Shown here: positions 1-64,000 of the stretch, piece by piece
How positions within the stretch are numbered: the first letter of the stretch is position 1
How the letters are laid out: each line of letters starts with the position of its first letter
Assembly (NCBI RefSeq): GCF_022865125.1
Contig: NZ_CP094828.1
Coordinates: forward strand, 4,271,219 to 4,335,218
Source: Acuticoccus sp. I52.16.1
GTDB lineage: Bacteria > Pseudomonadota > Alphaproteobacteria > Rhizobiales > Amorphaceae
Length of the DNA stretch: 64,000 nucleotides
Reading direction: 5' to 3'
Program-made: the position numbers and the translations under genes
The notes under the pieces: model-generated
Told to the model about the DNA's origin: nothing
Seen by the model: the letters and a program-made list of their open reading frames with translations, nothing else
The model's database searches: none

Positions 1-1054
1 TGCCGCCGCGCGCCGTCCCGTCGAGCTTGGTCATGACGAGGCCGGTGACGCCGACCGTCTTGCCGAAGATCTCTACCTGGTTCATCGCGTTCTGCCCGGT
101 GGTGGCGTCGAGCGTCAGCAGGACGGCATGCGGCGCGTCCGGATTGCGCCGCTTGATCACGCGAACGATCTTTTCCAGCTCGGCCATCAGCTCGGCGCGG
201 TTCTGCAGGCGGCCGGCGGTGTCGATCAAAAGGACGTCGGCATCGCTCGCGGCGTCGAGCGCCTCGTAGACGAGGCCGGCGGCGTCCGCCTTGGGAGCGC
301 CGGTGATGACCTTGGCGCCGGACCGCTCGCCCCAGATCTCGAGCTGCTCCACGGCGGCGGCACGGAAGGTGTCACCCGCGGCCATCACCACGCGCTTGCC
401 GGCCGCGGCCTGCTGGGCTGCGATCTTGCCGATGGTGGTGGTCTTGCCGGTCCCGTTGACGCCGACGACGAGGACCACGAACGGCGCCGCTCCGGTGATC
501 TCGAGCGGCCGGGCGAGGGGGGCGAGCACCTTCTCCACCTCGTCCGCCAGAACCTCCTGCAGCTCGTCCGCCTCGATCCCGCGGGCGTAGCGGCCGGTCG
601 ACAGCCGGTCCGTGATCGCCATCGCCGTGTCGACGCCGAGATCGGCCTCGATGAGGATGTCCTCGAGGTCCTGGAGCGAGGACGCGTCGAGCTTCTTCTT
701 GGTGAAGAGACTGGAGACCTGGTCGCCGAGCCGGTTGGACGAGCGGCCGAGCCCCTTGCGCAACCGCGAGAACCAGCCGCCCTTCGCCTCCTCGTCGGAC
801 GCCGGCGCGGAAACCGCAGCGGAAGCCGGGGTCGGAGCGGGGGCCGGCGCGGCGGCGGGTGGGGTGGGATCCTGCGCGCCGGCGGCCGGGACGCTCGCCG
901 CTTCGGCGGTCGCGCCGTCGTCCGGCGCGGCCGGCTGCGGCTCGGCGGGGGCCGGAGCGGCCGGGATCGGCGCCGGGTGCGTCTCGGCGGCCTCGGGCTT
1001 GGGCTCGGCCGACTTGCGGCGGCCGAAGCCCCAGAACGAACGACGCTCGCTCAT
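1..1054 (-). CDS. ftsY: Signal recognition particle receptor FtsY (C-terminus outside window)
   Basis: Docks ribosome-nascent chain-SRP complexes at the inner membrane. The visible 351 residues begin with an acidic, Ala/Pro-rich A region (about residues 1-105) of the kind that varies between species, followed by the NG GTPase domain. Visible motifs are the P-loop NGTGKTTT, DTFRAAAVEQL, the DTAGR box and TKLDGTARGG, where the window edge cuts the gene, so only a short C-terminal part is missing. The ATG at 1054 shares four bases (ATGA) with the stop of mtaB, so the two are translationally coupled. The family assignment is secure. Confidence 0.95.
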   Translation of the reverse strand, partial: MSERRSFWGFGRRKSAEPKPEAAETHPAPIPAAPAPAEPQPAAPDDGATAEAASVPAAGAQDPTPPAAAPAPAPTPASAAVSAPASDEEAKGGWFSRLRKGLGRSSNRLGDQVSSLFTKKKLDASSLQDLEDILIEADLGVDTAMAITDRLSTGRYARGIEADELQEVLADEVEKVLAPLARPLEITGAAPFVVLVVGVNGTGKTTTIGKIAAQQAAAGKRVVMAAGDTFRAAAVEQLEIWGERSGAKVITGAPKADAAGLVYEALDAASDADVLLIDTAGRLQNRAELMAELEKIVRVIKRRNPDAPHAVLLTLDATTGQNAMNQVEIFGKTVGVTGLVMTKLDGTARGG

Positions 1055-2322
1055 GCCGCTTCGGCCATCGCCGCGACGCGCAAGGTCCCGTCGACCACGT
1101 CCCGCACCCTGCCGCGCACGAAGCTGCCGGGGGCGACCTCATCCTCCACGCGCGTCGGCAGGTAGGTGGCGGTGCGCCCGCGCCCGTCGTCCTCGACCAG
1201 CACCTCGACTTCGGTGCCGAGCGTCGCGGCGAGGGTCCTCGCCATCGCCGCCTCCGCCGCCTCGCGCAGGCGCGCCGCCCGCTCCTTCACCACTTGGCGG
1301 GGGAGCTGGGGCATGCGCGCGGCCGGTGTCCCGGCGCGGGGCGAGAAGGGGAAGACGTGGACATGGGAGAGGCCGCAATCCTCGATGATGGCGAGGGTGT
1401 TCTCGAACATCGCCTCGGTCTCGGTCGGGAAGCCGGCGATGATGTCGGCTCCGAAGGTGGTCTCGGGGCGGCGGGCGCGCACGTCGGCGCAGAAGGCGAC
1501 CGCGTCGTGGCGCAGGTGGCGGCGCTTCATGCGCTTGAGGATCATGTCGTCGCCCGCCTGCAGCGAGAGGTGCAGATGCGGCATCAGGCGCGGCTCGGAG
1601 GCGAACACGTCGAGCAGGGCCGGGTCGGCCTCGATCGAATCGATGGACGACAGGCGCAGGCGCGGCAGGTCCGGCACCAGATCGAGGATCCGCGACACGA
1701 GGTCCCCCAGCTTCGGCGTGCCGGGAAGATCGGGCCCGTAGCTCGTCAGGTCGACGCCGGTGAGGACGACCTCGCGGTGCCCCGAGTCGACGAGGCGCTG
1801 CACCTGGTCGACCACGCGGCCCATCGGCACCGAGCGGGACGGGCCGCGGCCGTAGGGGATGATGCAGAAGGTGCAGCGGTGGTCGCACCCGTTCTGCACC
1901 TCGACGAAGGCGCGGGTGCGGGCCGCGAACGCGTCGACCATGTGCTCGGCGGTCTGCGCCAGCGCCATGACGTCGCTCACGACGACGCGTTCGTCGCGGT
2001 TGAGGCCCTGCCAGAACCCGGGCGAGACCTTTTCGCCGTTGCCGGCGACGTGGTCCACCTCGGCCATGGCGGCGAAGGTGCCGGGCTCGGTCTGCGCGGC
2101 GCAGCCGGTGGCGACGATGGTCGCGTTCGGGCGCTCGCGGCGGATCCGGCGGATGGTCTGGCGGGCCTGGCGTACGGCTTCGGCCGTCACCGCGCAGGTG
2201 TTGATCACGACGAGATCGTCATGGCCGGCGGCGCCGGCGAGCGCGCGCACGTTCTCGCTCTCGAGCGCATTGAGGCGGCAGCCGAAGGTCACGACGTCGA
2301 TAGGGGCGGGCTTTGTCTTCAC
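1051..2322 (-). CDS. mtaB: tRNA t6A37 methylthiotransferase MtaB
   Basis: Radical-SAM enzyme that adds a methylthio group to N6-threonylcarbamoyladenosine at tRNA position 37. The 423-residue protein has the N-terminal UPF0004 domain with its three cysteines (TFGCRLN, INTCAVT, ATGCAAQ) binding one cluster, the radical-SAM CxxxCxxC (NGCDHRCTFCIIPYGRG) binding the second, and a TRAM-like C-terminus (about 360-420). The TFGCRLN signature and length favour MtaB over MiaB. It lies directly upstream of ftsY with a 4-base overlap. The 113-base divergent gap to the GNAT gene should hold its promoter. Confidence 0.92.
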   Translation of the reverse strand: MKTKPAPIDVVTFGCRLNALESENVRALAGAAGHDDLVVINTCAVTAEAVRQARQTIRRIRRERPNATIVATGCAAQTEPGTFAAMAEVDHVAGNGEKVSPGFWQGLNRDERVVVSDVMALAQTAEHMVDAFAARTRAFVEVQNGCDHRCTFCIIPYGRGPSRSVPMGRVVDQVQRLVDSGHREVVLTGVDLTSYGPDLPGTPKLGDLVSRILDLVPDLPRLRLSSIDSIEADPALLDVFASEPRLMPHLHLSLQAGDDMILKRMKRRHLRHDAVAFCADVRARRPETTFGADIIAGFPTETEAMFENTLAIIEDCGLSHVHVFPFSPRAGTPAARMPQLPRQVVKERAARLREAAEAAMARTLAATLGTEVEVLVEDDGRGRTATYLPTRVEDEVAPGSFVRGRVRDVVDGTLRVAAMAEAA

Positions 2323-2435
2323 GGGGAAGATATGCGCCGGACCACGTGGCCTTGCAACCTGATGTGAGCGCGGGTCGGCTTTGCGGCACTACAAAATGAC
2401 TTGCGCCTCGCCCGATGTGACAGCACCATCGACCC

Positions 2436-2972
2436 ATGAGCACTGCGGCGATTGCTATACGAACTGCGAAAGCGACCGATGCGCCCGGCCTCGCCGAGGT
2501 GCACGACCAAGCGTGGCGCTTCGCCTATCGCGGGATTCTCCCCGGCGTCGAGCTGGAGCGGATGATCTCCCGCCGCGGCCCCACCTGGTGGCACAAGGCG
2601 ATCACCCGGCGCGTGCCCATCGTGGTGCTGGAGAATGGCGGGCTCGTGCGCGGGTACGTGACCTACGGCGGCAGCCGCGTGCGCACCTTGCCCTACCGTG
2701 CCGAGGTGTACGAGCTGTACGTCCAGCCCGAATATGCCGGACTCGGGTTCGGCCGGCGCCTGTTCCGCACGGTGCAGCAGCGCCTCGTCCGCCGCGGGCA
2801 CGACGCACTGGTCGTATGGTGCCTGGCCGACAACGATCCCGCCTGCCGCTTCTACGAGGCGATGGGCGGCCGCCCCGTCGCCGGAGCCGACGAAATGTTC
2901 CGCGACGTGAAGGTCGCGAAGGTCGCATACGGTTTCGACCAAGGGGTGCCCGATTCTGACAGTCTCGACTGA
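2436..2972 (+). CDS. GNAT family N-acetyltransferase
   Basis: A 178-residue single-domain acetyltransferase of unknown acceptor. The acetyl-CoA-binding motif A is visible as YVQPEYAGLGFGRRLF (about residues 94-109), followed by the ADNDPACRFYEAMGGRP segment typical of motif B. The N-terminus IRTAKATDAPGLAEVHDQAWR is a standard GNAT start. The ATG at 2436 is chosen because the motif begins right after it. Its 3' end overlaps the pyrophosphatase-like gene by 17 bases, so the two are probably one transcript. Confidence 0.85.
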   Translation: MSTAAIAIRTAKATDAPGLAEVHDQAWRFAYRGILPGVELERMISRRGPTWWHKAITRRVPIVVLENGGLVRGYVTYGGSRVRTLPYRAEVYELYVQPEYAGLGFGRRLFRTVQQRLVRRGHDALVVWCLADNDPACRFYEAMGGRPVAGADEMFRDVKVAKVAYGFDQGVPDSDSLD

Positions 2973-3510
2973 CGCCGCGTCCTTCGGCGATCTCCCTTTC
3001 GCGGTCGATCCGCCGCAGGACGTCAACGTCGTCGTCGTCGCCGCGACCGGCACGCTGCCGCTCAGCCTCGCCGTCGACGGTGCCGGCCGGCTGACCGTCG
3101 AACGGCTGTTCCACACCACCATGCGCTGCCCCGGCAACGTCGGTCTGATCCCGCAGACGCAGGGCGAGGACGGCCGGCCCGTCAGCGCGCTGGTGCTGGG
3201 CGAGCACGTCCTGGCGCCGGGGATCGTCCTGGGCGCGCGGCCGATCGGCGTCCTCTATGTGAGCGGCGCGGAAGGGGACGAGATGACGCTGTTGTGCGTC
3301 CCGGCTGCCCGGCTGACCAACCATTACAACAGCATCGTCAACTACAAGGACATGCCGCGCGCGGACCTGCGGGCGATCGCCAACTTCTTCGTCCACTACC
3401 GCGACGTGGAGGAGACGTCGCGGCCGCGCACCTCCGGCTGGGGCGACGTGTCCGAAGCCCACCGCGTCGTCACCGAGGCGGCGGCCCGTTGGATGAAGGC
3501 GACGCGCTGA
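2956..3510 (+). CDS. Inorganic pyrophosphatase-like protein with degenerate active site (probable pseudoenzyme)
   Basis: About 184 residues, the length of a family I soluble pyrophosphatase, and collinear with it by eye: ERLFHTTMRCPGNVGLIPQT, DGRPVSALVL, PGIVLGARPIGVL and NFFVHYRDVE match conserved blocks. Against E. coli Ppa numbering, K29, E31, Y51, Y55, D67, D70, D97, E98 and K104 appear replaced (by S, A, C, V, R, S, G, A, T), while R43, D65 and Y141 remain. Loss of most metal and phosphate ligands argues against hydrolysis. The similarity begins well before the first ATG (3121), so translation should start at CTG 2956 or ATT 2953, behind AAGGGG at 2941-2946. Function unknown. Confidence 0.7.
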   Translation: MTVSTDAASFGDLPFAVDPPQDVNVVVVAATGTLPLSLAVDGAGRLTVERLFHTTMRCPGNVGLIPQTQGEDGRPVSALVLGEHVLAPGIVLGARPIGVLYVSGAEGDEMTLLCVPAARLTNHYNSIVNYKDMPRADLRAIANFFVHYRDVEETSRPRTSGWGDVSEAHRVVTEAAARWMKATR

Positions 3511-3525
3511 AGCGCACCGCGCCGC

Positions 3526-3906
3526 TCAGTCCTCGGCGTCGTCGATCGCGTACATGTCGTCGTCGCTGAGGCCGAAGTGGTGGCCGATCTCGTGCACCAG
3601 GACGTGGCGCACCACGTCCTCCAGGCTGTCCTCGCCGGTCGCCTGGAAGGCCAGGATGGGCAGGCGGTAGAGCCAGATCCGGTTGGGCATCGCGCCGGTA
3701 TAATGGTCGACCGCGCCCTGGCTGAGGCCGAGCCCCTCGAAGAGGCCGAGGAGGTCGTCCGGGTGGTCGATCCCCATCTGCGCCAGCACCTCGGGCGTGG
3801 CCTCGTCGGCGACCCGCAGCTCGATGTCCCGCGTCATCGCGCGCACCTCGTCGGGAAGCGCCTCGTACTGCGCCCGGGCGAGGCGGGCGAAGGTGTCGGT
3901 ATCCAT
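3526..3906 (-). CDS. Zincin-like metallopeptidase family protein
   Basis: A 126-residue protein of the small bacterial metallopeptidase family (PF06262 type). The zinc site is visible near the C-terminus as HEIGHHFGLSDDD, which fits the HExxHxxGxxD pattern of minimal zincins. No signal peptide is seen, so it is probably cytoplasmic. The ATG at 3906 forms a TGATG overlap with the dsbB stop, so it is the last gene of the YqaA-dsbB-peptidase operon. The substrate is not known for the family. Confidence 0.85.
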   Translation of the reverse strand: MDTDTFARLARAQYEALPDEVRAMTRDIELRVADEATPEVLAQMGIDHPDDLLGLFEGLGLSQGAVDHYTGAMPNRIWLYRLPILAFQATGEDSLEDVVRHVLVHEIGHHFGLSDDDMYAIDDAED

Positions 3907-4427
3907 CAGCGGGCGGCGGGCACCGCCTCGTGGCGGGTGCCGAAGGTGGCCGAGAGGAGCAGGAGCACCGCCGCGGTGCCGGCGCTGAGGACGTTCCACC
4001 CCGCGAAGCTGAGGCCGAACAGGCGGCCCTGCACCTCGGTGCAGCTCACCACCACTTCCTGGTCCAACGCGCCCAGGAGGCCGCCCGGATTATCGAAGAT
4101 GTCGGCCCCGCCGGCGCCGCCGGCGCAGGTGCTCGGCCCCGGCCAGTAGCCCCATTCGGCGCCGGCATGGTAGACGCCGAGGCCCGCGCTCCAGGCGATC
4201 GCGGCCGCGGCCAGCAGGGTCAGCAACGTTGCGAGGCGCGGCAGCGGGCCGCGCAGCGCCAGCGCGGCGAGCGCCAGCGGAATGGCGAGATAGTAGCCGG
4301 TGCGCTGCTCGAGGCACAGCGGGCAAGGCTGGAAGCCCTGAAGCTGGAAGGTCCACACCGCCGCGATCGCCACGACCATGACGATCAGCGCCGCGAAGAC
4401 GAACGCCGAGGAGATGACCCGTCTCAT
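3906..4427 (-). CDS. dsbB: Disulfide bond formation protein B-like (DsbB)
   Basis: Inner-membrane quinone reductase that reoxidises a periplasmic DsbA-type thiol oxidase. The 173-residue protein has four hydrophobic segments, the first periplasmic pair as CPLC (about residues 35-38), and a second pair in the later loop (STC and VSCTEV), so all four redox cysteines are present. The ATG at 4427 overlaps the upstream YqaA gene by four bases. No dsbA is visible nearby, so the partner must be encoded elsewhere. Confidence 0.85.
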   Translation of the reverse strand: MRRVISSAFVFAALIVMVVAIAAVWTFQLQGFQPCPLCLEQRTGYYLAIPLALAALALRGPLPRLATLLTLLAAAAIAWSAGLGVYHAGAEWGYWPGPSTCAGGAGGADIFDNPGGLLGALDQEVVVSCTEVQGRLFGLSFAGWNVLSAGTAAVLLLLSATFGTRHEAVPAAR

Positions 4428-5002
4428 AGGAGCTTCACCGCAATCAGGCCCAGGACGGCCGCCGCGCCCACGAGCGCCAACACCAGCGCCAGCCGTTCCT
4501 CGATGAAGGCCCGGATCGGCGGCCCGAACACATAGAGCAGCCCCGCCACCATGAAGAAGCGGATGCCCCGCGCCAGCACGCTCGCCAGCAGGAACACCGG
4601 CAACGACAGCCCCGTCGCGCCCGACGCGATGGTGATCACCTTGTAGGGGAAGGGGGTGATCCCGGCGAGGAACACGATCCACGCCCCGTAGCGATTGAAG
4701 CGCTCGGTGAAGTCGGCGAACTTGTCGGCATACCCGTAGAAGGCGAGGATCGGCTGGGCCACCGTCTCGTACAGGAGCGAGCCGATGAGGTAGCCGGCCA
4801 TGCCCCCCACCACCGAGGCGACGGTACACAGCGCGGCGTAGAAGATCCACTTCGAGCGCTGCGATAGGACCATCGGCACCAGCAACAGGTCCGGCGGAAT
4901 CGGGAAGAACGAGCTTTCCGCGAACGAGACGCCGGCCAGCGCGGGGGTGGCGTGCCGGCTCGCGGCCAGCGCCATGGTCTTGTCGTAGAGCCTCTGGAGC
5001 AA
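4424..5002 (-). CDS. YqaA family (DedA/SNARE-associated-like) membrane protein
   Basis: A 192-residue integral membrane protein. The N-terminal stretch with FAESSFFPIPPDLLL is the YqaA/DedA signature (re-entrant helix with prolines), and several hydrophobic helices follow (about 45-70, 105-125, 130-155, 170-190). The start is a TTG at 5002, preceded by GAGG six bases upstream. DedA relatives are implicated in undecaprenyl-phosphate or lipid transport and membrane homeostasis; the exact role of YqaA proteins is unknown. It heads the operon with dsbB and the metallopeptidase. Confidence 0.82.
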   Translation of the reverse strand: MLQRLYDKTMALAASRHATPALAGVSFAESSFFPIPPDLLLVPMVLSQRSKWIFYAALCTVASVVGGMAGYLIGSLLYETVAQPILAFYGYADKFADFTERFNRYGAWIVFLAGITPFPYKVITIASGATGLSLPVFLLASVLARGIRFFMVAGLLYVFGPPIRAFIEERLALVLALVGAAAVLGLIAVKLL

Positions 5003-5009
5003 GGTCGCC

Positions 5010-5963
5010 TCAGCTGTAGTCGATATCCGGCCCGAGCGGGACGATTCCCGTCGGGTTTATCGATGGGTGGCTGGTATAATAATGCTGCTTGATGTGAAAA
5101 TGGTTTGTCGTGTCGCCGAACCCGTCCGCCGCATAGAGCGCTTTCAGGTATCGCCACAGGTTTGGATAGTCCACGATTCGCCGCACGTTGCACTTGAAGT
5201 GCCCGTGGTACACCGGATCGAACCGCACCAAGGTCGTGAAGAGCCGGATGTCGGCTTCCGTCAGGCGGTCGCCGACGAGGTAGTCCTTGCCCTCGAGCCG
5301 CCCCTCCAGCCAGTCGAGACTGGCGAAGAGCTCCGTCACCGCGGCCTCGTAGGCGCGCTGGTGGCCGGCGAAGCCCGCCTTGTAGACGCCGTTGTTCACC
5401 GTGTCGTAGATGCGCGCGTTCACCGCGTCGATCTCCTCGCGCAGCGCCTCGGGGCGGTAGTCGCCCGCCTCGGCGCCGGCCTCGTCGAACGCGCAGCCCA
5501 GCATGCGGATCACCTCCGCGGACTCGTTGTTGACGATCGTCCCGCGCTCCTTGTCCCACAGCACGGGGACGGTCACGCGGCCGGTATAGTCCGGATCGGC
5601 CGCCTGGTAGACCTCGCGCAGGAAGCGGGCGTGCTTGATCATGTCGGGGATGACGCCGGGCCCGTCCTCGAAGGTCCAGCCGTCCTCGCCCATGTGCCAG
5701 TGCACGACGGACAGTCCGACCATGTCCTCCAGTCCCTTGAGGCGGCGCATGATGAGCGCGCGATGGGCCCACGGGCAGGCCAGCGCGACGTAGAGGTGGA
5801 AGCGCCCCGGTTCGGCCTTGAAGCCTCCCTCGCCGGTGGGGCCGGCACGGCCGTCGGCGGTCACCCAGCTGCGGAAGTTCGATGCCTTGCGCTTGAACTC
5901 GCCGTCGCTGTCGGCAAAGCCCGGCGCCCCGGTGCGCCAGGTCCCATTCAGCATGTAGCCCAT
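5010..5963 (-). CDS. Glutathionyl-hydroquinone reductase (YqjG/Xi-class GST)
   Basis: Reduces glutathionyl-hydroquinones to hydroquinones with glutathione. The 317-residue length and the catalytic CPWAHR motif (Cys63) match the Xi class, which uses cysteine instead of the Ser/Tyr of ordinary GSTs. The GST C-terminal helical domain follows (about 170-290), and the end matches the family tail (HYYTSHPSINPTGIVPLGP). It lies seven bases before the YqaA start, so it may belong to the same transcript. Soluble, cytoplasmic. Confidence 0.9.
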   Translation of the reverse strand: MGYMLNGTWRTGAPGFADSDGEFKRKASNFRSWVTADGRAGPTGEGGFKAEPGRFHLYVALACPWAHRALIMRRLKGLEDMVGLSVVHWHMGEDGWTFEDGPGVIPDMIKHARFLREVYQAADPDYTGRVTVPVLWDKERGTIVNNESAEVIRMLGCAFDEAGAEAGDYRPEALREEIDAVNARIYDTVNNGVYKAGFAGHQRAYEAAVTELFASLDWLEGRLEGKDYLVGDRLTEADIRLFTTLVRFDPVYHGHFKCNVRRIVDYPNLWRYLKALYAADGFGDTTNHFHIKQHYYTSHPSINPTGIVPLGPDIDYS

Positions 5964-5975
5964 CGTCCGTCCCCT

Positions 5976-7325
5976 CTATCCGAGCCTGACCAGATGGAGC
6001 GGGTCGGACACCCCGGCCACCGTCGCGGCCGGAATGTTCGTCCCCCGGCGCCGAAAGCCCTGCTGGCGGGCGAGAGCGTAGGTCTCGGCGGTGGTGAGCG
6101 CCATGGTCCCGGCGGTCTTGTTGTGCTTTTCGAGCTTCGCGGCAAGGTTCACGGCGCTGCCGATGACGGTGAACTCCAGCCGCCGCTCGGTACCGACGGT
6201 GGCGGCGACCACCGGGCCGGCCACCACCGCGCCGTTGATCGGCAGCGCCCGGTGCCCGTCCGCGGCGAGATCGCCCGACCAGCGCTCGGCCACGTCGACC
6301 ACGGCGCCCAGCGCGGCCAGCGCGTCCGCCGCGGCGGTCGGCAGCGGGCTCACCGCACCGAAGGTCGCCATCACCCCGTCGCCCAGGAACTTGTCGATCA
6401 CCCCGCCGTGACGCTCGATGATGGGGATCACCAGGCTCTGATAACGGGTCAGGATGCGCACCGTCTCGGCCGGGGCGAGGGTGGCGGCCAAGGGGGTGAA
6501 ACCACGCAGGTCCAGCATCAGGATCGCCGCGTCCCGCGCCTCCGCGTCGCCCGCCATCGGCGCCGTGGCCCGGTCGGTGATCGCATCGGCGACGCCGGCC
6601 CCGAAGTAGCGCCGCATCTCGCGCGAGGCGGCCCCCTCCCGCACCGCCGTCAGAAGCGTGTAGCGCGCGCGGTAGAGCGTGGCGCCCAGCACCGCCGTCA
6701 CGGCGATGATGCTGATGAGCTTGTCGGCCTCCGCGCCGATCAGGATGCCGTCGCCCTTCATGTAGGCGACGAACGAGCGGGTGATCGCGTCCGGTCCCAT
6801 CTGCCAGATCGCCAGCGCCACGATGAGCGCCCAGCCGGCGAACGCCAGCACCCCCTGGGTGATGACGAAGCGCGGGTCGTACCGCAGCGCCCGCACCGCG
6901 ATGAAGATGAAGATGTGGGTGAAGGTCGGCACCCGCAGCGAGAACGAGGCGGGCTGGTTGTAGCTCATGTGGAACTGCCACAGCAGGGAGTAGAGCAGGA
7001 CGACGTCCGCCAGCATCGACAGGAGAAGGAACCACCCCGGCAGCCAGCCGCGGTAGGAGAGCACCAGGCGGACCATCGTGAAGATGAAGTAGCTGCCGAG
7101 CGCCCAGGGCACCGGCTCGTCCAGCATCGCCGCGTCGACCGGGCGCGGGGCCAGGAAATAGAGGACGGCGAAGGAGATCGTGAGGCCGAGCTGTACCCAG
7201 GAGATGGCCCGCTCGGAACGCAGCTCCTCCTGCTCCATCAGCGCGGCGATCCGCGGCGGCAGTCGCTCCATCTCGCTGGGCCGCAGCCCCAGGTGGGTGA
7301 AAAGGCTCGATCCGAGCGCGGACAT
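5976..7325 (-). CDS. Membrane-bound class III adenylate/guanylate cyclase
   Basis: A 449-residue protein with an N-terminal membrane module of about six helices (residues 40-225) and a C-terminal class III cyclase domain (about 265-445). Both metal aspartates are visible (MLDLRGFTPLA and KFLGDGVMATFG). The substrate-specifying pair looks like Lys (IDKFLGDG) and Thr (FTVIGSAVN), the combination found in many bacterial adenylate cyclases. In VNLAAKLEK the usual transition-state Arg is Lys. cAMP production is inferred. The start ATG is at 7325; a 143-base gap separates it from the methyltransferase stop. Confidence 0.87.
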   Translation of the reverse strand: MSALGSSLFTHLGLRPSEMERLPPRIAALMEQEELRSERAISWVQLGLTISFAVLYFLAPRPVDAAMLDEPVPWALGSYFIFTMVRLVLSYRGWLPGWFLLLSMLADVVLLYSLLWQFHMSYNQPASFSLRVPTFTHIFIFIAVRALRYDPRFVITQGVLAFAGWALIVALAIWQMGPDAITRSFVAYMKGDGILIGAEADKLISIIAVTAVLGATLYRARYTLLTAVREGAASREMRRYFGAGVADAITDRATAPMAGDAEARDAAILMLDLRGFTPLAATLAPAETVRILTRYQSLVIPIIERHGGVIDKFLGDGVMATFGAVSPLPTAAADALAALGAVVDVAERWSGDLAADGHRALPINGAVVAGPVVAATVGTERRLEFTVIGSAVNLAAKLEKHNKTAGTMALTTAETYALARQQGFRRRGTNIPAATVAGVSDPLHLVRLG

Positions 7326-7468
7326 GGCGCCGCCTCCGCTGGCTTTGGGGCCGTACTTCCTTCGGCCTATCAGGAGACGGTCAATTCACGATCGCGACAG
7401 GTTCGCGAAAGCGCGCCTGTGCCGCATGGCAGGGCGGGCGATCGCCGCGGCGTTCATGCCCCGACGGC

Positions 7469-8515
7469 TCAGACCAGGCGCGGGTTGCGCCAGCCCTGCA
7501 CCCCGTCGACCGTCACCTCGCGGGTCGGGACCGAGAGGATCGCCGGCCGCTCGACCTCCAGCGTCCAGCCGGCGGCGGCGAAGGTCTCCATCACCGCGCC
7601 TTCGATCTCGCGGCTGTGGGTGCCGATGACGACGTAGGCCGCGGTGCGCGTCAGCGCCTCGATGCCGGCGGCGACGAGGTCCCGCTCGCCGCCCTGGATG
7701 TCGATGTGGACGAGGTCGAACCGGCCGTGCTCGGCGGCGAGCGCGTCGAACGCGATCATCGGCAGCTCGGTGTAGCGGCCGGTCTCGATCGCGGCGGCGT
7801 AGGCGTCCGGGTCGGTGGAGAAGACCGGGGCGAGGCCCCAGGTATCCTCGCCCGCCTGCTGCTGCGGAAACGCCGCGGTGCCGGACTGCGCGTGGGCGAT
7901 GCCGTGGTGCAGCGTGAAGTCCTCGGCGGTGAAGCCGTTGGCCGCCAGCGTCTCCTCGGCGAGGCCGAAGTTGAAGCGGTCCCCCTCCACGCCGACGAGC
8001 CGCACCCGCTTGCCGGCGCGCCGTCCGACGACGCCGGTGATGTTCATCCAGCAGCCCCAGCCGCAGCCGAGCTCCAGCATGGTGAAGGTCTCGCCGGCGA
8101 GCTCGACGGCGCGGAGCGCGGCCGCGAACTCGGCCGTGTCGGCGTGCCAGTTGCTGGGGATCGGCGAGGCCTCGACCGGCGGGACCTGGGCGACGATGGC
8201 GCGGGGGATCACCTTCTCCGGCACCTTCACGCCGAAGGAGTTGACGCGCATCCCCTCCGCCGGGCCGCGCGCGGGGTCGACATGGCGCATCACCAGCGCC
8301 TCGCCGTCGAACACCTTGTTGTAGAACACGAACGGCGAGGGGGCGACCGGCGCCCCCAGCCTGCCCTGGAACTCGCCCGATTGCGCCAGGATGCCGACCA
8401 GCTCCGCCACCGAGGGGGTGGCGCGGAACTGCTCGACGACGCTCTCGTTCTCGGGCGGGCGCCCCAGCATCGCTTCGAAGACGCCGACGACGGCGTCGCG
8501 GTCCAGCACGGTCAT
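7469..8515 (-). CDS. FkbM-like SAM-dependent methyltransferase with N-terminal extra domain
   Basis: A 348-residue protein. Residues 1-60 (FEAMLGRPPENE, ELVGILAQSGEF) resemble the small helical domain often attached to glycosyltransferases and FkbM proteins. The SAM-binding motif I is MLELGCGWGCWMN (about 147-159). FDLVHIDIQGGERDLV is the FkbM signature, and HSREIEGAVMETF follows. FkbM proteins usually methylate a hydroxyl of a sugar or polyketide; the acceptor here is unknown. The stop of homospermidine synthase lies seven bases upstream of its ATG, so the two are probably co-transcribed. Confidence 0.8.
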   Translation of the reverse strand: MTVLDRDAVVGVFEAMLGRPPENESVVEQFRATPSVAELVGILAQSGEFQGRLGAPVAPSPFVFYNKVFDGEALVMRHVDPARGPAEGMRVNSFGVKVPEKVIPRAIVAQVPPVEASPIPSNWHADTAEFAAALRAVELAGETFTMLELGCGWGCWMNITGVVGRRAGKRVRLVGVEGDRFNFGLAEETLAANGFTAEDFTLHHGIAHAQSGTAAFPQQQAGEDTWGLAPVFSTDPDAYAAAIETGRYTELPMIAFDALAAEHGRFDLVHIDIQGGERDLVAAGIEALTRTAAYVVIGTHSREIEGAVMETFAAAGWTLEVERPAILSVPTREVTVDGVQGWRNPRLV

Positions 8516-8522
8516 CGCAGGC

Positions 8523-9959
8523 TCAGCGCACCAGGACGTTCTTGAACTGCCAGGGATCGGCGGTGTCGATATCGTCCGGGAAGAGGTGCGGGCGGCCGTC
8601 GATGGGCGTCCAGTCGGTGTAGTAGCCCTTCACCGGGCCGAGGTAGGGGAGCTGAACCTCGAGGCAGCGCGCGTGGTCCATCTCATCGGCCTCGACGATG
8701 CCGGCCTCGGGGTTCTCCAGCGCCCAGACCATGCCGGCCAGCACCGCCGACGTCACCTGTAGTCCGGTGGCGTTCTGGTAGGGCGCGATGCGGCGCGTCT
8801 CCTCGATGGAGAGCTGCGAGCCGTACCAGTAGGCGTTCTTGGCGTGGCCGTAGAGGAGTACGCCCAGCTCGTCGATGCCGTCGACGATCTCGTTCTCGTC
8901 GAGGATGTGCTTGACCGGCTGCGCATGGCCGCCGTTGCCGAACATCTCGTGCAGCGACAGCACCGCGTCGTTGGCCGGGTGGTAGGCGTAGTGGCAGGTG
9001 GGGCGATATTCCGGGTCGAGGCCTTCGCCGACGGTGAAGTAGTCGGCGATGGAGACGCTCTCGTTGTGCGTCACCAGGAAGCCGTACTGGGGGCCGGGCG
9101 TCGGGCACCAGGTGCGCACGCGCGTGTTGGCGCCGGGTTGCAAGAGGAAGCGTGCCGCGCGGCAGCCCGACCCTTCGGGCTGGACGCACATGTTGTCCGG
9201 CATCCAGGCCTCGTGCGTGCCCCAGCCGAGCTCGGCCGGCTGCAATCCCTCGGAGATGAAGCCCTCGACCGACCAGGTGTTCCAGAACGCGTCCATGGGC
9301 TTGGGTGCCTTGGCGCGCTGCGTGTCGCGCTCGGCGATGTGGACGCCTTTCACGCCGACGCTTTGCATCAGCTTCGCCCAGCCCTCGCGCGTCGTCGGCG
9401 CCTCGGTCGCGTGGCCGAGCTCCTTCGCCAGGTCCATCAGGCCCTGCTTGACGAACCAGGAGACCATGCCGGGATTGGCGCCGCAGCAGGAGACCGCGGT
9501 GGTGCCGCCCGGGTTGGCGCGCTTCTCGCGCCGCACCGTCTCGCGCAGGTGGTAGTTGGTGCGCGTCTCGGGCTTGGCGTTCTCGTCGAAGTAGAAGCCG
9601 GGCCACGGCTCGACCACGGTGTCGATGTAGAGGACGCCGAGCTCGCGGGTGAGCTTCAGGAGGTCGAGCGAAGAGGTGTCGACCGAGAGGTTGACGCAGA
9701 AGCCCTGGCCCTCGCCCTTTGTGAGGAGCGGGGTCAGCACCTCGCGGTAGTTCTCGGGCGTGATGGCGAGCTGGATGAACTCGATGCCGCGCTCGTCCAG
9801 CAGCCGCTTGTCGGCGTCGGACGGGTCGATCACCACGAGCCGGCTCTTGTCGTACTCGAAGTGGCGCTCGATGAGCGGCAGCGTTCCCCGCCCGATGGAG
9901 CCGAACCCGATCATGACGATGGGGCCGGTGATGGTGCCGTGGATCGGCCAGTCGCTCAT
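8523..9959 (-). CDS. hss: Homospermidine synthase
   Basis: NAD-dependent enzyme that makes sym-homospermidine from putrescine, the typical polyamine of many alphaproteobacteria. The 478-residue length, the Rossmann motif MIGFGSIGRG at the N-terminus, and family segments such as CGANPGMVSWFVKQG and HEMFGNGGHAQPVKHI support the call. The start at 9959 (MSDWPIHG) is preferred over the in-frame ATG at 9974 because GGGAG lies a few bases upstream of it. The downstream FkbM-like gene follows after seven bases. Confidence 0.93.
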   Translation of the reverse strand: MSDWPIHGTITGPIVMIGFGSIGRGTLPLIERHFEYDKSRLVVIDPSDADKRLLDERGIEFIQLAITPENYREVLTPLLTKGEGQGFCVNLSVDTSSLDLLKLTRELGVLYIDTVVEPWPGFYFDENAKPETRTNYHLRETVRREKRANPGGTTAVSCCGANPGMVSWFVKQGLMDLAKELGHATEAPTTREGWAKLMQSVGVKGVHIAERDTQRAKAPKPMDAFWNTWSVEGFISEGLQPAELGWGTHEAWMPDNMCVQPEGSGCRAARFLLQPGANTRVRTWCPTPGPQYGFLVTHNESVSIADYFTVGEGLDPEYRPTCHYAYHPANDAVLSLHEMFGNGGHAQPVKHILDENEIVDGIDELGVLLYGHAKNAYWYGSQLSIEETRRIAPYQNATGLQVTSAVLAGMVWALENPEAGIVEADEMDHARCLEVQLPYLGPVKGYYTDWTPIDGRPHLFPDDIDTADPWQFKNVLVR

Positions 9960-10111
9960 GAATATCTCCCGCATCTTTGAGGGCGGGACTTAATGCATAA
10001 GCGCCGGCCTGGGAACGACCGTTCGTGGCAAAGATGCTCGCGAGCACGAATGAGGCGCGCCGCGCCCGCTCGGCGGCCGGGCGCCGGAGCCGGCTGCCGG
10101 CGGCGCGCCGG

Positions 10112-11296
10112 TCAGGCGGTGGCGACGGCGTGCAGGTCGGCTCGGCGGGGAGTCCCGGCCGTCGGGCCGGCGATCTCGCCGACCGTCGCGGCGGGAGCGG
10201 GGCGCACCGTGGTGTCGATCACGGTCTGCGCGGGGGGGAAGACGGTGCCGGGAACGTCGTTGGCCGTGGCGGCGTAGAGCTGCCCCTCGGCATCGGCCTC
10301 GACCTCGCCGGGAGCGAGCGTTCCGCTCACCTCGGCGCAACCGATCGAGACGGTGAGGGCGAAGTCCGGCCGGGTGCGCCTGATCGCGGCGTCGATCGCG
10401 TCCTGCACGCGCCGCGCGACGGGGAGCGAGTGGAAGAGGTTGGCGTGGGGCAGGATCAGCGCGAAGCGGTCCTCCTCGATGGGGGTGCACACGTCCGAAT
10501 CGCGCGTCGCCTCGGTGATCGCGGCGGCGGCGACGGCGCGGATCCGGTCCCACTCCTGCGCCGACATCGACCGGCGCAGCGCCGCCGCACCGTCGATCGC
10601 GATCATCAGGCAGGTATATTCCTGGCCGAGGCGCTGATACTGGCTCCACTGCTCTTCCAAGTGCTGGCGGAAGGCGGTACGCGGCACGGTGCCGGTGAGC
10701 GAGTGGAAGAGGCGCTCCTTGCGGCGTCGGCGGGAGGCTTTGGCGCGGCGGGTCTCGTTGGCGAGCGTCAGGCCGAAGACCAGCGTGCCGAGAGCGGTCC
10801 AGAAGGCGATCGAGCTGAGCGATTCGAGGTCGATCTCACCGGCCGGCAGCAGGATCGAGGGCAGGAGCGTCAACGGCGCCAGGACCGCCGAGATGCAGAC
10901 GGCCCGCTTGTCGATCGGCCACTCGAGCGCCATCCAGATGGCGAGCACCGTCAGGCCGACGAGGACCGGCGCGACGATGGCGAGAAGGTCGGCCATCAAT
11001 GTGGGGCTTTCGGAGAAAATCGCGACCAGCATCGGCGCGGGCAGCACCACGGCGGCGGTGATCGGCCCGCCGTAGAGCGTGGAGACGAGGAGGAGGGGCG
11101 TGTCGACGTCGATCGCGAAGGCGCCGACCTCGAGCGGGGCGATCTGCAACGCGGTGACCACGACGGCGATCAACGTGCCGGAGACGGCCTGACGCAACGG
11201 GCCGCCGCCGAACCGGTCGAAGACGAGACCGAGCACGAAGGCGCAAACGATGTAGATGCTGGCGGACAGCATCAGTTGCTGGAACGCGCCGATCAT
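10112..11296 (-). CDS. 5TM (LytS-like) membrane protein with degenerate GGDEF domain
   Basis: A 394-residue protein. Residues 1-180 form five to six membrane helices with the signature of the 5TMR-LYT module (DVDTPLLLVSTLYGGPI). A basic linker follows, then a diguanylate-cyclase fold (about 195-330). The catalytic GG(D/E)EF is replaced by EEDRF (274-278) and the substrate-binding D-H-F-K box is not conserved. However RDSD at 265-268 sits exactly where the RxxD inhibitory site of active cyclases lies. It is therefore probably not a cyclase but may bind c-di-GMP. The ATG at 11296 has GGGGAG upstream. The C-terminal 50 residues are low complexity. Confidence 0.75.
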   Translation of the reverse strand: MIGAFQQLMLSASIYIVCAFVLGLVFDRFGGGPLRQAVSGTLIAVVVTALQIAPLEVGAFAIDVDTPLLLVSTLYGGPITAAVVLPAPMLVAIFSESPTLMADLLAIVAPVLVGLTVLAIWMALEWPIDKRAVCISAVLAPLTLLPSILLPAGEIDLESLSSIAFWTALGTLVFGLTLANETRRAKASRRRRKERLFHSLTGTVPRTAFRQHLEEQWSQYQRLGQEYTCLMIAIDGAAALRRSMSAQEWDRIRAVAAAAITEATRDSDVCTPIEEDRFALILPHANLFHSLPVARRVQDAIDAAIRRTRPDFALTVSIGCAEVSGTLAPGEVEADAEGQLYAATANDVPGTVFPPAQTVIDTTVRPAPAATVGEIAGPTAGTPRRADLHAVATA

Positions 11297-11377
11297 CGGA
11301 CAGCTCCCCGCTCGGATCGCTAACAGGTCCGCGCGATAGTGGCCGCCGACGCTGGTCCCTGGCTGGGGCCGTGGGCC

Positions 11378-12115
11378 TCAGTAGCCGTAGGGCGGGTCCG
11401 GAATCGACAGGTGCGCCTCGCGCAGGGCGTTCGACCAGGAGTCGCGCACGTGGGCGAAGTAGGGGTCGTGCTCGGTGATGCGCACGTTGACCGTGCAGGC
11501 CAGCGCATCGCGCGGCAGGATCATCGCGTCGAGCGGCATGCCGACGGCGAGGTTGGAGCGGATCGTCGAGTCCATCGAGATGAGGGCGATCTTCAACGCC
11601 TCGTCGAGCGGGGTCTCGAACGCGACCGAGCGGTCGATGATGGGCTTGCCGTACTTGTGCTCGCCGATCTGCAGGAAGGGCGTGTCCTCGGTCGATTCTA
11701 GGAAGTTGCCGGCGCGGTAGATCATGAAGAGGCGCAGGCGCCGCTCGCCGATCTGGCCAGCGACGAGGAGCGAGCAGTCGAACCCGCTGCCGTCCTGGGA
11801 GAGGGCCTCGGCGTCGCGCTCGCGCACGGTCCGCACCGCGCGCCCGGCGAACTGCGCCATCTCGAACATGGAGGGGATGGTGTAGAGGGTCTGCACGTCG
11901 CCGTCCGGTCCCGGCAGACCCTCCAGCATGTGGTTCACCACCGCCTGGGTGACGGCGAGGTTGCCGGCGGTGGAGATCGCCACGACGCGCTCGCCCGGCA
12001 CCTCGAAGATCTGCAGCTTGCGGAAGGTGGCGATATTGTCGACCCCGGCGTTGGTGCGGGTGTCGCCGACCATCACGAGGCCTTTGCGCAGGAGGAGGCC
12101 GACACAGTAGGTCAT
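11378..12115 (-). CDS. Anbu proteasome-like peptidase homologue
   Basis: A 245-residue Ntn-hydrolase of the Anbu (bacterial proteasome homologue, BPH-like) type, an ancestor-like relative of HslV and 20S beta subunits. After Met1 comes the expected N-terminal nucleophile (MTYCVGLLLRKG), with the conserved VGDTRTNAG segment and AISTAGNLAVTQ. The start at 12115 is chosen over 12124 because it exposes Thr2 after Met removal. It is the last gene of a four-gene minus-strand operon with transglutaminase, alpha-E and ATP-grasp genes, which is the hallmark context of Anbu. The substrate and biological role remain unresolved. Confidence 0.9.
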   Translation of the reverse strand: MTYCVGLLLRKGLVMVGDTRTNAGVDNIATFRKLQIFEVPGERVVAISTAGNLAVTQAVVNHMLEGLPGPDGDVQTLYTIPSMFEMAQFAGRAVRTVRERDAEALSQDGSGFDCSLLVAGQIGERRLRLFMIYRAGNFLESTEDTPFLQIGEHKYGKPIIDRSVAFETPLDEALKIALISMDSTIRSNLAVGMPLDAMILPRDALACTVNVRITEHDPYFAHVRDSWSNALREAHLSIPDPPYGY

Positions 12116-12215
12116 CGCGGGCATCCGTTGGGGCTCGAAGGTTGGGCCGCGTGATCTAACCCAAGTCCGCCGCGAACCCTAGCGCGATATTGTGCAGGCT
12201 GGCGCCGGGCTCGCG

Positions 12216-13094
12216 TCAGTCCATGGACTGGGACTGGCTCCCGCCGGGTCCGCTCTGCGTCTGGCGCTGCCGCCCGCTCGGCCCGAACACGCAGTCGACG
12301 GTGACCGTGACGTCGAGGACTTCGCCCAGACCGCCGTAGATCGCGCCGCGCAGCGGGGACGCGCTCATCGTGTCGAGACCGACGGCGAGGCGGACATAAT
12401 GGTCGGTGCCGCACATGCCGACGGTCGGGTCGAAGGAGACCCAGCCGAGATCGGGCAGGTGGATCTCGGCCCAGGCGTGGCTTTCGTGCATCGCCCGCGG
12501 ACGGCCCTCGACGTACTGGTAGCCGGATACGTAGCGGGCGGGCAGGCCGTCGACACGGGCGGCCGCGATGAGAATGTGGGTGAGGTCCTGGCACACGCCG
12601 AGCCCGGATTCCAGCGCGGCCGAGGCGGTGGTCGCGGCGGTGGTGCGACCGGTCTCGTAGGTCATCGATTCGAAGACCATGGTGTTGATCGCGTGCGCCC
12701 GGTCGAGCGGCGCGCCGCCGGACTTGGCCCGCGCGGCCGCGGCGAGGTCGCGGATCGCGTCGTCCGGCTCGGTGAGCGGGGTGTTGCGCAGGTAGACCCC
12801 GACGGGGAGCCGCTCGGGCGTGCCGGTGACGACGCCGTTGGTCGGCTCGGTGTCGACCGTGCCGGTGGCGGTGATGGTGAGGTTCTCGCCCGGCGACAGG
12901 ACCGAGAAGGTGTGGACGAGGTTGCCGAAGGCATCCTCCGACCGGCGCAGCGCCGCGTCACCCGAAACGTCGATCCGCCAGGACCGCACCGTCTGGTTGG
13001 CGGTCGAGGCCGGCGTCAGGCGCAACAACTCGATGACCGAGTTCGGCGCCTCGTCGTAGCGGTAGTCGGTCTCGTGGCAGATCGAAAGTCGCAT
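12216..13094 (-). CDS. Transglutaminase-like cysteine peptidase family protein (Anbu operon)
   Basis: A 292-residue protein with an N-terminal beta-rich domain of the Bact_transglu_N type (RLSICHETDYRY) and a C-terminal transglutaminase-like domain. The triad is visible: Cys in GLGVCQDLTHI, His in ESHAWAEIH and Asp in WVSFDPT. Such proteins may act as peptidases, amidases or acyl transferases on peptides. The ATG at 13094 is preceded by TAGGAG, which includes the alpha-E stop codon, indicating coupled translation. It belongs to the Anbu operon. Confidence 0.88.
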   Translation of the reverse strand: MRLSICHETDYRYDEAPNSVIELLRLTPASTANQTVRSWRIDVSGDAALRRSEDAFGNLVHTFSVLSPGENLTITATGTVDTEPTNGVVTGTPERLPVGVYLRNTPLTEPDDAIRDLAAAARAKSGGAPLDRAHAINTMVFESMTYETGRTTAATTASAALESGLGVCQDLTHILIAAARVDGLPARYVSGYQYVEGRPRAMHESHAWAEIHLPDLGWVSFDPTVGMCGTDHYVRLAVGLDTMSASPLRGAIYGGLGEVLDVTVTVDCVFGPSGRQRQTQSGPGGSQSQSMD

Positions 13095-13100
13095 AGGCTC

Positions 13101-14045
13101 CTAGCGCAGGTACTGGGCTTCGATGGTCTCGGACAGCGAGTTGTTCTCCCGGATCGCCCGCTGCAGGAATTCGTGCAGCCCCTCCCGATACATGGCGTCG
13201 ACCGACGAGTTGGCGAGCCTGGCGTGATAGGCGCGGCCGGCTCGCTGCGAGGGGCCCTGGCGCCCGTAATCGTTGGCGAGATCGTCCAGGAAGTCGAGCG
13301 TGAACTTGGCGCAGTTGGCGATGGAGCGTGGCAGCTCTTTGCGCAACGTCAAGAGCTCGGCGACGCGCCAGGGCCGCAAGCTGTCGCGGAAGACCCACTG
13401 ATAAGCCGTCAGCGCCGAGGCGCCGCGCAGGATCGAGGACCACTGGAAATAGTCCAGCCCGCCGCCGACGGGGTCCGTCTCCGGCAGCAGCACGTGGTAC
13501 TTCACGTCGAGGATGCGGGCGGTGGCGTCGCCGCGCTCGATGTAGGTGCCGAGGCGGAAGAAGGCGTGCGCGTCGGTGCGCAGCATGGTGCGGAAGGCCG
13601 AGCCGTCGAACTTCAGGCACGCCGCCTTCACCCCGTCGAGGAACTCGGTCAGCTGGCGGGGCGACAATTTCTCGTTCTTGTAGCGGCGCAGGTCGAGCCA
13701 GGCGTCGTTGATCGCCTCCCACATCTCGCGCGTGATGGCGGTGCGCACCGCGCGGGCGGAGCGCCGGGCGACGGCGATGCAGGAGTAGATCGACGACGGG
13801 TTGTCCGCATCGAAGGCGAGGAACTGAATGACGTTGTTGCGGGTCGCTTCGTCGTACCGTTCGCGGAAGAGATACTCGCCGCCGGTGGCGATCATCGCCG
13901 ATTCCCACTCGTTGGTGGTGCCGCCGTAGGTGGAGGGCAGCGCGGAGAGGCGGGAGGCGACGTCGAGGATGCGGGCGGTGTTCTCGGCGCGTTCGGCGTA
14001 GCGGGCGAGCCAAAAGAGGTCGTTGGCAACGCGCGACAGAAGCAT
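13101..14045 (-). CDS. Alpha-E domain protein (DUF403, Anbu operon)
   Basis: A 314-residue all-helical protein of the alpha-E superfamily, starting MLLSRVANDLFWLARYAERA, the family signature. Alpha-E proteins are nearly always encoded beside circularly permuted ATP-grasp and transglutaminase-like proteins, and have been proposed to take part in peptide synthesis or modification; no activity has been firmly shown. The gene lies between ATP-grasp (106-base gap) and transglutaminase (6-base gap) in the operon. Confidence 0.9.
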   Translation of the reverse strand: MLLSRVANDLFWLARYAERAENTARILDVASRLSALPSTYGGTTNEWESAMIATGGEYLFRERYDEATRNNVIQFLAFDADNPSSIYSCIAVARRSARAVRTAITREMWEAINDAWLDLRRYKNEKLSPRQLTEFLDGVKAACLKFDGSAFRTMLRTDAHAFFRLGTYIERGDATARILDVKYHVLLPETDPVGGGLDYFQWSSILRGASALTAYQWVFRDSLRPWRVAELLTLRKELPRSIANCAKFTLDFLDDLANDYGRQGPSQRAGRAYHARLANSSVDAMYREGLHEFLQRAIRENNSLSETIEAQYLR

Positions 14046-14113
14046 CAGGCAAGCTCCGAAAAGATGGGGGACCGCTGGGGGCGTGGGGCGAGCGGACCGG
14101 CGCGGCGCAGGTC

Positions 14114-14143
14114 GGGGCGTCTCGGGCCGGGGCGTCTCGGGCC
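14114..14143. repeat. Perfect 15-bp tandem duplication
   Basis: GGGGCGTCTCGGGCC occurs twice back to back (14114-14128 and 14129-14143) in the 106-base gap between the ATP-grasp and alpha-E genes. It could be a slippage duplication or a structured intercistronic spacer; nothing else is recognised in the gap. Confidence 0.85.
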
Positions 14144-14151
14144 GGGCTCGC

Positions 14152-15567
14152 TCATGCCAGCACCCAGGTGTCTTTGGTGCCGCCGCCCTGCGACGAGTTG
14201 ACCACCAGCGATCCCTCCTTCAGCGCGACGCGCGTCAGGCCGCCGGCGACGGTCTTGATGCCCTTGGATCCGAACAGCACGAAGGGGCGCAGGTCCACGT
14301 GCCGCGGCGCGATGCCGCTTTCCACGAAGGTGGGGCAGGTGGACAGGGCGAGGGTCGGCTGGGCGATGAACTCGTCCGGGTCCGCCTTCAGCTTGGCGCG
14401 GAACTCCTCGATCTGCTCCTTGGTGGCGGCGGGGCCGACGAGCATGCCGTAGCCGCCCGAGCCCGACACCGTCTTCACCACCAGCTCGGGCAGATGGTCG
14501 AGAACGTGCTTCAGCGCCTCCGGCTCACGGCAGCGCCAGGTCGGCACGTTCTTCAGGATCGGCTCCTCGCCGAGATAGAACTTAATGATCTCGGGAACGT
14601 AGGTGTAGACTGCCTTGTCGTCGGCGACGCCGGTGCCCATCGCGTTGGCGACCGTGACGTTGCCGGCGCGGAAGGCGGACAGGAGACCCGGCACGCCCAG
14701 CACCGAATCGGGACGGAAGGCGAGGGGGTCGAGGAAGTCGTCGTCGAGGCGGCGGTAGATCACGTCGACGCGCATCGCGCCCTCGGTGGTGCGCATGTAG
14801 ACGACGTCGTCGCGCACGAAGAGGTCGCGCCCCTCGACCAGTTCCACGCCGAGGCGGTCGGCGAGGAAGGTGTGCTCGTAGAAGGCCGAATTGTACTGGC
14901 CCGGCGTCAGGATCACCACGTTCGGCTCGCGCATCGCAGTGCGCGGCGCGATCGACTGCAGCGTGTCGAGCAGCTCGTTGGGGTACTGCTCGACCGGCTG
15001 GATGACGTGCTCGGAGAAGAGGTCGGGGAAGATGCGCATCGTCACCTCCCGGTTCTCCAGCATGTAGGAGACCCCCGACGGCGTGCGCAGGTTGTCTTCC
15101 AGAACGTAGAAGGTGTCGGCGTCGACGCGCACGATGTCGATTCCGCACACCGGGGTGTAGATGTCGTGCGGCACCTTCACGCCGACCATTTCGGGCCGAT
15201 AGTACGTGTTCTGGTAGACCAGCTCCTGCGGGATGACGCCGGCCTTGATGATCTCGCCGGCGCCGTAGATGTCGGCCAGGAACATGTTCAGCGCTTTGAC
15301 GCGCTGCTCCAGCCCGCGCGACATGGCGGCCCACTCGGCCGAGGTCAGCACACGCGGCACCAGGTCGAAGGGGATCAGCCGCTCCTCGGCGTCCTGCTGG
15401 CCGTAGACGGCGAAGGTGATGCCGATGCGTCGGAAGAGCATCTCCGCCTCGCGCGAGCGCGCCTTGAGCGCCTCGGGCGTGACCCCGTCGAGCCAGGACT
15501 TGATGATCTCGTAGGCCGGCCGCGTGGTGTCGCCGGTGCCGTTCATCTCGTCGAAGAAATCAGCCAT
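14152..15567 (-). CDS. Circularly permuted type 2 ATP-grasp protein (Anbu operon)
   Basis: A 471-residue protein of the CP-ATP-grasp type 2 family (DUF404/DUF407). Typical blocks are FAVYGQQDAEERLIPFDLVP, VILTPGQYNSAFYEH, the glycine-rich VKTVSGSGGYGMLVGP and LRPFVLFG. ATP-grasp enzymes ligate a carboxylate to an amine through an acyl-phosphate, so peptide-bond formation is the likely chemistry. It is the first gene of the Anbu operon; the 267-base divergent gap before terC should carry the promoter. The acceptor and donor are unknown. Confidence 0.9.
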   Translation of the reverse strand: MADFFDEMNGTGDTTRPAYEIIKSWLDGVTPEALKARSREAEMLFRRIGITFAVYGQQDAEERLIPFDLVPRVLTSAEWAAMSRGLEQRVKALNMFLADIYGAGEIIKAGVIPQELVYQNTYYRPEMVGVKVPHDIYTPVCGIDIVRVDADTFYVLEDNLRTPSGVSYMLENREVTMRIFPDLFSEHVIQPVEQYPNELLDTLQSIAPRTAMREPNVVILTPGQYNSAFYEHTFLADRLGVELVEGRDLFVRDDVVYMRTTEGAMRVDVIYRRLDDDFLDPLAFRPDSVLGVPGLLSAFRAGNVTVANAMGTGVADDKAVYTYVPEIIKFYLGEEPILKNVPTWRCREPEALKHVLDHLPELVVKTVSGSGGYGMLVGPAATKEQIEEFRAKLKADPDEFIAQPTLALSTCPTFVESGIAPRHVDLRPFVLFGSKGIKTVAGGLTRVALKEGSLVVNSSQGGGTKDTWVLA

Positions 15568-15834
15568 ATGTCTTTCGCGTCAGGGTGAGACTTGAACCGT
15601 GGCCGCGGCCGTTTGTTAAATCAAGTGTAGTGCGAGTTTCATTGTTGTGCAGTGGGCACGGGCGATCGTCGTGGCATCGACGTGCCGGCTCGGTGACGAT
15701 GCGTGCCCGCGCGGGGCCGCTCGTCACGCGCGATTTCTCGTCCGCCGAGTTGCATGGGCGGGGATCGCGTGGGCAACGTCGCGCGTTGGCGATGCAATGC
15801 GCGGCGCTGGTGCCGGTGCGACGAGACGAGGCCT

Positions 15835-16560
15835 ATGGAGCTTTTGACCGACCCCGCCGTGTGGGCGAGCTTTGCCACACTCGTCGTCCTCGAGATCGTG
15901 CTCGGGGTCGACAACGTGATATTCATTTCCATCGTATCGAACCGCCTGCCGGAGGCGCAGCGCGGCAAGGCGCGCCGCATCGGCCTCATCGGCGCGCTGG
16001 TGCTGCGGATCCTGCTGCTGGCGTCGATCGCCTGGATCGTGTCGCTGTCGCAGCCGTTCGTCGAGATCGGCGGGTTCGGCCTGTCCTGGCGTGACGTGAT
16101 CCTGATCGCGGGCGGCCTCTTCCTGATCTACAAGGCCGCCACCGAGATCCATGCCGAGGTCGAGGGCGAGGAGCACCACGAGGCGGCCGGTGCAGTGCGG
16201 GCCGGCATGGCGAGCGTGATCGGCCAGATCATGCTGCTCGACCTCGTCTTCTCGATCGATTCGGTGATCACGGCCGTCGGCGTCGCGGACCACCTGGAGG
16301 TGATGGTCGCGGCCGTCGTCATCGCGGTGGCGGTGATGATGGTGGCGGCCGGGCCCATCGCCGCGTTCGTCGCGCGCCACCCGTCGACCAAGATGCTGGC
16401 GCTCGCCTTTCTGGTGATGATCGGCATGGCGCTGGTGGCCGACGGCCTACACTATCACATCGAGCGTGGCTTCATTTACGCGGCGATGGTGTTCGGCGGC
16501 TTCGTCGAGGTGTTGAACCTGCTGCGGGGCCGCGGTGTGAAGCGGCTGCGCGGTATCTGA
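15835..16560 (+). CDS. TerC family integral membrane protein
   Basis: A 241-residue membrane protein with seven or so hydrophobic segments. The N-terminal block LEIVLGVDNVIFISI and the later LLDLVFSIDSVITAVG are the paired TerC motifs with the buried acidic residues proposed to handle metal ions (manganese efflux in characterised homologues). The ATG at 15835 is chosen because ACGAGG precedes it and the motif begins about 20 residues later; in-frame upstream codons code a poorly hydrophobic, Arg-rich stretch. Substrate is inferred only. Confidence 0.85.
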   Translation: MELLTDPAVWASFATLVVLEIVLGVDNVIFISIVSNRLPEAQRGKARRIGLIGALVLRILLLASIAWIVSLSQPFVEIGGFGLSWRDVILIAGGLFLIYKAATEIHAEVEGEEHHEAAGAVRAGMASVIGQIMLLDLVFSIDSVITAVGVADHLEVMVAAVVIAVAVMMVAAGPIAAFVARHPSTKMLALAFLVMIGMALVADGLHYHIERGFIYAAMVFGGFVEVLNLLRGRGVKRLRGI

Positions 16561-16578
16561 CCGGCCGCATCGCGCGGC

Positions 16579-16614
16579 GCTCGCGGGTACCCCACGCAAG
16601 GGGCGCCCGCGAGC
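16579..16614. terminator. GC-rich hairpin between convergent terC and META genes
   Basis: GCTCGCGGG (16579-16587) pairs perfectly with CCCGCGAGC (16606-16614), and inside it CCCC (16590-16593) pairs with GGGG (16600-16603). It sits in the 60-base gap between two converging genes, the place expected for a bidirectional terminator, but it lacks a T-run. Confidence 0.55.
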
Positions 16615-16620
16615 AGAGGC

Positions 16621-17121
16621 TCAGTAGCGGCGGTAGCGCAGGCGAGGCGTGCCGCGCGTGCTGAGGATGATGGTGTCGTTCTCGCCGGCCGCGACGCTGT
16701 CGACCCGGCGCAGCGCGTTGAGGATCTGCTCCTCCAGCGAGGCGCCGCGCTCGCAATATTTCTTCGTGCTGACGATATCCTGGATGATGATCTCCGAGCC
16801 GCGGCGCGCGTAGCGGGCGCTGAAGTTGTTGCACACCGCCTGGCCGGCGAGGCGGCTGTCGCTCTCGAAGTTGATCGTCGCGGTCTTGCGCGCCCAGTCG
16901 GGCAGCGTCTCGCGGTCGAGCGCGACAAGGCGCCACGAACCCTGGAGGTCGAACCGGCCGGGCTTGTGCTGCCCCTTGTCCTTCACCTGCTCGACTGTGG
17001 TAGCGGCGGCGGGGGCCGAACCGCTCCGGTTCAGCGGCGCGGCGTTCGGGGCTCCGACCATCGCCGCCGTCATCAGCGCGACCGCCGCGAGGGCGGCGAA
17101 GGGGCGGTGGGAAATTTTCAT
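16621..17121 (-). CDS. META domain-containing secreted protein (HslJ-like)
   Basis: A 166-residue protein with a signal peptide (hydrophobic residues about 8-28, ending near APNAA) and a META domain (about 60-160): GSWRLVALDRETL, then CNNF and KYCE, the cysteines that could form a disulfide. META/HslJ proteins are periplasmic or outer-membrane proteins linked to stress resistance; function is otherwise unknown. The ATG at 17121 is chosen because GGAG lies nine bases upstream and it gives a proper signal peptide. Divergent from nuoG. Confidence 0.78.
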   Translation of the reverse strand: MKISHRPFAALAAVALMTAAMVGAPNAAPLNRSGSAPAAATTVEQVKDKGQHKPGRFDLQGSWRLVALDRETLPDWARKTATINFESDSRLAGQAVCNNFSARYARRGSEIIIQDIVSTKKYCERGASLEEQILNALRRVDSVAAGENDTIILSTRGTPRLRYRRY

Positions 17122-17160
17122 GGACGCGTCTCCGTTTCTGGCGCCGGGGGATGATCGGCG

Positions 17161-17187
17161 GCGCGGTCGTGGGGTCATCGACCGCGC
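17161..17187. repeat. Perfect 9-bp inverted repeat upstream of META gene
   Basis: GCGCGGTCG (17161-17169) and CGACCGCGC (17179-17187) form a perfect hairpin with a 9-base loop in the 278-base divergent region between the META gene and nuoG. It may be an operator or a leader hairpin of the META transcript; no other clear element was seen in this gap. Confidence 0.55.
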
Positions 17188-17399
17188 GGGCGAGGTTGGC
17201 AACATCCGAGATAGGATGAAACCCCATGATGCGACCGCGGCGATGCCCGGCGCCGGCCTCGGTCGGCCGCCCGGATGTCCAGTTTAGCCTTAGTTCAATG
17301 TGGAAGGCGTTGCCGTGGCGAGCATTTTGGGTGATGACGGGGTCGCCGCGCGGGGATAGACCTCGGGCGCGCGGCACGACGCGAGTGGTGTGAGGACCT

Positions 17400-19490
17400 A
17401 TGGCCAATCTGATCATCGACGGTGAAGAGATCGAGGTGCCCGATCACTACACGCTGCTCCAGGCGTGCGAGGCGGCCGGCGCCGAGATCCCCCGCTTCTG
17501 TTTCCACGAGCGGCTGTCGATCGCGGGCAACTGCCGGATGTGTCTGGTGCAGGTGGTCGGCGGGCCGCCCAAGCCGGTGGCGTCCTGCGCGATGGGCGTC
17601 AAGGACCTGCGCCCCGGCCGCGACGGCACCCCGCCGACGATCAACACCAACACCGAGTTCGTGAAGAAGGCGCGGGAAGGGGTGATGGAGTTCCTCCTCA
17701 TCAACCACCCGCTCGACTGTCCGATCTGCGACCAGGGCGGCGAATGCGACCTGCAGGACCAGGCGATGGCCTACGGCGTCTCCGGCTCCCGCTTCGCCGA
17801 GAACAAGCGCGCCGTCGAGGACAAGCACATCGGCCCGCTGGTCAAGACGATCATGAACCGGTGCATCCAGTGCACCCGGTGCGTGCGCTTCGTGACCGAG
17901 GTGGCGGGGGTGCCCGACCTCGGCGCCATCGGCCGCGGCGAGGACATGGAGATCACCACCTACCTCGAGAGCGCGATGCGTTCCGAGCTGCAAGGCAACG
18001 TGATCGACCTCTGCCCGGTCGGCGCGCTGACCTCCAAGCCCTACGCCTTCCAGGCCCGCCCGTGGGAGCTGACCAAGACCGAGACGATCGACGCGATGGA
18101 CGCCGTCGGCTCCAACATCCGGGTCGACGTGCGCGGCCGCGAGGTGATGCGCATCCTGCCGCGCACCAACGACGCGGTGAACGAGGAGTGGATCTCCGAC
18201 AAGTCGCGCTTCGTCTGGGACGGCCTCAAGACCCAGCGGCTCGACCGCCCCTACGTGAAGGAGAACGGCCGGCTGCGCCCCGCCTCCTGGCGCGAGGCGT
18301 TCAGGGCCATCGCCGCCAAGGTCGAGGCGTCGCCCAAGGACCGCATCGCCGCGCTCGGCGGCGAGCTGGCGACCGCCGAGGAGCTGTTCGCGCTGAAGGA
18401 CCTGATGGGGCGCCTGGGCGTCGCCTCGGTCGACTGCCGGACCGACGGCGTGCCGCTGGACCCGGCCGTCGGCCGCGCCTCCTACCTCTTCAATCCGACG
18501 ATCGCCGGCCTGGCGGAGGCGGACGCGGTGCTGATCATCGGCGCCAACCCGCGCTGGGACGCGCCGATCGTCAACACCAGACTGCGCCAGGCGTGGGTCC
18601 GCAACCGGGCCAGGATCGGCCTGATCGGCGAGCGCGTGGACCTCACCTATCCCTACCAGTACCTCGGTGCCGGCGGCGCGACGCTGAAGGACCTCGGCGA
18701 CTTCCGTGACGTGCTGGCGAACGCCGAGCGCCCGGTCGTCATCATCGGCCAGGCCGCGCTGACCCGCGAGGACGGGGCGGCTGCGCTGGCGGCCGCCGCG
18801 CAGCTGGCGCAGGACGTCGGCGCGGTCAAGGACGGGTGGAACGGCTTCGGCGTCCTGCACACGGCGGCCTCGCGCGTCGGCGGGCTCGACGTCGGCTGCG
18901 TTCCGGGTCCCGGCGGCAAGACCGGCAAGGAGATCCTCACCGCGGGCCGCTCGTTCGACCTCGACGTCCTCTTCCTCATGGGCGTCGACGAGATGGACGA
19001 GCGCAATCTCGAGGCGCCGTTCGTCGTCTACATCGGCACCCACGGGGATCGCGGTGCGCACATCGCCGACGTGATCCTCCCGGGCGCGGCCTATACCGAG
19101 AAGTCGGGCACCTACGTCAACATGGAAGGGCGGCCGCAGCGGCTGACCCGCGCGGCCTTCGCACCGGGCGACGCGCGCGAGGACTGGGCGATCCTGCGCG
19201 CCCTGTCGGCCGAGCTGGGCGCCCGGCTCCCTTACGACAATTTCGCCGCGCTGCACCGCGCGATGGTGGACAACGCGCCCTTCCTGGGTCTCTACGACCG
19301 TCTCGCACCGGCCGACCCCGCCGCCGTCGGCGCGCTGACCGGGGCTGCCGGCGGGATCGACGATGCGCCGTTCATCAACCCGATGCGGCAGTTCCATCTG
19401 ACGAACCCGATCGCCCGCGCCTCCAAGGTGATGGCCGAGTGCGCCAAGCTGTGGGCCGAGGAACAATTCGTCAGCGTGGCGGCCGAATAG
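17400..19490 (+). CDS. nuoG: NADH-quinone oxidoreductase subunit G
   Basis: Iron-sulfur subunit of the peripheral arm of respiratory complex I. The 696 residues carry the N-terminal [2Fe-2S] ligands (FCFHERLSIAGNCRMC and CAMG), the His/Cys cluster HPLDCPICDQGGECDLQ, the [4Fe-4S] set RCIQCTRCVRF and IDLCPVGALTSK, and then a molybdopterin-oxidoreductase-like domain (about 220-600) as in all NuoG. Unusually, nuoF is not upstream: a divergent META gene is there instead, so nuoG is first in its transcript. Confidence 0.95.
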   Translation: MANLIIDGEEIEVPDHYTLLQACEAAGAEIPRFCFHERLSIAGNCRMCLVQVVGGPPKPVASCAMGVKDLRPGRDGTPPTINTNTEFVKKAREGVMEFLLINHPLDCPICDQGGECDLQDQAMAYGVSGSRFAENKRAVEDKHIGPLVKTIMNRCIQCTRCVRFVTEVAGVPDLGAIGRGEDMEITTYLESAMRSELQGNVIDLCPVGALTSKPYAFQARPWELTKTETIDAMDAVGSNIRVDVRGREVMRILPRTNDAVNEEWISDKSRFVWDGLKTQRLDRPYVKENGRLRPASWREAFRAIAAKVEASPKDRIAALGGELATAEELFALKDLMGRLGVASVDCRTDGVPLDPAVGRASYLFNPTIAGLAEADAVLIIGANPRWDAPIVNTRLRQAWVRNRARIGLIGERVDLTYPYQYLGAGGATLKDLGDFRDVLANAERPVVIIGQAALTREDGAAALAAAAQLAQDVGAVKDGWNGFGVLHTAASRVGGLDVGCVPGPGGKTGKEILTAGRSFDLDVLFLMGVDEMDERNLEAPFVVYIGTHGDRGAHIADVILPGAAYTEKSGTYVNMEGRPQRLTRAAFAPGDAREDWAILRALSAELGARLPYDNFAALHRAMVDNAPFLGLYDRLAPADPAAVGALTGAAGGIDDAPFINPMRQFHLTNPIARASKVMAECAKLWAEEQFVSVAAE

Positions 19491-19906
19491 TGCGCCACGC
19501 CGCGATCCTCGTCGGCGCGGCGGTGACGCTGGCGGCGCTCGCCGTCGCCGCCGTCCCGGTGGCGCTCGCGCAGGCGGCGATGCTCAGTGTGCGGGTCGGC
19601 ACGGTGGACGAGGAGATCGACTCCTGCCCCGGCCTCGGCCGCGTCACCGGGTTGAACCCCGCCGGCGACAATTTCCTCGCCGTGCGGGCCGGACCCGGCA
19701 CGGGCTATCCGATCGTCGACCGGCTGCACACCGGCGACCTCCTCAACCTGTGCGAGAGAGTGGCCGACTGGGAAGGGGTGGTGTATCCTCCGTCCGGCAG
19801 CTCGTCGGATTGCGGCGTCGATACGCCTCTGCCGCTGCAGGATTATTCCGGACCATGTCGGTCGGGCTGGGTCTTCACCCGCTTCGTCGACGTGATCGCA
19901 GGGTGA
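19490..19906 (+). CDS. Secreted SH3-domain (SH3b) protein
   Basis: A 138-residue protein with a signal peptide (about 1-28) and a bacterial SH3 domain whose core is FLAVRAGPGTGYPIVDRLHTG. Four cysteines (DSCPG, LCERV, SDCGV, GPCRS) suggest disulfides in the periplasm. SH3b domains often bind cell-wall peptides. The GTG start at 19490 shares one base with the nuoG stop (TAGTG), so translation is coupled. Its role within the complex I transcript is unclear; no link to NADH oxidation is evident. Confidence 0.75.
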   Translation: MRHAAILVGAAVTLAALAVAAVPVALAQAAMLSVRVGTVDEEIDSCPGLGRVTGLNPAGDNFLAVRAGPGTGYPIVDRLHTGDLLNLCERVADWEGVVYPPSGSSSDCGVDTPLPLQDYSGPCRSGWVFTRFVDVIAG

Positions 19907-20106
19907 TCGTGGAGTGATCGTGCGGCGATCGCGGCGCGGCAGGGACCACCTGCGGCACCGCCGACCGGCGCTATGGTGCCGGACGAGATGACGGGACGCC
20001 GGCGACGGTGCCCCGGGCGTGACCGGATCGTCTTGCAAGATGCACGGCGACGGTTCAGGACAACTGCGATCGAGTTGGACGACTCGGGCTGGACGACTAG
20101 GGATCG

Positions 20107-21159
20107 ATGATGCCGGACTTTTGGAGCACCTACGTACTGACGCCGCTCATCATCGCGCTGCAGAGCGTGGTGATGATGGTGGTGCTGCTGATCATCATCG
20201 CCTACGCGCTGTTGGCCGACCGCAAGATCTGGGCGGCAGTCCAGCTGCGTCGCGGCCCCAACGTCGTCGGCGCCTTCGGCCTCTTCCAGTCCTTCGCCGA
20301 CCTCTTGAAGTTCGCGCTGAAGGAACCGGTCATCCCGGCGGGCGCCGATCGCATCGTCTTCCTCCTCGCCCCGCTGGTGACGACGGCGCTGGCGCTGACG
20401 GCCTGGGTCGTGGTCCCGGTGGCCGACGGATGGGTCATCGCCGACCTCAACGTCGGCATCCTCTTCGTGCTGGCGATCTCCTCGCTCGGCGTCTACGGCG
20501 TCATCATGGGCGGCTGGGCGTCGAACTCGAAGTACCCCTTCCTGGGCGCGCTGCGCTCCTCGGCGCAGATGATCTCGTACGAGGTGTCGATCGGCCTCGT
20601 CATCATCACGGTCCTCCTGTGCGTCGGCTCGCTGAACCTCACGGCCATCGTCGCCGCGCAGGAGACCGGCCTCGCCACCATGCTCGGCGTGCCCTGGCTG
20701 TCGATCCTGAACTGGTACTGGCTGCCGCTGCTGCCGATGTTCGTGATCTTCTTCATCTCCGCCCTGGCGGAAACCAACCGTCCGCCGTTCGATCTGCCGG
20801 AGGCCGAGTCCGAGCTCGTCGCCGGCTTCATGGTCGAGTACGGCTCCACCCCGTACATGATGTTCATGCTGGGCGAGTACGTCTCGATCGGCCTCATGTG
20901 CGCGCTCACGACGATCCTCTTCATGGGCGGCTGGCTGCCCCCGCTCGACGTGGCGCCCTTCACCTGGATCCCGGGCGTCATCTGGTTCGTGCTGAAGTGC
21001 TTCGCGGTGTTCTTCATGTTCGCGATGGTGAAGGCGATCGTGCCGCGCTACCGGTACGACCAGCTCATGCGGCTCGGCTGGAAGGTCTTCCTTCCCACCT
21101 CGCTCGGTGCCGTGGTGGTCGTCGCGCTGGTCCTCAAAATCACGGGTTGGCGGGGGTGA
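20107..21159 (+). CDS. nuoH: NADH-quinone oxidoreductase subunit H
   Basis: Membrane subunit forming part of the quinone-binding chamber of complex I. The 350 residues include about eight hydrophobic helices and the conserved blocks [20 protein letters not shown], the acidic loop segment [20 protein letters not shown] and [15 protein letters not shown]. The ATG at 20107 follows a 200-base gap after the SH3 gene, long enough for a second promoter. Its 3' end overlaps the GFA gene by four bases. Confidence 0.95.
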
Positions 21160-21584
21160 AGCCGCTCACGGGAGAGTGCCCCTGCGGTGCCCTCTCGTTC
21201 AGCGCTCGCGTTCCGGCTGTCTGGACCGTCTACTGCCACTGCAACGAATGTCGCTATAGCGCCGGCGCGCCGGTCTCGCTCTGGGTCGGGTTCCCGAGCC
21301 GGAGCGTCGACGTGTCCGGCCCGACGCTGTGGCGCCCCGGCCTCTCGCTCGACGTGACCCGCGGCTTCTGCGGTCTGTGCGGCGCGGCGGCCCTCTACCG
21401 CGACCGCTCGATGCTGGCGGACGAGACCTACCTCAACGGCGCGCTGGCACACGATCCCCTGCGCCTCGATCCGGCCGGCCACGCCTTCTGGAGCGAGCGC
21501 GTCTCGTTCTACCTGTGCGGCGACGAGCTGCCCAAATGGGACACTTATTCGCGCGCCCGGCGCGACCGGCTCATCCTTATTTGA
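21156..21584 (+). CDS. GFA family zinc-binding protein (CENP-V/GFA domain)
   Basis: A 142-residue protein of the glutathione-dependent formaldehyde-activating enzyme family. Zinc ligands are visible as [16 protein letters not shown] and GFCGLCGAA. Despite the family name, most members have no demonstrated activity on formaldehyde. The GTG at 21156 overlaps the nuoH stop (GTGA), so it is translationally coupled to a complex I subunit, an unexpected neighbour. Confidence 0.85.
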
Positions 21585-21674
21585 TCGTCACATTTGGTTG
21601 ATCGCGCCCCGGCCACCTTGGGAAGGCCGCCGCGCATCCCATCTTCGGCTGGTCAGGTCTTGGAGGATGCGGCT

Positions 21675-21863
21675 ATGCCGTTGACGATGCGGGTGGTTCT
21701 AGTCGCGGCGGCCATGGTTCTGCCGCAAATCGCACACGCGACCGCCCCGGTCGTCGCCCCGCCGACGGACACCGTGATCGCCAAGCGCTGCAAGCCGATC
21801 AACATCGGCACCCCCGACCGTCCGCGCTGGGTGCAGGACCCCGGCTGCGGCTCCGGCCGCTGA
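21675..21863 (+). CDS. Small secreted protein, unknown function
   Basis: A 62-residue protein with a signal peptide (MPLTMRVVLVAAAMVLPQIAHA) and a mature part of about 40 residues with two cysteines (KRCKPIN and DPGCGSG) that may form a disulfide. The ATG at 21675 is supported by GGAGG at 21662-21666. It lies between the GFA gene and nuoI. No family was recognised. Confidence 0.6.
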   Translation: MPLTMRVVLVAAAMVLPQIAHATAPVVAPPTDTVIAKRCKPINIGTPDRPRWVQDPGCGSGR

Positions 21864-21961
21864 GGCCGCCCGGCCGGCGCACCGCGGCCCTCGTCCCCGG
21901 ATCGCCATCTGCCTGCGACGTTTTCGTACGCTGTGGTGCAACGCCGCCGTGAATGGCGTGG

Positions 21962-22004
21962 GGCGCGGCCGACTCCCGAAAAAAATTGGGCTTTCGGTCG
22001 CGCC
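21962..22004 (+). ncRNA. Stem-loop in the nuoI leader
   Basis: GGCGCGGCCGA (21962-21972) pairs with TCGGTCGCGCC (21994-22004) with one mismatch. An inner CCC (21975-21977)/GGG (21988-21990) pair closes an A-rich loop, GAAAAAAATT. It lies about 90 bases before nuoI in a 229-base gap and has no T-run after it, so it is not a standard terminator. It may be a regulatory leader or an mRNA-stabilising hairpin. This is inferred from sequence only. Confidence 0.4.
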
Positions 22005-22092
22005 GGACAGCGTCGGGGCGTCTTGGGCGTTGCAGCGGAGCGCCATTCGCGCCAATTAGAAAGGGTCTACGTCCGAACGGATCGAGTTGATC

Positions 22093-22584
22093 ATGGCCAC
22101 GCTCCAGGGCACCGCTAAGTCCATCTTCCTGACGGAGTTCGTCTCCGCCTTCTTCCTGGCGATGCGGTACTTCTTCAAGCCGAAGGCGACGGTGAATTAC
22201 CCGTTCGAGAAGAACCCGATCTCGCCCCGTTTCCGCGGCGAGCACGCGCTGCGGCGCTACCCCAACGGCGAAGAGCGGTGCATTGCCTGCAAGCTGTGCG
22301 AGGCGGTGTGCCCGGCCCAGGCCATCACCATCGAGGCCGGCCCCCGCCGCAACGACGGCACCCGCCGCACCACCCGGTACGACATCGACATGGTGAAGTG
22401 CATCTACTGCGGCCTGTGCCAGGAGGCCTGCCCGGTGGACGCGATCGTCGAGGGTCCTAACTTCGAATTTTCGGCCGAAACGCGCGAGGAGCTGCTCTAC
22501 AACAAGGAGAAGCTGCTCTCCAACGGCGACCGCTGGGAGCGGGAGATCGCCGCCAACATCGCCGCCGATTCGCCCTACCGCTGA
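22093..22584 (+). CDS. nuoI: NADH-quinone oxidoreductase subunit I
   Basis: Subunit carrying clusters N6a and N6b of complex I. The 163-residue protein has both ferredoxin motifs, [14 protein letters not shown] and [15 protein letters not shown], and an N-terminal amphipathic anchor ([17 protein letters not shown]). The ATG at 22093 is preferred over an in-frame TTG at 22087 because it gives the usual family N-terminus. nuoJ is not downstream, so the complex I genes are split across the genome. Confidence 0.95.
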
Positions 22585-22703
22585 GGCACGGCGGGGCCCC
22601 GCGCCGCCGATCGGCGAACCCCGAAGGCCCCCGCCGCGTTGATGGACGAGAAGCGCCGGACGCCGAGCGGGCGCGGTCGAAGCGTCGGCAGGAGAGCGAG
22701 CGA

Positions 22704-22829
22704 ATGGCCAAGCAACCGGAATCGGGCGGCAACGTGCGCCGCATCAGCTCTGCATGGCTCCTCACGCTCGGCGCGGCGGGAGCCGTCGTGGTCGTCGCGC
22801 TGCTCGTGATCAGTTGGTTTGTGGGCTGA
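22704..22829 (+). CDS. 41-residue single-pass membrane microprotein
   Basis: A short open frame with a polar N-terminus (MAKQPESGGNVRRIS) and a hydrophobic helix (about residues 18-40) that ends right at the C-terminus, like a tail anchor. GGAG at 22691 lies nine bases before the ATG. It follows nuoI by 119 bases and is on the same strand, so it may be the last gene of that transcript and could be an accessory of the respiratory complex. No family is recognised. Confidence 0.5.
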   Translation: MAKQPESGGNVRRISSAWLLTLGAAGAVVVVALLVISWFVG

Positions 22830-22863
22830 GGCGCGGTCGGGCCGGCCGCGCCCCCGCGCCCAC

Positions 22864-23715
22864 TCAGCGGCTGGTGAGAGCGCCCACGACCACGCTGTCC
22901 GGATCGCGCAGCGCATCCACCACATCGAAGTGATGCCGGCCCGGCGCCTCCAGCGCCACGGTCTTCACGCCGAAGCCGTGCCACGCGTTGGCGAGCAGGA
23001 CGTTCTGGCGGCGGAATTCGGCCAGCTCCGCCCCGCCGACGATGCAGGTGAGGTCCACGCCCGCACGCGGCTCCAGGAGGGCCGGGCTCTCGGCCCGCGC
23101 GGTCTCCAGCGACATTCCGAGGATCTCGTTCATCGACGCCGGCAGCAGGCAGCGCAGGTCATGCACGCCGCTGATCGATACGACCTTGCCGATCCGCGCG
23201 GCGGTGGCCTCGGCGATCGGCGCGTCGGTGCACAGCATGCGGCTCACCAGATGCCCGCCGGCGGAGTGGCCGGAGAGGTTGATCGGCCCGCCGACCTCGC
23301 CGGCGATATGGTCCAGGAAGGCGCCGATCTCGCGGGTGATCTCGGGGATCGTCGCCTCTGGCGCGAGGGTATATTCCGGCAGCGCCACGGCGAAGCCGCG
23401 GGACAGCGCCCCGGCCGCGAAGTGCGACCAGTTGCCGATCACGTGCGCCTTCCAGTACCCGCCGTGGACGAAGACGGCGAGGCCCGCCGGCGCCCGCTCG
23501 GGCAGGAAGAGGTCGTAGTGCCGGCGCGGCGCGTCGCCGTAGGGCACGGCGAGCTTGGCGCGCCCGGCGGCGGCCAGCTCGTCGCGGAAGGCTTTCGCCG
23601 CCGCGGCCCAGCGCGGCGTGTACTCGGCCGCGCCGGGGATGGCCGCGCCGTTGTCCCAGGCGACGTCGATGTCGGTGACCGGGTCGCCGCCGGTCCAGAT
23701 CTGCGTGTTTGTCAT
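22864..23715 (-). CDS. Alpha/beta hydrolase, kynurenine formamidase-like
   Basis: A 283-residue hydrolase. The oxyanion motif HGGYWK and nucleophile GHSAGGH, with the late His in GRHHFDVV, match arylformamidases of the AFMID type, which convert N-formylkynurenine to kynurenine. The ATG at 23715 overlaps the RidA stop by four bases, so it is the last gene of the catabolic operon. Because anthranilate derives from kynurenine, a formamidase role fits the context, but other esterase or enol-lactone hydrolase roles are possible. Confidence 0.65.
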   Translation of the reverse strand: MTNTQIWTGGDPVTDIDVAWDNGAAIPGAAEYTPRWAAAAKAFRDELAAAGRAKLAVPYGDAPRRHYDLFLPERAPAGLAVFVHGGYWKAHVIGNWSHFAAGALSRGFAVALPEYTLAPEATIPEITREIGAFLDHIAGEVGGPINLSGHSAGGHLVSRMLCTDAPIAEATAARIGKVVSISGVHDLRCLLPASMNEILGMSLETARAESPALLEPRAGVDLTCIVGGAELAEFRRQNVLLANAWHGFGVKTVALEAPGRHHFDVVDALRDPDSVVVGALTSR

Positions 23716-24140
23716 ACGTCCGGTATAATCGCTGTCGCTTCGATTTCCACGAGCGCCTTGGGCTCCACCAGGTCGGCGACGCCCACAAGCGCCATCGCCG
23801 GGTAGTGGCGGCCCATCAGCTCGCGGTAGACGGCGCCGAGCTCGCCCAGCGACGCGCGGTAGGTGTCGACCGAGCGCACGTACCAGGTGAGGCGGGCGAT
23901 GTGCTCCACCTCGCCGCCCGCCTCGCGCACCACGGCGATGACGTTCTTCAGCGTCTGCTCGACCTGCGGCATGAAGCCGTCCGCGAATTCCTCGTTCTCG
24001 TCCCAGCCGATGAGGCCGCCGGTGAGGACGACCGTGCCGCGGCCGGCGATGCCGTTGGCGTAGCCCTTCGGCTTGGTCCAGCCCGCCGGCTGCAGGACCG
24101 TCAGCCCCGCGGTCACGGCGTCGTCCTGGGTGTCGCTCAC
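23712..24140 (-). CDS. RidA/YjgF family protein (enamine/imine deaminase-like)
   Basis: A 142-residue protein of the RidA family: GRGTVVLTGGLIGWDENEE, QVEQTLKNVIAVVREAGG and ALVEIEATAII. Archetypal RidA hydrolyses reactive enamines; relatives deaminate 2-aminomuconate. In this operon it could remove ammonia from the enamine made when 2-aminobenzoyl-CoA is dearomatised. The GTG at 24140 has GGAG seven bases upstream and overlaps the ligase stop (GTGA). Confidence 0.82.
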   Translation of the reverse strand: MSDTQDDAVTAGLTVLQPAGWTKPKGYANGIAGRGTVVLTGGLIGWDENEEFADGFMPQVEQTLKNVIAVVREAGGEVEHIARLTWYVRSVDTYRASLGELGAVYRELMGRHYPAMALVGVADLVEPKALVEIEATAIIPDV

Positions 24141-25780
24141 GAAGCGTCTCCTTGGGTGGCGGGCACGGCTTCGGCGCGCTGGCGCAGGGCGAAGCGCTGC
24201 AATTTGCCCGACTCGGTCTTCGGCAAAGCGTCGAGAAACTCGATCGCACGGGGATATTTGTAGGGCGCCAGCTCGGCCTTGACGTGGTCCTGCAGCGCTT
24301 TCACGAGCGCCGCATCGGCGACGTGCCCGTCGCGCAGCACCACGTAGGCTTTGACGATGTGGCCCCGCTCCGCGTCCGGTGCGCCGACGACGCCGGCCTC
24401 GGCGACCGCCGGGTGCGCGAGCAGCGCCGCCTCCACCTCGGGCCCGGCGATGTTGTAGCCGGCGGAGACGATCATGTCGTCGTTGCGGGCCTTGAACCAG
24501 AAGTAGCCGTCTTCGTCCTCGACGAAGGTGTCGCCGGTGATGTTCCAGCCGTTCTCGACGTATCGCTTCTGCCGCTCGTCGGCGAGGTAGCGGCAGCCGA
24601 TGGGGCCGCGCACGGCGAGGCGGCCGGGCGTGCCGGTGGGACAGCGCGCGCCCGTCTCGTCGACCACCATCGCCTCGTAGAAAGGGACGGGCTTGCCGGT
24701 GGCGCCGGGGCGGATGTCCTCTTCGCGCGCGGCGATGAAGATGTGCAGCATCTCGGTGGCGCCGATGCCGTCCATCAGCTTGATCCCGGTCGCCTCCAGC
24801 CACGCGTCGTAGGTGGGGCGGGGCAGGGTCTCGCCGGCCGAGACGCCCTTGCGCAGCGACGAGAAGTCGAACTCGCGCGCTTTGGGGATCATCGCGCGGT
24901 AGGCGGTCGGCGCGGTGAAGGTGATGGTGGCGCGGTATTCCTCGATCGCGGCGGCGAGGTCCGACGGCCCGGCCTTCTCGAGGAGCACCGCCGAGGCGCC
25001 GACGCGGAACGGAAAAAGGACGAGCCCGCCGAGGCCGAAGGTGAAGGCGAGCGGCGGCGAGCCGATGAAGACGTCCGACGGCTCGGCCTGGAGGATCTCC
25101 TTGGCGTAGCAGTCGCAGATGACGAGGAGGTCGCGGTGATAGTGGATGGTCGCCTTCGGCATCCCCGTCGTGCCGGAGGTGAAGCCGAGGAGGCACGGAT
25201 CGTCGGCGCGGGTGGGCGCGGCCTGGAACGTGCCCGCCATACCCTCCATCAGCGCGCCCAGCTCACCCCCGGCGGTGCCCTCCCAGGTGACAATCCGCGG
25301 CGCGGCCTTCGCCATCGCGGCGGCGCGGTTCATCTCGTCGACCAGCTTGGCGTCGCAGAAGGCGAGGCCGATCTCGGCCTTGTCGAGCGCCTTGACGATC
25401 TCGCCACCGCGCAACAGCGGCATGGTCGCGACGACGATGCCGCCCGCCTTGATGACCGCGAGATAGAGCGCGACCTTCGTGGGGTTGTTGGCCGAGCGCA
25501 GAAGCACCCGGTTGCCGGGCACCATGCCCAGCCTGCTCACCAGCATGTTGGCCATGCGGTCGATCATCCCGGCGAGGTCGGCGTAGGTCCAGCGCACGCC
25601 GGGCGCCATCAGGGCGACACTGTCGCCGCGGCCCTCGGCGACGTTCCGGTCCACCAGCTCGACGGTCGCGTTCAGCATCTCGGGGTAGCCGAGCGCGTCG
25701 AGGTTGATGAAGTCCGGCTGCTCCGCCACGGGGGGCAGATTGTCGAGGACGAACGTATCGACGTGGCACGAAGACGGCAT
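24137..25780 (-). CDS. Aryl-CoA ligase (2-aminobenzoate/benzoate-CoA ligase family)
   Basis: A 547-residue adenylate-forming enzyme. Motifs are GFTSGTTGMPKATIHYH (ATP loop), DGIGATEMLHIF, the hinge with NDDMIVSAGYNIAGPEVE and the catalytic Lys in PKTESGKLQRF. Length and the N-terminal PDFINLDALGYPEMLN region resemble 2-aminobenzoate- and benzoate-CoA ligases. It should activate an aromatic acid as its CoA thioester, feeding the two-domain monooxygenase-reductase at 35905-38328. Anthranilate is the favoured substrate from context; salicylate or benzoate cannot be excluded. Confidence 0.82.
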   Translation of the reverse strand: MPSSCHVDTFVLDNLPPVAEQPDFINLDALGYPEMLNATVELVDRNVAEGRGDSVALMAPGVRWTYADLAGMIDRMANMLVSRLGMVPGNRVLLRSANNPTKVALYLAVIKAGGIVVATMPLLRGGEIVKALDKAEIGLAFCDAKLVDEMNRAAAMAKAAPRIVTWEGTAGGELGALMEGMAGTFQAAPTRADDPCLLGFTSGTTGMPKATIHYHRDLLVICDCYAKEILQAEPSDVFIGSPPLAFTFGLGGLVLFPFRVGASAVLLEKAGPSDLAAAIEEYRATITFTAPTAYRAMIPKAREFDFSSLRKGVSAGETLPRPTYDAWLEATGIKLMDGIGATEMLHIFIAAREEDIRPGATGKPVPFYEAMVVDETGARCPTGTPGRLAVRGPIGCRYLADERQKRYVENGWNITGDTFVEDEDGYFWFKARNDDMIVSAGYNIAGPEVEAALLAHPAVAEAGVVGAPDAERGHIVKAYVVLRDGHVADAALVKALQDHVKAELAPYKYPRAIEFLDALPKTESGKLQRFALRQRAEAVPATQGDAS

Positions 25781-25792
25781 AGCGCCTCCCTC

Positions 25793-26947
25793 TCAACTGG
25801 GCTCGGAGAGCAACTGACGGGCGATGATGAGCTTCTGCACTTCGGTCGCGCCCTCGTAGATCCGGAGCGCGCGGATATCGCGGTAGAGCGTCTCGGGGAC
25901 GGAGCCGGCGCGGACGCCGTCGCCGCCGTGGAGCTGCACGGCGCGGTCGATCACCTTCTGCGCATTCTCGGTGGCGACCATCTTGGCCATCGCCGCCTCG
26001 CGGGTGATGCGGGGGGCGCCGGCGTCGCGCGTCCAGGCGGCGCGGTAGACGAGGAGGGCGGCCTCGTCGATCTCGGTCGCCATCTCCGCCAGCGAGGCCT
26101 GGGCGAGGGGGAGGTCGGAAAGCGTGCCGCCGAACATCGCGCGGCCCTTGGCGCGGGCGAGCGCGGCGTCGAGCGCGCGGCGGGCGAAGCCGAGCGCCGC
26201 GGCGCCCACAGTGGTGCGGAAGACGTCGAGCGTCGCCATCGCCACCTTGAACCCGGCGCCCGGCGCGCCGATCCGGTGCGAGGCCGGCACCGTCACCCCG
26301 TCGAACGCGAGGCGGGCGAGGGGGTGGGGCGAGATGGTGCCGAGCCGTTCGGCGACGGTGAGGCCGGGCGTTGCGGCCGGGACCCAGTAGGCGGAGAGGC
26401 CGCGCGCGCCGGGCGCCTCGCCGGAGCGGGCGAAGACCACGTAGCTGTCGGCGATGCCGCCGTTGGAGATCCAGATCTTCTCGCCGTCGAGGCGCACCGC
26501 GTCGTTCCCCTCGGGGGTGGCGGCCAGCGCGAGGGCGGCGACGTCGGACCCCGCGTCCGGCTCGGTGAGGGCGAAGGCGGTGATCGCGGTGCCGGCCCTG
26601 GCGCGCGGCAGGATGGAGAGCTTCACCGCGTCGGAGGCGAAGAGGGTGATCGACCCGGTGCCGAGCCCCTGCATGGCGAAGGCGAAATCGGCGAGCGCAT
26701 CGTGCCGCGCGAACGTCTCGCGCAGGAGGCAGAGGGCGCGCACGTCGAAGGCGCCGTCCGGCGGCACGGCGTAGGCGAGGAAGCCCGCTCGGCCGAGCGC
26801 GGCGACGAGGCGGCGGCACGAACCGTCGACGTCCCGGTGGTCGACGAGGGCCGGGACGTTGGCGGCGGCCCAGGCGTCGGCCTCTTCGGCGAGGGCCTTG
26901 TGGCGGGGCTCGAAGAACGGCCAGTCGAGGAAGGTCGTGTCGCCCAT
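25793..26947 (-). CDS. Acyl-CoA dehydrogenase
   Basis: A 384-residue FAD enzyme that oxidises an acyl-CoA to the 2,3-enoyl-CoA. Family blocks are [41 protein letters not shown] and the catalytic Glu in [10 protein letters not shown]. Its place between the ligase and the enoyl-CoA hydratase suggests it acts on the alicyclic or ring-opened CoA ester after dearomatisation. Its start overlaps the hydratase stop (ATGA). Confidence 0.9.
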
Positions 26948-27777
26948 CAGTTGCCCTCGAAGACCGGCTTCTGCTTCGCGGCGAAGGCGTTGAAGGCGCG
27001 GGTGAAGTCGCCGGTGGTCATGCAGAAGGCCTGCGCCATTGCCTCGGCGTCGATCGCCTCGTCGATGCCCATCGCCCATTCCATCTGCAGCATCTTCTTG
27101 GTGACGCCGTTGGCGAAGGTGGGCCCGGCGACCATCGCGGCCGCCAGCTCGTGCGCGGCGGCGAGCGCGCCGCCGGTGTCGGTCAGGCGGTTGAAGAAGC
27201 CCCAGCGCTCGCCTTCTTCAGCGCCGAGGAAGCGGCCGGTATAGAGCAGCTCCGAGGCGCGGCCCTGGCCGACGATGCGCGGCAGCATCGCGCACGCGCC
27301 CATGTCGCACCCGGCGAGGCCGACGCGGTTGAAGAGGAAGGCGACCTTGGCGCCGGCCCCCGCGACGCGCAGGTCCGAGGCCATGGCGATTATGGCGCCG
27401 GCGCCGGCGCAGATCCCCTCGACCGCCGAGACGATCGGCTGCGGGCAGGCGCGCATCTCCTTGACGAGGTCGCCGGTCATCGTGGTGAAGGCGTGAAGGT
27501 CCGCCGCGCCCATCTTGGTGAGCGGCTCGATGATCTCGAACACGTCGCCGCCGGAGGAGAAGTTGCCGCCGGCGCCGGTGACGACGACCGCCTTGATGTC
27601 CCGGTCGTGGCGCAGGGCGTGGAAGGTGTCGCGCAGTTCGGCGTAGCTGTCGAAGGTGAGCGGGTTCTTGCGCTCGGGGCGGTCGAGGGTGATCGTCGCA
27701 ACGGCGCCCGACACGCACCACTGGAAGTGCGTCGCGGTGAAGGCGCGCAGCGGCGCGGCGATTGCATTGTGGGCCAT
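26947..27777 (-). CDS. Enoyl-CoA hydratase/isomerase family protein
   Basis: A 276-residue crotonase-fold protein. The oxyanion-hole segments are [17 protein letters not shown] and [19 protein letters not shown]. By eye alignment with rat mitochondrial hydratase, the position of Glu144 is not acidic ([11 protein letters not shown]) while the Glu164 equivalent is kept (RASELLYTG), so it may be a ring hydrolase or isomerase rather than a simple hydratase. It overlaps both neighbours by single ATGA junctions within the catabolic operon. Confidence 0.85.
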
Positions 27778-28292
27778 CAGGCGTCTCCAGTCCGCGTTTT
27801 GGTGGGGCCTTCGGTGGCGGACGTGACCGAGGCTCTGAGATCGCCGAGGCGGTGGTAGAGGTCGCCGAGTGCCGCGGCGTCGAGGCCGCCGACGATCTCG
27901 GCCACCCATTCGGAGTGCTCGGCGGCCATCTCGGCGAAGGCGGTGCGGCCGGCCGGGGTGAGGCTGACGCGCGAGGCGCGGCGGTCGTTCTCCAGCGTCT
28001 CGCGCACGATGAGACCCTCTTGCGTGAGCCGCTCGACGAGGCCGGTGACGTTGCCGTTGGACACCATCATGCGGCGCGACAGCTCGCCCAGCAGGATGCC
28101 CTCGGGCGCGCGCTCGAGCTGCGCCATCAGGTCGAACCGGGGGAGCGTGGTGGCGAAGCGCTCGCGCAGACGCTTGCGGATCTCGCTCTCGATGAGGTTG
28201 CTGACCGCGAGGAGTCGCAGCCACAAACGCAGCTCGGCGCTGTGGTCCTCGCGCGCTTCGCCGGGGGGGACGGCCTCTTCGGACGCGCTCAC
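27777..28292 (-). CDS. MarR family transcriptional regulator
   Basis: A 171-residue winged-helix repressor: [17 protein letters not shown], the recognition region [19 protein letters not shown] and the wing [15 protein letters not shown]. MarR proteins near aryl-CoA pathways commonly bind an aromatic CoA ester and release DNA. GTG start at 28292 overlaps the SDR stop (GTGA). The inverted repeats at 29082, 35697 and 38367 are the probable operators, which would make it autoregulated together with the downstream operon. Confidence 0.87.
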
Positions 28293-29059
28293 AGTTCGCC
28301 CCCCGCGACGGCGATGGCCTGGCCCGTGACCGCGCCCGCGGCGGGGCTCGCCAACCACAGGCACGCGGCGGCGACTTCGTCGGGCGTGATCAGCCGGCCC
28401 ATGGGGTTCACCTTGGTGAATTCGGCCAGGAGGTCGGCCCGGTCGCGCCCGGTCTTGGCCTCCAGCGCGTCGAGCGAGCCGGCGACGAGGTCGGTGTCGG
28501 TGAAGCCGGGGCAGACGGCGTTGACGGTGACGCCGCTGCGGGCCAGCTCCTGCGCCAGCGCGCGGGTGAGCCCGACGGCGGCGTGCTTGGCCGCGCAATA
28601 GGCGCCCACGTAGGCGTAGCCCTTGAGCCCGGCGGTGGAGGCGATGGTGATGATCCGCCCGCCGCCGCGCGCCTTCATCGCCGGCACGACGGCTTGCGCG
28701 GCGACGAGCAGCGGCTCGACGTTGAGCGCCATCATCGCCCGCAGCGCGTCGACGGACATTCTGGCGAGCGGCGCGGTGTCGGCCCCGCCGGCGTTGCTCA
28801 CCAGCACGTCGATCGGGCCCGACGCGTCGGCCGCTGCGGCGAGCGCTGCGGTGAGGGCCGCGGCGTCGGTCACGTCGGCGGCTACCGAGGTGGCGGTGGG
28901 GCCGAGCGCTTCGGCGGCGGCCGCGGCGCTCCGGGGCGTTCGGCCGAGCACGGTGACGCGGTCGCCGGCGGCGACGAAGGCGGCCGCGATCGCCCGGCCG
29001 ATGCCGCGGGTGGCACCGGTGACGAGGACGTGACGCGCGGCAGGCTCGGACGAACTCAC
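28289..29059 (-). CDS. Short-chain dehydrogenase/reductase (3-hydroxyacyl-CoA dehydrogenase-like)
   Basis: A 256-residue SDR with [10 protein letters not shown] for NAD(P) binding, the SNAGG turn and the Ser/Tyr/Lys triad (IASTAGLKG and YCAAKHA). The GTG at 29059 is preferred over an ATG at 29110 because the intervening segment overlaps the operator palindrome and lacks the fold. It is the first gene of the SDR-MarR-hydratase-dehydrogenase-ligase-RidA-hydrolase transcript and probably oxidises the beta-hydroxyacyl-CoA intermediate. Confidence 0.85.
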
Positions 29060-29081
29060 TTCGATTCTCGCTGGGTAATGC

Positions 29082-29093
29082 TTCAAGCTTAAA
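29082..29093. promoter_or_regulatory. Predicted MarR operator upstream of SDR-led operon
   Basis: TTCAAGCTTAAA, an imperfect copy of the inverted repeat TTTAnGCnTAAA shared with 35697 and 38367. It is centred about 29 bases before the first gene of the operon encoding the MarR protein, a typical position for repression. Confidence 0.6.
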
Positions 29094-29173
29094 CTTTCCG
29101 GCCGCACCACGGCAACCGGGTTCGGATCGACCGGCGTCGCGGCCGGTCGATCCCAAGCGTCGCGCCCGCGCCG

Positions 29174-30463
29174 TTACTTGGCGGCGACGGGGGTCGTGGC
29201 GGCCGTCACCGGGGCGGCGGCGTAGCTGGCGCGCTGGCTCGCCGCGGCGAACCCCGCCTTGCCCGCGTAGCCGCCGACGATGGCGGCCCGCTCGGCCTTC
29301 GTCATCACCTCGTCGATGCTCTCGAAGCCCGCGGGGGCGCGCTTCTCGGCCTCGTCGATCACGCGCTCCGGCCCGCCCTTGCGGTTGAGGCGGACGATCT
29401 CGGCGGTCTTGGGCCGGCGGTCCGCCTCGTAGGCGTGCAGCGCCTGGCGCGGGTGCTCGGCCTTCTGCAGCGCATCGGCGAGCGCTCGCGCGTCGAGGAT
29501 CGCCTGCGACGCGCCGTTGGAGCCGACCGGGTACATCGGGTGCGCGGCGTCGCCCAGGAGCGTGACGCGCCCGAAGGTCCAGCGCGGCAGCGGATCGCGG
29601 TCGCACATCGGGTACTCGAACGCCTGCGCCGTCGCGGCGACGAGGGCATTGACGTCATAGTCCGGGATCTTGAAGCGCTTGGCGTAGGGGATCACCAGCG
29701 AGCGCTGCGCCGGGCGCGACCAGCTCTCCTTGGGGGGCGGCGAGGTCTCACCGTCGGCCATCTTGATGTTGACCACCCAGTTCATGAGCTGCTTGCCGCC
29801 CTCGGCATGCGCGATCGGGTAGAGGACGAACTTCGCCCCCATGCCGCCGCCGATCGCCATCGTGCGGCCGTCGCGCCAGGGCGTGAACTCGGTCGCGCCG
29901 CGCCACATGACGACGCCGTTCCACTTCGGCGGCCCCTCGTTCGGATAGAACGTGCGCCGGCCGACCGAATGGATCCCGTCGGAGCAGACGAGGACGTCGC
30001 CGCGTGCGGTGTGGCCGGGGCCGCCCAGCACCGAGTCGACGAAGTGGGCGGTGATGCCGCCCTCGTCCTCGATGAAGCCGGCGAGGCCGAGGCCGCAGCG
30101 GATCGCGTCCGGCCCCAGCCGTTCGATCACCGCGTCGTAGAGCACCTTCTGCAGGCGGCCGCGGTGGATCGAGAACTGCGGCACCGGGTGACCGGCGTCG
30201 ATCCCGCGCGGCTCGCGCCAGACCTCCTGGCCGTAGCGGTTGTAATAATAGAGCTCGCGCGTGCGCGGCGCGACGGCGTCGAGCGCCGGGAGGAGGCCGA
30301 TCTCGGCCAGCTCGCGGATCGCGTGGGGGAGCGTGTTGATGCCCACGCCCACCTCGCGCACCTGCGGCGACTGTTCGTAGATCGTGGCGCGGATGCCGCG
30401 GCGGTGCAGCATCAGCGCGGTGGTGAGGCCGCCGATACCGGCGCCGGCGATCAAGACCTTCAT
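29174..30463 (-). CDS. FAD-dependent aromatic monooxygenase
   Basis: A 429-residue class A flavoprotein hydroxylase. The Rossmann motif is LIAGAGIGGLTTALML at the N-terminus, the second FAD motif is LLGDAAHPMYPVGSNGASQA, and the family DG segment is CSDGIHSVGR. It resembles salicylate-hydroxylase-like and PhzS-like flavin oxidoreductases. The substrate is unknown; an aromatic acid related to the CoA pathway is inferred from context. It is followed upstream (13 bases) by the cupin gene, so the two are probably a pair. The C-terminal 20 residues are Ala/Thr rich. Confidence 0.82.
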   Translation of the reverse strand: MKVLIAGAGIGGLTTALMLHRRGIRATIYEQSPQVREVGVGINTLPHAIRELAEIGLLPALDAVAPRTRELYYYNRYGQEVWREPRGIDAGHPVPQFSIHRGRLQKVLYDAVIERLGPDAIRCGLGLAGFIEDEGGITAHFVDSVLGGPGHTARGDVLVCSDGIHSVGRRTFYPNEGPPKWNGVVMWRGATEFTPWRDGRTMAIGGGMGAKFVLYPIAHAEGGKQLMNWVVNIKMADGETSPPPKESWSRPAQRSLVIPYAKRFKIPDYDVNALVAATAQAFEYPMCDRDPLPRWTFGRVTLLGDAAHPMYPVGSNGASQAILDARALADALQKAEHPRQALHAYEADRRPKTAEIVRLNRKGGPERVIDEAEKRAPAGFESIDEVMTKAERAAIVGGYAGKAGFAAASQRASYAAAPVTAATTPVAAK

Positions 30464-30476
30464 CGGTGCACCTCCC

Positions 30477-30932
30477 TCAAGCGGCGTCGGGCGGGGGCAG
30501 GAAGTCGACCTCGTGCTTGGCCGAGACGGCGACGACCTCCGCCGGGTCCGCCTCGGGCCCCAGATTGTGCAACGCCCAGAAGAGATCGTACAGCCGTGCC
30601 GCCGGGGTCACCCAGAACACGCACTTCACCGGCGCTTCGGACTTGTTGAAGAGCCCGTGCGGGCGCCCGCGGGGAAGGCGGATGAGATCGCCCGGTTCGG
30701 CAAACCCCTCGGTGCCTTCCAGCACCGTCGTGAGCTTGCCCTCCAGCATGTAGATGAACTCGTCCTGCGTCGGGTGGATGTGCGGCGGCACGAAGGTCCC
30801 CGGCGGGAAGGTCGCGTGCCAGGAGAGGCAGGCTTCGGTCAGCTGCTTGGGCACGTAGATCTGGCCCAGGATGTTCCAGACGATCCCGTCCATGCCCTCG
30901 CCGTGCTTGGTGACGCCGGCTGTCATTGTCAT
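30477..30932 (-). CDS. Single-domain cupin protein
   Basis: A 151-residue cupin. Motif 1 is PPHIHPTQDEFIYMLEGKLT, with two His and a Glu as metal ligands, and motif 2 is GDLIRLPRGRPHGLFN with the last His. It could be a small metal oxygenase or isomerase, or a sensor. It is too short for a bicupin gentisate dioxygenase. AAGGAG precedes the ATG at 30932 by about eight bases. It lies between livF and the FAD monooxygenase on one strand. Confidence 0.8.
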   Translation of the reverse strand: MTMTAGVTKHGEGMDGIVWNILGQIYVPKQLTEACLSWHATFPPGTFVPPHIHPTQDEFIYMLEGKLTTVLEGTEGFAEPGDLIRLPRGRPHGLFNKSEAPVKCVFWVTPAARLYDLFWALHNLGPEADPAEVVAVSAKHEVDFLPPPDAA

Positions 30933-30950
30933 TGGGGCGTTCTCCTTGGT

Positions 30951-31646
30951 TCAAACATGCAGGAATCGGTCCTTGATGTCGGGGGTCGCCCGGAGGTCGG
31001 CGGTGGTGCCTTCCCAGGCGATGCGGCCCTTCTCGATGACGACGTGACGGTCGGCGAACTTGGCGAGCGCGTCGACGTTCTTGTCGATCACGAGGATGGC
31101 TTCGCCGGCGGCCTTGATGGCCTTCAGGCAGTCCCAGATCTCCTCGCGGATCAGGGGGGCGAGGCCTTCGGTCGCCTCGTCCAGGACGACGAGGCGGGGG
31201 TTGGTCATGAGCGCGCGGCCGATCGCGAGCATCTGCTGTTCGCCTCCCGAGAGCTGGTTGCCCATGTTGCGCCGCCGCTCCTGGAGGCGCGGAAAGAGGC
31301 TGTAGACGCTGTCGAGCGTCCAGCGCGACGTGCCCTCGTTGCGGTGCGTGGCGACGAGGTTCTCCTCGACGTTGAGCGTCGGGAAGATCTGCCGCCCCTC
31401 CGGCACCAGGCCGAGGCCGTGGCGGGCGACGACGTGCGGCGCCTTGCCGGTGACGTCGTCGCCGTCGATGGTGATGCGCCCGCCGGCGGGCTTCAACAGG
31501 CCGAAGATGGATTTGACCGTCGTGGTCTTGCCCATCCCGTTTCGGCCGAGGAGCGTCACCACCTCGCCGGCCTCCACCCGCAGGTCGATCCCGAAGAGGA
31601 TGCGCGACTGGCCGTAGGCGGCTTCCAGACCCTCGACGACGAGCAT
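30951..31646 (-). CDS. livF: Branched-chain-type ABC transporter ATP-binding protein LivF
   Basis: A 231-residue ATPase: Walker A GRNGMGKTTT, ABC signature LSGGEQQ, Walker B RLVVLDEATEGLAP. LivF type is shown by short length and the GLVPEGRQIFPTL segment. It works with LivG, LivM, LivH and the binding protein encoded upstream. Its ATG overlaps the livG stop (ATGA). In this island the importer probably takes up an aromatic acid rather than leucine. Confidence 0.9.
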   Translation of the reverse strand: MLVVEGLEAAYGQSRILFGIDLRVEAGEVVTLLGRNGMGKTTTVKSIFGLLKPAGGRITIDGDDVTGKAPHVVARHGLGLVPEGRQIFPTLNVEENLVATHRNEGTSRWTLDSVYSLFPRLQERRRNMGNQLSGGEQQMLAIGRALMTNPRLVVLDEATEGLAPLIREEIWDCLKAIKAAGEAILVIDKNVDALAKFADRHVVIEKGRIAWEGTTADLRATPDIKDRFLHV

Positions 31647-32392
31647 CAGGCTTCCTCCCCGAGGTAGGCGGCGCGCACGTCCGGGTCGGCGCGGACCGTC
31701 GCCGGGTCGCCGGTCGCGATCAGCCGGCCGTAGACCAGCACCGAAACGCGGTCGGCGAGCGCGAAGACGGCCTCCATGTCGTGCTCGATGAGGACGATCG
31801 TGTGGGTCGATTTCAGCTCGCGCATGAGGTCGACCAGGACGGCGCCTTCCTCGTGCCCGGTGCCGGCGAGCGGCTCGTCGAGAAGCAGCATCTTCGCGCC
31901 GGTGGCGAGCGCGATGGCGATCTCGAGCTGGCGCTTCTCGCCGTGAGAGAGGTCGCCGGCGCGGCGGTGGGCGCGGTCGGCGATGCCGACGCGGGCGAGC
32001 GCGGCCATCGCCTGATCGTTGAGGTCCCGCTCGCCGGCCGCCGGGGCGAGGAAGCGGAACGAGGAGCCGGAGCGCGCCTGCACGGCGGTGGCGGCGTTCT
32101 CGAGCACCGTGAACCCGTCGAGGATCGAGGTGATCTGGAACGAGCGGGCGAGCCCCCGGCGCACGCGCGCCACCATGGGAAGGCGGGTGATGTCCGCGCC
32201 GGCGAAGGAGACGCGGCCCGAATCGCTCTTCAGCGAGCCGGAGAGCTGGTGGATCAGCGTCGTCTTGCCGGCGCCGTTGGGGCCGATGATGGCGTGCAGC
32301 TCGCCCTCCGGCACGTCCAGCGAGATGCCGTCGGTGACGGCGAGGGCGCCGAACGACTTCCTCAGGTCGCGGATCGACAGGAGCGCGGTCAC
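31646..32392 (-). CDS. livG: Branched-chain-type ABC transporter ATP-binding protein LivG
   Basis: A 248-residue ATPase: Walker A GPNGAGKTTL, signature LSHGEKRQLEIA, Walker B MLLLDEPLAGTGHEE, and the LivG C-terminal block MEAVFALADRVSVL. GTG start at 32392 overlaps the livM stop (GTGA). It pairs with LivF as the nucleotide-binding dimer of the same importer. Confidence 0.92.
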   Translation of the reverse strand: MTALLSIRDLRKSFGALAVTDGISLDVPEGELHAIIGPNGAGKTTLIHQLSGSLKSDSGRVSFAGADITRLPMVARVRRGLARSFQITSILDGFTVLENAATAVQARSGSSFRFLAPAAGERDLNDQAMAALARVGIADRAHRRAGDLSHGEKRQLEIAIALATGAKMLLLDEPLAGTGHEEGAVLVDLMRELKSTHTIVLIEHDMEAVFALADRVSVLVYGRLIATGDPATVRADPDVRAAYLGEEA

Positions 32393-33408
32393 GCGCGGCC
32401 CCCGAAGATGCGGCCCACGAGCCCCGCCATCCCGCCGCGTGTGAAGAGGACGAGGAGGATGATGAGCGCGCCGAAGACGAGGTGCCAGTGCTCCCACGTC
32501 GAGGACAGCACCTCCTCGAGGATGAGGTAGCCGGCAGCGCCCGCGATGGCGCCCGCCAGCGTTCCCATGCCGCCCAGCACGACCATGACGATGAGCTCGC
32601 CCGAGCGCTGCCACGTCATGAAAGCCGGGGAGACGAACTCGGTCTGGTTGGCGAGGAGGACACCCGCGATCCCGCACAGCGCCCCGGCGACGACGTACGC
32701 CGTCAACTGGTAGCGGAACGGCGCGAAGCCGATCGCCTGCATGCGCATCGCATTGTCGCGCGTGCCGCGCAGCACGCGGCCGAAGCGCGACGCGACGACC
32801 ATGCGCAGGAGGAAGAAGGCCGCCGCCAGGACGACGAGCGCGAGATAGTAGAACGCGACGTCGTTCTCGAACACGCTCTGGCCGAAGAGGGTGGAGCGGT
32901 GCTGCAAGGTCAGCCCGTCGTCGCCGCCGTAGGCCGACAGGGAGACGAAGAAGAAATACGCCATCTGCCCGAACGCCAGCGTGATCATGATGAAGTAGAC
33001 GCCCTTGGTCCGCAGCGAGATCGCCCCGGTGACGAGCGCGAAGAGGCCCGAGCCGAGCACCGCGACGATCATCTGCAGGAGGACGTCGTCGACGCCCGCG
33101 GTGGCGAGGATCGCGACCGCGTAGGCGCCGAAGCCCAGGAAGGCGGCATGACCGAAGGAGACCATCGCGCCGAAGCCGAGCACCAGGTCGAGCGACAGGG
33201 CGGCGATCGCGAAGATGAGGATGCGCGTCGCGGTGACGACGAGGAACGGGTCGCCGATGGCGGTTGCGACCGGCGGCAGCGCAGCGAACAGCGCCAGGAG
33301 GATCACCCCGGCAACGAGCGCGCCGCGGGCGGCGAGGCGCGGCCGGCGCGCATCGGCAGCGACGGCGTCGTCGATCGCGGGGCTGGCGGCGGGGTCGGTC
33401 GCGCTCAC
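32389..33408 (-). CDS. livM: Branched-chain-type ABC transporter permease LivM
   Basis: A 339-residue permease with about nine hydrophobic helices and the LivM landmark LDLVLGFGAMVSFGHAAFLGFGAY, here cited only by its centre at about residues 70-92. A second landmark, VVLGGMGTLAGAIAGA, lies near the C-terminus. GTG start at 33408 overlaps the livH stop. Inner membrane, partner of LivH. Confidence 0.9.
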   Translation of the reverse strand: MSATDPAASPAIDDAVAADARRPRLAARGALVAGVILLALFAALPPVATAIGDPFLVVTATRILIFAIAALSLDLVLGFGAMVSFGHAAFLGFGAYAVAILATAGVDDVLLQMIVAVLGSGLFALVTGAISLRTKGVYFIMITLAFGQMAYFFFVSLSAYGGDDGLTLQHRSTLFGQSVFENDVAFYYLALVVLAAAFFLLRMVVASRFGRVLRGTRDNAMRMQAIGFAPFRYQLTAYVVAGALCGIAGVLLANQTEFVSPAFMTWQRSGELIVMVVLGGMGTLAGAIAGAAGYLILEEVLSSTWEHWHLVFGALIILLVLFTRGGMAGLVGRIFGGRA

Positions 33409-34328
33409 GCGGCGCCCTTCTTGGGGAAGAGGCCGGTGGGGCGCGCGAACAGCACGGCGGCCATCAGGATGTAGATCAGCATCGGGGCGAGGGTGCGGCC
33501 GGTCTGCGCGGCGGCGGCCGGATCCATGAGGCTCCTGAGGACGATGGGGCCGAAGGTGCGGCCCACCGTGTCGACCACGCCGACGAGGATCGCCGCGACG
33601 AACGCACCGCGGATCGAGCCGACGCCGCCGATGACGATGACGACGAAGGTGAGGATGAGGACGTTGTTGCCCATCCCCGGCTCGACCGAGAGGATCGGCG
33701 CGACCATGGCGCCGGCGAACCCTGCGAGCATCGCGCCGAGGCCGAAGACCAGCATGAAGAGGCGCTTCACGTCGACGCCGAGGGCCGAGACCATCGGCGC
33801 GTTGGTGGCGCCCGCGCGCAGGAGCATGCCGATGCGCGTGCGGCTGACGAGCACCCACAGCCCGACCGCCGTGAGAAGGCCGGCCGCGATGATGACGATG
33901 CGGAAGACCGGGTAGCGCAGCGGCCCGACCAGCGGGATCGAGCCCGAGAGGATGTCCGGGATCGGCACGGAGAGGGGCGCGGCACCCCAGATCATCTTCA
34001 CCCCCTCGTTGAGGATGAGGATGAGGCCGAACGTCGCCAGAACCTGCTCGAGGTGATCGCGGTCGTAGAGGTGGGCGAAGATCAGCCGTTCCAGCGCGAT
34101 GCCGAAGAGGAGCGCGGCCGGCAGCGCGATCGCGAGGCCGAGGAAGAAGTCGCCCGTCCACGCGGTGAACGTCGCGGTGAGGTAGGCGCCGACCATGTAG
34201 AGCACGCCGTGCGCGAGGTTGATGAGGTCCATGATCCCGAAGATCAGGGTCAGCCCCGCGGCGACGAGGAACAAGAGGATGCCGAACTGAAGCCCGTTCA
34301 GCGCCTGGAGCAGAAGAAGATTGGTCAT
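33405..34328 (-). CDS. livH: Branched-chain-type ABC transporter permease LivH
   Basis: A 307-residue permease starting NLLLLQALNGLQFGILLFL, with the LivH landmarks GIMDLINLAHGVLYMVGAY and VIVIGGVGSIRGAFVAAILV. About eight membrane segments are visible. A 94-base gap separates it from the binding-protein gene; the two are likely one transcript, since binding proteins are often followed by such a gap with a processing hairpin, though none is evident here. Confidence 0.9.
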   Translation of the reverse strand: MTNLLLLQALNGLQFGILLFLVAAGLTLIFGIMDLINLAHGVLYMVGAYLTATFTAWTGDFFLGLAIALPAALLFGIALERLIFAHLYDRDHLEQVLATFGLILILNEGVKMIWGAAPLSVPIPDILSGSIPLVGPLRYPVFRIVIIAAGLLTAVGLWVLVSRTRIGMLLRAGATNAPMVSALGVDVKRLFMLVFGLGAMLAGFAGAMVAPILSVEPGMGNNVLILTFVVIVIGGVGSIRGAFVAAILVGVVDTVGRTFGPIVLRSLMDPAAAAQTGRTLAPMLIYILMAAVLFARPTGLFPKKGAA

Positions 34329-34422
34329 CGGTGCGTCATCGGCGACGGGCGGATGTCCTCGGGCATCTTGGCAAGATCAGGTGGGGCCGACCGGGCGGAC
34401 CCGGCCGGCATGGCGGTTGCGA

Positions 34423-35595
34423 TTACTCGGCCATCTCGCACTGGTCGGCGTAGTTGTCGACGTAGTCGTCGAAGATCTTCTCGGAGATCCGCGTCTCGTA
34501 CTTGCCGTCGTCGCGCTTGGCGACCTTCACCAGATAGAAGTCCTGGATCGGATAGTGGTTGTGGCCGAACTTGAAGTCCCCGCGCAGCGAGGTGATGTCG
34601 GCGGCCATCAGGCCCTTGCGGATCGCGTCGGAGTCCGACACGTCGCCGCCGGCGGCCTTGATGGCGCTGTCGATCAGCTGGGCCGCGTCGTAGGCCTGCA
34701 TGGCGTAGGTGCCGGGTACCGCACCGTACTTCTCCTCATAGGCCGCGACGAAGGCCTTGGAGGCCTCGTTGTCGAGGTCCGGCGCCCAGTTGGCGCCGCC
34801 GAAGAAGCCGACCGCGGCGTCCTGCTGCGCCGGCAGCGTCGTCTCGTCGACCGTGAAGGCGGACAGGAACGGGATGTTGTCCAGCCCCGCCTGGCGGTAC
34901 TGCTTGACGAGGTTCACACCCATGCCGCCGGGCATGAAGGTGTAGATCGCGTCGGGCTGGTAGGCGGCGATCTGCGCCAGCTCCGCTGAGAAGTCGAGCT
35001 GGCCGAGCGGCACGAACACCTCGCCCACGACCTCGCCCTCGTAGGAGTGCTTGAAGCCGGCGAGCGCGTCCTTGCCGGCCTGGTAGTTCGGCGCCATCAG
35101 GAAGACGCGGCCGAAGCCCTGGTCCTGCGCGTACTTGCCCAGCACCTCGTGCACCTGGTCGTTCTGATAGGAGGCGACGAAGAGGTTCGGATTGCACTCC
35201 GAACCGGCGAAGGTCGACGTGCCGGCGTTGGGGCTGATCAGGAAGGCGCCCGCGTCCGTCACCGGCTTGGCGATCGCCATCATGATGTTGGAGAAGATCG
35301 GGCCGACGACGAAGTTCGCGCCGTCGCGCTCGACCAGCTCGCGGGCCTTGGTGGCGGCGACGTCCGGCTTCAGCTCGTCGTCGACGACCACGATCTCGGT
35401 CGGGATGCCGCCGAGCTGGCCGCCCATCTCTTCCACCGCCAGCTCGAAGCCGTTCTTGGCCTGCTCGCCCAGCACCGCCGGCGGGCCGGACAGGGTGACC
35501 ATCACGCCGACCTTGACGCCGTCCTGCGCCACGGCGGCACCGGCGAGCATCGTCGTCGCCAGGGCGGCGGCGGCGAGTGTGCGAATTGTCCTCAT
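34423..35595 (-). CDS. ABC transporter periplasmic substrate-binding protein (LivK-like, Peripla_BP_6)
   Basis: A 390-residue periplasmic protein. Signal peptide MRTIRTLAAAALATTMLAGA is cleaved near AVAQDG, and the mature part begins KVGVMVTLSGPPAVLGEQA, typical of type I binding proteins of the aliphatic-amide/aromatic branch. The ATG at 35595 follows GAGACGAGG. It is the first gene of the importer operon; the operator at 35697 lies about 100 bases upstream. Ligand inferred to be an aromatic acid. Confidence 0.88.
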   Translation of the reverse strand: MRTIRTLAAAALATTMLAGAAVAQDGVKVGVMVTLSGPPAVLGEQAKNGFELAVEEMGGQLGGIPTEIVVVDDELKPDVAATKARELVERDGANFVVGPIFSNIMMAIAKPVTDAGAFLISPNAGTSTFAGSECNPNLFVASYQNDQVHEVLGKYAQDQGFGRVFLMAPNYQAGKDALAGFKHSYEGEVVGEVFVPLGQLDFSAELAQIAAYQPDAIYTFMPGGMGVNLVKQYRQAGLDNIPFLSAFTVDETTLPAQQDAAVGFFGGANWAPDLDNEASKAFVAAYEEKYGAVPGTYAMQAYDAAQLIDSAIKAAGGDVSDSDAIRKGLMAADITSLRGDFKFGHNHYPIQDFYLVKVAKRDDGKYETRISEKIFDDYVDNYADQCEMAE

Positions 35596-35904
35596 CCTCG
35601 TCTCTCCAACCAGTTGTTTGATCGCGACCTTAAGGCTTGTTGACGGTGAGCGCATCAGACCTTGCGTGCCGGATGCCCGAGGCCGTTGGGAATTACTTTA
35701 CGCATAAAATAATTGCCGGCAACAGGGGGCACCCACGATGGTGAACGTCTCACACACTATGGCGCAACAAATGGCGCGGTGCCGAAAGACCGGGCGCGTC
35801 CTGCCGCGCGACCGGGCGAATGCGGGTGAATACGGGTCGGCCGCGCGGGATATCAGCGATCCGACCCGGCGGCCCACGGTGCGTGGGACCGCGCCCCACG
35901 CGTG
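35596..35904. other. Intergenic region carrying importer promoter
   Basis: 309 bases between the binding-protein start and the stop of the two-domain oxygenase. It holds a predicted operator (35697-35708) in a locally AT-rich stretch (about 35690-35715) likely to contain the promoter. No gene and no convincing terminator for the upstream oxygenase were seen. Confidence 0.6.
35697..35708. promoter_or_regulatory. Predicted MarR operator upstream of ABC importer operon
   Basis: TTTACGCATAAA fits the inverted repeat TTTAnGCnTAAA exactly on both arms. It lies about 100 bases before the start of the binding-protein gene in an AT-rich patch. Confidence 0.65.
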
Positions 35905-38328
35905 TCACTCGGCCGCCTTGGCCTCGCCCGGTTTGGCTTCGCCCTTGGCCTCACCGGCCGCGCCTTCGCTCGCCGGGGCGTGCGGGCGGGGGCGGGCCTT
36001 GCGGCGCAGCTCGAGGTGCTGCTCGCGGCGCTTCTTCATCTCGCGGTGCGCCTGATCGCGGCCGGCATGATACTGCCGCGGCCAGTGCTGGTTGCGCGTG
36101 TCGTACCAGGCGGCCGCATCGCGCGCGAAGTAGGGCGACCACATATGCGGCCGCCCCAGCGCGACGAGGTCGGCCCGGCGGGTGTGGATGATGGTGTTGA
36201 CCTGCGCGGCGTCCGTGATCGCGCCGACCGCCATCGTCGCCATCGGGCGGGCGTTTGCCGGGCCCGCGTTGCGCACCGCCTCGGCGAACTTCACCTGGAA
36301 CATGCGCCCGTAGACCGGCTTCTGGTCCGGCACCGTCTGCCCGGCCGACACGTCGACGAGGTCGCATCCGGCCTCGGCGAACGCCTCGGAGATCGCCAGC
36401 ACGTCCTCCTCCGAGATGCCGCCGTCCTTCCAGTCGCTCGCCGAGATGCGGACCGACATCGGCCGCTCCGCCGGCCACACCTCGCGCATCGCGGCGAAGA
36501 CCTCCAGCGGGTAGCGCAGGCGGTTCTCGATGGTGTCGCCGTACTCGTCGGTGCGGCGGTTGGTGAGCGGGGAGAGGAACGAGGCCAGGAGGTAGCCGTG
36601 CGCGCAGTGCAGCTCCAGGAGGTCGAACCCGGCGCGCGCGGCCCGCTCGGTCGCCTGCACGAAGTCGGCCGTCACGCGGTCCATGTCGGCGCGGTCCATC
36701 GCCTTGGGCGCGGCGCTGACGCCGGAGAAATACGGGATCGGCGAGGCCGAGAACAGCGGCCAGCGCTTGCCCGCGTCCTCGATCGGATGGTCCATCGTCT
36801 CCCAGCCGAGCTGGGTGGCACCCTTGCGGCCGGCGTGGCCGAGCTGCATCGCGATCTTGGTCTTGGAGTGGGTGTGGACGAAGTCGACGATCCTCGCCCA
36901 CTGCGCCTCGTGATGGTCCGTCCAAAGGCCCGGACAGCCGAGCGTGATGCGCGCGTCCGCCGACGGGCACGTCATCTCGGCGAAGACGATGCCGGGGCCG
37001 CCGAGCGCGTGGCTGGTATAGTGGACGAAGTGCCAGTCGGTGAGGTTGCCGTCCTCGTCGGCGGAATACTGCGCCATCGGGCTCATGACGACGCGGTTCT
37101 CCACCTCCATCTGCCGCAGGCGGAACTTGGTGAACATCGGCGTCGGCCGGCTCTTGCGGTAATCGTAGCCGGTCTCGGCGAAGACGCGCTCATAGAACGC
37201 GGTGTCCACCTTCTCGACGAAGCCCGGATCGCGCACGATCAGGTTGTCGTAGGTGATCGACTTCGCCCGGCACATGACGACCATCGCGAACTGCTCCGGG
37301 CTCATGTCCCACGAGCGGTTCATGTGCTCGAACCACGCCAGCGAGACGTCCGCGTTGTGCTGGATGATCTCGCAGGCGGTGCGGCGCTTGTCGTCGTAGT
37401 CCTGGAAGGCGGCCTCGATGTCGGCCTCGCCGTGGTCGACGACCGCGTCGGAGAGGGCGATGGCGCACTCCATCGCGAGCTTGGTGCCCGAGCCGATGGA
37501 GTAGTGCGCCGAGGCCTTGGCGTCGCCCAGGAGGACGATGTTGTGGTGCCACCAGTGATGGCAGTAGATCCGCGGGAACTGGCGCCAGTTGGAGCGGTTG
37601 AGGAGCAGCGGATGGCCCTGCAGCTCCTCGGCGTAGAGCGCGGCGAGCTTCTCGGCCGAGGCCTCCTCGTCGAGCGCGTCGAAGCCGTGGCCGTGCCAGC
37701 AGGCGTCGTCCATCTCGAAGATCCAGGTCGAGAGGCCGGCCTCGTACTGGTAGGTGTGGGCGCAGATGATGCCGTGCGCCGTCTCTTTGAAGAAGTAGTT
37801 GAACTCGTCCATCGGCCGCGTCGAGCCCATCCAGCAGAAGCGGTTGGACTTGATCGCCACCTCCGGCTGGAAGGCGTCGCGGTAGTGCTCGCGGATCTTC
37901 GAGTTGATGCCGTCCGCCGCGACGATGATGTCGGAGCTGGCGAAGCGGGTCGCCACCTCGTCGGCCGGGACGGGCTCGGAGAAGACGAGGTCCACGCCCT
38001 CCTGGCGGCAGCGGTGCTGCAGGATCGACAACAGCAGCTTGCGGCTCATCCCGGCGAAGCCGTTGCCCGCGCAGCGCATTTCGACGCCATCCTTGTGGAC
38101 CGCGACGTCGTCCCAGTACTCCATCTCGGCGCGGATGTGCTGGAACGAGCGGCGGTCGCGCGACAGGAACTCGCCCAGCGTCTCGTCGGAGAAGACGACG
38201 CCGAAGCCGAACGTGTCGTCGGCGCGGTTCTGCTCGTAGACCTCGATCGTCCAGTCGGGCCGACGCTTCTTGGTCAGAAGCGCGAAGTAGAGCCCGCCGG
38301 GTCCGCCTCCGATCACCGTGATCTTCAT
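35905..38328 (-). CDS. Two-domain salicylyl-CoA 5-hydroxylase / 2-aminobenzoyl-CoA monooxygenase-reductase
   Basis: An 807-residue fusion. Residues 1-370 are a class A flavoprotein monooxygenase (VIGGGPGGLYFALL, LLGDAKASAHYSIGSGTKLA). Residues 395-770 are an Old Yellow Enzyme-type reductase (NRVVMSPMAQYSA, QLGHAGRKG, LHCAHGYLLASFLSPLTNRR). This arrangement is known from 2-aminobenzoyl-CoA monooxygenase/reductase, which hydroxylates and then reduces the ring, and from annotated salicylyl-CoA 5-hydroxylases. The last 30 residues are a GEAK-repeat tail unlike either domain. A palindromic operator lies 40 bases upstream of its ATG. Confidence 0.88.
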   Translation of the reverse strand: MKITVIGGGPGGLYFALLTKKRRPDWTIEVYEQNRADDTFGFGVVFSDETLGEFLSRDRRSFQHIRAEMEYWDDVAVHKDGVEMRCAGNGFAGMSRKLLLSILQHRCRQEGVDLVFSEPVPADEVATRFASSDIIVAADGINSKIREHYRDAFQPEVAIKSNRFCWMGSTRPMDEFNYFFKETAHGIICAHTYQYEAGLSTWIFEMDDACWHGHGFDALDEEASAEKLAALYAEELQGHPLLLNRSNWRQFPRIYCHHWWHHNIVLLGDAKASAHYSIGSGTKLAMECAIALSDAVVDHGEADIEAAFQDYDDKRRTACEIIQHNADVSLAWFEHMNRSWDMSPEQFAMVVMCRAKSITYDNLIVRDPGFVEKVDTAFYERVFAETGYDYRKSRPTPMFTKFRLRQMEVENRVVMSPMAQYSADEDGNLTDWHFVHYTSHALGGPGIVFAEMTCPSADARITLGCPGLWTDHHEAQWARIVDFVHTHSKTKIAMQLGHAGRKGATQLGWETMDHPIEDAGKRWPLFSASPIPYFSGVSAAPKAMDRADMDRVTADFVQATERAARAGFDLLELHCAHGYLLASFLSPLTNRRTDEYGDTIENRLRYPLEVFAAMREVWPAERPMSVRISASDWKDGGISEEDVLAISEAFAEAGCDLVDVSAGQTVPDQKPVYGRMFQVKFAEAVRNAGPANARPMATMAVGAITDAAQVNTIIHTRRADLVALGRPHMWSPYFARDAAAWYDTRNQHWPRQYHAGRDQAHREMKKRREQHLELRRKARPRPHAPASEGAAGEAKGEAKPGEAKAAE

Positions 38329-38364
38329 GGGCTCCTCCGTCGCTCGGCCTGTCGTCGCACCGTT

Positions 38365-38380
38365 ATTTTAAGCCTAAAAT
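38365..38380. promoter_or_regulatory. Predicted MarR operator upstream of the two-domain oxygenase
   Basis: ATTTTAAGCCTAAAAT is a 16-base inverted repeat, perfect except at the two variable inner positions, and the best copy of the TTTAnGCnTAAA element. It lies about 37 bases before the ATG at 38328, in the 80-base gap after dctM. Confidence 0.7.
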
Positions 38381-38408
38381 TTCTGCGGTCCAGTGGCGAT
38401 TGTCCGCC

Positions 38409-39692
38409 TTACATGGTTCGCGGCAGGAAGAGCGCCAGCGACGGCACCGCGATCAGCAGCGCGATCCGCACCAGGTCCACCAGCACGAACGGGACGAGCC
38501 CGCGGAACACGGTCGCAAGGCGCAGGTCCGGCACCACCGAGGTGAGGACGAACGCGTTCATTCCGACCGGCGGCGTGATGTAGCTGATCTCGGTGACGAC
38601 GACGACGAAGATGCCGAACCAGACGAGGTCGAACCCGGCGGCCTGGGCGACGGGGTAGAAGATCGGCACCGTGAGGACGATCATCGAGAGGCTTTCCAGC
38701 ACGCAGCCCAGGACGAGGTAGATCGCGAAGATCGTCAGGATGATGGCGAGCGGGCTGTCGAGCGTGCCCAACAGGGTGCGGATGTCGCTCGTCATGCCGG
38801 AGAGGGTGACGTAGTTGGCGAAGGTGAGGGCGCCGAACAGAATGAAGAACATCATCGCCGTCATCTTCGCGGTCTCGAAGAGGGTGGCGAACGTCTCGGC
38901 CGGCTTCAGCCGTCCGCGCAGGATCGTCAGCACCAGCGCCCCGGCCGCGCCGCACCCCGCCGCCTCGGTGACGGTGAAGACGCCGAAGTAGATGCCCCCC
39001 ATCACGAACGCGAAGAGGAGAAGCGTGCCGGAGATCCCCTTCAGCGCGCGGATCCGCTCGCCGAGCGGCAGCGGCGCTTCGCGGGGCAGGTCGATCCGGC
39101 CGGCGGCCAGCGAAAGGCGCACGGCGATCATGTAGAAGAGCACGCCGATGATCCCCGGCACCACGCCGGCGAGGAACAGCGAGCCGATGTCCTGGCTCGT
39201 CATGATCCCGTAGAAGATGAGGATCACGGACGGCGGGATCAGGATGCCGAGCGTGCCGCCCGCCGCGATCGACGCGCTGGAGAGCCCGTCCGGGTAGCCG
39301 TAGCGGCGCATCGACGGCAGCGCGATCTTCGACATCGTCGCCGCCGTCGCCAGCGACGAGCCGCACACCGAGGAGAACCCCCCGCACGCGACGACGGTCG
39401 CCATCGCGAGGCCGCCGCGGCGGTGGCGCAGCCAAGCGTTGGCGGCGGTGTAGAGGTCGTCGGCGATGCCCGACTGCATGACGAAGTTGCCCATCATCAG
39501 GAAGAGGGGCAGCACGGAGAGCGAGTAGTTGCGCGCGTTGTCGAAATAGGTCTGACCGAGGAGCGACAGCGCCGGGCCGAAGCCGATGATCGTGGCGGTG
39601 CCGATCACCCCCACCGCCATCAGCGCGAAGGCGATCGGCACGCCGACCATCATGAGGACGAGAAGGATCGCCATGCCGTACGGCCAATCCAT
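38409..39692 (-). CDS. dctM: TRAP transporter large permease DctM
   Basis: A 427-residue permease with about 12 hydrophobic segments and DctM landmarks: AANAWLRHRRGGLAMATV, the CGGFSSVCGSS turn, GTLGILIPPSVILI and YITPPVGMNAFV. It uses a sodium gradient to import a carboxylate delivered by DctP. The substrate is unknown; the neighbouring aryl-CoA genes make an aromatic or keto acid plausible. Confidence 0.92.
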   Translation of the reverse strand: MDWPYGMAILLVLMMVGVPIAFALMAVGVIGTATIIGFGPALSLLGQTYFDNARNYSLSVLPLFLMMGNFVMQSGIADDLYTAANAWLRHRRGGLAMATVVACGGFSSVCGSSLATAATMSKIALPSMRRYGYPDGLSSASIAAGGTLGILIPPSVILIFYGIMTSQDIGSLFLAGVVPGIIGVLFYMIAVRLSLAAGRIDLPREAPLPLGERIRALKGISGTLLLFAFVMGGIYFGVFTVTEAAGCGAAGALVLTILRGRLKPAETFATLFETAKMTAMMFFILFGALTFANYVTLSGMTSDIRTLLGTLDSPLAIILTIFAIYLVLGCVLESLSMIVLTVPIFYPVAQAAGFDLVWFGIFVVVVTEISYITPPVGMNAFVLTSVVPDLRLATVFRGLVPFVLVDLVRIALLIAVPSLALFLPRTM

Positions 39693-39735
39693 CGTCAGCG
39701 GCTCCTGTCGGGCGAGGGGTGGGGCATCGCGCGGG

Positions 39736-40266
39736 TCAGACCGAGGCGCCGGTGCCGCCGCGCTCGGCCCGCAGCACGACGAGCGCCAGCGTCAGCACCG
39801 CGGCGAGAGCGCACAGCGCCGCCGCGGTGTAGGCGATCGGGCCGACCGGCAGGCGCAGGTAGGTCGTCACCTCGCCGTAGCTCGCGGTGCGCATCCCCTG
39901 CACGGCGAGGCGCCAGGCGACGACGCCGAGCGCCGCGGCGGTCAGCACGCGCGCCACCGCGAGCTCGATCCGACGGCCCCGCGCGCCGAGCCGCGCGGTC
40001 AAGAGCCGCACGGTGACGTGCCCGTCGTCGAGGCAGACCGCCGGCAGGCCGCAGAAGATGACCGCGGCGAGGATCAGCTCGGTCAGCTCGGTGGCGCCGA
40101 AGATCGGGCTGTTGAAGAGGTAACGCCCCGCGACGTCCACCACGGTGACGCCCATCAGCGCCAGGAGCAGCACCGCCGCGAGCCCCGCCAGCGCCATGCG
40201 GATCGGCCCGAGGCGGGGGCGGGGCGCCGCGGCGCCCTCGGCGGGCGGGGCCGGCGGGCGGCTCAC
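39736..40266 (-). CDS. dctQ: TRAP transporter small permease DctQ
   Basis: A 176-residue protein with four membrane helices and the DctQ pattern VTVVDVAGRYLFNSPIFGATELTE. GTG start at 40266 overlaps the dctP stop (GTGA). It bridges DctM and DctP. The first 22 residues are Pro/Ala rich, so translation could begin a little further in, at the ATG of MALAGL. Confidence 0.85.
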   Translation of the reverse strand: MSRPPAPPAEGAAAPRPRLGPIRMALAGLAAVLLLALMGVTVVDVAGRYLFNSPIFGATELTELILAAVIFCGLPAVCLDDGHVTVRLLTARLGARGRRIELAVARVLTAAALGVVAWRLAVQGMRTASYGEVTTYLRLPVGPIAYTAAALCALAAVLTLALVVLRAERGGTGASV

Positions 40267-41276
40267 TCGGCCGCGACGGCCGCGATCTCGGCCTTCAGCG
40301 CCTCCATGGCAGCCTTGGCGTCGACCCCGGTGGAGGCGACCTCCGCGAGCTTGGCGTCGATCACCGGCTGCAACGCGGCCTCGAACGCGGCCATCTGCGC
40401 CGCGCTCGCCTCCTCGAGGGCGATGTGGCCCTTCATCGCGTCGCGGCCGGCGGCGTCGGCGGCGTCCCAGGCCGAGCCGGCCATCCTTGCCAGCGCCTCG
40501 CCGGAGACCTTGTCGATTGCGGCCTTGTCCTCGTCGGCGAGGGCGGACCAGCGGGCCTTGTTCATCACCACGAAGAACGAGGTGTTGTAGAGCCCGCCGG
40601 GGATCACGAGCCCTTTGTCGAGCAGGCTGTCGAGCTTGAAGAAGGTGACCGATTCGAAGGGGAAGAGGATCCCGTCCGCCACCCCGCCCGACAGAAGCTC
40701 GTAGGTCTTCGACGACGGCGCCAGCACCGGCGCCGCACCCAGCGCCGCGGCGACATCGCCGGCGATCCCGCCGCCGACGCGGATCTTCGTGCCTTGCAGC
40801 GGCATGTCGGCGGCAAGGTCCGTCCCCTCGGTGAAGATCTCGCCGGGGCCGTGGGTGAAGACGGCCAGCACCTTGACGTCGTCCGCCTCGCCCGCGGCGG
40901 CGAGCATCTTTTCGTAGACGCGCCAGTAGGCGACGGAGATCACCTCCGCGCTGTCGCCCAGGAACGGCATCTCGGCGATGGAGATCGTCTTGAACCGGCC
41001 GGGATTGTAGCCGTGGACGCCGTAGGTGATGTCGGCGATGCCGTTGACGGCGAAGTCGTAGTGCGCCGGCGGCGGCCCGAGCGGCGCGTCCAGGATCTCG
41101 ACCGTCACACGCCCCTCGGTCGCCTGCTCGATGGCGGCGGCGTAGGGGACCATCACGTCCTTCATCAACGGGTGGCCGGGCGGCAGCCAGTTGGCCATGC
41201 GCAAGGTGGTCTGCGCGGCGGCGGGGCCGGAGAGGAGCGCGAGCGCGAGGGGGAGGGCGAGTGCGAGGGATCTCAT
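40263..41276 (-). CDS. dctP: TRAP transporter substrate-binding protein DctP
   Basis: A 337-residue periplasmic binding protein. Signal peptide MRSLALALPLALALLSGPAA, then TTLRMANWLPPGHPLMKDV, the usual DctP start. The substrate-contact region is around GTKIRVGGGIAGDVAAALGA, where the family arginine (here in IRVGG) forms a salt bridge with a carboxylate. The ATG at 41276 is chosen because it starts the signal peptide. It heads the dctPQM operon. Confidence 0.88.
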   Translation of the reverse strand: MRSLALALPLALALLSGPAAAQTTLRMANWLPPGHPLMKDVMVPYAAAIEQATEGRVTVEILDAPLGPPPAHYDFAVNGIADITYGVHGYNPGRFKTISIAEMPFLGDSAEVISVAYWRVYEKMLAAAGEADDVKVLAVFTHGPGEIFTEGTDLAADMPLQGTKIRVGGGIAGDVAAALGAAPVLAPSSKTYELLSGGVADGILFPFESVTFFKLDSLLDKGLVIPGGLYNTSFFVVMNKARWSALADEDKAAIDKVSGEALARMAGSAWDAADAAGRDAMKGHIALEEASAAQMAAFEAALQPVIDAKLAEVASTGVDAKAAMEALKAEIAAVAAE

Positions 41277-41420
41277 GATCCATTCTCCATCAACGAGCCG
41301 GGGGACCATGGCCTCGGCGCCAACCCCTTCAGGGCGCGCGCGAAAACCGCGGTCGACGGCCGGAGCTTGCACGGTTGTCGAAGGATTGCCAAGCGGCGCC
41401 GCAGCCGGTCCCCGGACACG

Positions 41421-41446
41421 AAAAAGCCGGCCTCGGGGGCCGGCTT
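41421..41446 (-). terminator. Intrinsic terminator downstream of the DegT gene
   Basis: On the minus strand, AAGCCGGCC (41438-41446 read in reverse) and its complement (41424-41432) form a perfect 9-bp stem with a 5-base loop, followed by five T (41421-41425). It lies 20 bases after the DegT stop at 41466. Confidence 0.85.
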
Positions 41447-41465
41447 CGCGTTCGAGCCGGGAGGC

Positions 41466-42629
41466 TCAGACGGTCTCGATCGCCTCGGCGAGGCTGTCGC
41501 ACACGTGGCGGGCCTCCTCGTCGGTGAGGTCGGGGCCCATCGGCAGGCTCAGCACCTCGTTCGCCAGCATCTCCGACACCGGCAAATGCTCCTCGCCGGT
41601 GAGCGACGCGGCGAAGGCCGGGTGGCGGTGCAGCGGCACGCGGTAGAAGAGACCGGTGCCGATCTGCCGGTCGGTCAGCGCCTGGCGCACCGCGTCGCGG
41701 TACTTCACGCGCACGGTGTAGAGCGCCCAGGCCGAGCGCACGCTCTTGGTGTCGGCCGGCGGCTGGGTGCAGATGTCGGAGAGTTCCGACTGGTAGAGCG
41801 CGGCGAGCTCGGCCCGGCGGTTCAGCTCGGCCTTGAAGACCGAGAGCTTGGACAGGAGGATCGCCGCCTGGATGGTGTCGAGCCGGCCGGTCATGCCGAT
41901 GCGCATCGCCTCGTCGCCGTCGCCCTGGCGGCCGTGGGTGCGGATCTGGCGCACGATGCCGGCGAGGTCGTCGTCGTCGGTCAGCACCGCGCCGCCGTCA
42001 CCGAACGCGCCGAGCGGCTTCGTCGGATAGAAGGAGACGCACGAGATCGGCGCCAGCGCTCCGACCCGCTTGGCCCCCACCGAGCCGCCGAAGGACTGCG
42101 CGGCGTCGGCGATCAGCGGCAGGCCGTGCATGTCGGCCACGGCCTTCAGCGCGGTGTAGTCGGCCGGGCGGCCGAAGAGGTCCACCGGCATGACCGCCTT
42201 CGGGGTCAGCCCGCGGGCCTTGGCGGAGGCGACCGCGCCGTCGATCTCGGCGGCGCCCATGTTGTAGGTCGCGGGGTCGACGTCGACGAAGATCGGCGTC
42301 GCGCCGACCGTCAGCACCACCGCCGCGGTCGCCGAGAAGGTGAAGGCCGGGACGAGGACGGCGTCGCCGGGGCCGATCCCCATCGCCATCAGCGCCATGA
42401 TGAGCGCGTCGCGGCCGGAGGAGACGGCGATGCAGTGCTTCACGCCGCAGAACGCGGCGAGATCATGCTCCAGCTCGGTGACTTCGGGGCCGAGGATGTA
42501 CTGGCCGTGGTCGAGCGCCTTGGCGATGCGGCGGTCGATGTCGAACCGCAGACGGGCCTGCTGACGCTTCAGGTCGAACAACGGGATCGGCGAATCGGTA
42601 ACCGGGGCCCGTGCGAGGATGGCAGTCAT
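41466..42629 (-). CDS. DegT/DnrJ/EryC1/StrS aminotransferase, probable UDP-GlcNAc3N aminotransferase GnnB
   Basis: A 387-residue PLP sugar aminotransferase. Landmarks are CIAVSSGRDALIMALMAMGI, VLVPAFTFSATA, the Asp of LIADAAQSFGG and the PLP lysine in SFYPTKPLGAFGDGG. It follows the MocA-type dehydrogenase by ten bases. Such a two-gene set matches GnnA/GnnB, which convert UDP-GlcNAc to the 2,3-diamino sugar used to build amide-linked lipid A in many Hyphomicrobiales. A WbpE-like role in O-antigen sugars is the alternative. Confidence 0.8.
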   Translation of the reverse strand: MTAILARAPVTDSPIPLFDLKRQQARLRFDIDRRIAKALDHGQYILGPEVTELEHDLAAFCGVKHCIAVSSGRDALIMALMAMGIGPGDAVLVPAFTFSATAAVVLTVGATPIFVDVDPATYNMGAAEIDGAVASAKARGLTPKAVMPVDLFGRPADYTALKAVADMHGLPLIADAAQSFGGSVGAKRVGALAPISCVSFYPTKPLGAFGDGGAVLTDDDDLAGIVRQIRTHGRQGDGDEAMRIGMTGRLDTIQAAILLSKLSVFKAELNRRAELAALYQSELSDICTQPPADTKSVRSAWALYTVRVKYRDAVRQALTDRQIGTGLFYRVPLHRHPAFAASLTGEEHLPVSEMLANEVLSLPMGPDLTDEEARHVCDSLAEAIETV

Positions 42630-42639
42630 GTTCGACCTT

Positions 42640-43551
42640 TCAGGCAGACAACTGGAACGAAGAGGTGGCGATCGCCGCGCGGATCCGCTCGGCGACCGCG
42701 AGGGCTGCGGCGCCGGCTTTGCCGGTCACCGTGGGTCGCGGGCCGCCCAGGACGGCCCGCACGAACTCGTCGAGTTCGGTGAAGAGGTTGTCGCGCGGGG
42801 CGACCGCTTCGTCGGCGGCGATGGCGCCGCCGGCGGTGCGGGCGAGGCGCCCCGCGGCGAGGTCGGCGCGCCACACCCCGTCCGCATCGTGCACGGTGAG
42901 GACGCGCTCGGTGACGGGCGAGAGGCGGCTGGCGGAGAGGTCCGCGGTGACGCCGTTCGCGAAGTGGAGCGTGGCGATCGCCGATTCGGTGCCGCCGTCC
43001 GGCGCCTGCGCGGTGACGGTGCGCGGCATCGCGCCGGCCAGCGTCAGCGCCAGGTCGATGTCGTGGATCATGAGGTCGAGCACGACGTCGACGACCGGCG
43101 GCACGGGCCGCGGCGGGTTGTGCCGGCGGGCGGCGATATGGGTGACGCCGCGGGCCTGGGAGGCGAGGGCGGCGAACGCGGGGTTGAAGCGCTCGATATG
43201 GCCGACCTGCAAGATCACGCCGGCGCGTTCGGCGGCGGCCACCAGCGCGGCGGCGTCGGTGTCGGTCCCGGCGATCGGCTTCTCGATGAAGACGGAGGCG
43301 CCCTTGGCGATCAGCGGCTCGGCGATGGCGCGGTGCGCCTCGGTCGGCACGGCGATGACGGCGGCGTCGGGCGTGATGGAGGCGAGGTCGCTCGTCCAGG
43401 CGGTGCCGAGATCGCCCGCCAGCTCGGCCGCACGCGCGCCGTCGCGGTCGACGATGGTGACCTGACCGACCAGCGGGTGTTGGCTGAGGTGCCTGGCATG
43501 ATGGCGTCCGAAGGAGCCGGCACCGATGGAGGCGATGTGAAGCGCTTGCAT
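42640..43551 (-). CDS. Gfo/Idh/MocA oxidoreductase, probable UDP-GlcNAc 3-dehydrogenase GnnA
   Basis: A 303-residue NAD(P)-dependent sugar dehydrogenase. GAGSFGRHHARHL binds the dinucleotide, FIEKPIAG is the family EKP motif and VGHIERFNPAF with LMIHDIDLAL form the active site. It would oxidise C3 of a UDP-amino sugar for the aminotransferase encoded ten bases downstream. The start ATG at 43551 faces a 350-base divergent region. The pairing supports GnnA; a WbpB-like role is possible. Confidence 0.78.
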   Translation of the reverse strand: MQALHIASIGAGSFGRHHARHLSQHPLVGQVTIVDRDGARAAELAGDLGTAWTSDLASITPDAAVIAVPTEAHRAIAEPLIAKGASVFIEKPIAGTDTDAAALVAAAERAGVILQVGHIERFNPAFAALASQARGVTHIAARRHNPPRPVPPVVDVVLDLMIHDIDLALTLAGAMPRTVTAQAPDGGTESAIATLHFANGVTADLSASRLSPVTERVLTVHDADGVWRADLAAGRLARTAGGAIAADEAVAPRDNLFTELDEFVRAVLGGPRPTVTGKAGAAALAVAERIRAAIATSSFQLSA

Positions 43552-43901
43552 GTCCTGTGAAGTAGCATGCGCTTCGATACTTTGGAGTTACCGGGCGGCC
43601 CGAAACCGGCCTGACGCACTCAAATGGTGTTGCAGCATGTTACCAAATGGCGCCTTTGCCACACACCACTGTGGTGGTGTTGCAGAATTGTCGGCCCCGC
43701 TATGCGCTCGGCGCACAGCTCAAGCGATCCGACAACTCTGAGATGCCCACAACGCTCTTCGTGATTCGGGGGAAGGGTGCGACTTATCCCTGACGGTGAG
43801 AATCGTTTACTTGCGTTCCGCGCGCAACACATCTCTATGTCGCTCCCCAATTGTATCGGTATGAGGCGGATGGTGCAGCGGCCCCGGCAAGGAACAGCGG
43901 C
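43552..43901. other. Divergent intergenic region with repeats
   Basis: 350 bases between the MocA-type and PfkB genes, visibly less GC-rich than the surroundings. It holds an 11-bp direct repeat with a palindrome between the copies (43625-43685) and should contain promoters for both directions. No coding frame with a plausible start was recognised. Confidence 0.55.
43625..43685. repeat. Direct repeats flanking a palindrome, possible operator
   Basis: TGGTGTTGCAG occurs at 43625-43635 and 43675-43685, exactly 50 bases apart (about five helical turns). Between them is ACCACTGTGGT (about 43666-43676), an inverted repeat with a single central base. Arrangement suggests a regulator binding two faces in phase. 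Confidence 0.5.
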
Positions 43902-44822
43902 GTGATCGTGTCGTGCGGCGAAGCGCTCGTGGACCTCATGCCCGAGGAGCTGGACGGCGAACTGATCTACCGGCCGGTGCTGGGGGGCTCGCCCTACAAC
44001 GTGGCGCTGGGCGTGGCGCGTCTGGGCGGGCGGGCGGCCTATCTGTGGGAGCTGTCGAGCGACCGGCTGGGCTGCGCCTTCGCCGAGGCGTTGGCGAACG
44101 AGGGGGTGGACATCTCCGCCGTCCGGCGTTCGGCGCGGGCGACTCCTGTGGGTATCGTCGATCTGTCGGGCTCCGAGCCCCGGTACAATATCGCCGATCC
44201 GGACCGGGTGATGCACGATACCGATCCGCCCGCATTGCCGGCCGGCGCGTCGATCCTGGTGGTCGGCTCGGCGGTGCTGGCGCAGGAGCCGGTGGCGGAT
44301 CGGCTGGAGGCGCTGGCCATGGCGGCGCCGCTGGTGGCGATGGACTATAATGTGCGGCTGCCGAGCATCACCGACCTGCCGCGCTACCGGGGGCGGCTGG
44401 AGCGGATGTCGGCGCGGGCGGGAATCGTGAAGGCGAGCGAGGCCGACCTGGCGATGATCGGGGTGGACGACGCGGAGGCGTTTCTGCACCGTATGTTGCA
44501 GGCCGGCGCCGCTTTGGCGGTCCTGACGCGCGGCGGCGAAGGGGTCTCGGCCTGGACGGCGGGTGCGTCGGTGCATGTCGCGGCGCGCCGAGTCGAGGTT
44601 GTCGATGCAGTCGGGGCTGGAGATGCGTTCATGGCAGGTTTATTAGCATCACTCCAATGTGGAAAGTTGTTGGCCGGGCCGTCGCTCCACGCGCTGACCG
44701 AGGCGCGGTTGACCGACGTCATCGGAACAGCGCAATCGGTCGCCGCGGTTGCGTGTACGAAGCGAGGAGCCGTCATGCCGAAACATACAGAAATCGGTGG
44801 ACCGTTGTTCCCGCTCGCCTGA
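43902..44822 (+). CDS. PfkB family carbohydrate kinase
   Basis: A 306-residue ribokinase-fold sugar kinase. N-terminal GGSPYNVALGVARLG contacts the sugar and VVDAVGAGDAFMAGLL is the ATP/anion-hole motif with the catalytic Asp. Fructokinase, ribokinase or KDG kinase roles are possible; the sequence alone does not decide. GTG at 43902 is preferred over ATG 43851 because AAGGA lies eight bases upstream and the fold starts there. It precedes the polyketide synthase by 151 bases. Confidence 0.82.
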   Translation: MIVSCGEALVDLMPEELDGELIYRPVLGGSPYNVALGVARLGGRAAYLWELSSDRLGCAFAEALANEGVDISAVRRSARATPVGIVDLSGSEPRYNIADPDRVMHDTDPPALPAGASILVVGSAVLAQEPVADRLEALAMAAPLVAMDYNVRLPSITDLPRYRGRLERMSARAGIVKASEADLAMIGVDDAEAFLHRMLQAGAALAVLTRGGEGVSAWTAGASVHVAARRVEVVDAVGAGDAFMAGLLASLQCGKLLAGPSLHALTEARLTDVIGTAQSVAAVACTKRGAVMPKHTEIGGPLFPLA

Positions 44823-44973
44823 GGCCTCCGCCTTTGTTGCTTGGAAAACCTCGATCGCCTATGCGTCTGTATCGCCCGGACGATGCAGTTTTTGCGACTT
44901 GGGGGCAGGATGAATCTCGAATGAGCCGGTTCGTCTTGTCTCGGTTCGCCGGTTGGACTGAAGGATCGCCAGT

Positions 44974-47900
44974 ATGACGGTTACGGACTCGCGTGTCGCT
45001 CTTGTCGGGTCCGCTTGCCGCCTCCCCCAAGCTGAAGGGCTGGAGGCGTTCTGGGATGTGCTCGTCAACGCCAAGTGCGTGATCTCCTCGCTCGACGAGG
45101 AGCGATTCGGCACGCTGCCCTACCTGCACCCGGACCGCTCCAAGCCCGGCCGCTCGGTGACGTTCGCGGCCGGCCAGATCGCGCGCCCCTATCACTTCGA
45201 CCCGGGCTATTTCGGCATCTCGCCGCGCGAGGCCGCCACGATGGACCCGCAGCAGCGCGTCCTCCTGGAGGTCGCCGTCGAGGCGCTGGAGAACGCCGGC
45301 ATCCCGGCCGACCGCCTCGCCGGCCAGCAGGTCGGCGTCTATGTCGGCGCGTCCTCGCTCGATTATTCCAACGAGGCGCAGCTCGACCCGATGTCGATCG
45401 AGCCGCAGTCGATGACGGGCAACACGCTCTCCATCGTCGCCAACCGCGTCTCCTACGTGTTCGACCTGCGCGGCCCCAGCTACACGGTCGACACCGCCTG
45501 CTCGTCCTCGCTCATCGCCCTGCACCAGGCGATCGAGGACATCCGCGCCGGCAAGATCGAGACCGCCATCGTCGGCGGCGTCTCGCTGCTCCTCAACCAC
45601 ATTCCGTTCATCGGCTTCTCGCGCGCGTCGATGCTGTCGGCGGGCGGCCTGTGCCGCGCGTTCGACGCCGGCGCGGACGGCTACGTGCGCTCCGAGGGCG
45701 CCGTCGTCATGGTGCTGCGCTCCGAAGAGGCGGCGCGGCGGGACAGCGACCCGATTCGCGCCCGCTTCGTCGGCTCCGGCATCAACGCCGACGGGCGGAC
45801 CGCGGGCCTCTCGCTGCCGTCCCCCACGGCGCAGGCCGACCTGCTGCGCCAGGTCTACGAGGCGGGCGGGATCGACCCGGCACGCCTCGCCTTCGTGGAG
45901 GCGCACGGCACCGGCACGCGCGTCGGCGACCCGATCGAGACCAACGCCATCGGCACCGTGCTGGGCCAGAAGCACGGCGATCCGCTGCTGATCGGCTCGT
46001 CGAAGACCAACTTCGGCCATCTGGAGCCGGCCTCCGGCCTCGTCGGTATCCTGAAGTCGCAGCTGGCGCTGGCCAACAACCTGCTGCCGGCCTCGCTCCA
46101 TTTCGAGGTCCCCAACCCGGACATCGACTTCACCGAGCTGAACCTCACCGTCGCGGCCGAGGCGACGACGCTGGCGCGGGCGCCGGAACCGCGCCTCGCC
46201 GGTATCAATTCGTTCGGCTTCGGCGGCGCCAACGCGCACGTCGTCATGGCCGACGGGGAGCCGATCGGCGAGGCGGCTGCGCCCAAGGGCGACGCACCGC
46301 TGGTCGTCAGCGCCGCCACCCGCGCGGCGCTGGGCGAGCTCGCGGCCGCCACCGCCAAGGCCCTCGGCGGCGCCGATGCCGCCCGCCTCGCGGCCCACGT
46401 CAACGCCGCCGCGCACCGCCGGCAGCGCCTGTCGCACCGCGCCGTGATCGCGTCGGACGACGCCAGCGCCATGGTCGCGGCGCTGAACGCCGTCGCCGAG
46501 GGGCAGAACCACCCGCTCGCCGCCGTCGGCGAGGCGGCCTCGGTGGGCGAAAAGCCGGTATTCGTCTATTCGGGGAACGGCTCGCAGTGGGCCGGCATGG
46601 GGCGCGCCGCCTACCAGGGCGAGACCGATTTCCGCCTCTCGTTCGACCGCACGGACCGGCTCTTCATGTCGGTCGCGGGCTGGTCGCTGGTGACGATGCT
46701 GTTCTCCGGCGACCTCGAGACCGAGATCGAGCGGACCGAGATCGCTCAGCCGCTGCTGTTCGCGATCCAGGTCGCGCTGACCGACGCGCTGGAGCGCCGC
46801 GGCGTCACCCCGTCGGCGGTGATGGGCCACTCGGTGGGCGAGGTCGCCGCCGCGTGGGCCTCCGGCGCGCTGTCGCTGAGCGATGCGGTCAAGGTGATCC
46901 ACGCCCGCTCCACGCACCAGGAGGTGACCCGTCACCTCGGCGGGATGGCGGCGCTGCTGCTGCCGGCCGAAGAGGCGGTGGAGGCGATCGCGCCCTACCA
47001 CGGGCTGGAGCTGGCGGCGGTCAATTCCAGCCGCTCCGTCACCATCTCGGGACCGACCGAGCAGCTCGCCGTCTTCGGCAAGGACGCCCGCAAGAAGCGC
47101 TGGGCGATGAAGCGGCTCGACCTCGACTATCCGTTCCACTGCGCGCTGGTGGAGCCGATCCGCGGACCACTGCTGCAGTCGCTGAGCGCCATCGCGCCGC
47201 GGCCGACCACCATCCCGATGATCTCCACCGTGACGGGCGAGCCGGTCGACGGGACGCGGCTCGGCGCCGACTACTGGTGGGAGAACGTGCGCCAGCCGGT
47301 CGATTTCCAGAAGGGCGTCCTCGCCTCGCTGGAGGAGGGCCACCGCCTTTATGTGGAGATCGGGCCCCGCCCGGTGCTGACCGGCTACCTCAACGACGCG
47401 CTGCGCACCGCCGAGATCCGCGCCACCGTGCTGCCGTCCTTCCGCCAGGGCGAGGGCGCGGCCGAGCCGGTCGCCGAGGTTCTGCGCACGCTGATCGCCA
47501 ACGGGACCGCCATCGACGATGCGGCGCTGTTCGGCGAGCGACGTGCCGCGCCGGACCTGCTGCCGACCTACCCCTGGCAGCACCAGCGCTACAAGAAGGC
47601 CGAGTCGAACGAGATCGTCTGGCTGATGAAGCGGCGCGATCACGTGCTGCTCGGCGACCGCGTGCGCGAGGACATCCACGAGTGGCGCATCGGGCTCGAC
47701 CCGGTGGTGCTGCCCTTCCTCGCCGACCACACGGTCGAGACGTCGGTCGTCTTCCCCGCGGCGGGCTTCACCGAGATGCTGCTGGCGGTGGGCCGCGTGC
47801 TCTATCCGGGCCACCCGGTGGAGGTGCGCGGGCTCGACATCATCGCCCCGCTGGTGCTCGACGCGTCGGACGACCGCACCGTGCGCACGCGCGAGATCGC

Positions 47901-50900
47901 GCCGCAGACCTTCGTCATCGAGAGCCGCATCCGCGGGGCCGACGACGGCTGGTCGCCGCACGTCAAGGCGACGGTCGCCAAGGCCCCCGCCGCGCCGCAC
48001 GGTGCGGCGATCGCGGTGCCGGAGGGCGCGCCGACGGTGCCGGCCGCACGGCTCTACGAGATCACCGCGCAGTTCGGGCTCCCCTACGGCCCGGTCTTCC
48101 GCCGCGCCAACCTCGTCACCCTGGTGGACGATTCGCACATTCACGTGCGCCTCAGCCCGCCGGATCCGGCCACCGCGCGCCTCAAGCTGGCGCTCGACCC
48201 GACGATGTTCGACGCCTGCTTCCATGGCCTCTTCGCCTTCCTGGCGGGGCGCGACGAGGTCCGCGGCGTGGCGGTCCTGCCGATCCGTCTCGGCCGCCTG
48301 ACGCTCGCCGCCGACGCCGCGACGCCGACCGAAGCCGACATCACCGTTCGCCGCCCGACCGAGGGGATCGTCGAGGCCGACTTCGTGCTGCGCGATGCCG
48401 CCGGCGCCGTCGTCGCCACCGCCGAGGCGGTGCGCTTCCAGGCCGTGCCGCTGGCCCACGCGGTCGGCGAGCCGGTGGTCGCCGCGCCGAAGCTGCGCCG
48501 CGTCGCCCGCGTCAGCGCGCCCGCATCGGACCTGCCGCCGCTGGCCCCGTCGGTCGATACCGCGACCGAGCCGTCCGAGACCGCACTCTTCGTCGAGGCC
48601 GGGGTGCTCGCCGCCGCGGTCGAGGCGCTGGGGCCGATCCTGACGCCGCCGGCGTCGCTGCAGAGCTGCGTCGCCGAGGGGCGCCTCGCCGGCAACGCCG
48701 TGCCGCTGGCCGCGCGCGTGCTGCCGGCGCTCGTCGCCGCGGGCCTCGCCGAGGAGGACGGCGGCACGTTCGCGCTCACCGGCGAACCGGTCGACATCTC
48801 CGAGATCGTCACCCTCCTGATCGAGGAGCATCCCGAGCGGCTCGCCGAGGCGACGCTCCTCGCCGCGCTTCCCGAGTGGCTCGCCGAGACCTTCCGCTCC
48901 GGCCTCGCCGCCGAGCACCCGGCATCCGACGCGCTCCTCGACCAGCTCCTCGTCAGCGCCCCGTTCACCGCGCCGCTCTACGCCGCGATCGGCGCCTTGA
49001 CCGACACGGCGCTCAGCTCCAGCGGCGCGGCACTGACGGTCTGCCTCGTCGGCGCCGGCAACGTCGCCTTCGCGCGGGAGGTGGCCGCGCTGATCGATCC
49101 GGAGCGGGTCCGCCTCACGATCACCGATACCTGCCCCGTCACGCTGGAGCGCACCGCGCTGGTGTGGGACCGGCACGAGGGCGTCCACCTGGAGCCGTTC
49201 TCCGCCGCCCGCGAGCACCGGTACGACCTCGTCGTGATGACGCCGCAGTTCGGACCGATGGACGTCGCCGCCGCGGCGGAGTGCCTGCGGCCGGGCGGGC
49301 GGCTCCTGGGCGGCGCGCTCGCCGGCAACCTCTTCGCCGACGTGATCGGCGGCCTCACCACCGACTGGTGGGCCGCCTCGCTCGATGCGGAAAGCCCCGT
49401 CGGTGCGCTCAATGCGCCCGAGGAGTGGACCGCTGCGCTCACCGAAGCCGGCCTCGAAGCGATCGACGTGCACACCCTGCCGTCGGACGAGACCGACGCG
49501 ATGATCTTCACCGCGAGCCGTGCCGCCGGTGTCAAGGCGCCGACGCTCGAGACCTTCCCCGCCCTCGTCGCCGACGGCCCGGCCGCCGGGCGCACGCTGG
49601 AAGCCCTGCGTGCGATGGCCGACGACGCGCCCGAGCTCGCCGACCTGACCGCCACTCCCGACGGGCCGGTGGTGCTCGCCGTCGACGTGCCAGAGCCGGC
49701 CGACCTCCCGGCGCGCCTCGCCGCCGTCGGTTCGTGGCTCGTCGCCCTCGGCACCGAGGCGCGCACCGTGACCCTGGTGACGTTCGGCGCCCAGGTGGAA
49801 GGAGCCAAGGAGGTCCGCCCGACCGCCGCCGCCGTCTCCGCCTTCGGCCGCGTCGCGATGAACGAGTTCCCGCACCTCGACATCCGCCTCGTCGACATCG
49901 CCGCGTCGTTCGACGCCAGTGAGGCGGCCGTGCGCCTGATGGCCGAGCTGGTCGAGCCCAACGGCGAGCGCGAGATTGTCCTCTCCAGCGACCACCGCAG
50001 CGTGATGCGCTACGTGCCGCTGGCGGAGGAGACCGCCGGCGAGGCGCTCACCCTCGCCGTGCCCCGTCGCGGCTCGATCGACAATCTCGTCTGGTCGCCG
50101 ACGCAGCATCCGCCGCTCGGCGCGGGCGACGTGCGCATCAAGGTCGAGGCGTCGGGCCTCAACTTCCGCGACGTGATGTGGACCCTCGGCCTCTTGCCGC
50201 ACGAGGCGCTGGAGGACGGCTTCGCCGGCCCGACGCTCGGCATGGAATGTGCCGGTGTGGTCGAGGCGGTGGGCGAGGAGGTCACGGACGTGAAGCCGGG
50301 CGACCTGGTGCTCGCCTTCGCGCCGCAGTCCTTCGCCAGCCACGTCACGGTGACGGCGCAGTCGGTGATCCCGCGTCCGGTGGAGCTCGCGGCCGAGGCC
50401 GCGGCGACCATGCCGGTCGCCTTCCTCACCGCCTACTACGCCCTCATCGAATTGGCGCACTTGGAGGAAGACGAGACCGTCCTCATCCACGGCGGCGCCG
50501 GCGGCGTCGGCCTCGCGGCATTGCAGATCGCCAAGTGGCGCGGCGCGCGCGTCTTCGTGACCGCCGGCACGCCGGAAAAGCGCGCACTGCTGCGGGAGCT
50601 GGGCGCTGACGAGGTGTTCGATTCGCGCGGTCTGACCTTTGCCGAGGAGGCCAAGGCCGCGACGGACGGGGAGGGCGTCGACGTCGTCCTCAACTCGCTC
50701 GCGGGCGAGGCGATGGAGCGCTCGCTCGACACGCTGAAGCCGTTCGGCCGCTTCTGCGAGCTGGGCAAGCGCGACTTCTATGCCGACACCAAGCTCGGCC
50801 TGCGCCCGTTCCGGCAGAACCTCAGCTATTTCGGCATCGACGCCGACCAGCTGATGAAGCACCGCCCCAAGGTGGCGCGCCGGGTGCTGGGCCAGATCGT

Positions 50901-52281
50901 CGCGATGATGGACTCCGGCGACCTGACGCCGCTGCCCTATCGCCCGTTCGACGCCGGCGGCGTGAAGGACGCCTATCGCCTGATGCAGGCCGCCGGGCAT
51001 ATCGGCAAAATCGTCGTCACCCCGCCGCAGCCCGTCGCGCCGACGGTGGCGCATCAGCCGGTCGCCATCGTGGCCGACAAGGCCTACCTCCTGGTCGGCG
51101 GCGTCTCCGGATTCGGTTTCCGCACCGCCGAATGGTTGATCGAGCACGGCGCCGAGGACCTCGTGCTGGTGAGCCGCTCCGGCGTCAAGGACCAGGCCGT
51201 CGCCGAGGCGATCGAGGCCTATCGCGGCAAGGGCATCGCCATCGACGTGCGCTCGCTCGACGTCACGAACGAGGCGGCGGTGCGCGAGCTGGTCGCCGAG
51301 ATCGGCACCACGCGCCCGCTCGGCGGCGTCTTCCACATGGCGATGGTGCTCGACGATGCGCTGATCGCCTCGCTGGACGCGGGCCGGTTCGAGACGGCGA
51401 TGCACCCCAAGATCGCCGGCGCCAACGCGCTGGAGGCGGCGACCGCGGACATCCCGCTCGACCTCTTCGTGCTCTATTCGTCGATCACGGTGCAGCTCGG
51501 CAATCCGGGCCAGGCCAACTACGTCGCCGCCAACGCCTACCTGGAGGCGATCGCGCGTCGCCGCCGGGCGCGCGGGCAGGCGGGGCTCACTATCGCCTGG
51601 GGCGCGATCGCCGACGCCGGCGTCTTCGCCCGATCGCTGGAGACGTCCGACCTGCTGCGCCGCAAGCTGGGCCGCCACGCGATCACCGCCGGCGACGGGC
51701 TCGCGGTCCTGAAGCGCTTCCTCGACGAGGGGGCGATGACCTCCGGACCCGCGGTGCGCCTGATCGGTCAGGTGGATTGGGCGACGGCGCGCAAGGAGCT
51801 GATCATCGCCCGCAGCCCCGCGTTCGAGGATCTCGCCGACGCCGCCGACGCGGACGGCGACGACGCCGGCTCGCTGGACCTCGCCGAGCGTATCGCCGGC
51901 CTCTCGCCGTCCGAGGCGGTGGCCGAGGTGACGCGCCTGCTGGCGGTGGAGATTAGCCGCATCCTCAAGATGCCGGCCTCCGAGGTGGACCCGCACAAGC
52001 CGCTCACCACGCTCGGCATGGATTCGCTGATGGGCGTGGAGCTCAGAATGAGCGCCGAGCAGAAGCTCGGCGTCGACATTCCGCTGATGTCGCTCACGGC
52101 GGGCGCCACGCTCGCCGACATCGCCAAGAAGGTCGTGCATCGCACCACCGGAGAAGAGGCGAGCGACGAGGACCAGGACGAGCTGATCGCCCGCCACATC
52201 GGGTCCGCCGATGCGCCGCGTGAGGCGATCGAAGCCGCGGTGCGCGAGCGAACCGCGGGTGTGAGGACCATCCTGTCATGA
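44974..52281 (+). CDS. Type I polyketide/fatty-acid synthase (RkpA-like)
   Basis: A 2435-residue single-module synthase. KS about 5-425 with Cys176 (DTACSSSL), His311 (EAHGTGT) and His349 (NFGHLE). AT about 528-830 with Ser620 (GHSVGE). DH about 890-1150 with His919 and Asp1080; the usual HxxxG has Thr for Gly. Then a degenerate methyltransferase-like segment (about 1250-1530), ER about 1699-2010 (GGAGGVG 1840-1846), KR about 2030-2220 (GGVSGFG, Tyr2183) and ACP with Ser2351 (GMDSLMG). There is a full reductive loop and no thioesterase. The stop overlaps the alpha-oxoamine synthase (ATGA), which probably releases the chain. Matches RkpA of Sinorhizobium in layout. Confidence 0.92.
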   Translation: MTVTDSRVALVGSACRLPQAEGLEAFWDVLVNAKCVISSLDEERFGTLPYLHPDRSKPGRSVTFAAGQIARPYHFDPGYFGISPREAATMDPQQRVLLEVAVEALENAGIPADRLAGQQVGVYVGASSLDYSNEAQLDPMSIEPQSMTGNTLSIVANRVSYVFDLRGPSYTVDTACSSSLIALHQAIEDIRAGKIETAIVGGVSLLLNHIPFIGFSRASMLSAGGLCRAFDAGADGYVRSEGAVVMVLRSEEAARRDSDPIRARFVGSGINADGRTAGLSLPSPTAQADLLRQVYEAGGIDPARLAFVEAHGTGTRVGDPIETNAIGTVLGQKHGDPLLIGSSKTNFGHLEPASGLVGILKSQLALANNLLPASLHFEVPNPDIDFTELNLTVAAEATTLARAPEPRLAGINSFGFGGANAHVVMADGEPIGEAAAPKGDAPLVVSAATRAALGELAAATAKALGGADAARLAAHVNAAAHRRQRLSHRAVIASDDASAMVAALNAVAEGQNHPLAAVGEAASVGEKPVFVYSGNGSQWAGMGRAAYQGETDFRLSFDRTDRLFMSVAGWSLVTMLFSGDLETEIERTEIAQPLLFAIQVALTDALERRGVTPSAVMGHSVGEVAAAWASGALSLSDAVKVIHARSTHQEVTRHLGGMAALLLPAEEAVEAIAPYHGLELAAVNSSRSVTISGPTEQLAVFGKDARKKRWAMKRLDLDYPFHCALVEPIRGPLLQSLSAIAPRPTTIPMISTVTGEPVDGTRLGADYWWENVRQPVDFQKGVLASLEEGHRLYVEIGPRPVLTGYLNDALRTAEIRATVLPSFRQGEGAAEPVAEVLRTLIANGTAIDDAALFGERRAAPDLLPTYPWQHQRYKKAESNEIVWLMKRRDHVLLGDRVREDIHEWRIGLDPVVLPFLADHTVETSVVFPAAGFTEMLLAVGRVLYPGHPVEVRGLDIIAPLVLDASDDRTVRTREIAPQTFVIESRIRGADDGWSPHVKATVAKAPAAPHGAAIAVPEGAPTVPAARLYEITAQFGLPYGPVFRRANLVTLVDDSHIHVRLSPPDPATARLKLALDPTMFDACFHGLFAFLAGRDEVRGVAVLPIRLGRLTLAADAATPTEADITVRRPTEGIVEADFVLRDAAGAVVATAEAVRFQAVPLAHAVGEPVVAAPKLRRVARVSAPASDLPPLAPSVDTATEPSETALFVEAGVLAAAVEALGPILTPPASLQSCVAEGRLAGNAVPLAARVLPALVAAGLAEEDGGTFALTGEPVDISEIVTLLIEEHPERLAEATLLAALPEWLAETFRSGLAAEHPASDALLDQLLVSAPFTAPLYAAIGALTDTALSSSGAALTVCLVGAGNVAFAREVAALIDPERVRLTITDTCPVTLERTALVWDRHEGVHLEPFSAAREHRYDLVVMTPQFGPMDVAAAAECLRPGGRLLGGALAGNLFADVIGGLTTDWWAASLDAESPVGALNAPEEWTAALTEAGLEAIDVHTLPSDETDAMIFTASRAAGVKAPTLETFPALVADGPAAGRTLEALRAMADDAPELADLTATPDGPVVLAVDVPEPADLPARLAAVGSWLVALGTEARTVTLVTFGAQVEGAKEVRPTAAAVSAFGRVAMNEFPHLDIRLVDIAASFDASEAAVRLMAELVEPNGEREIVLSSDHRSVMRYVPLAEETAGEALTLAVPRRGSIDNLVWSPTQHPPLGAGDVRIKVEASGLNFRDVMWTLGLLPHEALEDGFAGPTLGMECAGVVEAVGEEVTDVKPGDLVLAFAPQSFASHVTVTAQSVIPRPVELAAEAAATMPVAFLTAYYALIELAHLEEDETVLIHGGAGGVGLAALQIAKWRGARVFVTAGTPEKRALLRELGADEVFDSRGLTFAEEAKAATDGEGVDVVLNSLAGEAMERSLDTLKPFGRFCELGKRDFYADTKLGLRPFRQNLSYFGIDADQLMKHRPKVARRVLGQIVAMMDSGDLTPLPYRPFDAGGVKDAYRLMQAAGHIGKIVVTPPQPVAPTVAHQPVAIVADKAYLLVGGVSGFGFRTAEWLIEHGAEDLVLVSRSGVKDQAVAEAIEAYRGKGIAIDVRSLDVTNEAAVRELVAEIGTTRPLGGVFHMAMVLDDALIASLDAGRFETAMHPKIAGANALEAATADIPLDLFVLYSSITVQLGNPGQANYVAANAYLEAIARRRRARGQAGLTIAWGAIADAGVFARSLETSDLLRRKLGRHAITAGDGLAVLKRFLDEGAMTSGPAVRLIGQVDWATARKELIIARSPAFEDLADAADADGDDAGSLDLAERIAGLSPSEAVAEVTRLLAVEISRILKMPASEVDPHKPLTTLGMDSLMGVELRMSAEQKLGVDIPLMSLTAGATLADIAKKVVHRTTGEEASDEDQDELIARHIGSADAPREAIEAAVRERTAGVRTILS

Positions 52282-53663
52282 AGAAGCGCGGCATCGGCTC
52301 CCTCAAGTCGGCGGCGAAGGATCAGCTCCTCGCCGCCGCGCGGGCCTCCCGTCAGGCGGGTCTCGAACGCAAGCTCGAGCGCCTCGTGCCGGACAACTCC
52401 GACGGCCGCTCCGTCGGCAAGTCGTTCGATTTCTCCACGCTGGAGACGGCGCGGCAGCTGAAGATCCAGCGCGCCGCCGCCGAGATGCTCAACATCGACG
52501 TGCCGTTCTTCCGCCCGCACGACGTGCAGGCCGCCGCGCACACGCGTATCGGCAACCGCGAGTACATCAACTTCTCCTCCTACGACTATTGCGGCCTCAA
52601 CGGTGACCCGCGCGTCACCGCCGCCGCCCGCGAGGCGATGGAGCGCTTCGGCACCTCCGTGTCCGCCTCGCGCGTCGTCTCCGGCGAGCGGCCGTTCCAC
52701 CGCGAGCTGGAGAAGAACATCGCCCGCTTCCTGGGTGTGGAGGACGCGGTGGCGATGGTCTCCGGCCATGCCACCAACGTCACCACGATCGGCCACCTCC
52801 TGGGGCCGAACGACCTGGTGCTGGCGGACGCGTTCATCCACAACTCCATCGTCGAGGGGGTGCGGCTCGCCGGGGCGACGCGGCTCACCTTCCGCCACAA
52901 CGACATGGACCACCTCGCCGAGCTCTTGTCGGCCAAGCGCCACCAGTTCAACCGTGTGCTGATCGCGGTCGAGGGCCTCTACTCGATGGACGGCGACACG
53001 CCGCCGCTCGACCGCCTGATCCGCCTCAAGACCCGCCACGACGCGTGGCTGCTGGTGGACGAGGCGCACGCGCTGGGCGTCGTCGGCCAGACCGGACGGG
53101 GCCTCGCCGAGCGGGAGGGGATCGACCCCAACGCCGTCGAGATCTGGATGGGGACGCTGTCCAAGACGCTGTCGTCCTGCGGCGGCTTCATCGCCGGCTC
53201 CACGGCGCTGGTGGAATACCTGAAGGCGACGGCCCCGGGCTTCGTCTTCTCCGTCGGTCTCGCCCCCTCCGTCGCCGCCTCGGCCAATGCGGCGCTGCTG
53301 GCGCTGGAGGCCGAGCCGGAGCGCGTCGCCCGGCTGGTCCACAACGGCCAGCATTTCCTCAAGGCCGCCAAGGCCGCGGGGCTCGACACCGGCACCGCCG
53401 AGGGGCTCGCGGTGCTTCCGGTCATCATCGGCGATTCCATCGTCTCCGCGCTCGTCGCCCACCGCCTCGCGGAGGCGGGCGTGAACGTGCAGCCGATCAT
53501 CTTCCCCGCCGTTCCCGAGCAGGCGGCGCGGCTGCGCTTCTTCGTCAACGCCACCCACACCGAAGACGACATCGACACCGCCGTCCGCCTCACGGCCGAA
53601 TGCCTCGAGCGCACCCGCAAGGACGGCGCCGGCCTGACCCAGCTCGCCGCCAGCTTGCGGTAG
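52278..53663 (+). CDS. PLP-dependent alpha-oxoamine synthase (RkpG-like)
   Basis: A 461-residue member of the family of 8-amino-7-oxononanoate synthase and serine palmitoyltransferase, which condense an amino acid with an acyl thioester and lose CO2. After a basic N-terminal extension of about 90 residues come FSSYDYCGLNGDP, VSGHATNVTTI, DEAHALGVVG (Asp261, His264) and the PLP lysine Lys296 in TLSKTLSSCGG. Coupled by ATGA to the synthase, so the donor is probably its ACP-bound chain. Matches RkpG. The amino-acid partner cannot be read from sequence. Confidence 0.88.
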   Translation: MKKRGIGSLKSAAKDQLLAAARASRQAGLERKLERLVPDNSDGRSVGKSFDFSTLETARQLKIQRAAAEMLNIDVPFFRPHDVQAAAHTRIGNREYINFSSYDYCGLNGDPRVTAAAREAMERFGTSVSASRVVSGERPFHRELEKNIARFLGVEDAVAMVSGHATNVTTIGHLLGPNDLVLADAFIHNSIVEGVRLAGATRLTFRHNDMDHLAELLSAKRHQFNRVLIAVEGLYSMDGDTPPLDRLIRLKTRHDAWLLVDEAHALGVVGQTGRGLAEREGIDPNAVEIWMGTLSKTLSSCGGFIAGSTALVEYLKATAPGFVFSVGLAPSVAASANAALLALEAEPERVARLVHNGQHFLKAAKAAGLDTGTAEGLAVLPVIIGDSIVSALVAHRLAEAGVNVQPIIFPAVPEQAARLRFFVNATHTEDDIDTAVRLTAECLERTRKDGAGLTQLAASLR

Positions 53664-53691
53664 GCACAAGCGCTGCGCGGGCGGCTCGGCG

Positions 53692-54744
53692 TCAGCCGTC
53701 GTCGACCGGGGTATCGTCGAAGCGGTCGCGGTCCAGCCGGCGGGATTTGAAGGAGGGCTCGATCCGCGGGTCGGGCTCGATCTCGGCGCGGAAGGTGGGC
53801 ACGATCCGGTCGATGATCCCGCCCGGCGCGATCGCTTCACCCAGCGACAGGAGCCGGAAGGGAAGCGGGAAGACCGACGTGCGGCGCCCGCCTTCGGTGG
53901 CGGCGACGATCTTGCGCGCGGCCCGCTCGGCGCTGATCTCGAACGGCTTGGCGCCCTTGTGACGGGCCGACATCGGGCTCGTCACGAAGCCGGGGCACAG
54001 CACCGTGACGGTGATCCCGTCGTTGATCAGGCGCGGGCGCAGGGCGTGACCGTAAGCGATGAGCCCCGCTTTCGTCGCGGAATAGACGGCGAGGTCGGGG
54101 GTCGGCATCAGCCCGGCGGTCGAGGCGACGATGCCGATGTGCCGCTCGGGCCGTGTCGTCACCGTCTGCCGGCGCATGCGCTCCACGATCACCCGGATGC
54201 AGCTGATGTTGGCGAGCAGGTTGGTGCGCACCAGCCGCTCGGTGTCCTCCGCGCTCTCCAGCGCGTTCGGGCCCGGAGGGCCGGCGGAGAGCCCGGCATT
54301 GGCGTAGAGCGCCTCGAAGGTGTAGCGCTCGGCGGTATCGTCGGCCCAGTGCTGGAAGGCCGGGGTGGTGATGTCGATCCGGCTGGTGATCGCCCGGCCG
54401 CCGCGGCGCTCGACCGCCTCCATCGCGGCCTCCAGCCCCTTCGGATTGCGCCCCACGAGGCCGAGCACCAGACCCGGCCGCGCCAGCCGCTCGGCCAGCG
54501 CCTGGCCGATGCCGCCCGATGCCCCGGTGATGATGACGAGGGGCGGCTTGGCCTCGCGCTCCGAACGGACCGCCGGGGCGGCGGGCGAGGCGAGCGGCGC
54601 TGCGGGCGTGGATGCGGAGGACGCGGCTGGCGCGGATGCGGAGGACGCATCGGGCGGCGTCCGCGTGGGTTCGGCCGGCTCGCTCGCGGTACGCTCGCCC
54701 GCGTCCGGCGGGGTGCCGGGCGGAGGGGCGGCCTCGGCGTTCAC
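53692..54744 (-). CDS. Short-chain dehydrogenase with Pro/Ala/Ser-rich N-terminus (RkpH / 3-ketosphinganine reductase-like)
   Basis: A 350-residue SDR. Residues 1-65 are low complexity. The core has ITGASGGIGQALAE, ANAGLS and the Ser/Tyr/Lys set (VASTAGLMP, VYSATKAG). The C-terminal 60 residues resemble RkpH and KDSR-type reductases. Reduction of the 3-keto group of the oxoamine product is the likely role. GTG start at 54744 lies six bases after the smpB stop, so it is expressed with dapA/smpB and converges on the synthase operon, ending 28 bases from it. Confidence 0.82.
   Translation of the reverse strand: MNAEAAPPPGTPPDAGERTASEPAEPTRTPPDASSASAPAASSASTPAAPLASPAAPAVRSEREAKPPLVIITGASGGIGQALAERLARPGLVLGLVGRNPKGLEAAMEAVERRGGRAITSRIDITTPAFQHWADDTAERYTFEALYANAGLSAGPPGPNALESAEDTERLVRTNLLANISCIRVIVERMRRQTVTTRPERHIGIVASTAGLMPTPDLAVYSATKAGLIAYGHALRPRLINDGITVTVLCPGFVTSPMSARHKGAKPFEISAERAARKIVAATEGGRRTSVFPLPFRLLSLGEAIAPGGIIDRIVPTFRAEIEPDPRIEPSFKSRRLDRDRFDDTPVDDG
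54610..54648. repeat. 15-bp direct repeat inside the SDR N-terminal extension
   Basis: GGATGCGGAGGACGC occurs at 54610-54624 and 54634-54648, period 24. It encodes part of the Ser/Ala/Pro-rich extension, so the extension has probably grown by in-frame duplication. Confidence 0.75.
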
Positions 54745-54750
54745 GGCCGC

Positions 54751-55224
54751 TCAGCCCCGCTCGCGCAGCAGACGCGCCTTGTCGCGCTGCCAATCGCGCT
54801 TCTTCTCGGTCTCGCGCTTGTCGTGCGTCTTCTTGCCCTTGGCGAGGCCGAGCTTCACCTTCGCGATGCCGCGGGCGTTGAAGTACATGCTGAGCGGCAC
54901 CAGCGTCAGCCCCTCCTGCGCGATCGCGCCGATGAGCTTGCCCATCTCGCGCCGGTGCAGCAGCAGCTTCCGCGGCCGCTTCGTCTCGTGATTGAAGCGG
55001 TTCGCCTGCTGGTACTCGGGGATGTAGGCGTTATAGAGCCACAGCTCGCCGCCCGACTCGCCGGCATAGGATTCGCCCAGATTGGAGCGACCCTCGCGCA
55101 GCGACTTCACCTCCGTGCCCTGGAGCTGGATACCGGCTTCCAGGTCGTCCAGAATTTCGTAGTTGAACCGCGCCTTGCGGTTCTCGGCGACGGTGCGCGA
55201 GGCGGGATGGGGGTTCTTCGCCAT
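54751..55224 (-). CDS. smpB: SsrA-binding protein SmpB
   Basis: Brings tmRNA to stalled ribosomes. The 157 residues show [20 protein letters not shown], the [18 protein letters not shown] block and the basic C-terminal tail ([17 protein letters not shown]) that mimics a codon-anticodon helix. Located after dapA with one small gene in between, an order common in Hyphomicrobiales. ssrA itself was not found in the window. Confidence 0.95.
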
Positions 55225-55249
55225 GGTTCAGTCTCGCGACGGAGGTCCT

Positions 55250-55573
55250 CTAGTAGACGCAGATGGAATAGCCCGTGGCGTCCGACACCCAGCAGGCTCG
55301 ATCCCGCTCGGACCGGAGGAACGGGCCGGGGAGCGGGACGTTCCGCCCGGTGCCGAAGTCCGCGAACGCGTCGGCAACGCCGGGGGAGGTGAGGGACACC
55401 GTGTAGAACGGCTTGCCCGGCGCACCGACGGTGAAGCTACCGTCACCGCCGGCGTAACGGAAATCGCACGCGTAGCGGCCGTCATCGTCGGTGACGCAGG
55501 TGGCAGGGCGGGCCATGACATGGGAGCCAGACAGCGTGAAGGCAATAAGGCCCAGCAAGATTCGTCGCCCCAT
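55250..55573 (-). CDS. Small secreted protein with four cysteines, unknown function
   Basis: A 107-residue protein with a signal peptide ending near SHVMA, then four cysteines (ATCVTD, YACDFR, RACWVS, SICVY) that could form two disulfides in the periplasm. No family recognised. It is inserted between dapA and smpB on the same strand, 25 bases before smpB, and may share their transcript. Confidence 0.6.
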   Translation of the reverse strand: MGRRILLGLIAFTLSGSHVMARPATCVTDDDGRYACDFRYAGGDGSFTVGAPGKPFYTVSLTSPGVADAFADFGTGRNVPLPGPFLRSERDRACWVSDATGYSICVY

Positions 55574-55642
55574 GGAACCCCTGCCTCCCCGCGCGGGGCC
55601 GATGCTAGCCGACCCGCGCCCGCCCCACCAGCGACCTCGCCG

Positions 55643-56518
55643 TTAAATGAGCCCGGCGTGGGCGAGCGCCTTGTCGAGCGCGGCCTCCACCTTGCCTGAC
55701 ACTGGCAGGATGGGCAGGCGCAGCTCGTTCGCCATCCGGCCGAGCTTGGCGAGCGCGTACTTCGCCCCGCCCGGGCTCGGCTCCAGGAAGAGCGCGTCGT
55801 GCAACGGCATCAGCTTGTCCTGGATCGTCAGCGCCTTGGCGAAGTCGCCGGCGAGGCAGGCGTTCTGGAACTCGGCGCACAGCTTCGGCGCGACGTTCGC
55901 CGTCACCGAGATGCAGCCGACGCCGCCGTGTGCGTTGAAGGCGAGCGCCGTCGCATCCTCGCCCGACAGCTGCACGAAGGCGGGACCGCACGCGGCACGC
56001 TGGCGCGAGGGGCGGGCGAGATTGGCCGTCGCGTCCTTCACGCCGACGATGTTGACGTGTTCGGCGGCGAGCTCGGCCATCGTCTCGACCGACATGTCGA
56101 TCACCGAGCGGGGCGGGATGTTGTAGATGATGATCGGCAGGCTGGTTTCCTGCGCGATGGCGGCGAAATGCGCCTTCATCCCGGCCTGGCTCGGCTTGTT
56201 GTAGTAGGGCGTCACCACGAGCACGGCCGTCGCGCCGACCGACTCGGCGTGCTGGGCGAGCGAGATCGCCTCGCGGGTGGAGTTGGAGCCGGCGCCGGCG
56301 ATGACGGGCACCCGCCCCGCGGCGACCTCGACGCAAATTTCCACGACGCGCTGGTGCTCGTCATGGGTCAACGTGGGCGACTCGCCGGTCGTGCCGACGG
56401 GAACAAGCCCATGAGATCCTTCGGAAATTTGCCATTCCACATGATCGATGAACGCTTTCTCGTCCACCTTCCCATCACGGAAGGGTGTCACGAGTGCGGG
56501 CATTGATCCCTTGAACAT
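55643..56518 (-). CDS. dapA: 4-hydroxy-tetrahydrodipicolinate synthase
   Basis: Condenses pyruvate with aspartate semialdehyde in lysine/diaminopimelate synthesis. The 291-residue TIM barrel shows [17 protein letters not shown], the Tyr of IIYNIPPRS, the Schiff-base Lys in [12 protein letters not shown] and [17 protein letters not shown] at 56518 faces the lytic transglycosylase across a 131-base divergent gap. Confidence 0.95.
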
Positions 56519-56649
56519 GGCCGGGCCTTTCTTGTTGGGTGTCGATCCGGCGGGTGGGGCACGGACCGCCCTCTTGTCGGCATGCGTTACCGAAAAGGTA
56601 AGCTAGAGTTGATACTGGTCCGTAGTGCACCGGCGTTTTGGGGGACGCA

Positions 56650-58995
56650 ATGCGGTTCTGCGTTGTGAACAGTGTGACGATACTAACTTTGGCGGCGAGT
56701 GTGGGCGCCGTGTCCGCCGCGCCGCTCTCGTCGCTGCCACGGGCTCCGGTCGCGGCCGGCGTCCTGATGGTCGACGAGCGCGTGCCGGTGCCGCAGCCCC
56801 ATCCCCGCGCGGCGGCCCGAGCGGGAACGGGCACGAGTACCAGCACCAGTGCCGCGCTGCCGTCCGCCAGGATCATCGGCCGCGTCGAGAACGGGCAGGC
56901 CGTGCCGGTGGCCGCGGCCGCCTTTGCCGCCCGCGCCGACCGCGGCCCCATGAAGACCCTGTTCGAGGCCGCCGAGAAGCAGGCCGACCCGAACGCCCCC
57001 GTGGCCTCCATCGCCGCGGTCGCCGCGCGCAGCAGCTCGCCGGCGCTCCTCGCCGGGCACGGAGCGCCGCGGGCGGGCGGACCCTCTCCGTTCGCCGCGG
57101 AGGGTCGCCAGGCCAGCTCCCTCAAAGGCGCGCTCGATGCCCTGAAGGCCGACCGGTACCAGGAGGCGTTGCAGCGTCGCAACGGCCTGAGCGACCCGCT
57201 CGATCAGAAGATCGTCGACTATTTCCTGGTGCGCGCCGGCACCAACGAGCTGTCCTCCGCGATGATTGCCGACTATGCGGTGCGCGCGCCCGACTGGCCC
57301 GAGCCGGAGCTGGTGCGTGGCCGCGCCGAGGAGGCCCTCTCGCGCGAGAATCCGGGGGCCGACGCCGTCATCAAGGCGATGGGCGGGCAGGCCACCTCGC
57401 TGGTCGGCAAGCGCCTCCTCGCCAACGCGATGATCGCCGAGGGGGACGTCGCCGGCGGCATGAAACTGGTGCGCTCGGTCTGGCACGAGCGCGCGCTGGG
57501 CACCGGGCTGCAGTCCGCCTATGTCGACGACTTCGCGGCCCGCCTCACCATCGACGATCACCTGGAGCGGATCGACAAGCTGATCGCCAACAACCGGTTC
57601 GAGGAGGCGCAGGCGCTGCGGGGCCGGCTCGGCACCGGCCCGCGCGCCTACCTCGACGCGCGCATCGCGGTCGCGACCAACAACGGGCGCGGCGGCCGTG
57701 CGCTGGCGTCGGTACCGGCGGATCTGCGCAAGCGTCCCGGCTACCGTCTGGCCCAGATCGAGGAAAAGCGCCGCGAGGACGACCTCGACGCGGCCGCCCG
57801 CCTCATCGAGACCGCCTCCAAGCGCGACATCGTCGACGGGGACGCGTGGTGGGTCGAGACGCGCATCGTGGCGCGGATGATGGCCGAGAAGGGCGACGGC
57901 AAGCGCGCCTACCAGCTGGTGACGATCGGCTTTGCCGAGGGCGCCGTGGAGCGGGCGGACCAGGCCTTCCACGCTGGCTGGTTCGCCATGCGCTACCTGC
58001 GGGACGGCAACCGCGCCGCGCGCCACTTCGCCGAGCTGGAACAGATCGCGACGACGCCGCTCTCGCTCTCGCGGGCGCATTACTGGCGCGGCCGCGCCGC
58101 GGCGCTGGCGGGACACGGCGGCGAAGCGCGCACCGCCTACAACGAGGCCGCGCACTTCGGCTTCACCTATTACGGCCAGCTGGCCCGCGCCGAGATCGGC
58201 GCAAGCGGCACCGGTGTCGGCCGCGCGCCGGACCCCACGCCGTCCGACCGGGCGATGTTCGCGCGCAACGAGGTCGCCGAGGCGGTCTCGCGGCTCATCA
58301 AGTCCGGCCACAAGCACCGGATCGCCACGCTGCTCGCCCACCTGGCGAAGACGGTGCCGACGCCCGGGCAGGCAGCCCTCGCCGCGCAGCTCGCGGACGA
58401 GGCTGGCTACCCGCATCTGGCGCTGATGGTCGCCAAGGATGCGCAGCGGCGCGGGCTCGACGTCGGCCGGCTCGCCTATCCCAGCAACGCCATCCCGCAC
58501 ACCGCGAAGGTGCCGACCGGGCTCGACCGGGCGGTGGTGTTCTCGATCGCGCGGCAGGAATCGGAGTTCAATCCGGGCGCCGTCAGCCCCGTCGGCGCCA
58601 GCGGGCTCATGCAGGTGATGCCGCAGACAGCGGCCGCCATGGCACGCGAGCTGGGCCTCAGCCACTCGCAGTCGAAGCTCACCAGCGACCCCGGCTACAA
58701 CGCGACGCTGGGCGCGGCCTACCTCGCCAAGCGCCTCGGCAACTACAACGGCTCCTACATCCTCACCTTCGCCGCCTACAACGCTGGCGCGGGGCGGGTG
58801 AACGAGTGGATCCAGCGCTTCGGCGACCCGCGCGACCCCAACGTCGACGCGCTGGCCTGGGTCGAGGATATTCCATATCCCGAGACGCGAAACTACGTGC
58901 AGAGGGTGATGGAGAACGTGCAGGTCTACCGCGAGGCGCTCGGCACGGGGCGCCTGGCGATCGAGACGGACCTGTCGCGAGGGAGGCAGAGCTGA
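56650..58995 (+). CDS. Soluble lytic murein transglycosylase (Slt70-like)
   Basis: A 781-residue periplasmic enzyme that cleaves the glycan strand to 1,6-anhydroMurNAc. Signal peptide at 1-24, a variable Ala-rich part to about 150, a helical superhelix (about 155-600) and the C-terminal SLT domain: catalytic Glu in RQESEFNPGAVSP, GLMQVMPQTA and AYNAGAGRVNEW. The ATG at 56650 is preferred over TTG 56638 because GGGGGA precedes it and the signal peptide starts there. Its stop overlaps the CTG of the next gene. Confidence 0.9.
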   Translation: MRFCVVNSVTILTLAASVGAVSAAPLSSLPRAPVAAGVLMVDERVPVPQPHPRAAARAGTGTSTSTSAALPSARIIGRVENGQAVPVAAAAFAARADRGPMKTLFEAAEKQADPNAPVASIAAVAARSSSPALLAGHGAPRAGGPSPFAAEGRQASSLKGALDALKADRYQEALQRRNGLSDPLDQKIVDYFLVRAGTNELSSAMIADYAVRAPDWPEPELVRGRAEEALSRENPGADAVIKAMGGQATSLVGKRLLANAMIAEGDVAGGMKLVRSVWHERALGTGLQSAYVDDFAARLTIDDHLERIDKLIANNRFEEAQALRGRLGTGPRAYLDARIAVATNNGRGGRALASVPADLRKRPGYRLAQIEEKRREDDLDAAARLIETASKRDIVDGDAWWVETRIVARMMAEKGDGKRAYQLVTIGFAEGAVERADQAFHAGWFAMRYLRDGNRAARHFAELEQIATTPLSLSRAHYWRGRAAALAGHGGEARTAYNEAAHFGFTYYGQLARAEIGASGTGVGRAPDPTPSDRAMFARNEVAEAVSRLIKSGHKHRIATLLAHLAKTVPTPGQAALAAQLADEAGYPHLALMVAKDAQRRGLDVGRLAYPSNAIPHTAKVPTGLDRAVVFSIARQESEFNPGAVSPVGASGLMQVMPQTAAAMARELGLSHSQSKLTSDPGYNATLGAAYLAKRLGNYNGSYILTFAAYNAGAGRVNEWIQRFGDPRDPNVDALAWVEDIPYPETRNYVQRVMENVQVYREALGTGRLAIETDLSRGRQS

Positions 58996-59849
58996 GCGCG
59001 AACCTGACGACACCCGCGCGCGACGGGACGATCATCAACGCCGAGACCTTCGGCCCGGAGGCCGACCCCCGGCCCATCATCTGCCTGCCCGGCCTCAGCC
59101 GCAACGCGCGCGACTTCCGCGCCCTGGCGACGGCGCTGTCGACGCCGGACGGGTGGCCGGCGCGCCGGGTGATCGTCGTCGAATCGCGCGGTCGGGGGCG
59201 GTCCGGATGGGCCGAGACGAAAAGCTACAACGTCCTGCAGGAGCTCGACGATCTCCTCGTCTGCCTCGATGCGTGGGGCGTGGAGCGGGCGCAGTTCATC
59301 GGCACCTCGCGTGGTGGGCTGCTGACGATGCTGCTGGCGATGAAGGCGCCGGAGCGGATCGACCGCGCCATCCTGAACGACATCGGCCCCACCATCGAGC
59401 GGAGCGGCCTGGCGCGGATCGCGAGCGGGATCGGCAAGAAGATGGATCACGATTCCTACGAGGCGCTGGCCGACCATCTGGCCGAGACGCAAGGCTCGCA
59501 GTTCCCCCGGATGCCGCGCACCAAGTGGATCCGCTTCGCCAAGCAGCTGGCCTCACCCAACGACGCCGGCGGCGTGACGCTGGACTTCGACCCGCGCCTC
59601 GCCGAGACGGTGCGCGGTTACGACCCGGCCGAGCCGGCGCCGGACTTCTGGCCCGGCTTCGACGCGCTCTGCGGGCGCCCGGTGTTGGTCGTGCGCGGGG
59701 CCCACTCGGACCTCCTGTCGGCCGCGACGGTCGAGTCGATGCGCCGCCGCCACCGCGGCCTCGGCACCCTGGTGGTGCCGGACGAGGGTCACGCGCCGTT
59801 CCTGTGGGACCGCCACAGCATCGAGGCGATCAGCGGCTTCCTGAGCTGA
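58992..59849 (+). CDS. Alpha/beta hydrolase with CTG start
   Basis: A 285-residue hydrolase with nucleophile GTSRGG, a PGLSRNARDF oxyanion segment and late His in PDEGHAPFLWD. No ATG, GTG or TTG lies before the conserved N-terminal strand, so CTG 58992 is the probable start: GGGAGG at 58981-58986 is five bases upstream and CTGA overlaps the transglycosylase stop. Substrate unknown. Followed by a strong bidirectional terminator. Confidence 0.8.
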   Translation: MSANLTTPARDGTIINAETFGPEADPRPIICLPGLSRNARDFRALATALSTPDGWPARRVIVVESRGRGRSGWAETKSYNVLQELDDLLVCLDAWGVERAQFIGTSRGGLLTMLLAMKAPERIDRAILNDIGPTIERSGLARIASGIGKKMDHDSYEALADHLAETQGSQFPRMPRTKWIRFAKQLASPNDAGGVTLDFDPRLAETVRGYDPAEPAPDFWPGFDALCGRPVLVVRGAHSDLLSAATVESMRRRHRGLGTLVVPDEGHAPFLWDRHSIEAISGFLS

Positions 59850-59869
59850 AGATCGTCATCGCCGAACGC

Positions 59870-59908
59870 AAAAACGCCCCGCCGCGGCATCCGCGACGGG
59901 GCGTTTTT
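59870..59908. terminator. Bidirectional intrinsic terminator
   Basis: AAAAACGCCCCG (59870-59881) pairs with CGGGGCGTTTTT (59897-59908), giving a stem with a T-run on either strand. The 15-base loop contains a further CGCGG/CGCG pair. It separates the converging hydrolase and sensor-kinase genes. Confidence 0.9.
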
Positions 59909-59927
59909 CGTTGTGCGGCCGGTGCGC

Positions 59928-61118
59928 CTACTCGGCGGCGGTGGCCGGTTCCTTGGTGCTCTCCTTCACGCTCTCGGCGGCGCGGCGGGGGGCGGTGGTC
60001 GGCTTGTTGGCCGCCGGCTCGGAGCGCAGCACGGCGGACTTGCGGGTCGCCTTGGGGGCGATCATCGTCCCGGAAGAGGCGAGGTCGTTGGCGCGGGTGC
60101 GGTTGGGCACGCGGATGAAGCAGGAGGTGCCCATCGGCCCGCTCTCGCGCTCGATCTCGCCTTCCAGCGTGGCGAGGTACATGTCGACCAGGCGCATGCC
60201 GAGGCCGGTCGACTTCGGGTCGACATGATCCTTGTCGAAGCCGATGCCGTTGTCGGTCACGGTGATGTGGATCTCGTCGCCGCGGTCCAGCATGTGGACG
60301 CGGATCGAGCCGATGTCCTGCCGCCCGTTGAAGGCGTACTTCGCCGCGTTGGCGACCAGCTCGTTGACCACCGCGCCCAGCGCGATCGCATCGTCGATCG
60401 ACATCGGCAGGTCGTCGCCGCGCACCTCGATGGACCAGCCCATGTGCTCGGAGGTCGCCATCTGCTCGATGGAATGGCACACGCGCTCGAAGTAGGGGCG
60501 AAGCTGGACGATGCCGGTGTTGTCGTGGATCGCCAGCAGTTCGTAGAGCGAACCCATCGATTCGACGCGCAGGGCGATGCGCTGGAGCACCTCGCGGCCC
60601 ATCTCGTCCTCGAGCTGGCGGCCTTCGATGCGCAGCATGGAAAGGATCGAGGCGATGTTGTTCTTCACCCGGTGATGGACCTCGGTCATCATCGCGTGGG
60701 TCTTCTCGACGCTCTCGTCGGCGGCGCGAGAGGCCATCACCGCGTTGGTCGCGTCCTCGATCTTGACGAGCATCTGCCCGGTCGGCGCGCCGGCGCGCGA
60801 GACCCTGCGGGCGGAGACGTTCAGAACGCGCGCGCCGATGACGGGGAAGGTCTGCTCCAGCTTGTAGCCCCGCACGTCGACATCGTGGGGGATGACGGAT
60901 TCCAACAGCGAGCGCAGGGACGGCTCGTCCCAGATCTCGGCATGGACCTCGAAGATGGAGTGCCCGAGGGTCTCCGCTTCGGTTCCGCCAAACAACTGAT
61001 AATAAGCCAAATTCGCAAACTGGACGACGAGGTCGCTATCGACGACCAGCATGGCCGACATCATCGAGTTGACGATGTCCTTGTAGTGTACCGAAGGGTC
61101 CGTCACGGCCATGCGCAT
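59928..61118 (-). CDS. PAS domain sensor histidine kinase, HisKA_2 family (orphan)
   Basis: A 396-residue soluble kinase. N-terminal PAS domain about 10-120 (LVVDSDLVVQFANLAYY), then HisKA_2 with the phospho-His in EVHHRVKNNIASILSM and ATPase N-box VVNELVANAAKYAF and G-box DNGIGF / STGLGMRLV. The last 45 residues are a Lys/Ala/Thr/Glu-rich tail. No transmembrane segment and no response regulator nearby. Such kinases often act in the general stress (PhyR/EcfG) or light responses in this group; that is inference. Confidence 0.88.
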   Translation of the reverse strand: MRMAVTDPSVHYKDIVNSMMSAMLVVDSDLVVQFANLAYYQLFGGTEAETLGHSIFEVHAEIWDEPSLRSLLESVIPHDVDVRGYKLEQTFPVIGARVLNVSARRVSRAGAPTGQMLVKIEDATNAVMASRAADESVEKTHAMMTEVHHRVKNNIASILSMLRIEGRQLEDEMGREVLQRIALRVESMGSLYELLAIHDNTGIVQLRPYFERVCHSIEQMATSEHMGWSIEVRGDDLPMSIDDAIALGAVVNELVANAAKYAFNGRQDIGSIRVHMLDRGDEIHITVTDNGIGFDKDHVDPKSTGLGMRLVDMYLATLEGEIERESGPMGTSCFIRVPNRTRANDLASSGTMIAPKATRKSAVLRSEPAANKPTTAPRRAAESVKESTKEPATAAE

Positions 61119-61281
61119 ACTCTGTTCCGTTCATCGGCCGCCGCGGATCGCGCGCCTCGATAAGGTGACCGATGCTTTATACAGCGTCTTGCAATCGATG
61201 CGAAGGCATCAACCAGTCATTTGCGACGTTTCAGATGTGCAGCTGACGTGCAACACCTTAACAAGTCGACAACGCCAGCCG

Positions 61282-62667
61282 CTACTCTGCGGCCTGCGGC
61301 ACGGGCGTCTGGGCCATCCATGCGGCGAAATCCTCGCGCGCCCGCTCGGCATAGGCCGCTTTGCGGCCCGCCTTGCGCTGGCCGCGACCTTTTCGCCCCG
61401 TTGCAATCGGCGTCACCGGCGGGAAGAGGCCGAAGTTGACGTTCATCGGCTGGTAGGACCGCGGTCCGGTGCTTTCATGCGATAAATGGCCGCCGGTGAT
61501 GTGGGCCAGGAGCGCGCCCATCGCCGTGGTCTGAGGCGGCACGGTCGCGATGGTGCCGGAAAGCTCGGCCGCGGCGAACCGGCCGGCCATCAGCCCGGTC
61601 GAGGCCGCCTCGACATAGCCCTCGCAGCCGGAGATCTGGCCGGCGAAACGCAGGTTCGGCGCCGTCTTGAGCCGCAGCGTGGGGTCCAGGAGGCGCGGTG
61701 CGTCGATGTAGGTGTTGCGGTGCAGCCCGCCCAGGCGCGCGAACTCCGCGTTCTGCAGGCCGGGGATCATCCGCAACACCTCGGCCTGCGCGCCGTAGCG
61801 CAGCTTGGTCTGGAAGCCGACCATGTTGAACAGCGTGCCCAACGCGTTGTCCTGCCGCAGCTGGACGATCGCGTGTGCCTTTACCTGGGGATCGCGGGGA
61901 TTGGTGAGGCCGATGGGCTTCATGGGCCCGTGCCGCAGCGTCTCGCGGCCCCGCTCGGCCATCACCTCGATCGGCAGGCACCCGTCGAAGTAGGGGGTGT
62001 CCTCGAACTCGTGGAAGTCGACCCGGTCGGCGGCGAGCAGCGCATCGATGAACGCCTCGTACTCGTCGCGCGTCATCGGGCAGTTGAGATAGTCGGCGCC
62101 GGTGCCGCCGGGGCCGGGCTTGTCGTAGCGCGACTGGAACCAGGCGACGTCCATGTCCACGCTCTCGCGGTAGACGATGGGGGCGATCGCGTCGAAGAAG
62201 GCGAGCGCGTCGGCGCCCGTGGCGGCGGCGATCGCGGCCGACAGCGCGTCCGAGGTGAGGGGGCCGGTGGCGATGATCGCCGGGCCCGCGGGCAGCGCCG
62301 TCACCTCCTCGCGCAGGACGGTGATGTTGGGATGCGCCTCGATGGCGGCGGCGACGGCGGCGGAGAAGCCCTCCCGATCGACCGCCAGCGCGCCGCCGGC
62401 GGGAACCTGGTGCGCATCGGCCGAGCGCATGATGATGGAGCCGAGGTCGCGCAGCTCGGCGTGCAGGACGCCCACCGCGTTGCTGGTGGCATCGTCCGAG
62501 CGGAAGGAGTTGGAGCAGACCAGCTCGGCGAGGGCGTGGGTTTTGTGCGCCGGGGTCATGCGCGTCGGGCGCATCTCGTGGATGCGCACGGTGTGACCCG
62601 CCTCGGCCAATTGCCAAGCTGCTTCAGAACCGGCGAGGCCGCCGCCAATCACGTCAATGTCTGCCAT
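61282..62667 (-). CDS. trmFO: tRNA m5U54 methyltransferase TrmFO (folate/FAD-dependent)
   Basis: Makes m5U54 in tRNA with methylene-tetrahydrofolate and FADH2. The 461 residues begin [14 protein letters not shown] (FAD motif) and contain [11 protein letters not shown], the catalytic cysteine segment, [13 protein letters not shown], and [18 protein letters not shown] at 62667 is preferred over upstream in-frame ATGs (62676, 62703) because the FAD motif follows directly. Confidence 0.93.
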
Positions 62668-62808
62668 GGCGCTCATGATGGAGATGCCGCGCGCCCGCTT
62701 CAAGGCGCGATCGATGCGCGATCACTTCTAGGCGAGATTGTGGATGGCGCCGGCCGCACGCGCGACAGCTCCGGCCCCGCACCGTAAACGAGGGGCTGGA
62801 GGTGCGAC

Positions 62809-63423
62809 GTGCGGCATAGTTCCGGCCTATTCCTGCTCTGCGCTCTGACGCTGCTGGCCGGCTGCGCCGAGCTCAGCAAGGGCGAGCCGACGACGTGGTA
62901 CGCCGCGCACGGCGGCGTCGCCCCGCGGGAGATGGGGCGGGTGGTCGTGTGTCACGGCTTCGGCTGCCACCGCAAGACGGCGTTCACCTTCGGCCCTGCC
63001 GACATCGCGCGTATGAAGAAGCTCGTCGGCAACGGTTCGGCCGAAGACGAGCGCGCCGGGGTGCGGCGCATGATCGCCTGGGCGGAGACGCGTGTCGCGC
63101 CGACGGTGGGGTCGGAGGACGACGTCGGGGGGCTGGACCTGCGCAACTCCGGTGTCGTCGGCCAGATGGACTGCATCGACGAGGCCACCAACACCACGAG
63201 CTACCTCATGGTGGCGCAGGAGGCGGGCCTCCTGAAGCACCACCGCGTCGGCAGTCCGGTGTCGCGCGGCTATTTCCTCGACCTGCGCTACCCGCACGCG
63301 ACGGCGGTGCTGTTGGGCGAGGACGAGGCCTGGGCGATCGATTCCTGGCCCGCCGCCAACGGCGTGCCGCCGGACGTGATGCCGCTCGACACCTGGTTCG
63401 CGCAGTCCCCCGCGCGACCTTAG
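62809..63423 (+). CDS. Putative lipoprotein, unknown function
   Basis: A 204-residue protein with a lipobox (ALTLLAGC, Cys19) after a short signal peptide, so it is probably anchored to a membrane. A conserved-looking VVCHGFGCHRKTAF segment (about 46-59) holds two Cys and two His, a possible metal or redox site. GTG start at 62809 has GGAGG eight bases upstream. No family with a known function is recognised. Confidence 0.68.
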   Translation: MRHSSGLFLLCALTLLAGCAELSKGEPTTWYAAHGGVAPREMGRVVVCHGFGCHRKTAFTFGPADIARMKKLVGNGSAEDERAGVRRMIAWAETRVAPTVGSEDDVGGLDLRNSGVVGQMDCIDEATNTTSYLMVAQEAGLLKHHRVGSPVSRGYFLDLRYPHATAVLLGEDEAWAIDSWPAANGVPPDVMPLDTWFAQSPARP

Positions 63424-63577
63424 CGCGCCGCGCGTCACGGCATTCGCCGCGCCGGGCGCGGTCAGACCCCGCCGGCCCGCACCGCAGCTATGCGCGGCGG
63501 CGGATATCGGTCAGGCGCGAACCATCTTATGTCGTCAGCGACCGGCGTGCCGGCTCTCCGCCTGTGTCCGTAAAATG

Positions 63578-63614
63578 CAAAAACGCGCCGGACGGGCTGA
63601 GCCGCGGCGCGTTT
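63578..63614 (-). terminator. Intrinsic terminator for the DUF1127 gene
   Basis: AAACGCGCC (63581-63589) pairs with GGCGCGTTT (63606-63614); on the minus strand the stem is followed by TTTTT (63579-63583 region). It lies about 32 bases after the DUF1127 stop and 155 bases after the convergent lipoprotein gene. Confidence 0.7.
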
Positions 63615-63645
63615 CGCTGATCATGTAGTTCCAGGTATTGCGCAA

Positions 63646-63801
63646 TTAAATGCGCCCGTGGCGGGTCCGCGCGAGCGACTGGATCTCGTCACGGAAGACG
63701 CCGATGTCGATCAGCTGCCGATCCGGCAGGCGAGACAACTGGTCGACCGTGCGGCGATATTCAAACCAATCGGTCATGGCGCGACGCATGCGTTGCATCA
63801 T
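63646..63801 (-). CDS. DUF1127 (YjiS-like) small Arg-rich protein
   Basis: A 51-residue basic protein. The segment LSRLPDRQLIDIGVFRDEI matches the DUF1127 core (Leu-x-Asp-Arg-x-Leu-x-Asp-Ile-Gly-x-x-Arg). Small DUF1127 proteins in alphaproteobacteria bind RNA or influence phosphate, carbon and RNA metabolism. Starts at 63801, 63798 and 63777 are all in frame; AAGAG just upstream favours 63798 or 63801. The 199 bases before it to the window end hold nothing else that I recognise. Confidence 0.72.
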   Translation of the reverse strand: MMQRMRRAMTDWFEYRRTVDQLSRLPDRQLIDIGVFRDEIQSLARTRHGRI

Positions 63802-64000
63802 CTCTTCAGCTCATCCGTTCAACTGTTACCAACACGCCCAATGTAAGCGATCGGGCGTCGAACGTGACCGCCCACGTGGGCATGGCTGCGTTGTCGATCG
63901 TCCGGGCCAGCGGTCAGCTCCGTGCAATTGCGGCCGCCACGGCGCGGCGCCGGCCCGGATCGGCGGCTGGCGGCCGCGCCCGGCCGTCCCTACGCTGTGG

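Follow-up and report, generated by a model that had tools for sequence, protein, structure and literature searches.

A polyketide synthase (PKS) lacking a recognisable thioesterase, encoded beside an alpha-oxoamine synthase (AOS) and an SDR-family reductase, raises the question of what lipid these enzymes make and what the cell uses it for. We addressed this for a 64,000-nt stretch of DNA (hereafter the window), its host genome and related genomes. Very probably, the three adjacent genes specify a sphingolipid-like lipid, made by a polyketide route that has been demonstrated in another bacterium. The core PKS-AOS-SDR set is of an already known type, since chemistry has been published for the PfSgaABC homologues. 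What is new is evidence tying the lipid to capsule-type, sugar-adding (KpsS-type) enzymes encoded far off in the same genome.

Organization and conservation of the locus

Analysis of open reading frames, Pfam matches and motifs in the window places the three genes, together with a kinase gene upstream, as follows.

43851..44822, + strand: PfkB-family kinase, 151 bp upstream of the PKS on the same strand; candidate pathway member
44974..52281, + strand: iterative type I PKS of the SgaA/RkpA type, 2435 aa; KS-AT-DH-(MT-like + probable structural KR)-ER-KR-ACP, no thioesterase match
44989..46248, + strand: KS domain (PF00109/PF02801; DTACSS, EAHGTGT, KTNFGH; Cys/His/His)
46558..47460, + strand: AT domain (PF00698; GHSVGE, YPFH)
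47641..48450, + strand: DH domain (PF21089/PF14765; HTVETSVVFP, DACFH)
48451..50073, + strand: inter-domain region, judged by eye to be an MT-like remnant plus a probable structural KR
50119..51018, + strand: ER domain (PF08240/PF00107/PF13602; GGAGGVG)
51082..51612, + strand: KR domain (PF08659; GGVSGFG, YVAAN)
51943..52128, + strand: ACP domain (PF00550; GMDSL)
52278..53663, + strand: AOS of the SgaB/RkpG type, 461 aa; about 75 aa precede the AOS fold
53692..54744, - strand: SDR, predicted 3-keto reductase, 350 aa; TGASGGIG, YSATK; Pro/Ala-rich N-terminal extension; 28 bases from the AOS stop

We take the PKS motifs to be the active-site motifs of the KS, AT, DH, ER, KR and ACP domains, and the YPFH of the AT presumably marks it as malonyl-type. 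The Pfam matches agree with the first-pass annotation, which described a single-module synthase with a full reductive loop, and a Pfam search of the PKS reading frame found no thioesterase. That annotation passed over the roughly 530 aa that separate DH from ER, which gave no Pfam match. The four-base overlap that it reported between synthase and AOS is the sequence ATGA, formed by the AOS start (ATG, 52278-52280) and the PKS stop (TGA, 52279-52281). The AOS was found in all eight genomes of the window genus, the host included, at 68-100% identity, and a PKS adjoins it in each of the seven others; the gene set is therefore not a chance arrangement.

The AOS and the SDR belong to PKS-linked lineages

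The AOS carries the motifs TLSK (K296), DEAH (261-264) and DAFIHNS (H188). K296 we take to be the PLP lysine, and DEAH and H188 presumably have catalytic or PLP roles as well. The PLP motifs are intact, so the missing PLP pocket that had been named as a reason to give up the assembly-line reading is not what we find. In a tree of 40 hand-picked sequences, which did not include the AOS of Pseudomonas fluorescens MYb115, the enzyme shares a 30-row clade (100/99*) with Sinorhizobium RkpG and with Pseudomonas and Burkholderia enzymes, and this clade stands apart from SPT, ALAS, BioF and Kbl. The comparison with Spt, BioF, Kbl and RkpG proposed at the outset thus puts it with RkpG, and not with BioF or ALAS. 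A PKS is present in the fetched locus for 26 of the 30 clade rows; none was detected in the loci of the other four (L093, L110, L117, L133).

The AOS scored below the NCBIfam SPT cut-offs (287 of 500 bits for NF047599, 308 of 640 for NF047600 and 207 of 670 for NF047603) and below that for BioF (TIGR00858, 349 of 426 bits). No classical SPT was found in the host genome, where a search with an AOS profile at E <= 1e-15 returned only this AOS and one ALAS. The enzyme shares its superfamily and its predicted reaction with the classical bacterial Spt pathway, but it lies in a separate clade, scores below the SPT cut-offs and is predicted to take its acyl chain from the PKS ACP. Reading serine selectivity off single AOS residues was weighed and is not claimed here.

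In a quick tree, the SDR lies in a 30-row clade (99*) of reductases from other PKS-AOS loci, including the SDR of a Pseudomonas plasmid, and groups with Pseudomonas/Caballeronia-type reductases; the RkpH-type SDRs, which are PKS-AOS-linked too, form a separate 6-row clade. The SDR had been described as KDSR/RkpH-like and as converging on the AOS from 28 bases away: the convergent geometry and the gap are confirmed, but the likeness to RkpH is not. A stretch resembling TSPMSARHxGxKPFEIS is common to the window SDR and the proteins of G019, G021, G096, G094 and G064, is looser in that of G199, and is absent from the Pseudomonas/Caballeronia ones. The window thus holds a single-module PKS without a thioesterase match beside an AOS, an AOS of a PKS-linked clade and, as an SgaABC-type set requires, an SDR that the quick tree places in the lineage of the SDRs of PKS-AOS loci.

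This SDR turned up in 8 of 12 genomes that have an AOS and in none of 29 that lack one. Its start lies 6 bp downstream of smpB, which had escaped earlier notice, and it adjoins smpB in all six genus genomes where it was found (eight searched), in three of them away from the AOS. It was not found in G006 or G007 among up to 51 SDR candidates scored per genome, and the AOS loci fetched from four f41 genomes, G087 and G179 contained none beyond a weak match in the last. Its presence in the gene set is variable.

Comparison with known sphingolipid and capsule loci

PfSgaABC of P. fluorescens MYb115 is reported to produce C24-C28 sphinganines, and 6,101 homologous clusters were counted (PMC12134224, 2025). 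It resembles the window set in having an iterative PKS, then an AOS, plus an SDR proposed as 3-ketosphinganine reductase. In the published scheme the AOS frees the ACP-bound chain and 3-keto reduction follows, the SDR step being a proposal; the release and reduction suggested in the first-pass annotation match this scheme. Its remark that the exact product is not settled no longer wholly applies to the product type, given the sphinganines of the Pseudomonas homologue. The Pseudomonas AOS is described as having SPT activity with a strong preference for serine, and the MYb115 products as free sphinganines and probable phosphoglycerol sphingolipids (PMC12134224). The word stems capsul, Kdo and Rhizob are absent from the main text of that paper.

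The AOS and the SDR of a Pseudomonas plasmid locus (L055) each belong to the clade of their window counterpart, the AOS being 49% identical to that of the window. Four genes, including a KpsC-like and an LTA-synthase-family gene, separate AOS from SDR in L055, whereas the window has the two side by side and convergent. The rkp-1 locus of S. meliloti (L054) shares the PKS-AOS order, the four-base overlap and the AOS clade (50% identity), and RkpJ-type proteins occur in the host genome. However, RkpH belongs to the other SDR clade and is codirectional while the window SDR is convergent, and RkpJ is encoded within rkp-1 while its two host homologues are distant. The proposed match to RkpA/RkpG/RkpH therefore stands for gene order, overlap and AOS clade and fails for the reductase. 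In Sinorhizobium, a lipophilic molecule that may carry or anchor the capsule is attributed to rkpA and rkpGHIJ, which are described as synthesising, modifying and transporting it (PMC3557214), and the S. meliloti capsule is described as a Kdo homopolymer on a lipid anchor, with rkpA among the genes affecting it (PMC5539429).

The gene at the rkpI position of rkp-1 is LTA-synthase-like. A phosphoglycerol-transferase-like gene of this kind, known from Rhizobium and Pseudomonas clusters, turned up in none of five window-genus genomes (seven candidates scored per genome) and is absent from the window. Four PF00884 matches in the host genome were considered for the role, and none fits a profile built from 24 locus-linked proteins. 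In the Rhizobium and Pseudomonas loci, the gene would turn sphinganine into a KpsS-like acceptor.

Two distant KpsS-type genes are co-inherited with the AOS

A PF05159 search of the host genome found two distant genes of the KpsS/RkpJ (beta-Kdo transferase) type. Both proteins meet the PF05159 cut-off and match the NCBIfam KpsS model, below its equivalog cut-off (NF050054; 228 and 133 of 600 bits). In E. coli, a phosphatidylglycerol lipid is reported to receive its first beta-Kdo from KpsS (PMC10148158). The host differs from group 2 capsule systems with KpsS and KpsC in that both its PF05159 proteins are single-domain and no two-module/two-domain KpsC was found in its genome. Each of the two paralogues groups with one member of a tandem pair that adjoins PKS-AOS in other families; support for the two clades is 100/100* and 94/92, in a careful tree that used 39 of the quick tree's 70 sequences. 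By this grouping the host genes are orthologous to the PKS-AOS-linked pair.

Among 199 genomes of the same order, whose relatives are not independent and in which up to eight candidates were scored per genome, 47 have both AOS and PF05159, 11 AOS only, 16 PF05159 only and 125 neither (Fisher p 2e-21); counted by genus, the numbers are 19, 9, 10 and 54 (p 1.6e-6). In 25 of the 47 double-positive genomes no more than 20 kb separate KpsS from the AOS, and a convergent PKS-AOS and SDR with KpsS beyond the SDR occurs in G019, G021, G094, G096, L058 and L076. In none of the eight window-genus genomes do the KpsS-type genes lie near PKS-AOS; they are either distant from it or on a different contig. 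Taking the best 80 of 595 species-genome stretches and the 45 of these with named AOS loci longer than 20 kb, we detected some capsule gene within 10 kb in 25 and none in 20.

No capsule genes were found within the 64,000-nt window, as had been noted for capsule export genes; the suggestion that the lipid may have another use is weakened by two distant KpsS genes that are co-inherited with the AOS and orthologous to a PKS-AOS-adjacent pair. No capsule export gene was recognised beside the two host genes, and the host genome encodes three Poly_export proteins. The ABC protein beside the host KpsS-1 is PrtD-type. That beside KpsS in G019, considered as a lipid exporter, is Opp/peptide-type.

A proposed sphingoid-anchored Kdo glycolipid and its alternatives

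We propose that repeated cycles of the PKS on its own ACP would yield an acyl chain that is long, fully reduced and probably without branches. The AOS would free this chain in a PLP-dependent reaction, a decarboxylative condensation with an amino acid, L-serine being the likeliest. The resulting 3-keto-sphinganine would be reduced by the SDR to a long-chain sphinganine. This sphingoid base may then hold Kdo at the membrane, as one or two residues or as a short Kdo-type glycan, with the two KpsS/RkpJ-type transferases encoded elsewhere in the genome carrying out the transfer. The genome would thus have a dispersed, reduced variant of such systems, making a predicted sphingoid-anchored Kdo glycolipid from a PKS-AOS-SDR sphinganine and two distant transferases, a reading that we consider evenly balanced between right and wrong.

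PKS, AOS and SDR might instead suffice for a free sphinganine or a simple sphingolipid as in MYb115, with the KpsS-type genes serving an unrelated surface glycan. The products published for MYb115, the distance of the KpsS-type genes in the window genus and the 20 long loci without a capsule gene fit this explanation, which we nevertheless think rather unlikely given the co-occurrence across 199 genomes and the orthology with PKS-linked tandem pairs. Less likely still is a conventional ABC-exported capsule on a PKS-made anchor, its KpsC and export genes missed or diverged. The 25 loci with a nearby capsule gene, the three Poly_export proteins and the S. meliloti Kdo capsule affected by rkpA (PMC5539429) are consistent with it, but the two single-domain PF05159 proteins argue against it.

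The product could also be a deoxy-sphingoid base or an amino-ketone, if the AOS used alanine or glycine or if the keto group stayed, with the SDR serving another role as a gene of the smpB operon. Its constant position beside smpB, sometimes away from the AOS, and the failure to find it in G006, G007 and six AOS loci of other families (with the weak G179 match) point that way. The SDR clade, its phylogenetic profile and the serine preference reported for the Pseudomonas AOS (PMC12134224) make this improbable.

Joining the Sinorhizobium capsule-lipid and the 2025 sphinganine findings through co-inheritance turns the glycolipid proposal into a concrete, testable claim: PKS-made sphingoid bases can serve bacteria as anchors of Kdo-type surface glycans. 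If this claim is true, sphingolipids are also made by many bacteria that are not now listed among their producers, and searches for gene clusters miss partners encoded elsewhere, as with the two KpsS genes of the host. More speculatively, and with considerable doubt, such a base might be the general lipid anchor of Kdo-capped envelope glycolipids. The window genus would then run a scattered, stripped-down version (PKS, AOS, SDR and two diverged KpsS, with neither phosphoglycerol transferase nor KpsC) with Kdo directly on the base, and as a phosphoglycerol sphingolipid the same anchor would carry the Sinorhizobium Kdo capsule.

A conserved kinase gene upstream of the PKS

G005 has a PfkB gene next to KpsS-2, but none was seen in the corresponding flanks of G002, G003, G004, G006 or G007, and we did not use it as evidence. 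A possible extra operon gene at 44657-44977 was rejected, having no family match. The PfkB gene of the window, missing from the first-pass annotation, precedes the PKS in all seven other window-genus genomes. An antisense reading frame (43620-44576) was rejected in its favour, the plus-strand frame being better conserved in all seven (for example, 77 versus 55, 60 versus 39 and 57 versus 43% identity).

The PKS-AOS-SDR genes and their chemistry

The polyketide synthase (PKS), alpha-oxoamine synthase (AOS) and short-chain dehydrogenase/reductase (SDR) genes lie where the first-pass annotation had placed them, with the ATGA overlap and the 28-base AOS-SDR gap both seen:

44974-52281, + strand: PKS, 2435 aa, with KS, AT, DH, ER, KR and ACP domains (Pfam)
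52278-53663, + strand: AOS, sharing ATGA with the PKS stop
53692-54744, - strand: SDR, ending 28 bases from the AOS stop and starting 6 bases downstream of smpB

Pfam gave no thioesterase match in the PKS, as that annotation had held. The motifs expected for PKS active sites are present. The DH-ER interval of ~530 residues has no Pfam match; by eye, it appears to contain an MT-like remnant and a structural KR. Since the SAM motif of this remnant is poor, as it is in seven aligned relatives, the chain is likely to be unbranched.

The proposed chemistry, with release of the chain by the AOS and reduction by the SDR, is already published for homologues. PfSgaA and PfSgaB of Pseudomonas fluorescens MYb115 are needed for C24, C26 and C28 sphinganines; PfSgaB converts acyl-CoA and L-serine to 3-ketosphinganines, taking serine virtually exclusively over alanine and glycine; PfSgaC is an SDR with a proposed reductase role; and the study reports a count of 6,101 putative clusters homologous to this one (PMC12134224). 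The core chemistry in the window is very likely as the first-pass annotation proposed.

Phylogeny of the AOS and the SDR

The window AOS scored below every NCBIfam cut-off (BioF, 349/426 bits; best SPT, 308/640), as did its homologues from Reyranella, S. meliloti and the Pseudomonas plasmid. When 40 sequences, among them Spt, BioF, Kbl and RkpG as the first-pass annotation had suggested, were placed in a careful tree, the window AOS formed one clade with RkpG and 28 more sequences (support 100/99, branch 1.43). SPT, ALAS, BioF and Kbl all fell outside, the positions of BioF and Kbl among these outer rows being unreliable owing to long branches. A PKS was present in the fetched locus for 26 of the 30 clade members. 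At E <= 1e-15 the window's own genome holds this AOS and one ALAS, nothing more, so a classical SPT was not found by this search. The family is taxonomically wide: the best 80 loci kept from a species-genome scan, 68 of which had a detected PKS, include members of Proteobacteria, Planctomycetes, Actinobacteria, a Nitrospira MAG and a cyanobacterium.

The suggested match to RkpA/RkpG/RkpH of Sinorhizobium was supported for the AOS and not for the SDR. A quick tree built from 45 sequences (SDRs and KR stretches) placed the window SDR among reductases encoded at other PKS-AOS loci, those of the Pseudomonas and Caballeronia plasmids included, in a clade of 30 rows (support 99); RkpH-type SDRs of S. 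meliloti and Shinella formed a separate clade, and KR domains and unlinked SDRs lay outside. With up to 51 candidates scored per genome, the SDR was detected solely in AOS-bearing genomes (8/12 vs 0/29 without AOS). No KDSR name appeared among the 60 listed of 344 solved-structure matches in a profile search, which were generic ketoreductases and other SDRs; the protein is therefore 'KDSR-like' by context.

Conservation in the genus

A search of 41 genomes found the AOS in all eight genus genomes and, at E <= 1e-60, in neither sister-genus genome. Seventeen genomes matched: twelve hold relatives with at least 45% identity, and the remaining five matches (34-38%) are three SPT and two ALAS by NCBIfam score. 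The SDR was found in six of the eight genus genomes, always adjoining smpB, and in three of these it also adjoins the AOS. G007 has smpB immediately next to the AOS and no intervening SDR (L040:6976-8972), suggesting that the SDR was lost or moved there; in G006 ruvC/A/B-looking genes (by eye) come after the AOS. All seven other genus genomes have a PfkB kinase gene ahead of the PKS; in the scanned loci of other families there was no such match near PKS-AOS. The window's PfkB-family kinase (43851-44822, +), directly upstream of the PKS, is fructokinase-like and under the listed cut-offs.

Evidence for co-inheritance with distant capsule-type Kdo transferases

The evidence points to a new association, in which the genus co-inherits the lipid pathway with two distant capsule-type Kdo transferases. 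We found no capsule genes in the window, yet at distances of ~0.8 and ~2.8 Mb the genome carries two single-domain KpsS/RkpJ-type (PF05159) genes. These two are referred to as KpsS-1 and KpsS-2. Four annotated relatives have the set in the midst of capsule genes (S. meliloti and Shinella, Pseudomonas and Caballeronia plasmids). Proteins of these four loci and of the window were used in tblastn against 45 of the best 80 named loci, each >20 kb: 42 gave a PKS, 23 an SDR, 22 an LTA-synthase-like (phosphoglycerol-transferase-like) protein and 20 KpsS/RkpJ; 25 had a capsule gene of any sort and 20 had none. Of 199 genomes in the order, 58 had AOS (E <= 1e-85) and 63 PF05159 (E <= 1e-35): 47 had both, 11 had AOS alone, 16 had PF05159 alone and 125 had neither (Fisher p 2e-21); collapsed to 92 genera, the counts were 19, 9, 10 and 54 (p 1.6e-6). 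Both p-values are overstated because related genomes are not independent. Of the 47 double positives, 25 had KpsS no more than 20 kb from the AOS. Among the titles and abstract openings listed from open-access literature, none joined PKS sphingolipids to KpsS/RkpJ.

In families f41 and f13, tandem KpsS-type pairs adjoin PKS-AOS in five genomes (G050, G083, G135, G189, G096), and two more carry a pair on another contig (G116, f45; G066, f13). A careful tree of 39 proteins divided the pairs between two clades: one member of each fell with KpsS-1 (17 rows, 100/100), its partner with KpsS-2 (11 rows, 94/92). A quick tree of 70 gave the same grouping. KpsS-1 occurs in 8/8 genus genomes and KpsS-2 in 7/8, the fragmented assembly G001 giving only a weak second match. 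Convergent PKS-AOS and SDR genes with KpsS beyond the SDR recur in G019, G021, G094, G096, L076 (Reyranella) and L058 (a Rhodospirillaceae isolate). Given this orthology and recurring layout, the genus looks like a dispersed descendant of such an arrangement: three genus genomes retain AOS and SDR as convergent neighbours, and the KpsS pair has moved. Counting against a dispersed origin, four f41 tandem-pair loci and G087 have no SDR near the AOS, and G179 has a weak match only.

A PrtD-type ABC permease/ATPase gene (type I secretion; L145:16952-18685) lies directly 3' of KpsS-1, as also in G001, G002, G003, G005 and G007; the flanks of G004 and G006 showed none. Next to KpsS-2 (L146) is a second PfkB gene.

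A probably reduced pathway

Also new is evidence that the genus has a reduced form of the pathway, with no phosphoglycerol transferase found. With up to seven candidates scored per genome, 14 of the 199 genomes had a strong LTA-synthase-like protein (>340 bits), all with AOS and KpsS; it was thus not found in 33 of the 47 double positives, the window genus included (0/5 genus genomes sampled). The six lower-scoring matches (141-159 bits; family f23) all came from AOS-negative genomes. S. meliloti rkp-1 has such a gene at the rkpI position, whereas none of the four PF00884 proteins of the window's genome matches the profile. Fraysse and colleagues reportedly described, in 2005, a phospholipidic anchor for the Kdo homopolymer of S. 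meliloti. The PF05159 search of the window's genome also found no two-domain KpsC. KpsS puts the first beta-Kdo on a phosphatidylglycerol lipid and KpsC then extends it (PMC10148158). Because both the phosphoglycerol transferase and KpsC were not found, the simplest reading is that the KpsS-type enzymes would put a short Kdo cap directly on the sphingoid base itself.

Other features

The record L054 (CP090106.1), whose title reads S. meliloti Ak57 plasmid pSymB, has a length of 3.7 Mb and bears rkp-1, a region described for S. meliloti as chromosomal (PMC3557214); the replicon label of the record may be wrong. The gene at the rkpI position in L054 matches in two pieces and is missing from the PLSDB gene table. 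Elsewhere in the window's genome, L147:73-2772 (C1, near 1.876 Mb) is possibly a second type I PKS/FAS; this stretch shares 28% identity with the window PKS (273 bits), and a small sulfatase-like ORF lies ~3 kb from it.

In the window, an ORF of 1074 aa (56625-59849, +) carries an alpha/beta-hydrolase domain towards the C-terminus, and ~800 of its residues lack a Pfam match; an antisense frame (56683-59013) is conserved about equally, so the coding strand is unsure. Divergent from kinase-PKS-AOS lie a Gfo/Idh/MocA dehydrogenase and a DegT-type transaminase (41466-43551, -), which together resemble a GnnA/GnnB pair. Such a pair is near the PKS in five of the seven other genus genomes; G003 and G004, whose flanks are short, showed none. 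The dehydrogenase scored 144/450 bits against the UDP-GlcNAc 3-dehydrogenase model and the nearest solved structure to the transaminase is WbpE; the pair looks like a lipid A or sugar-nucleotide step.
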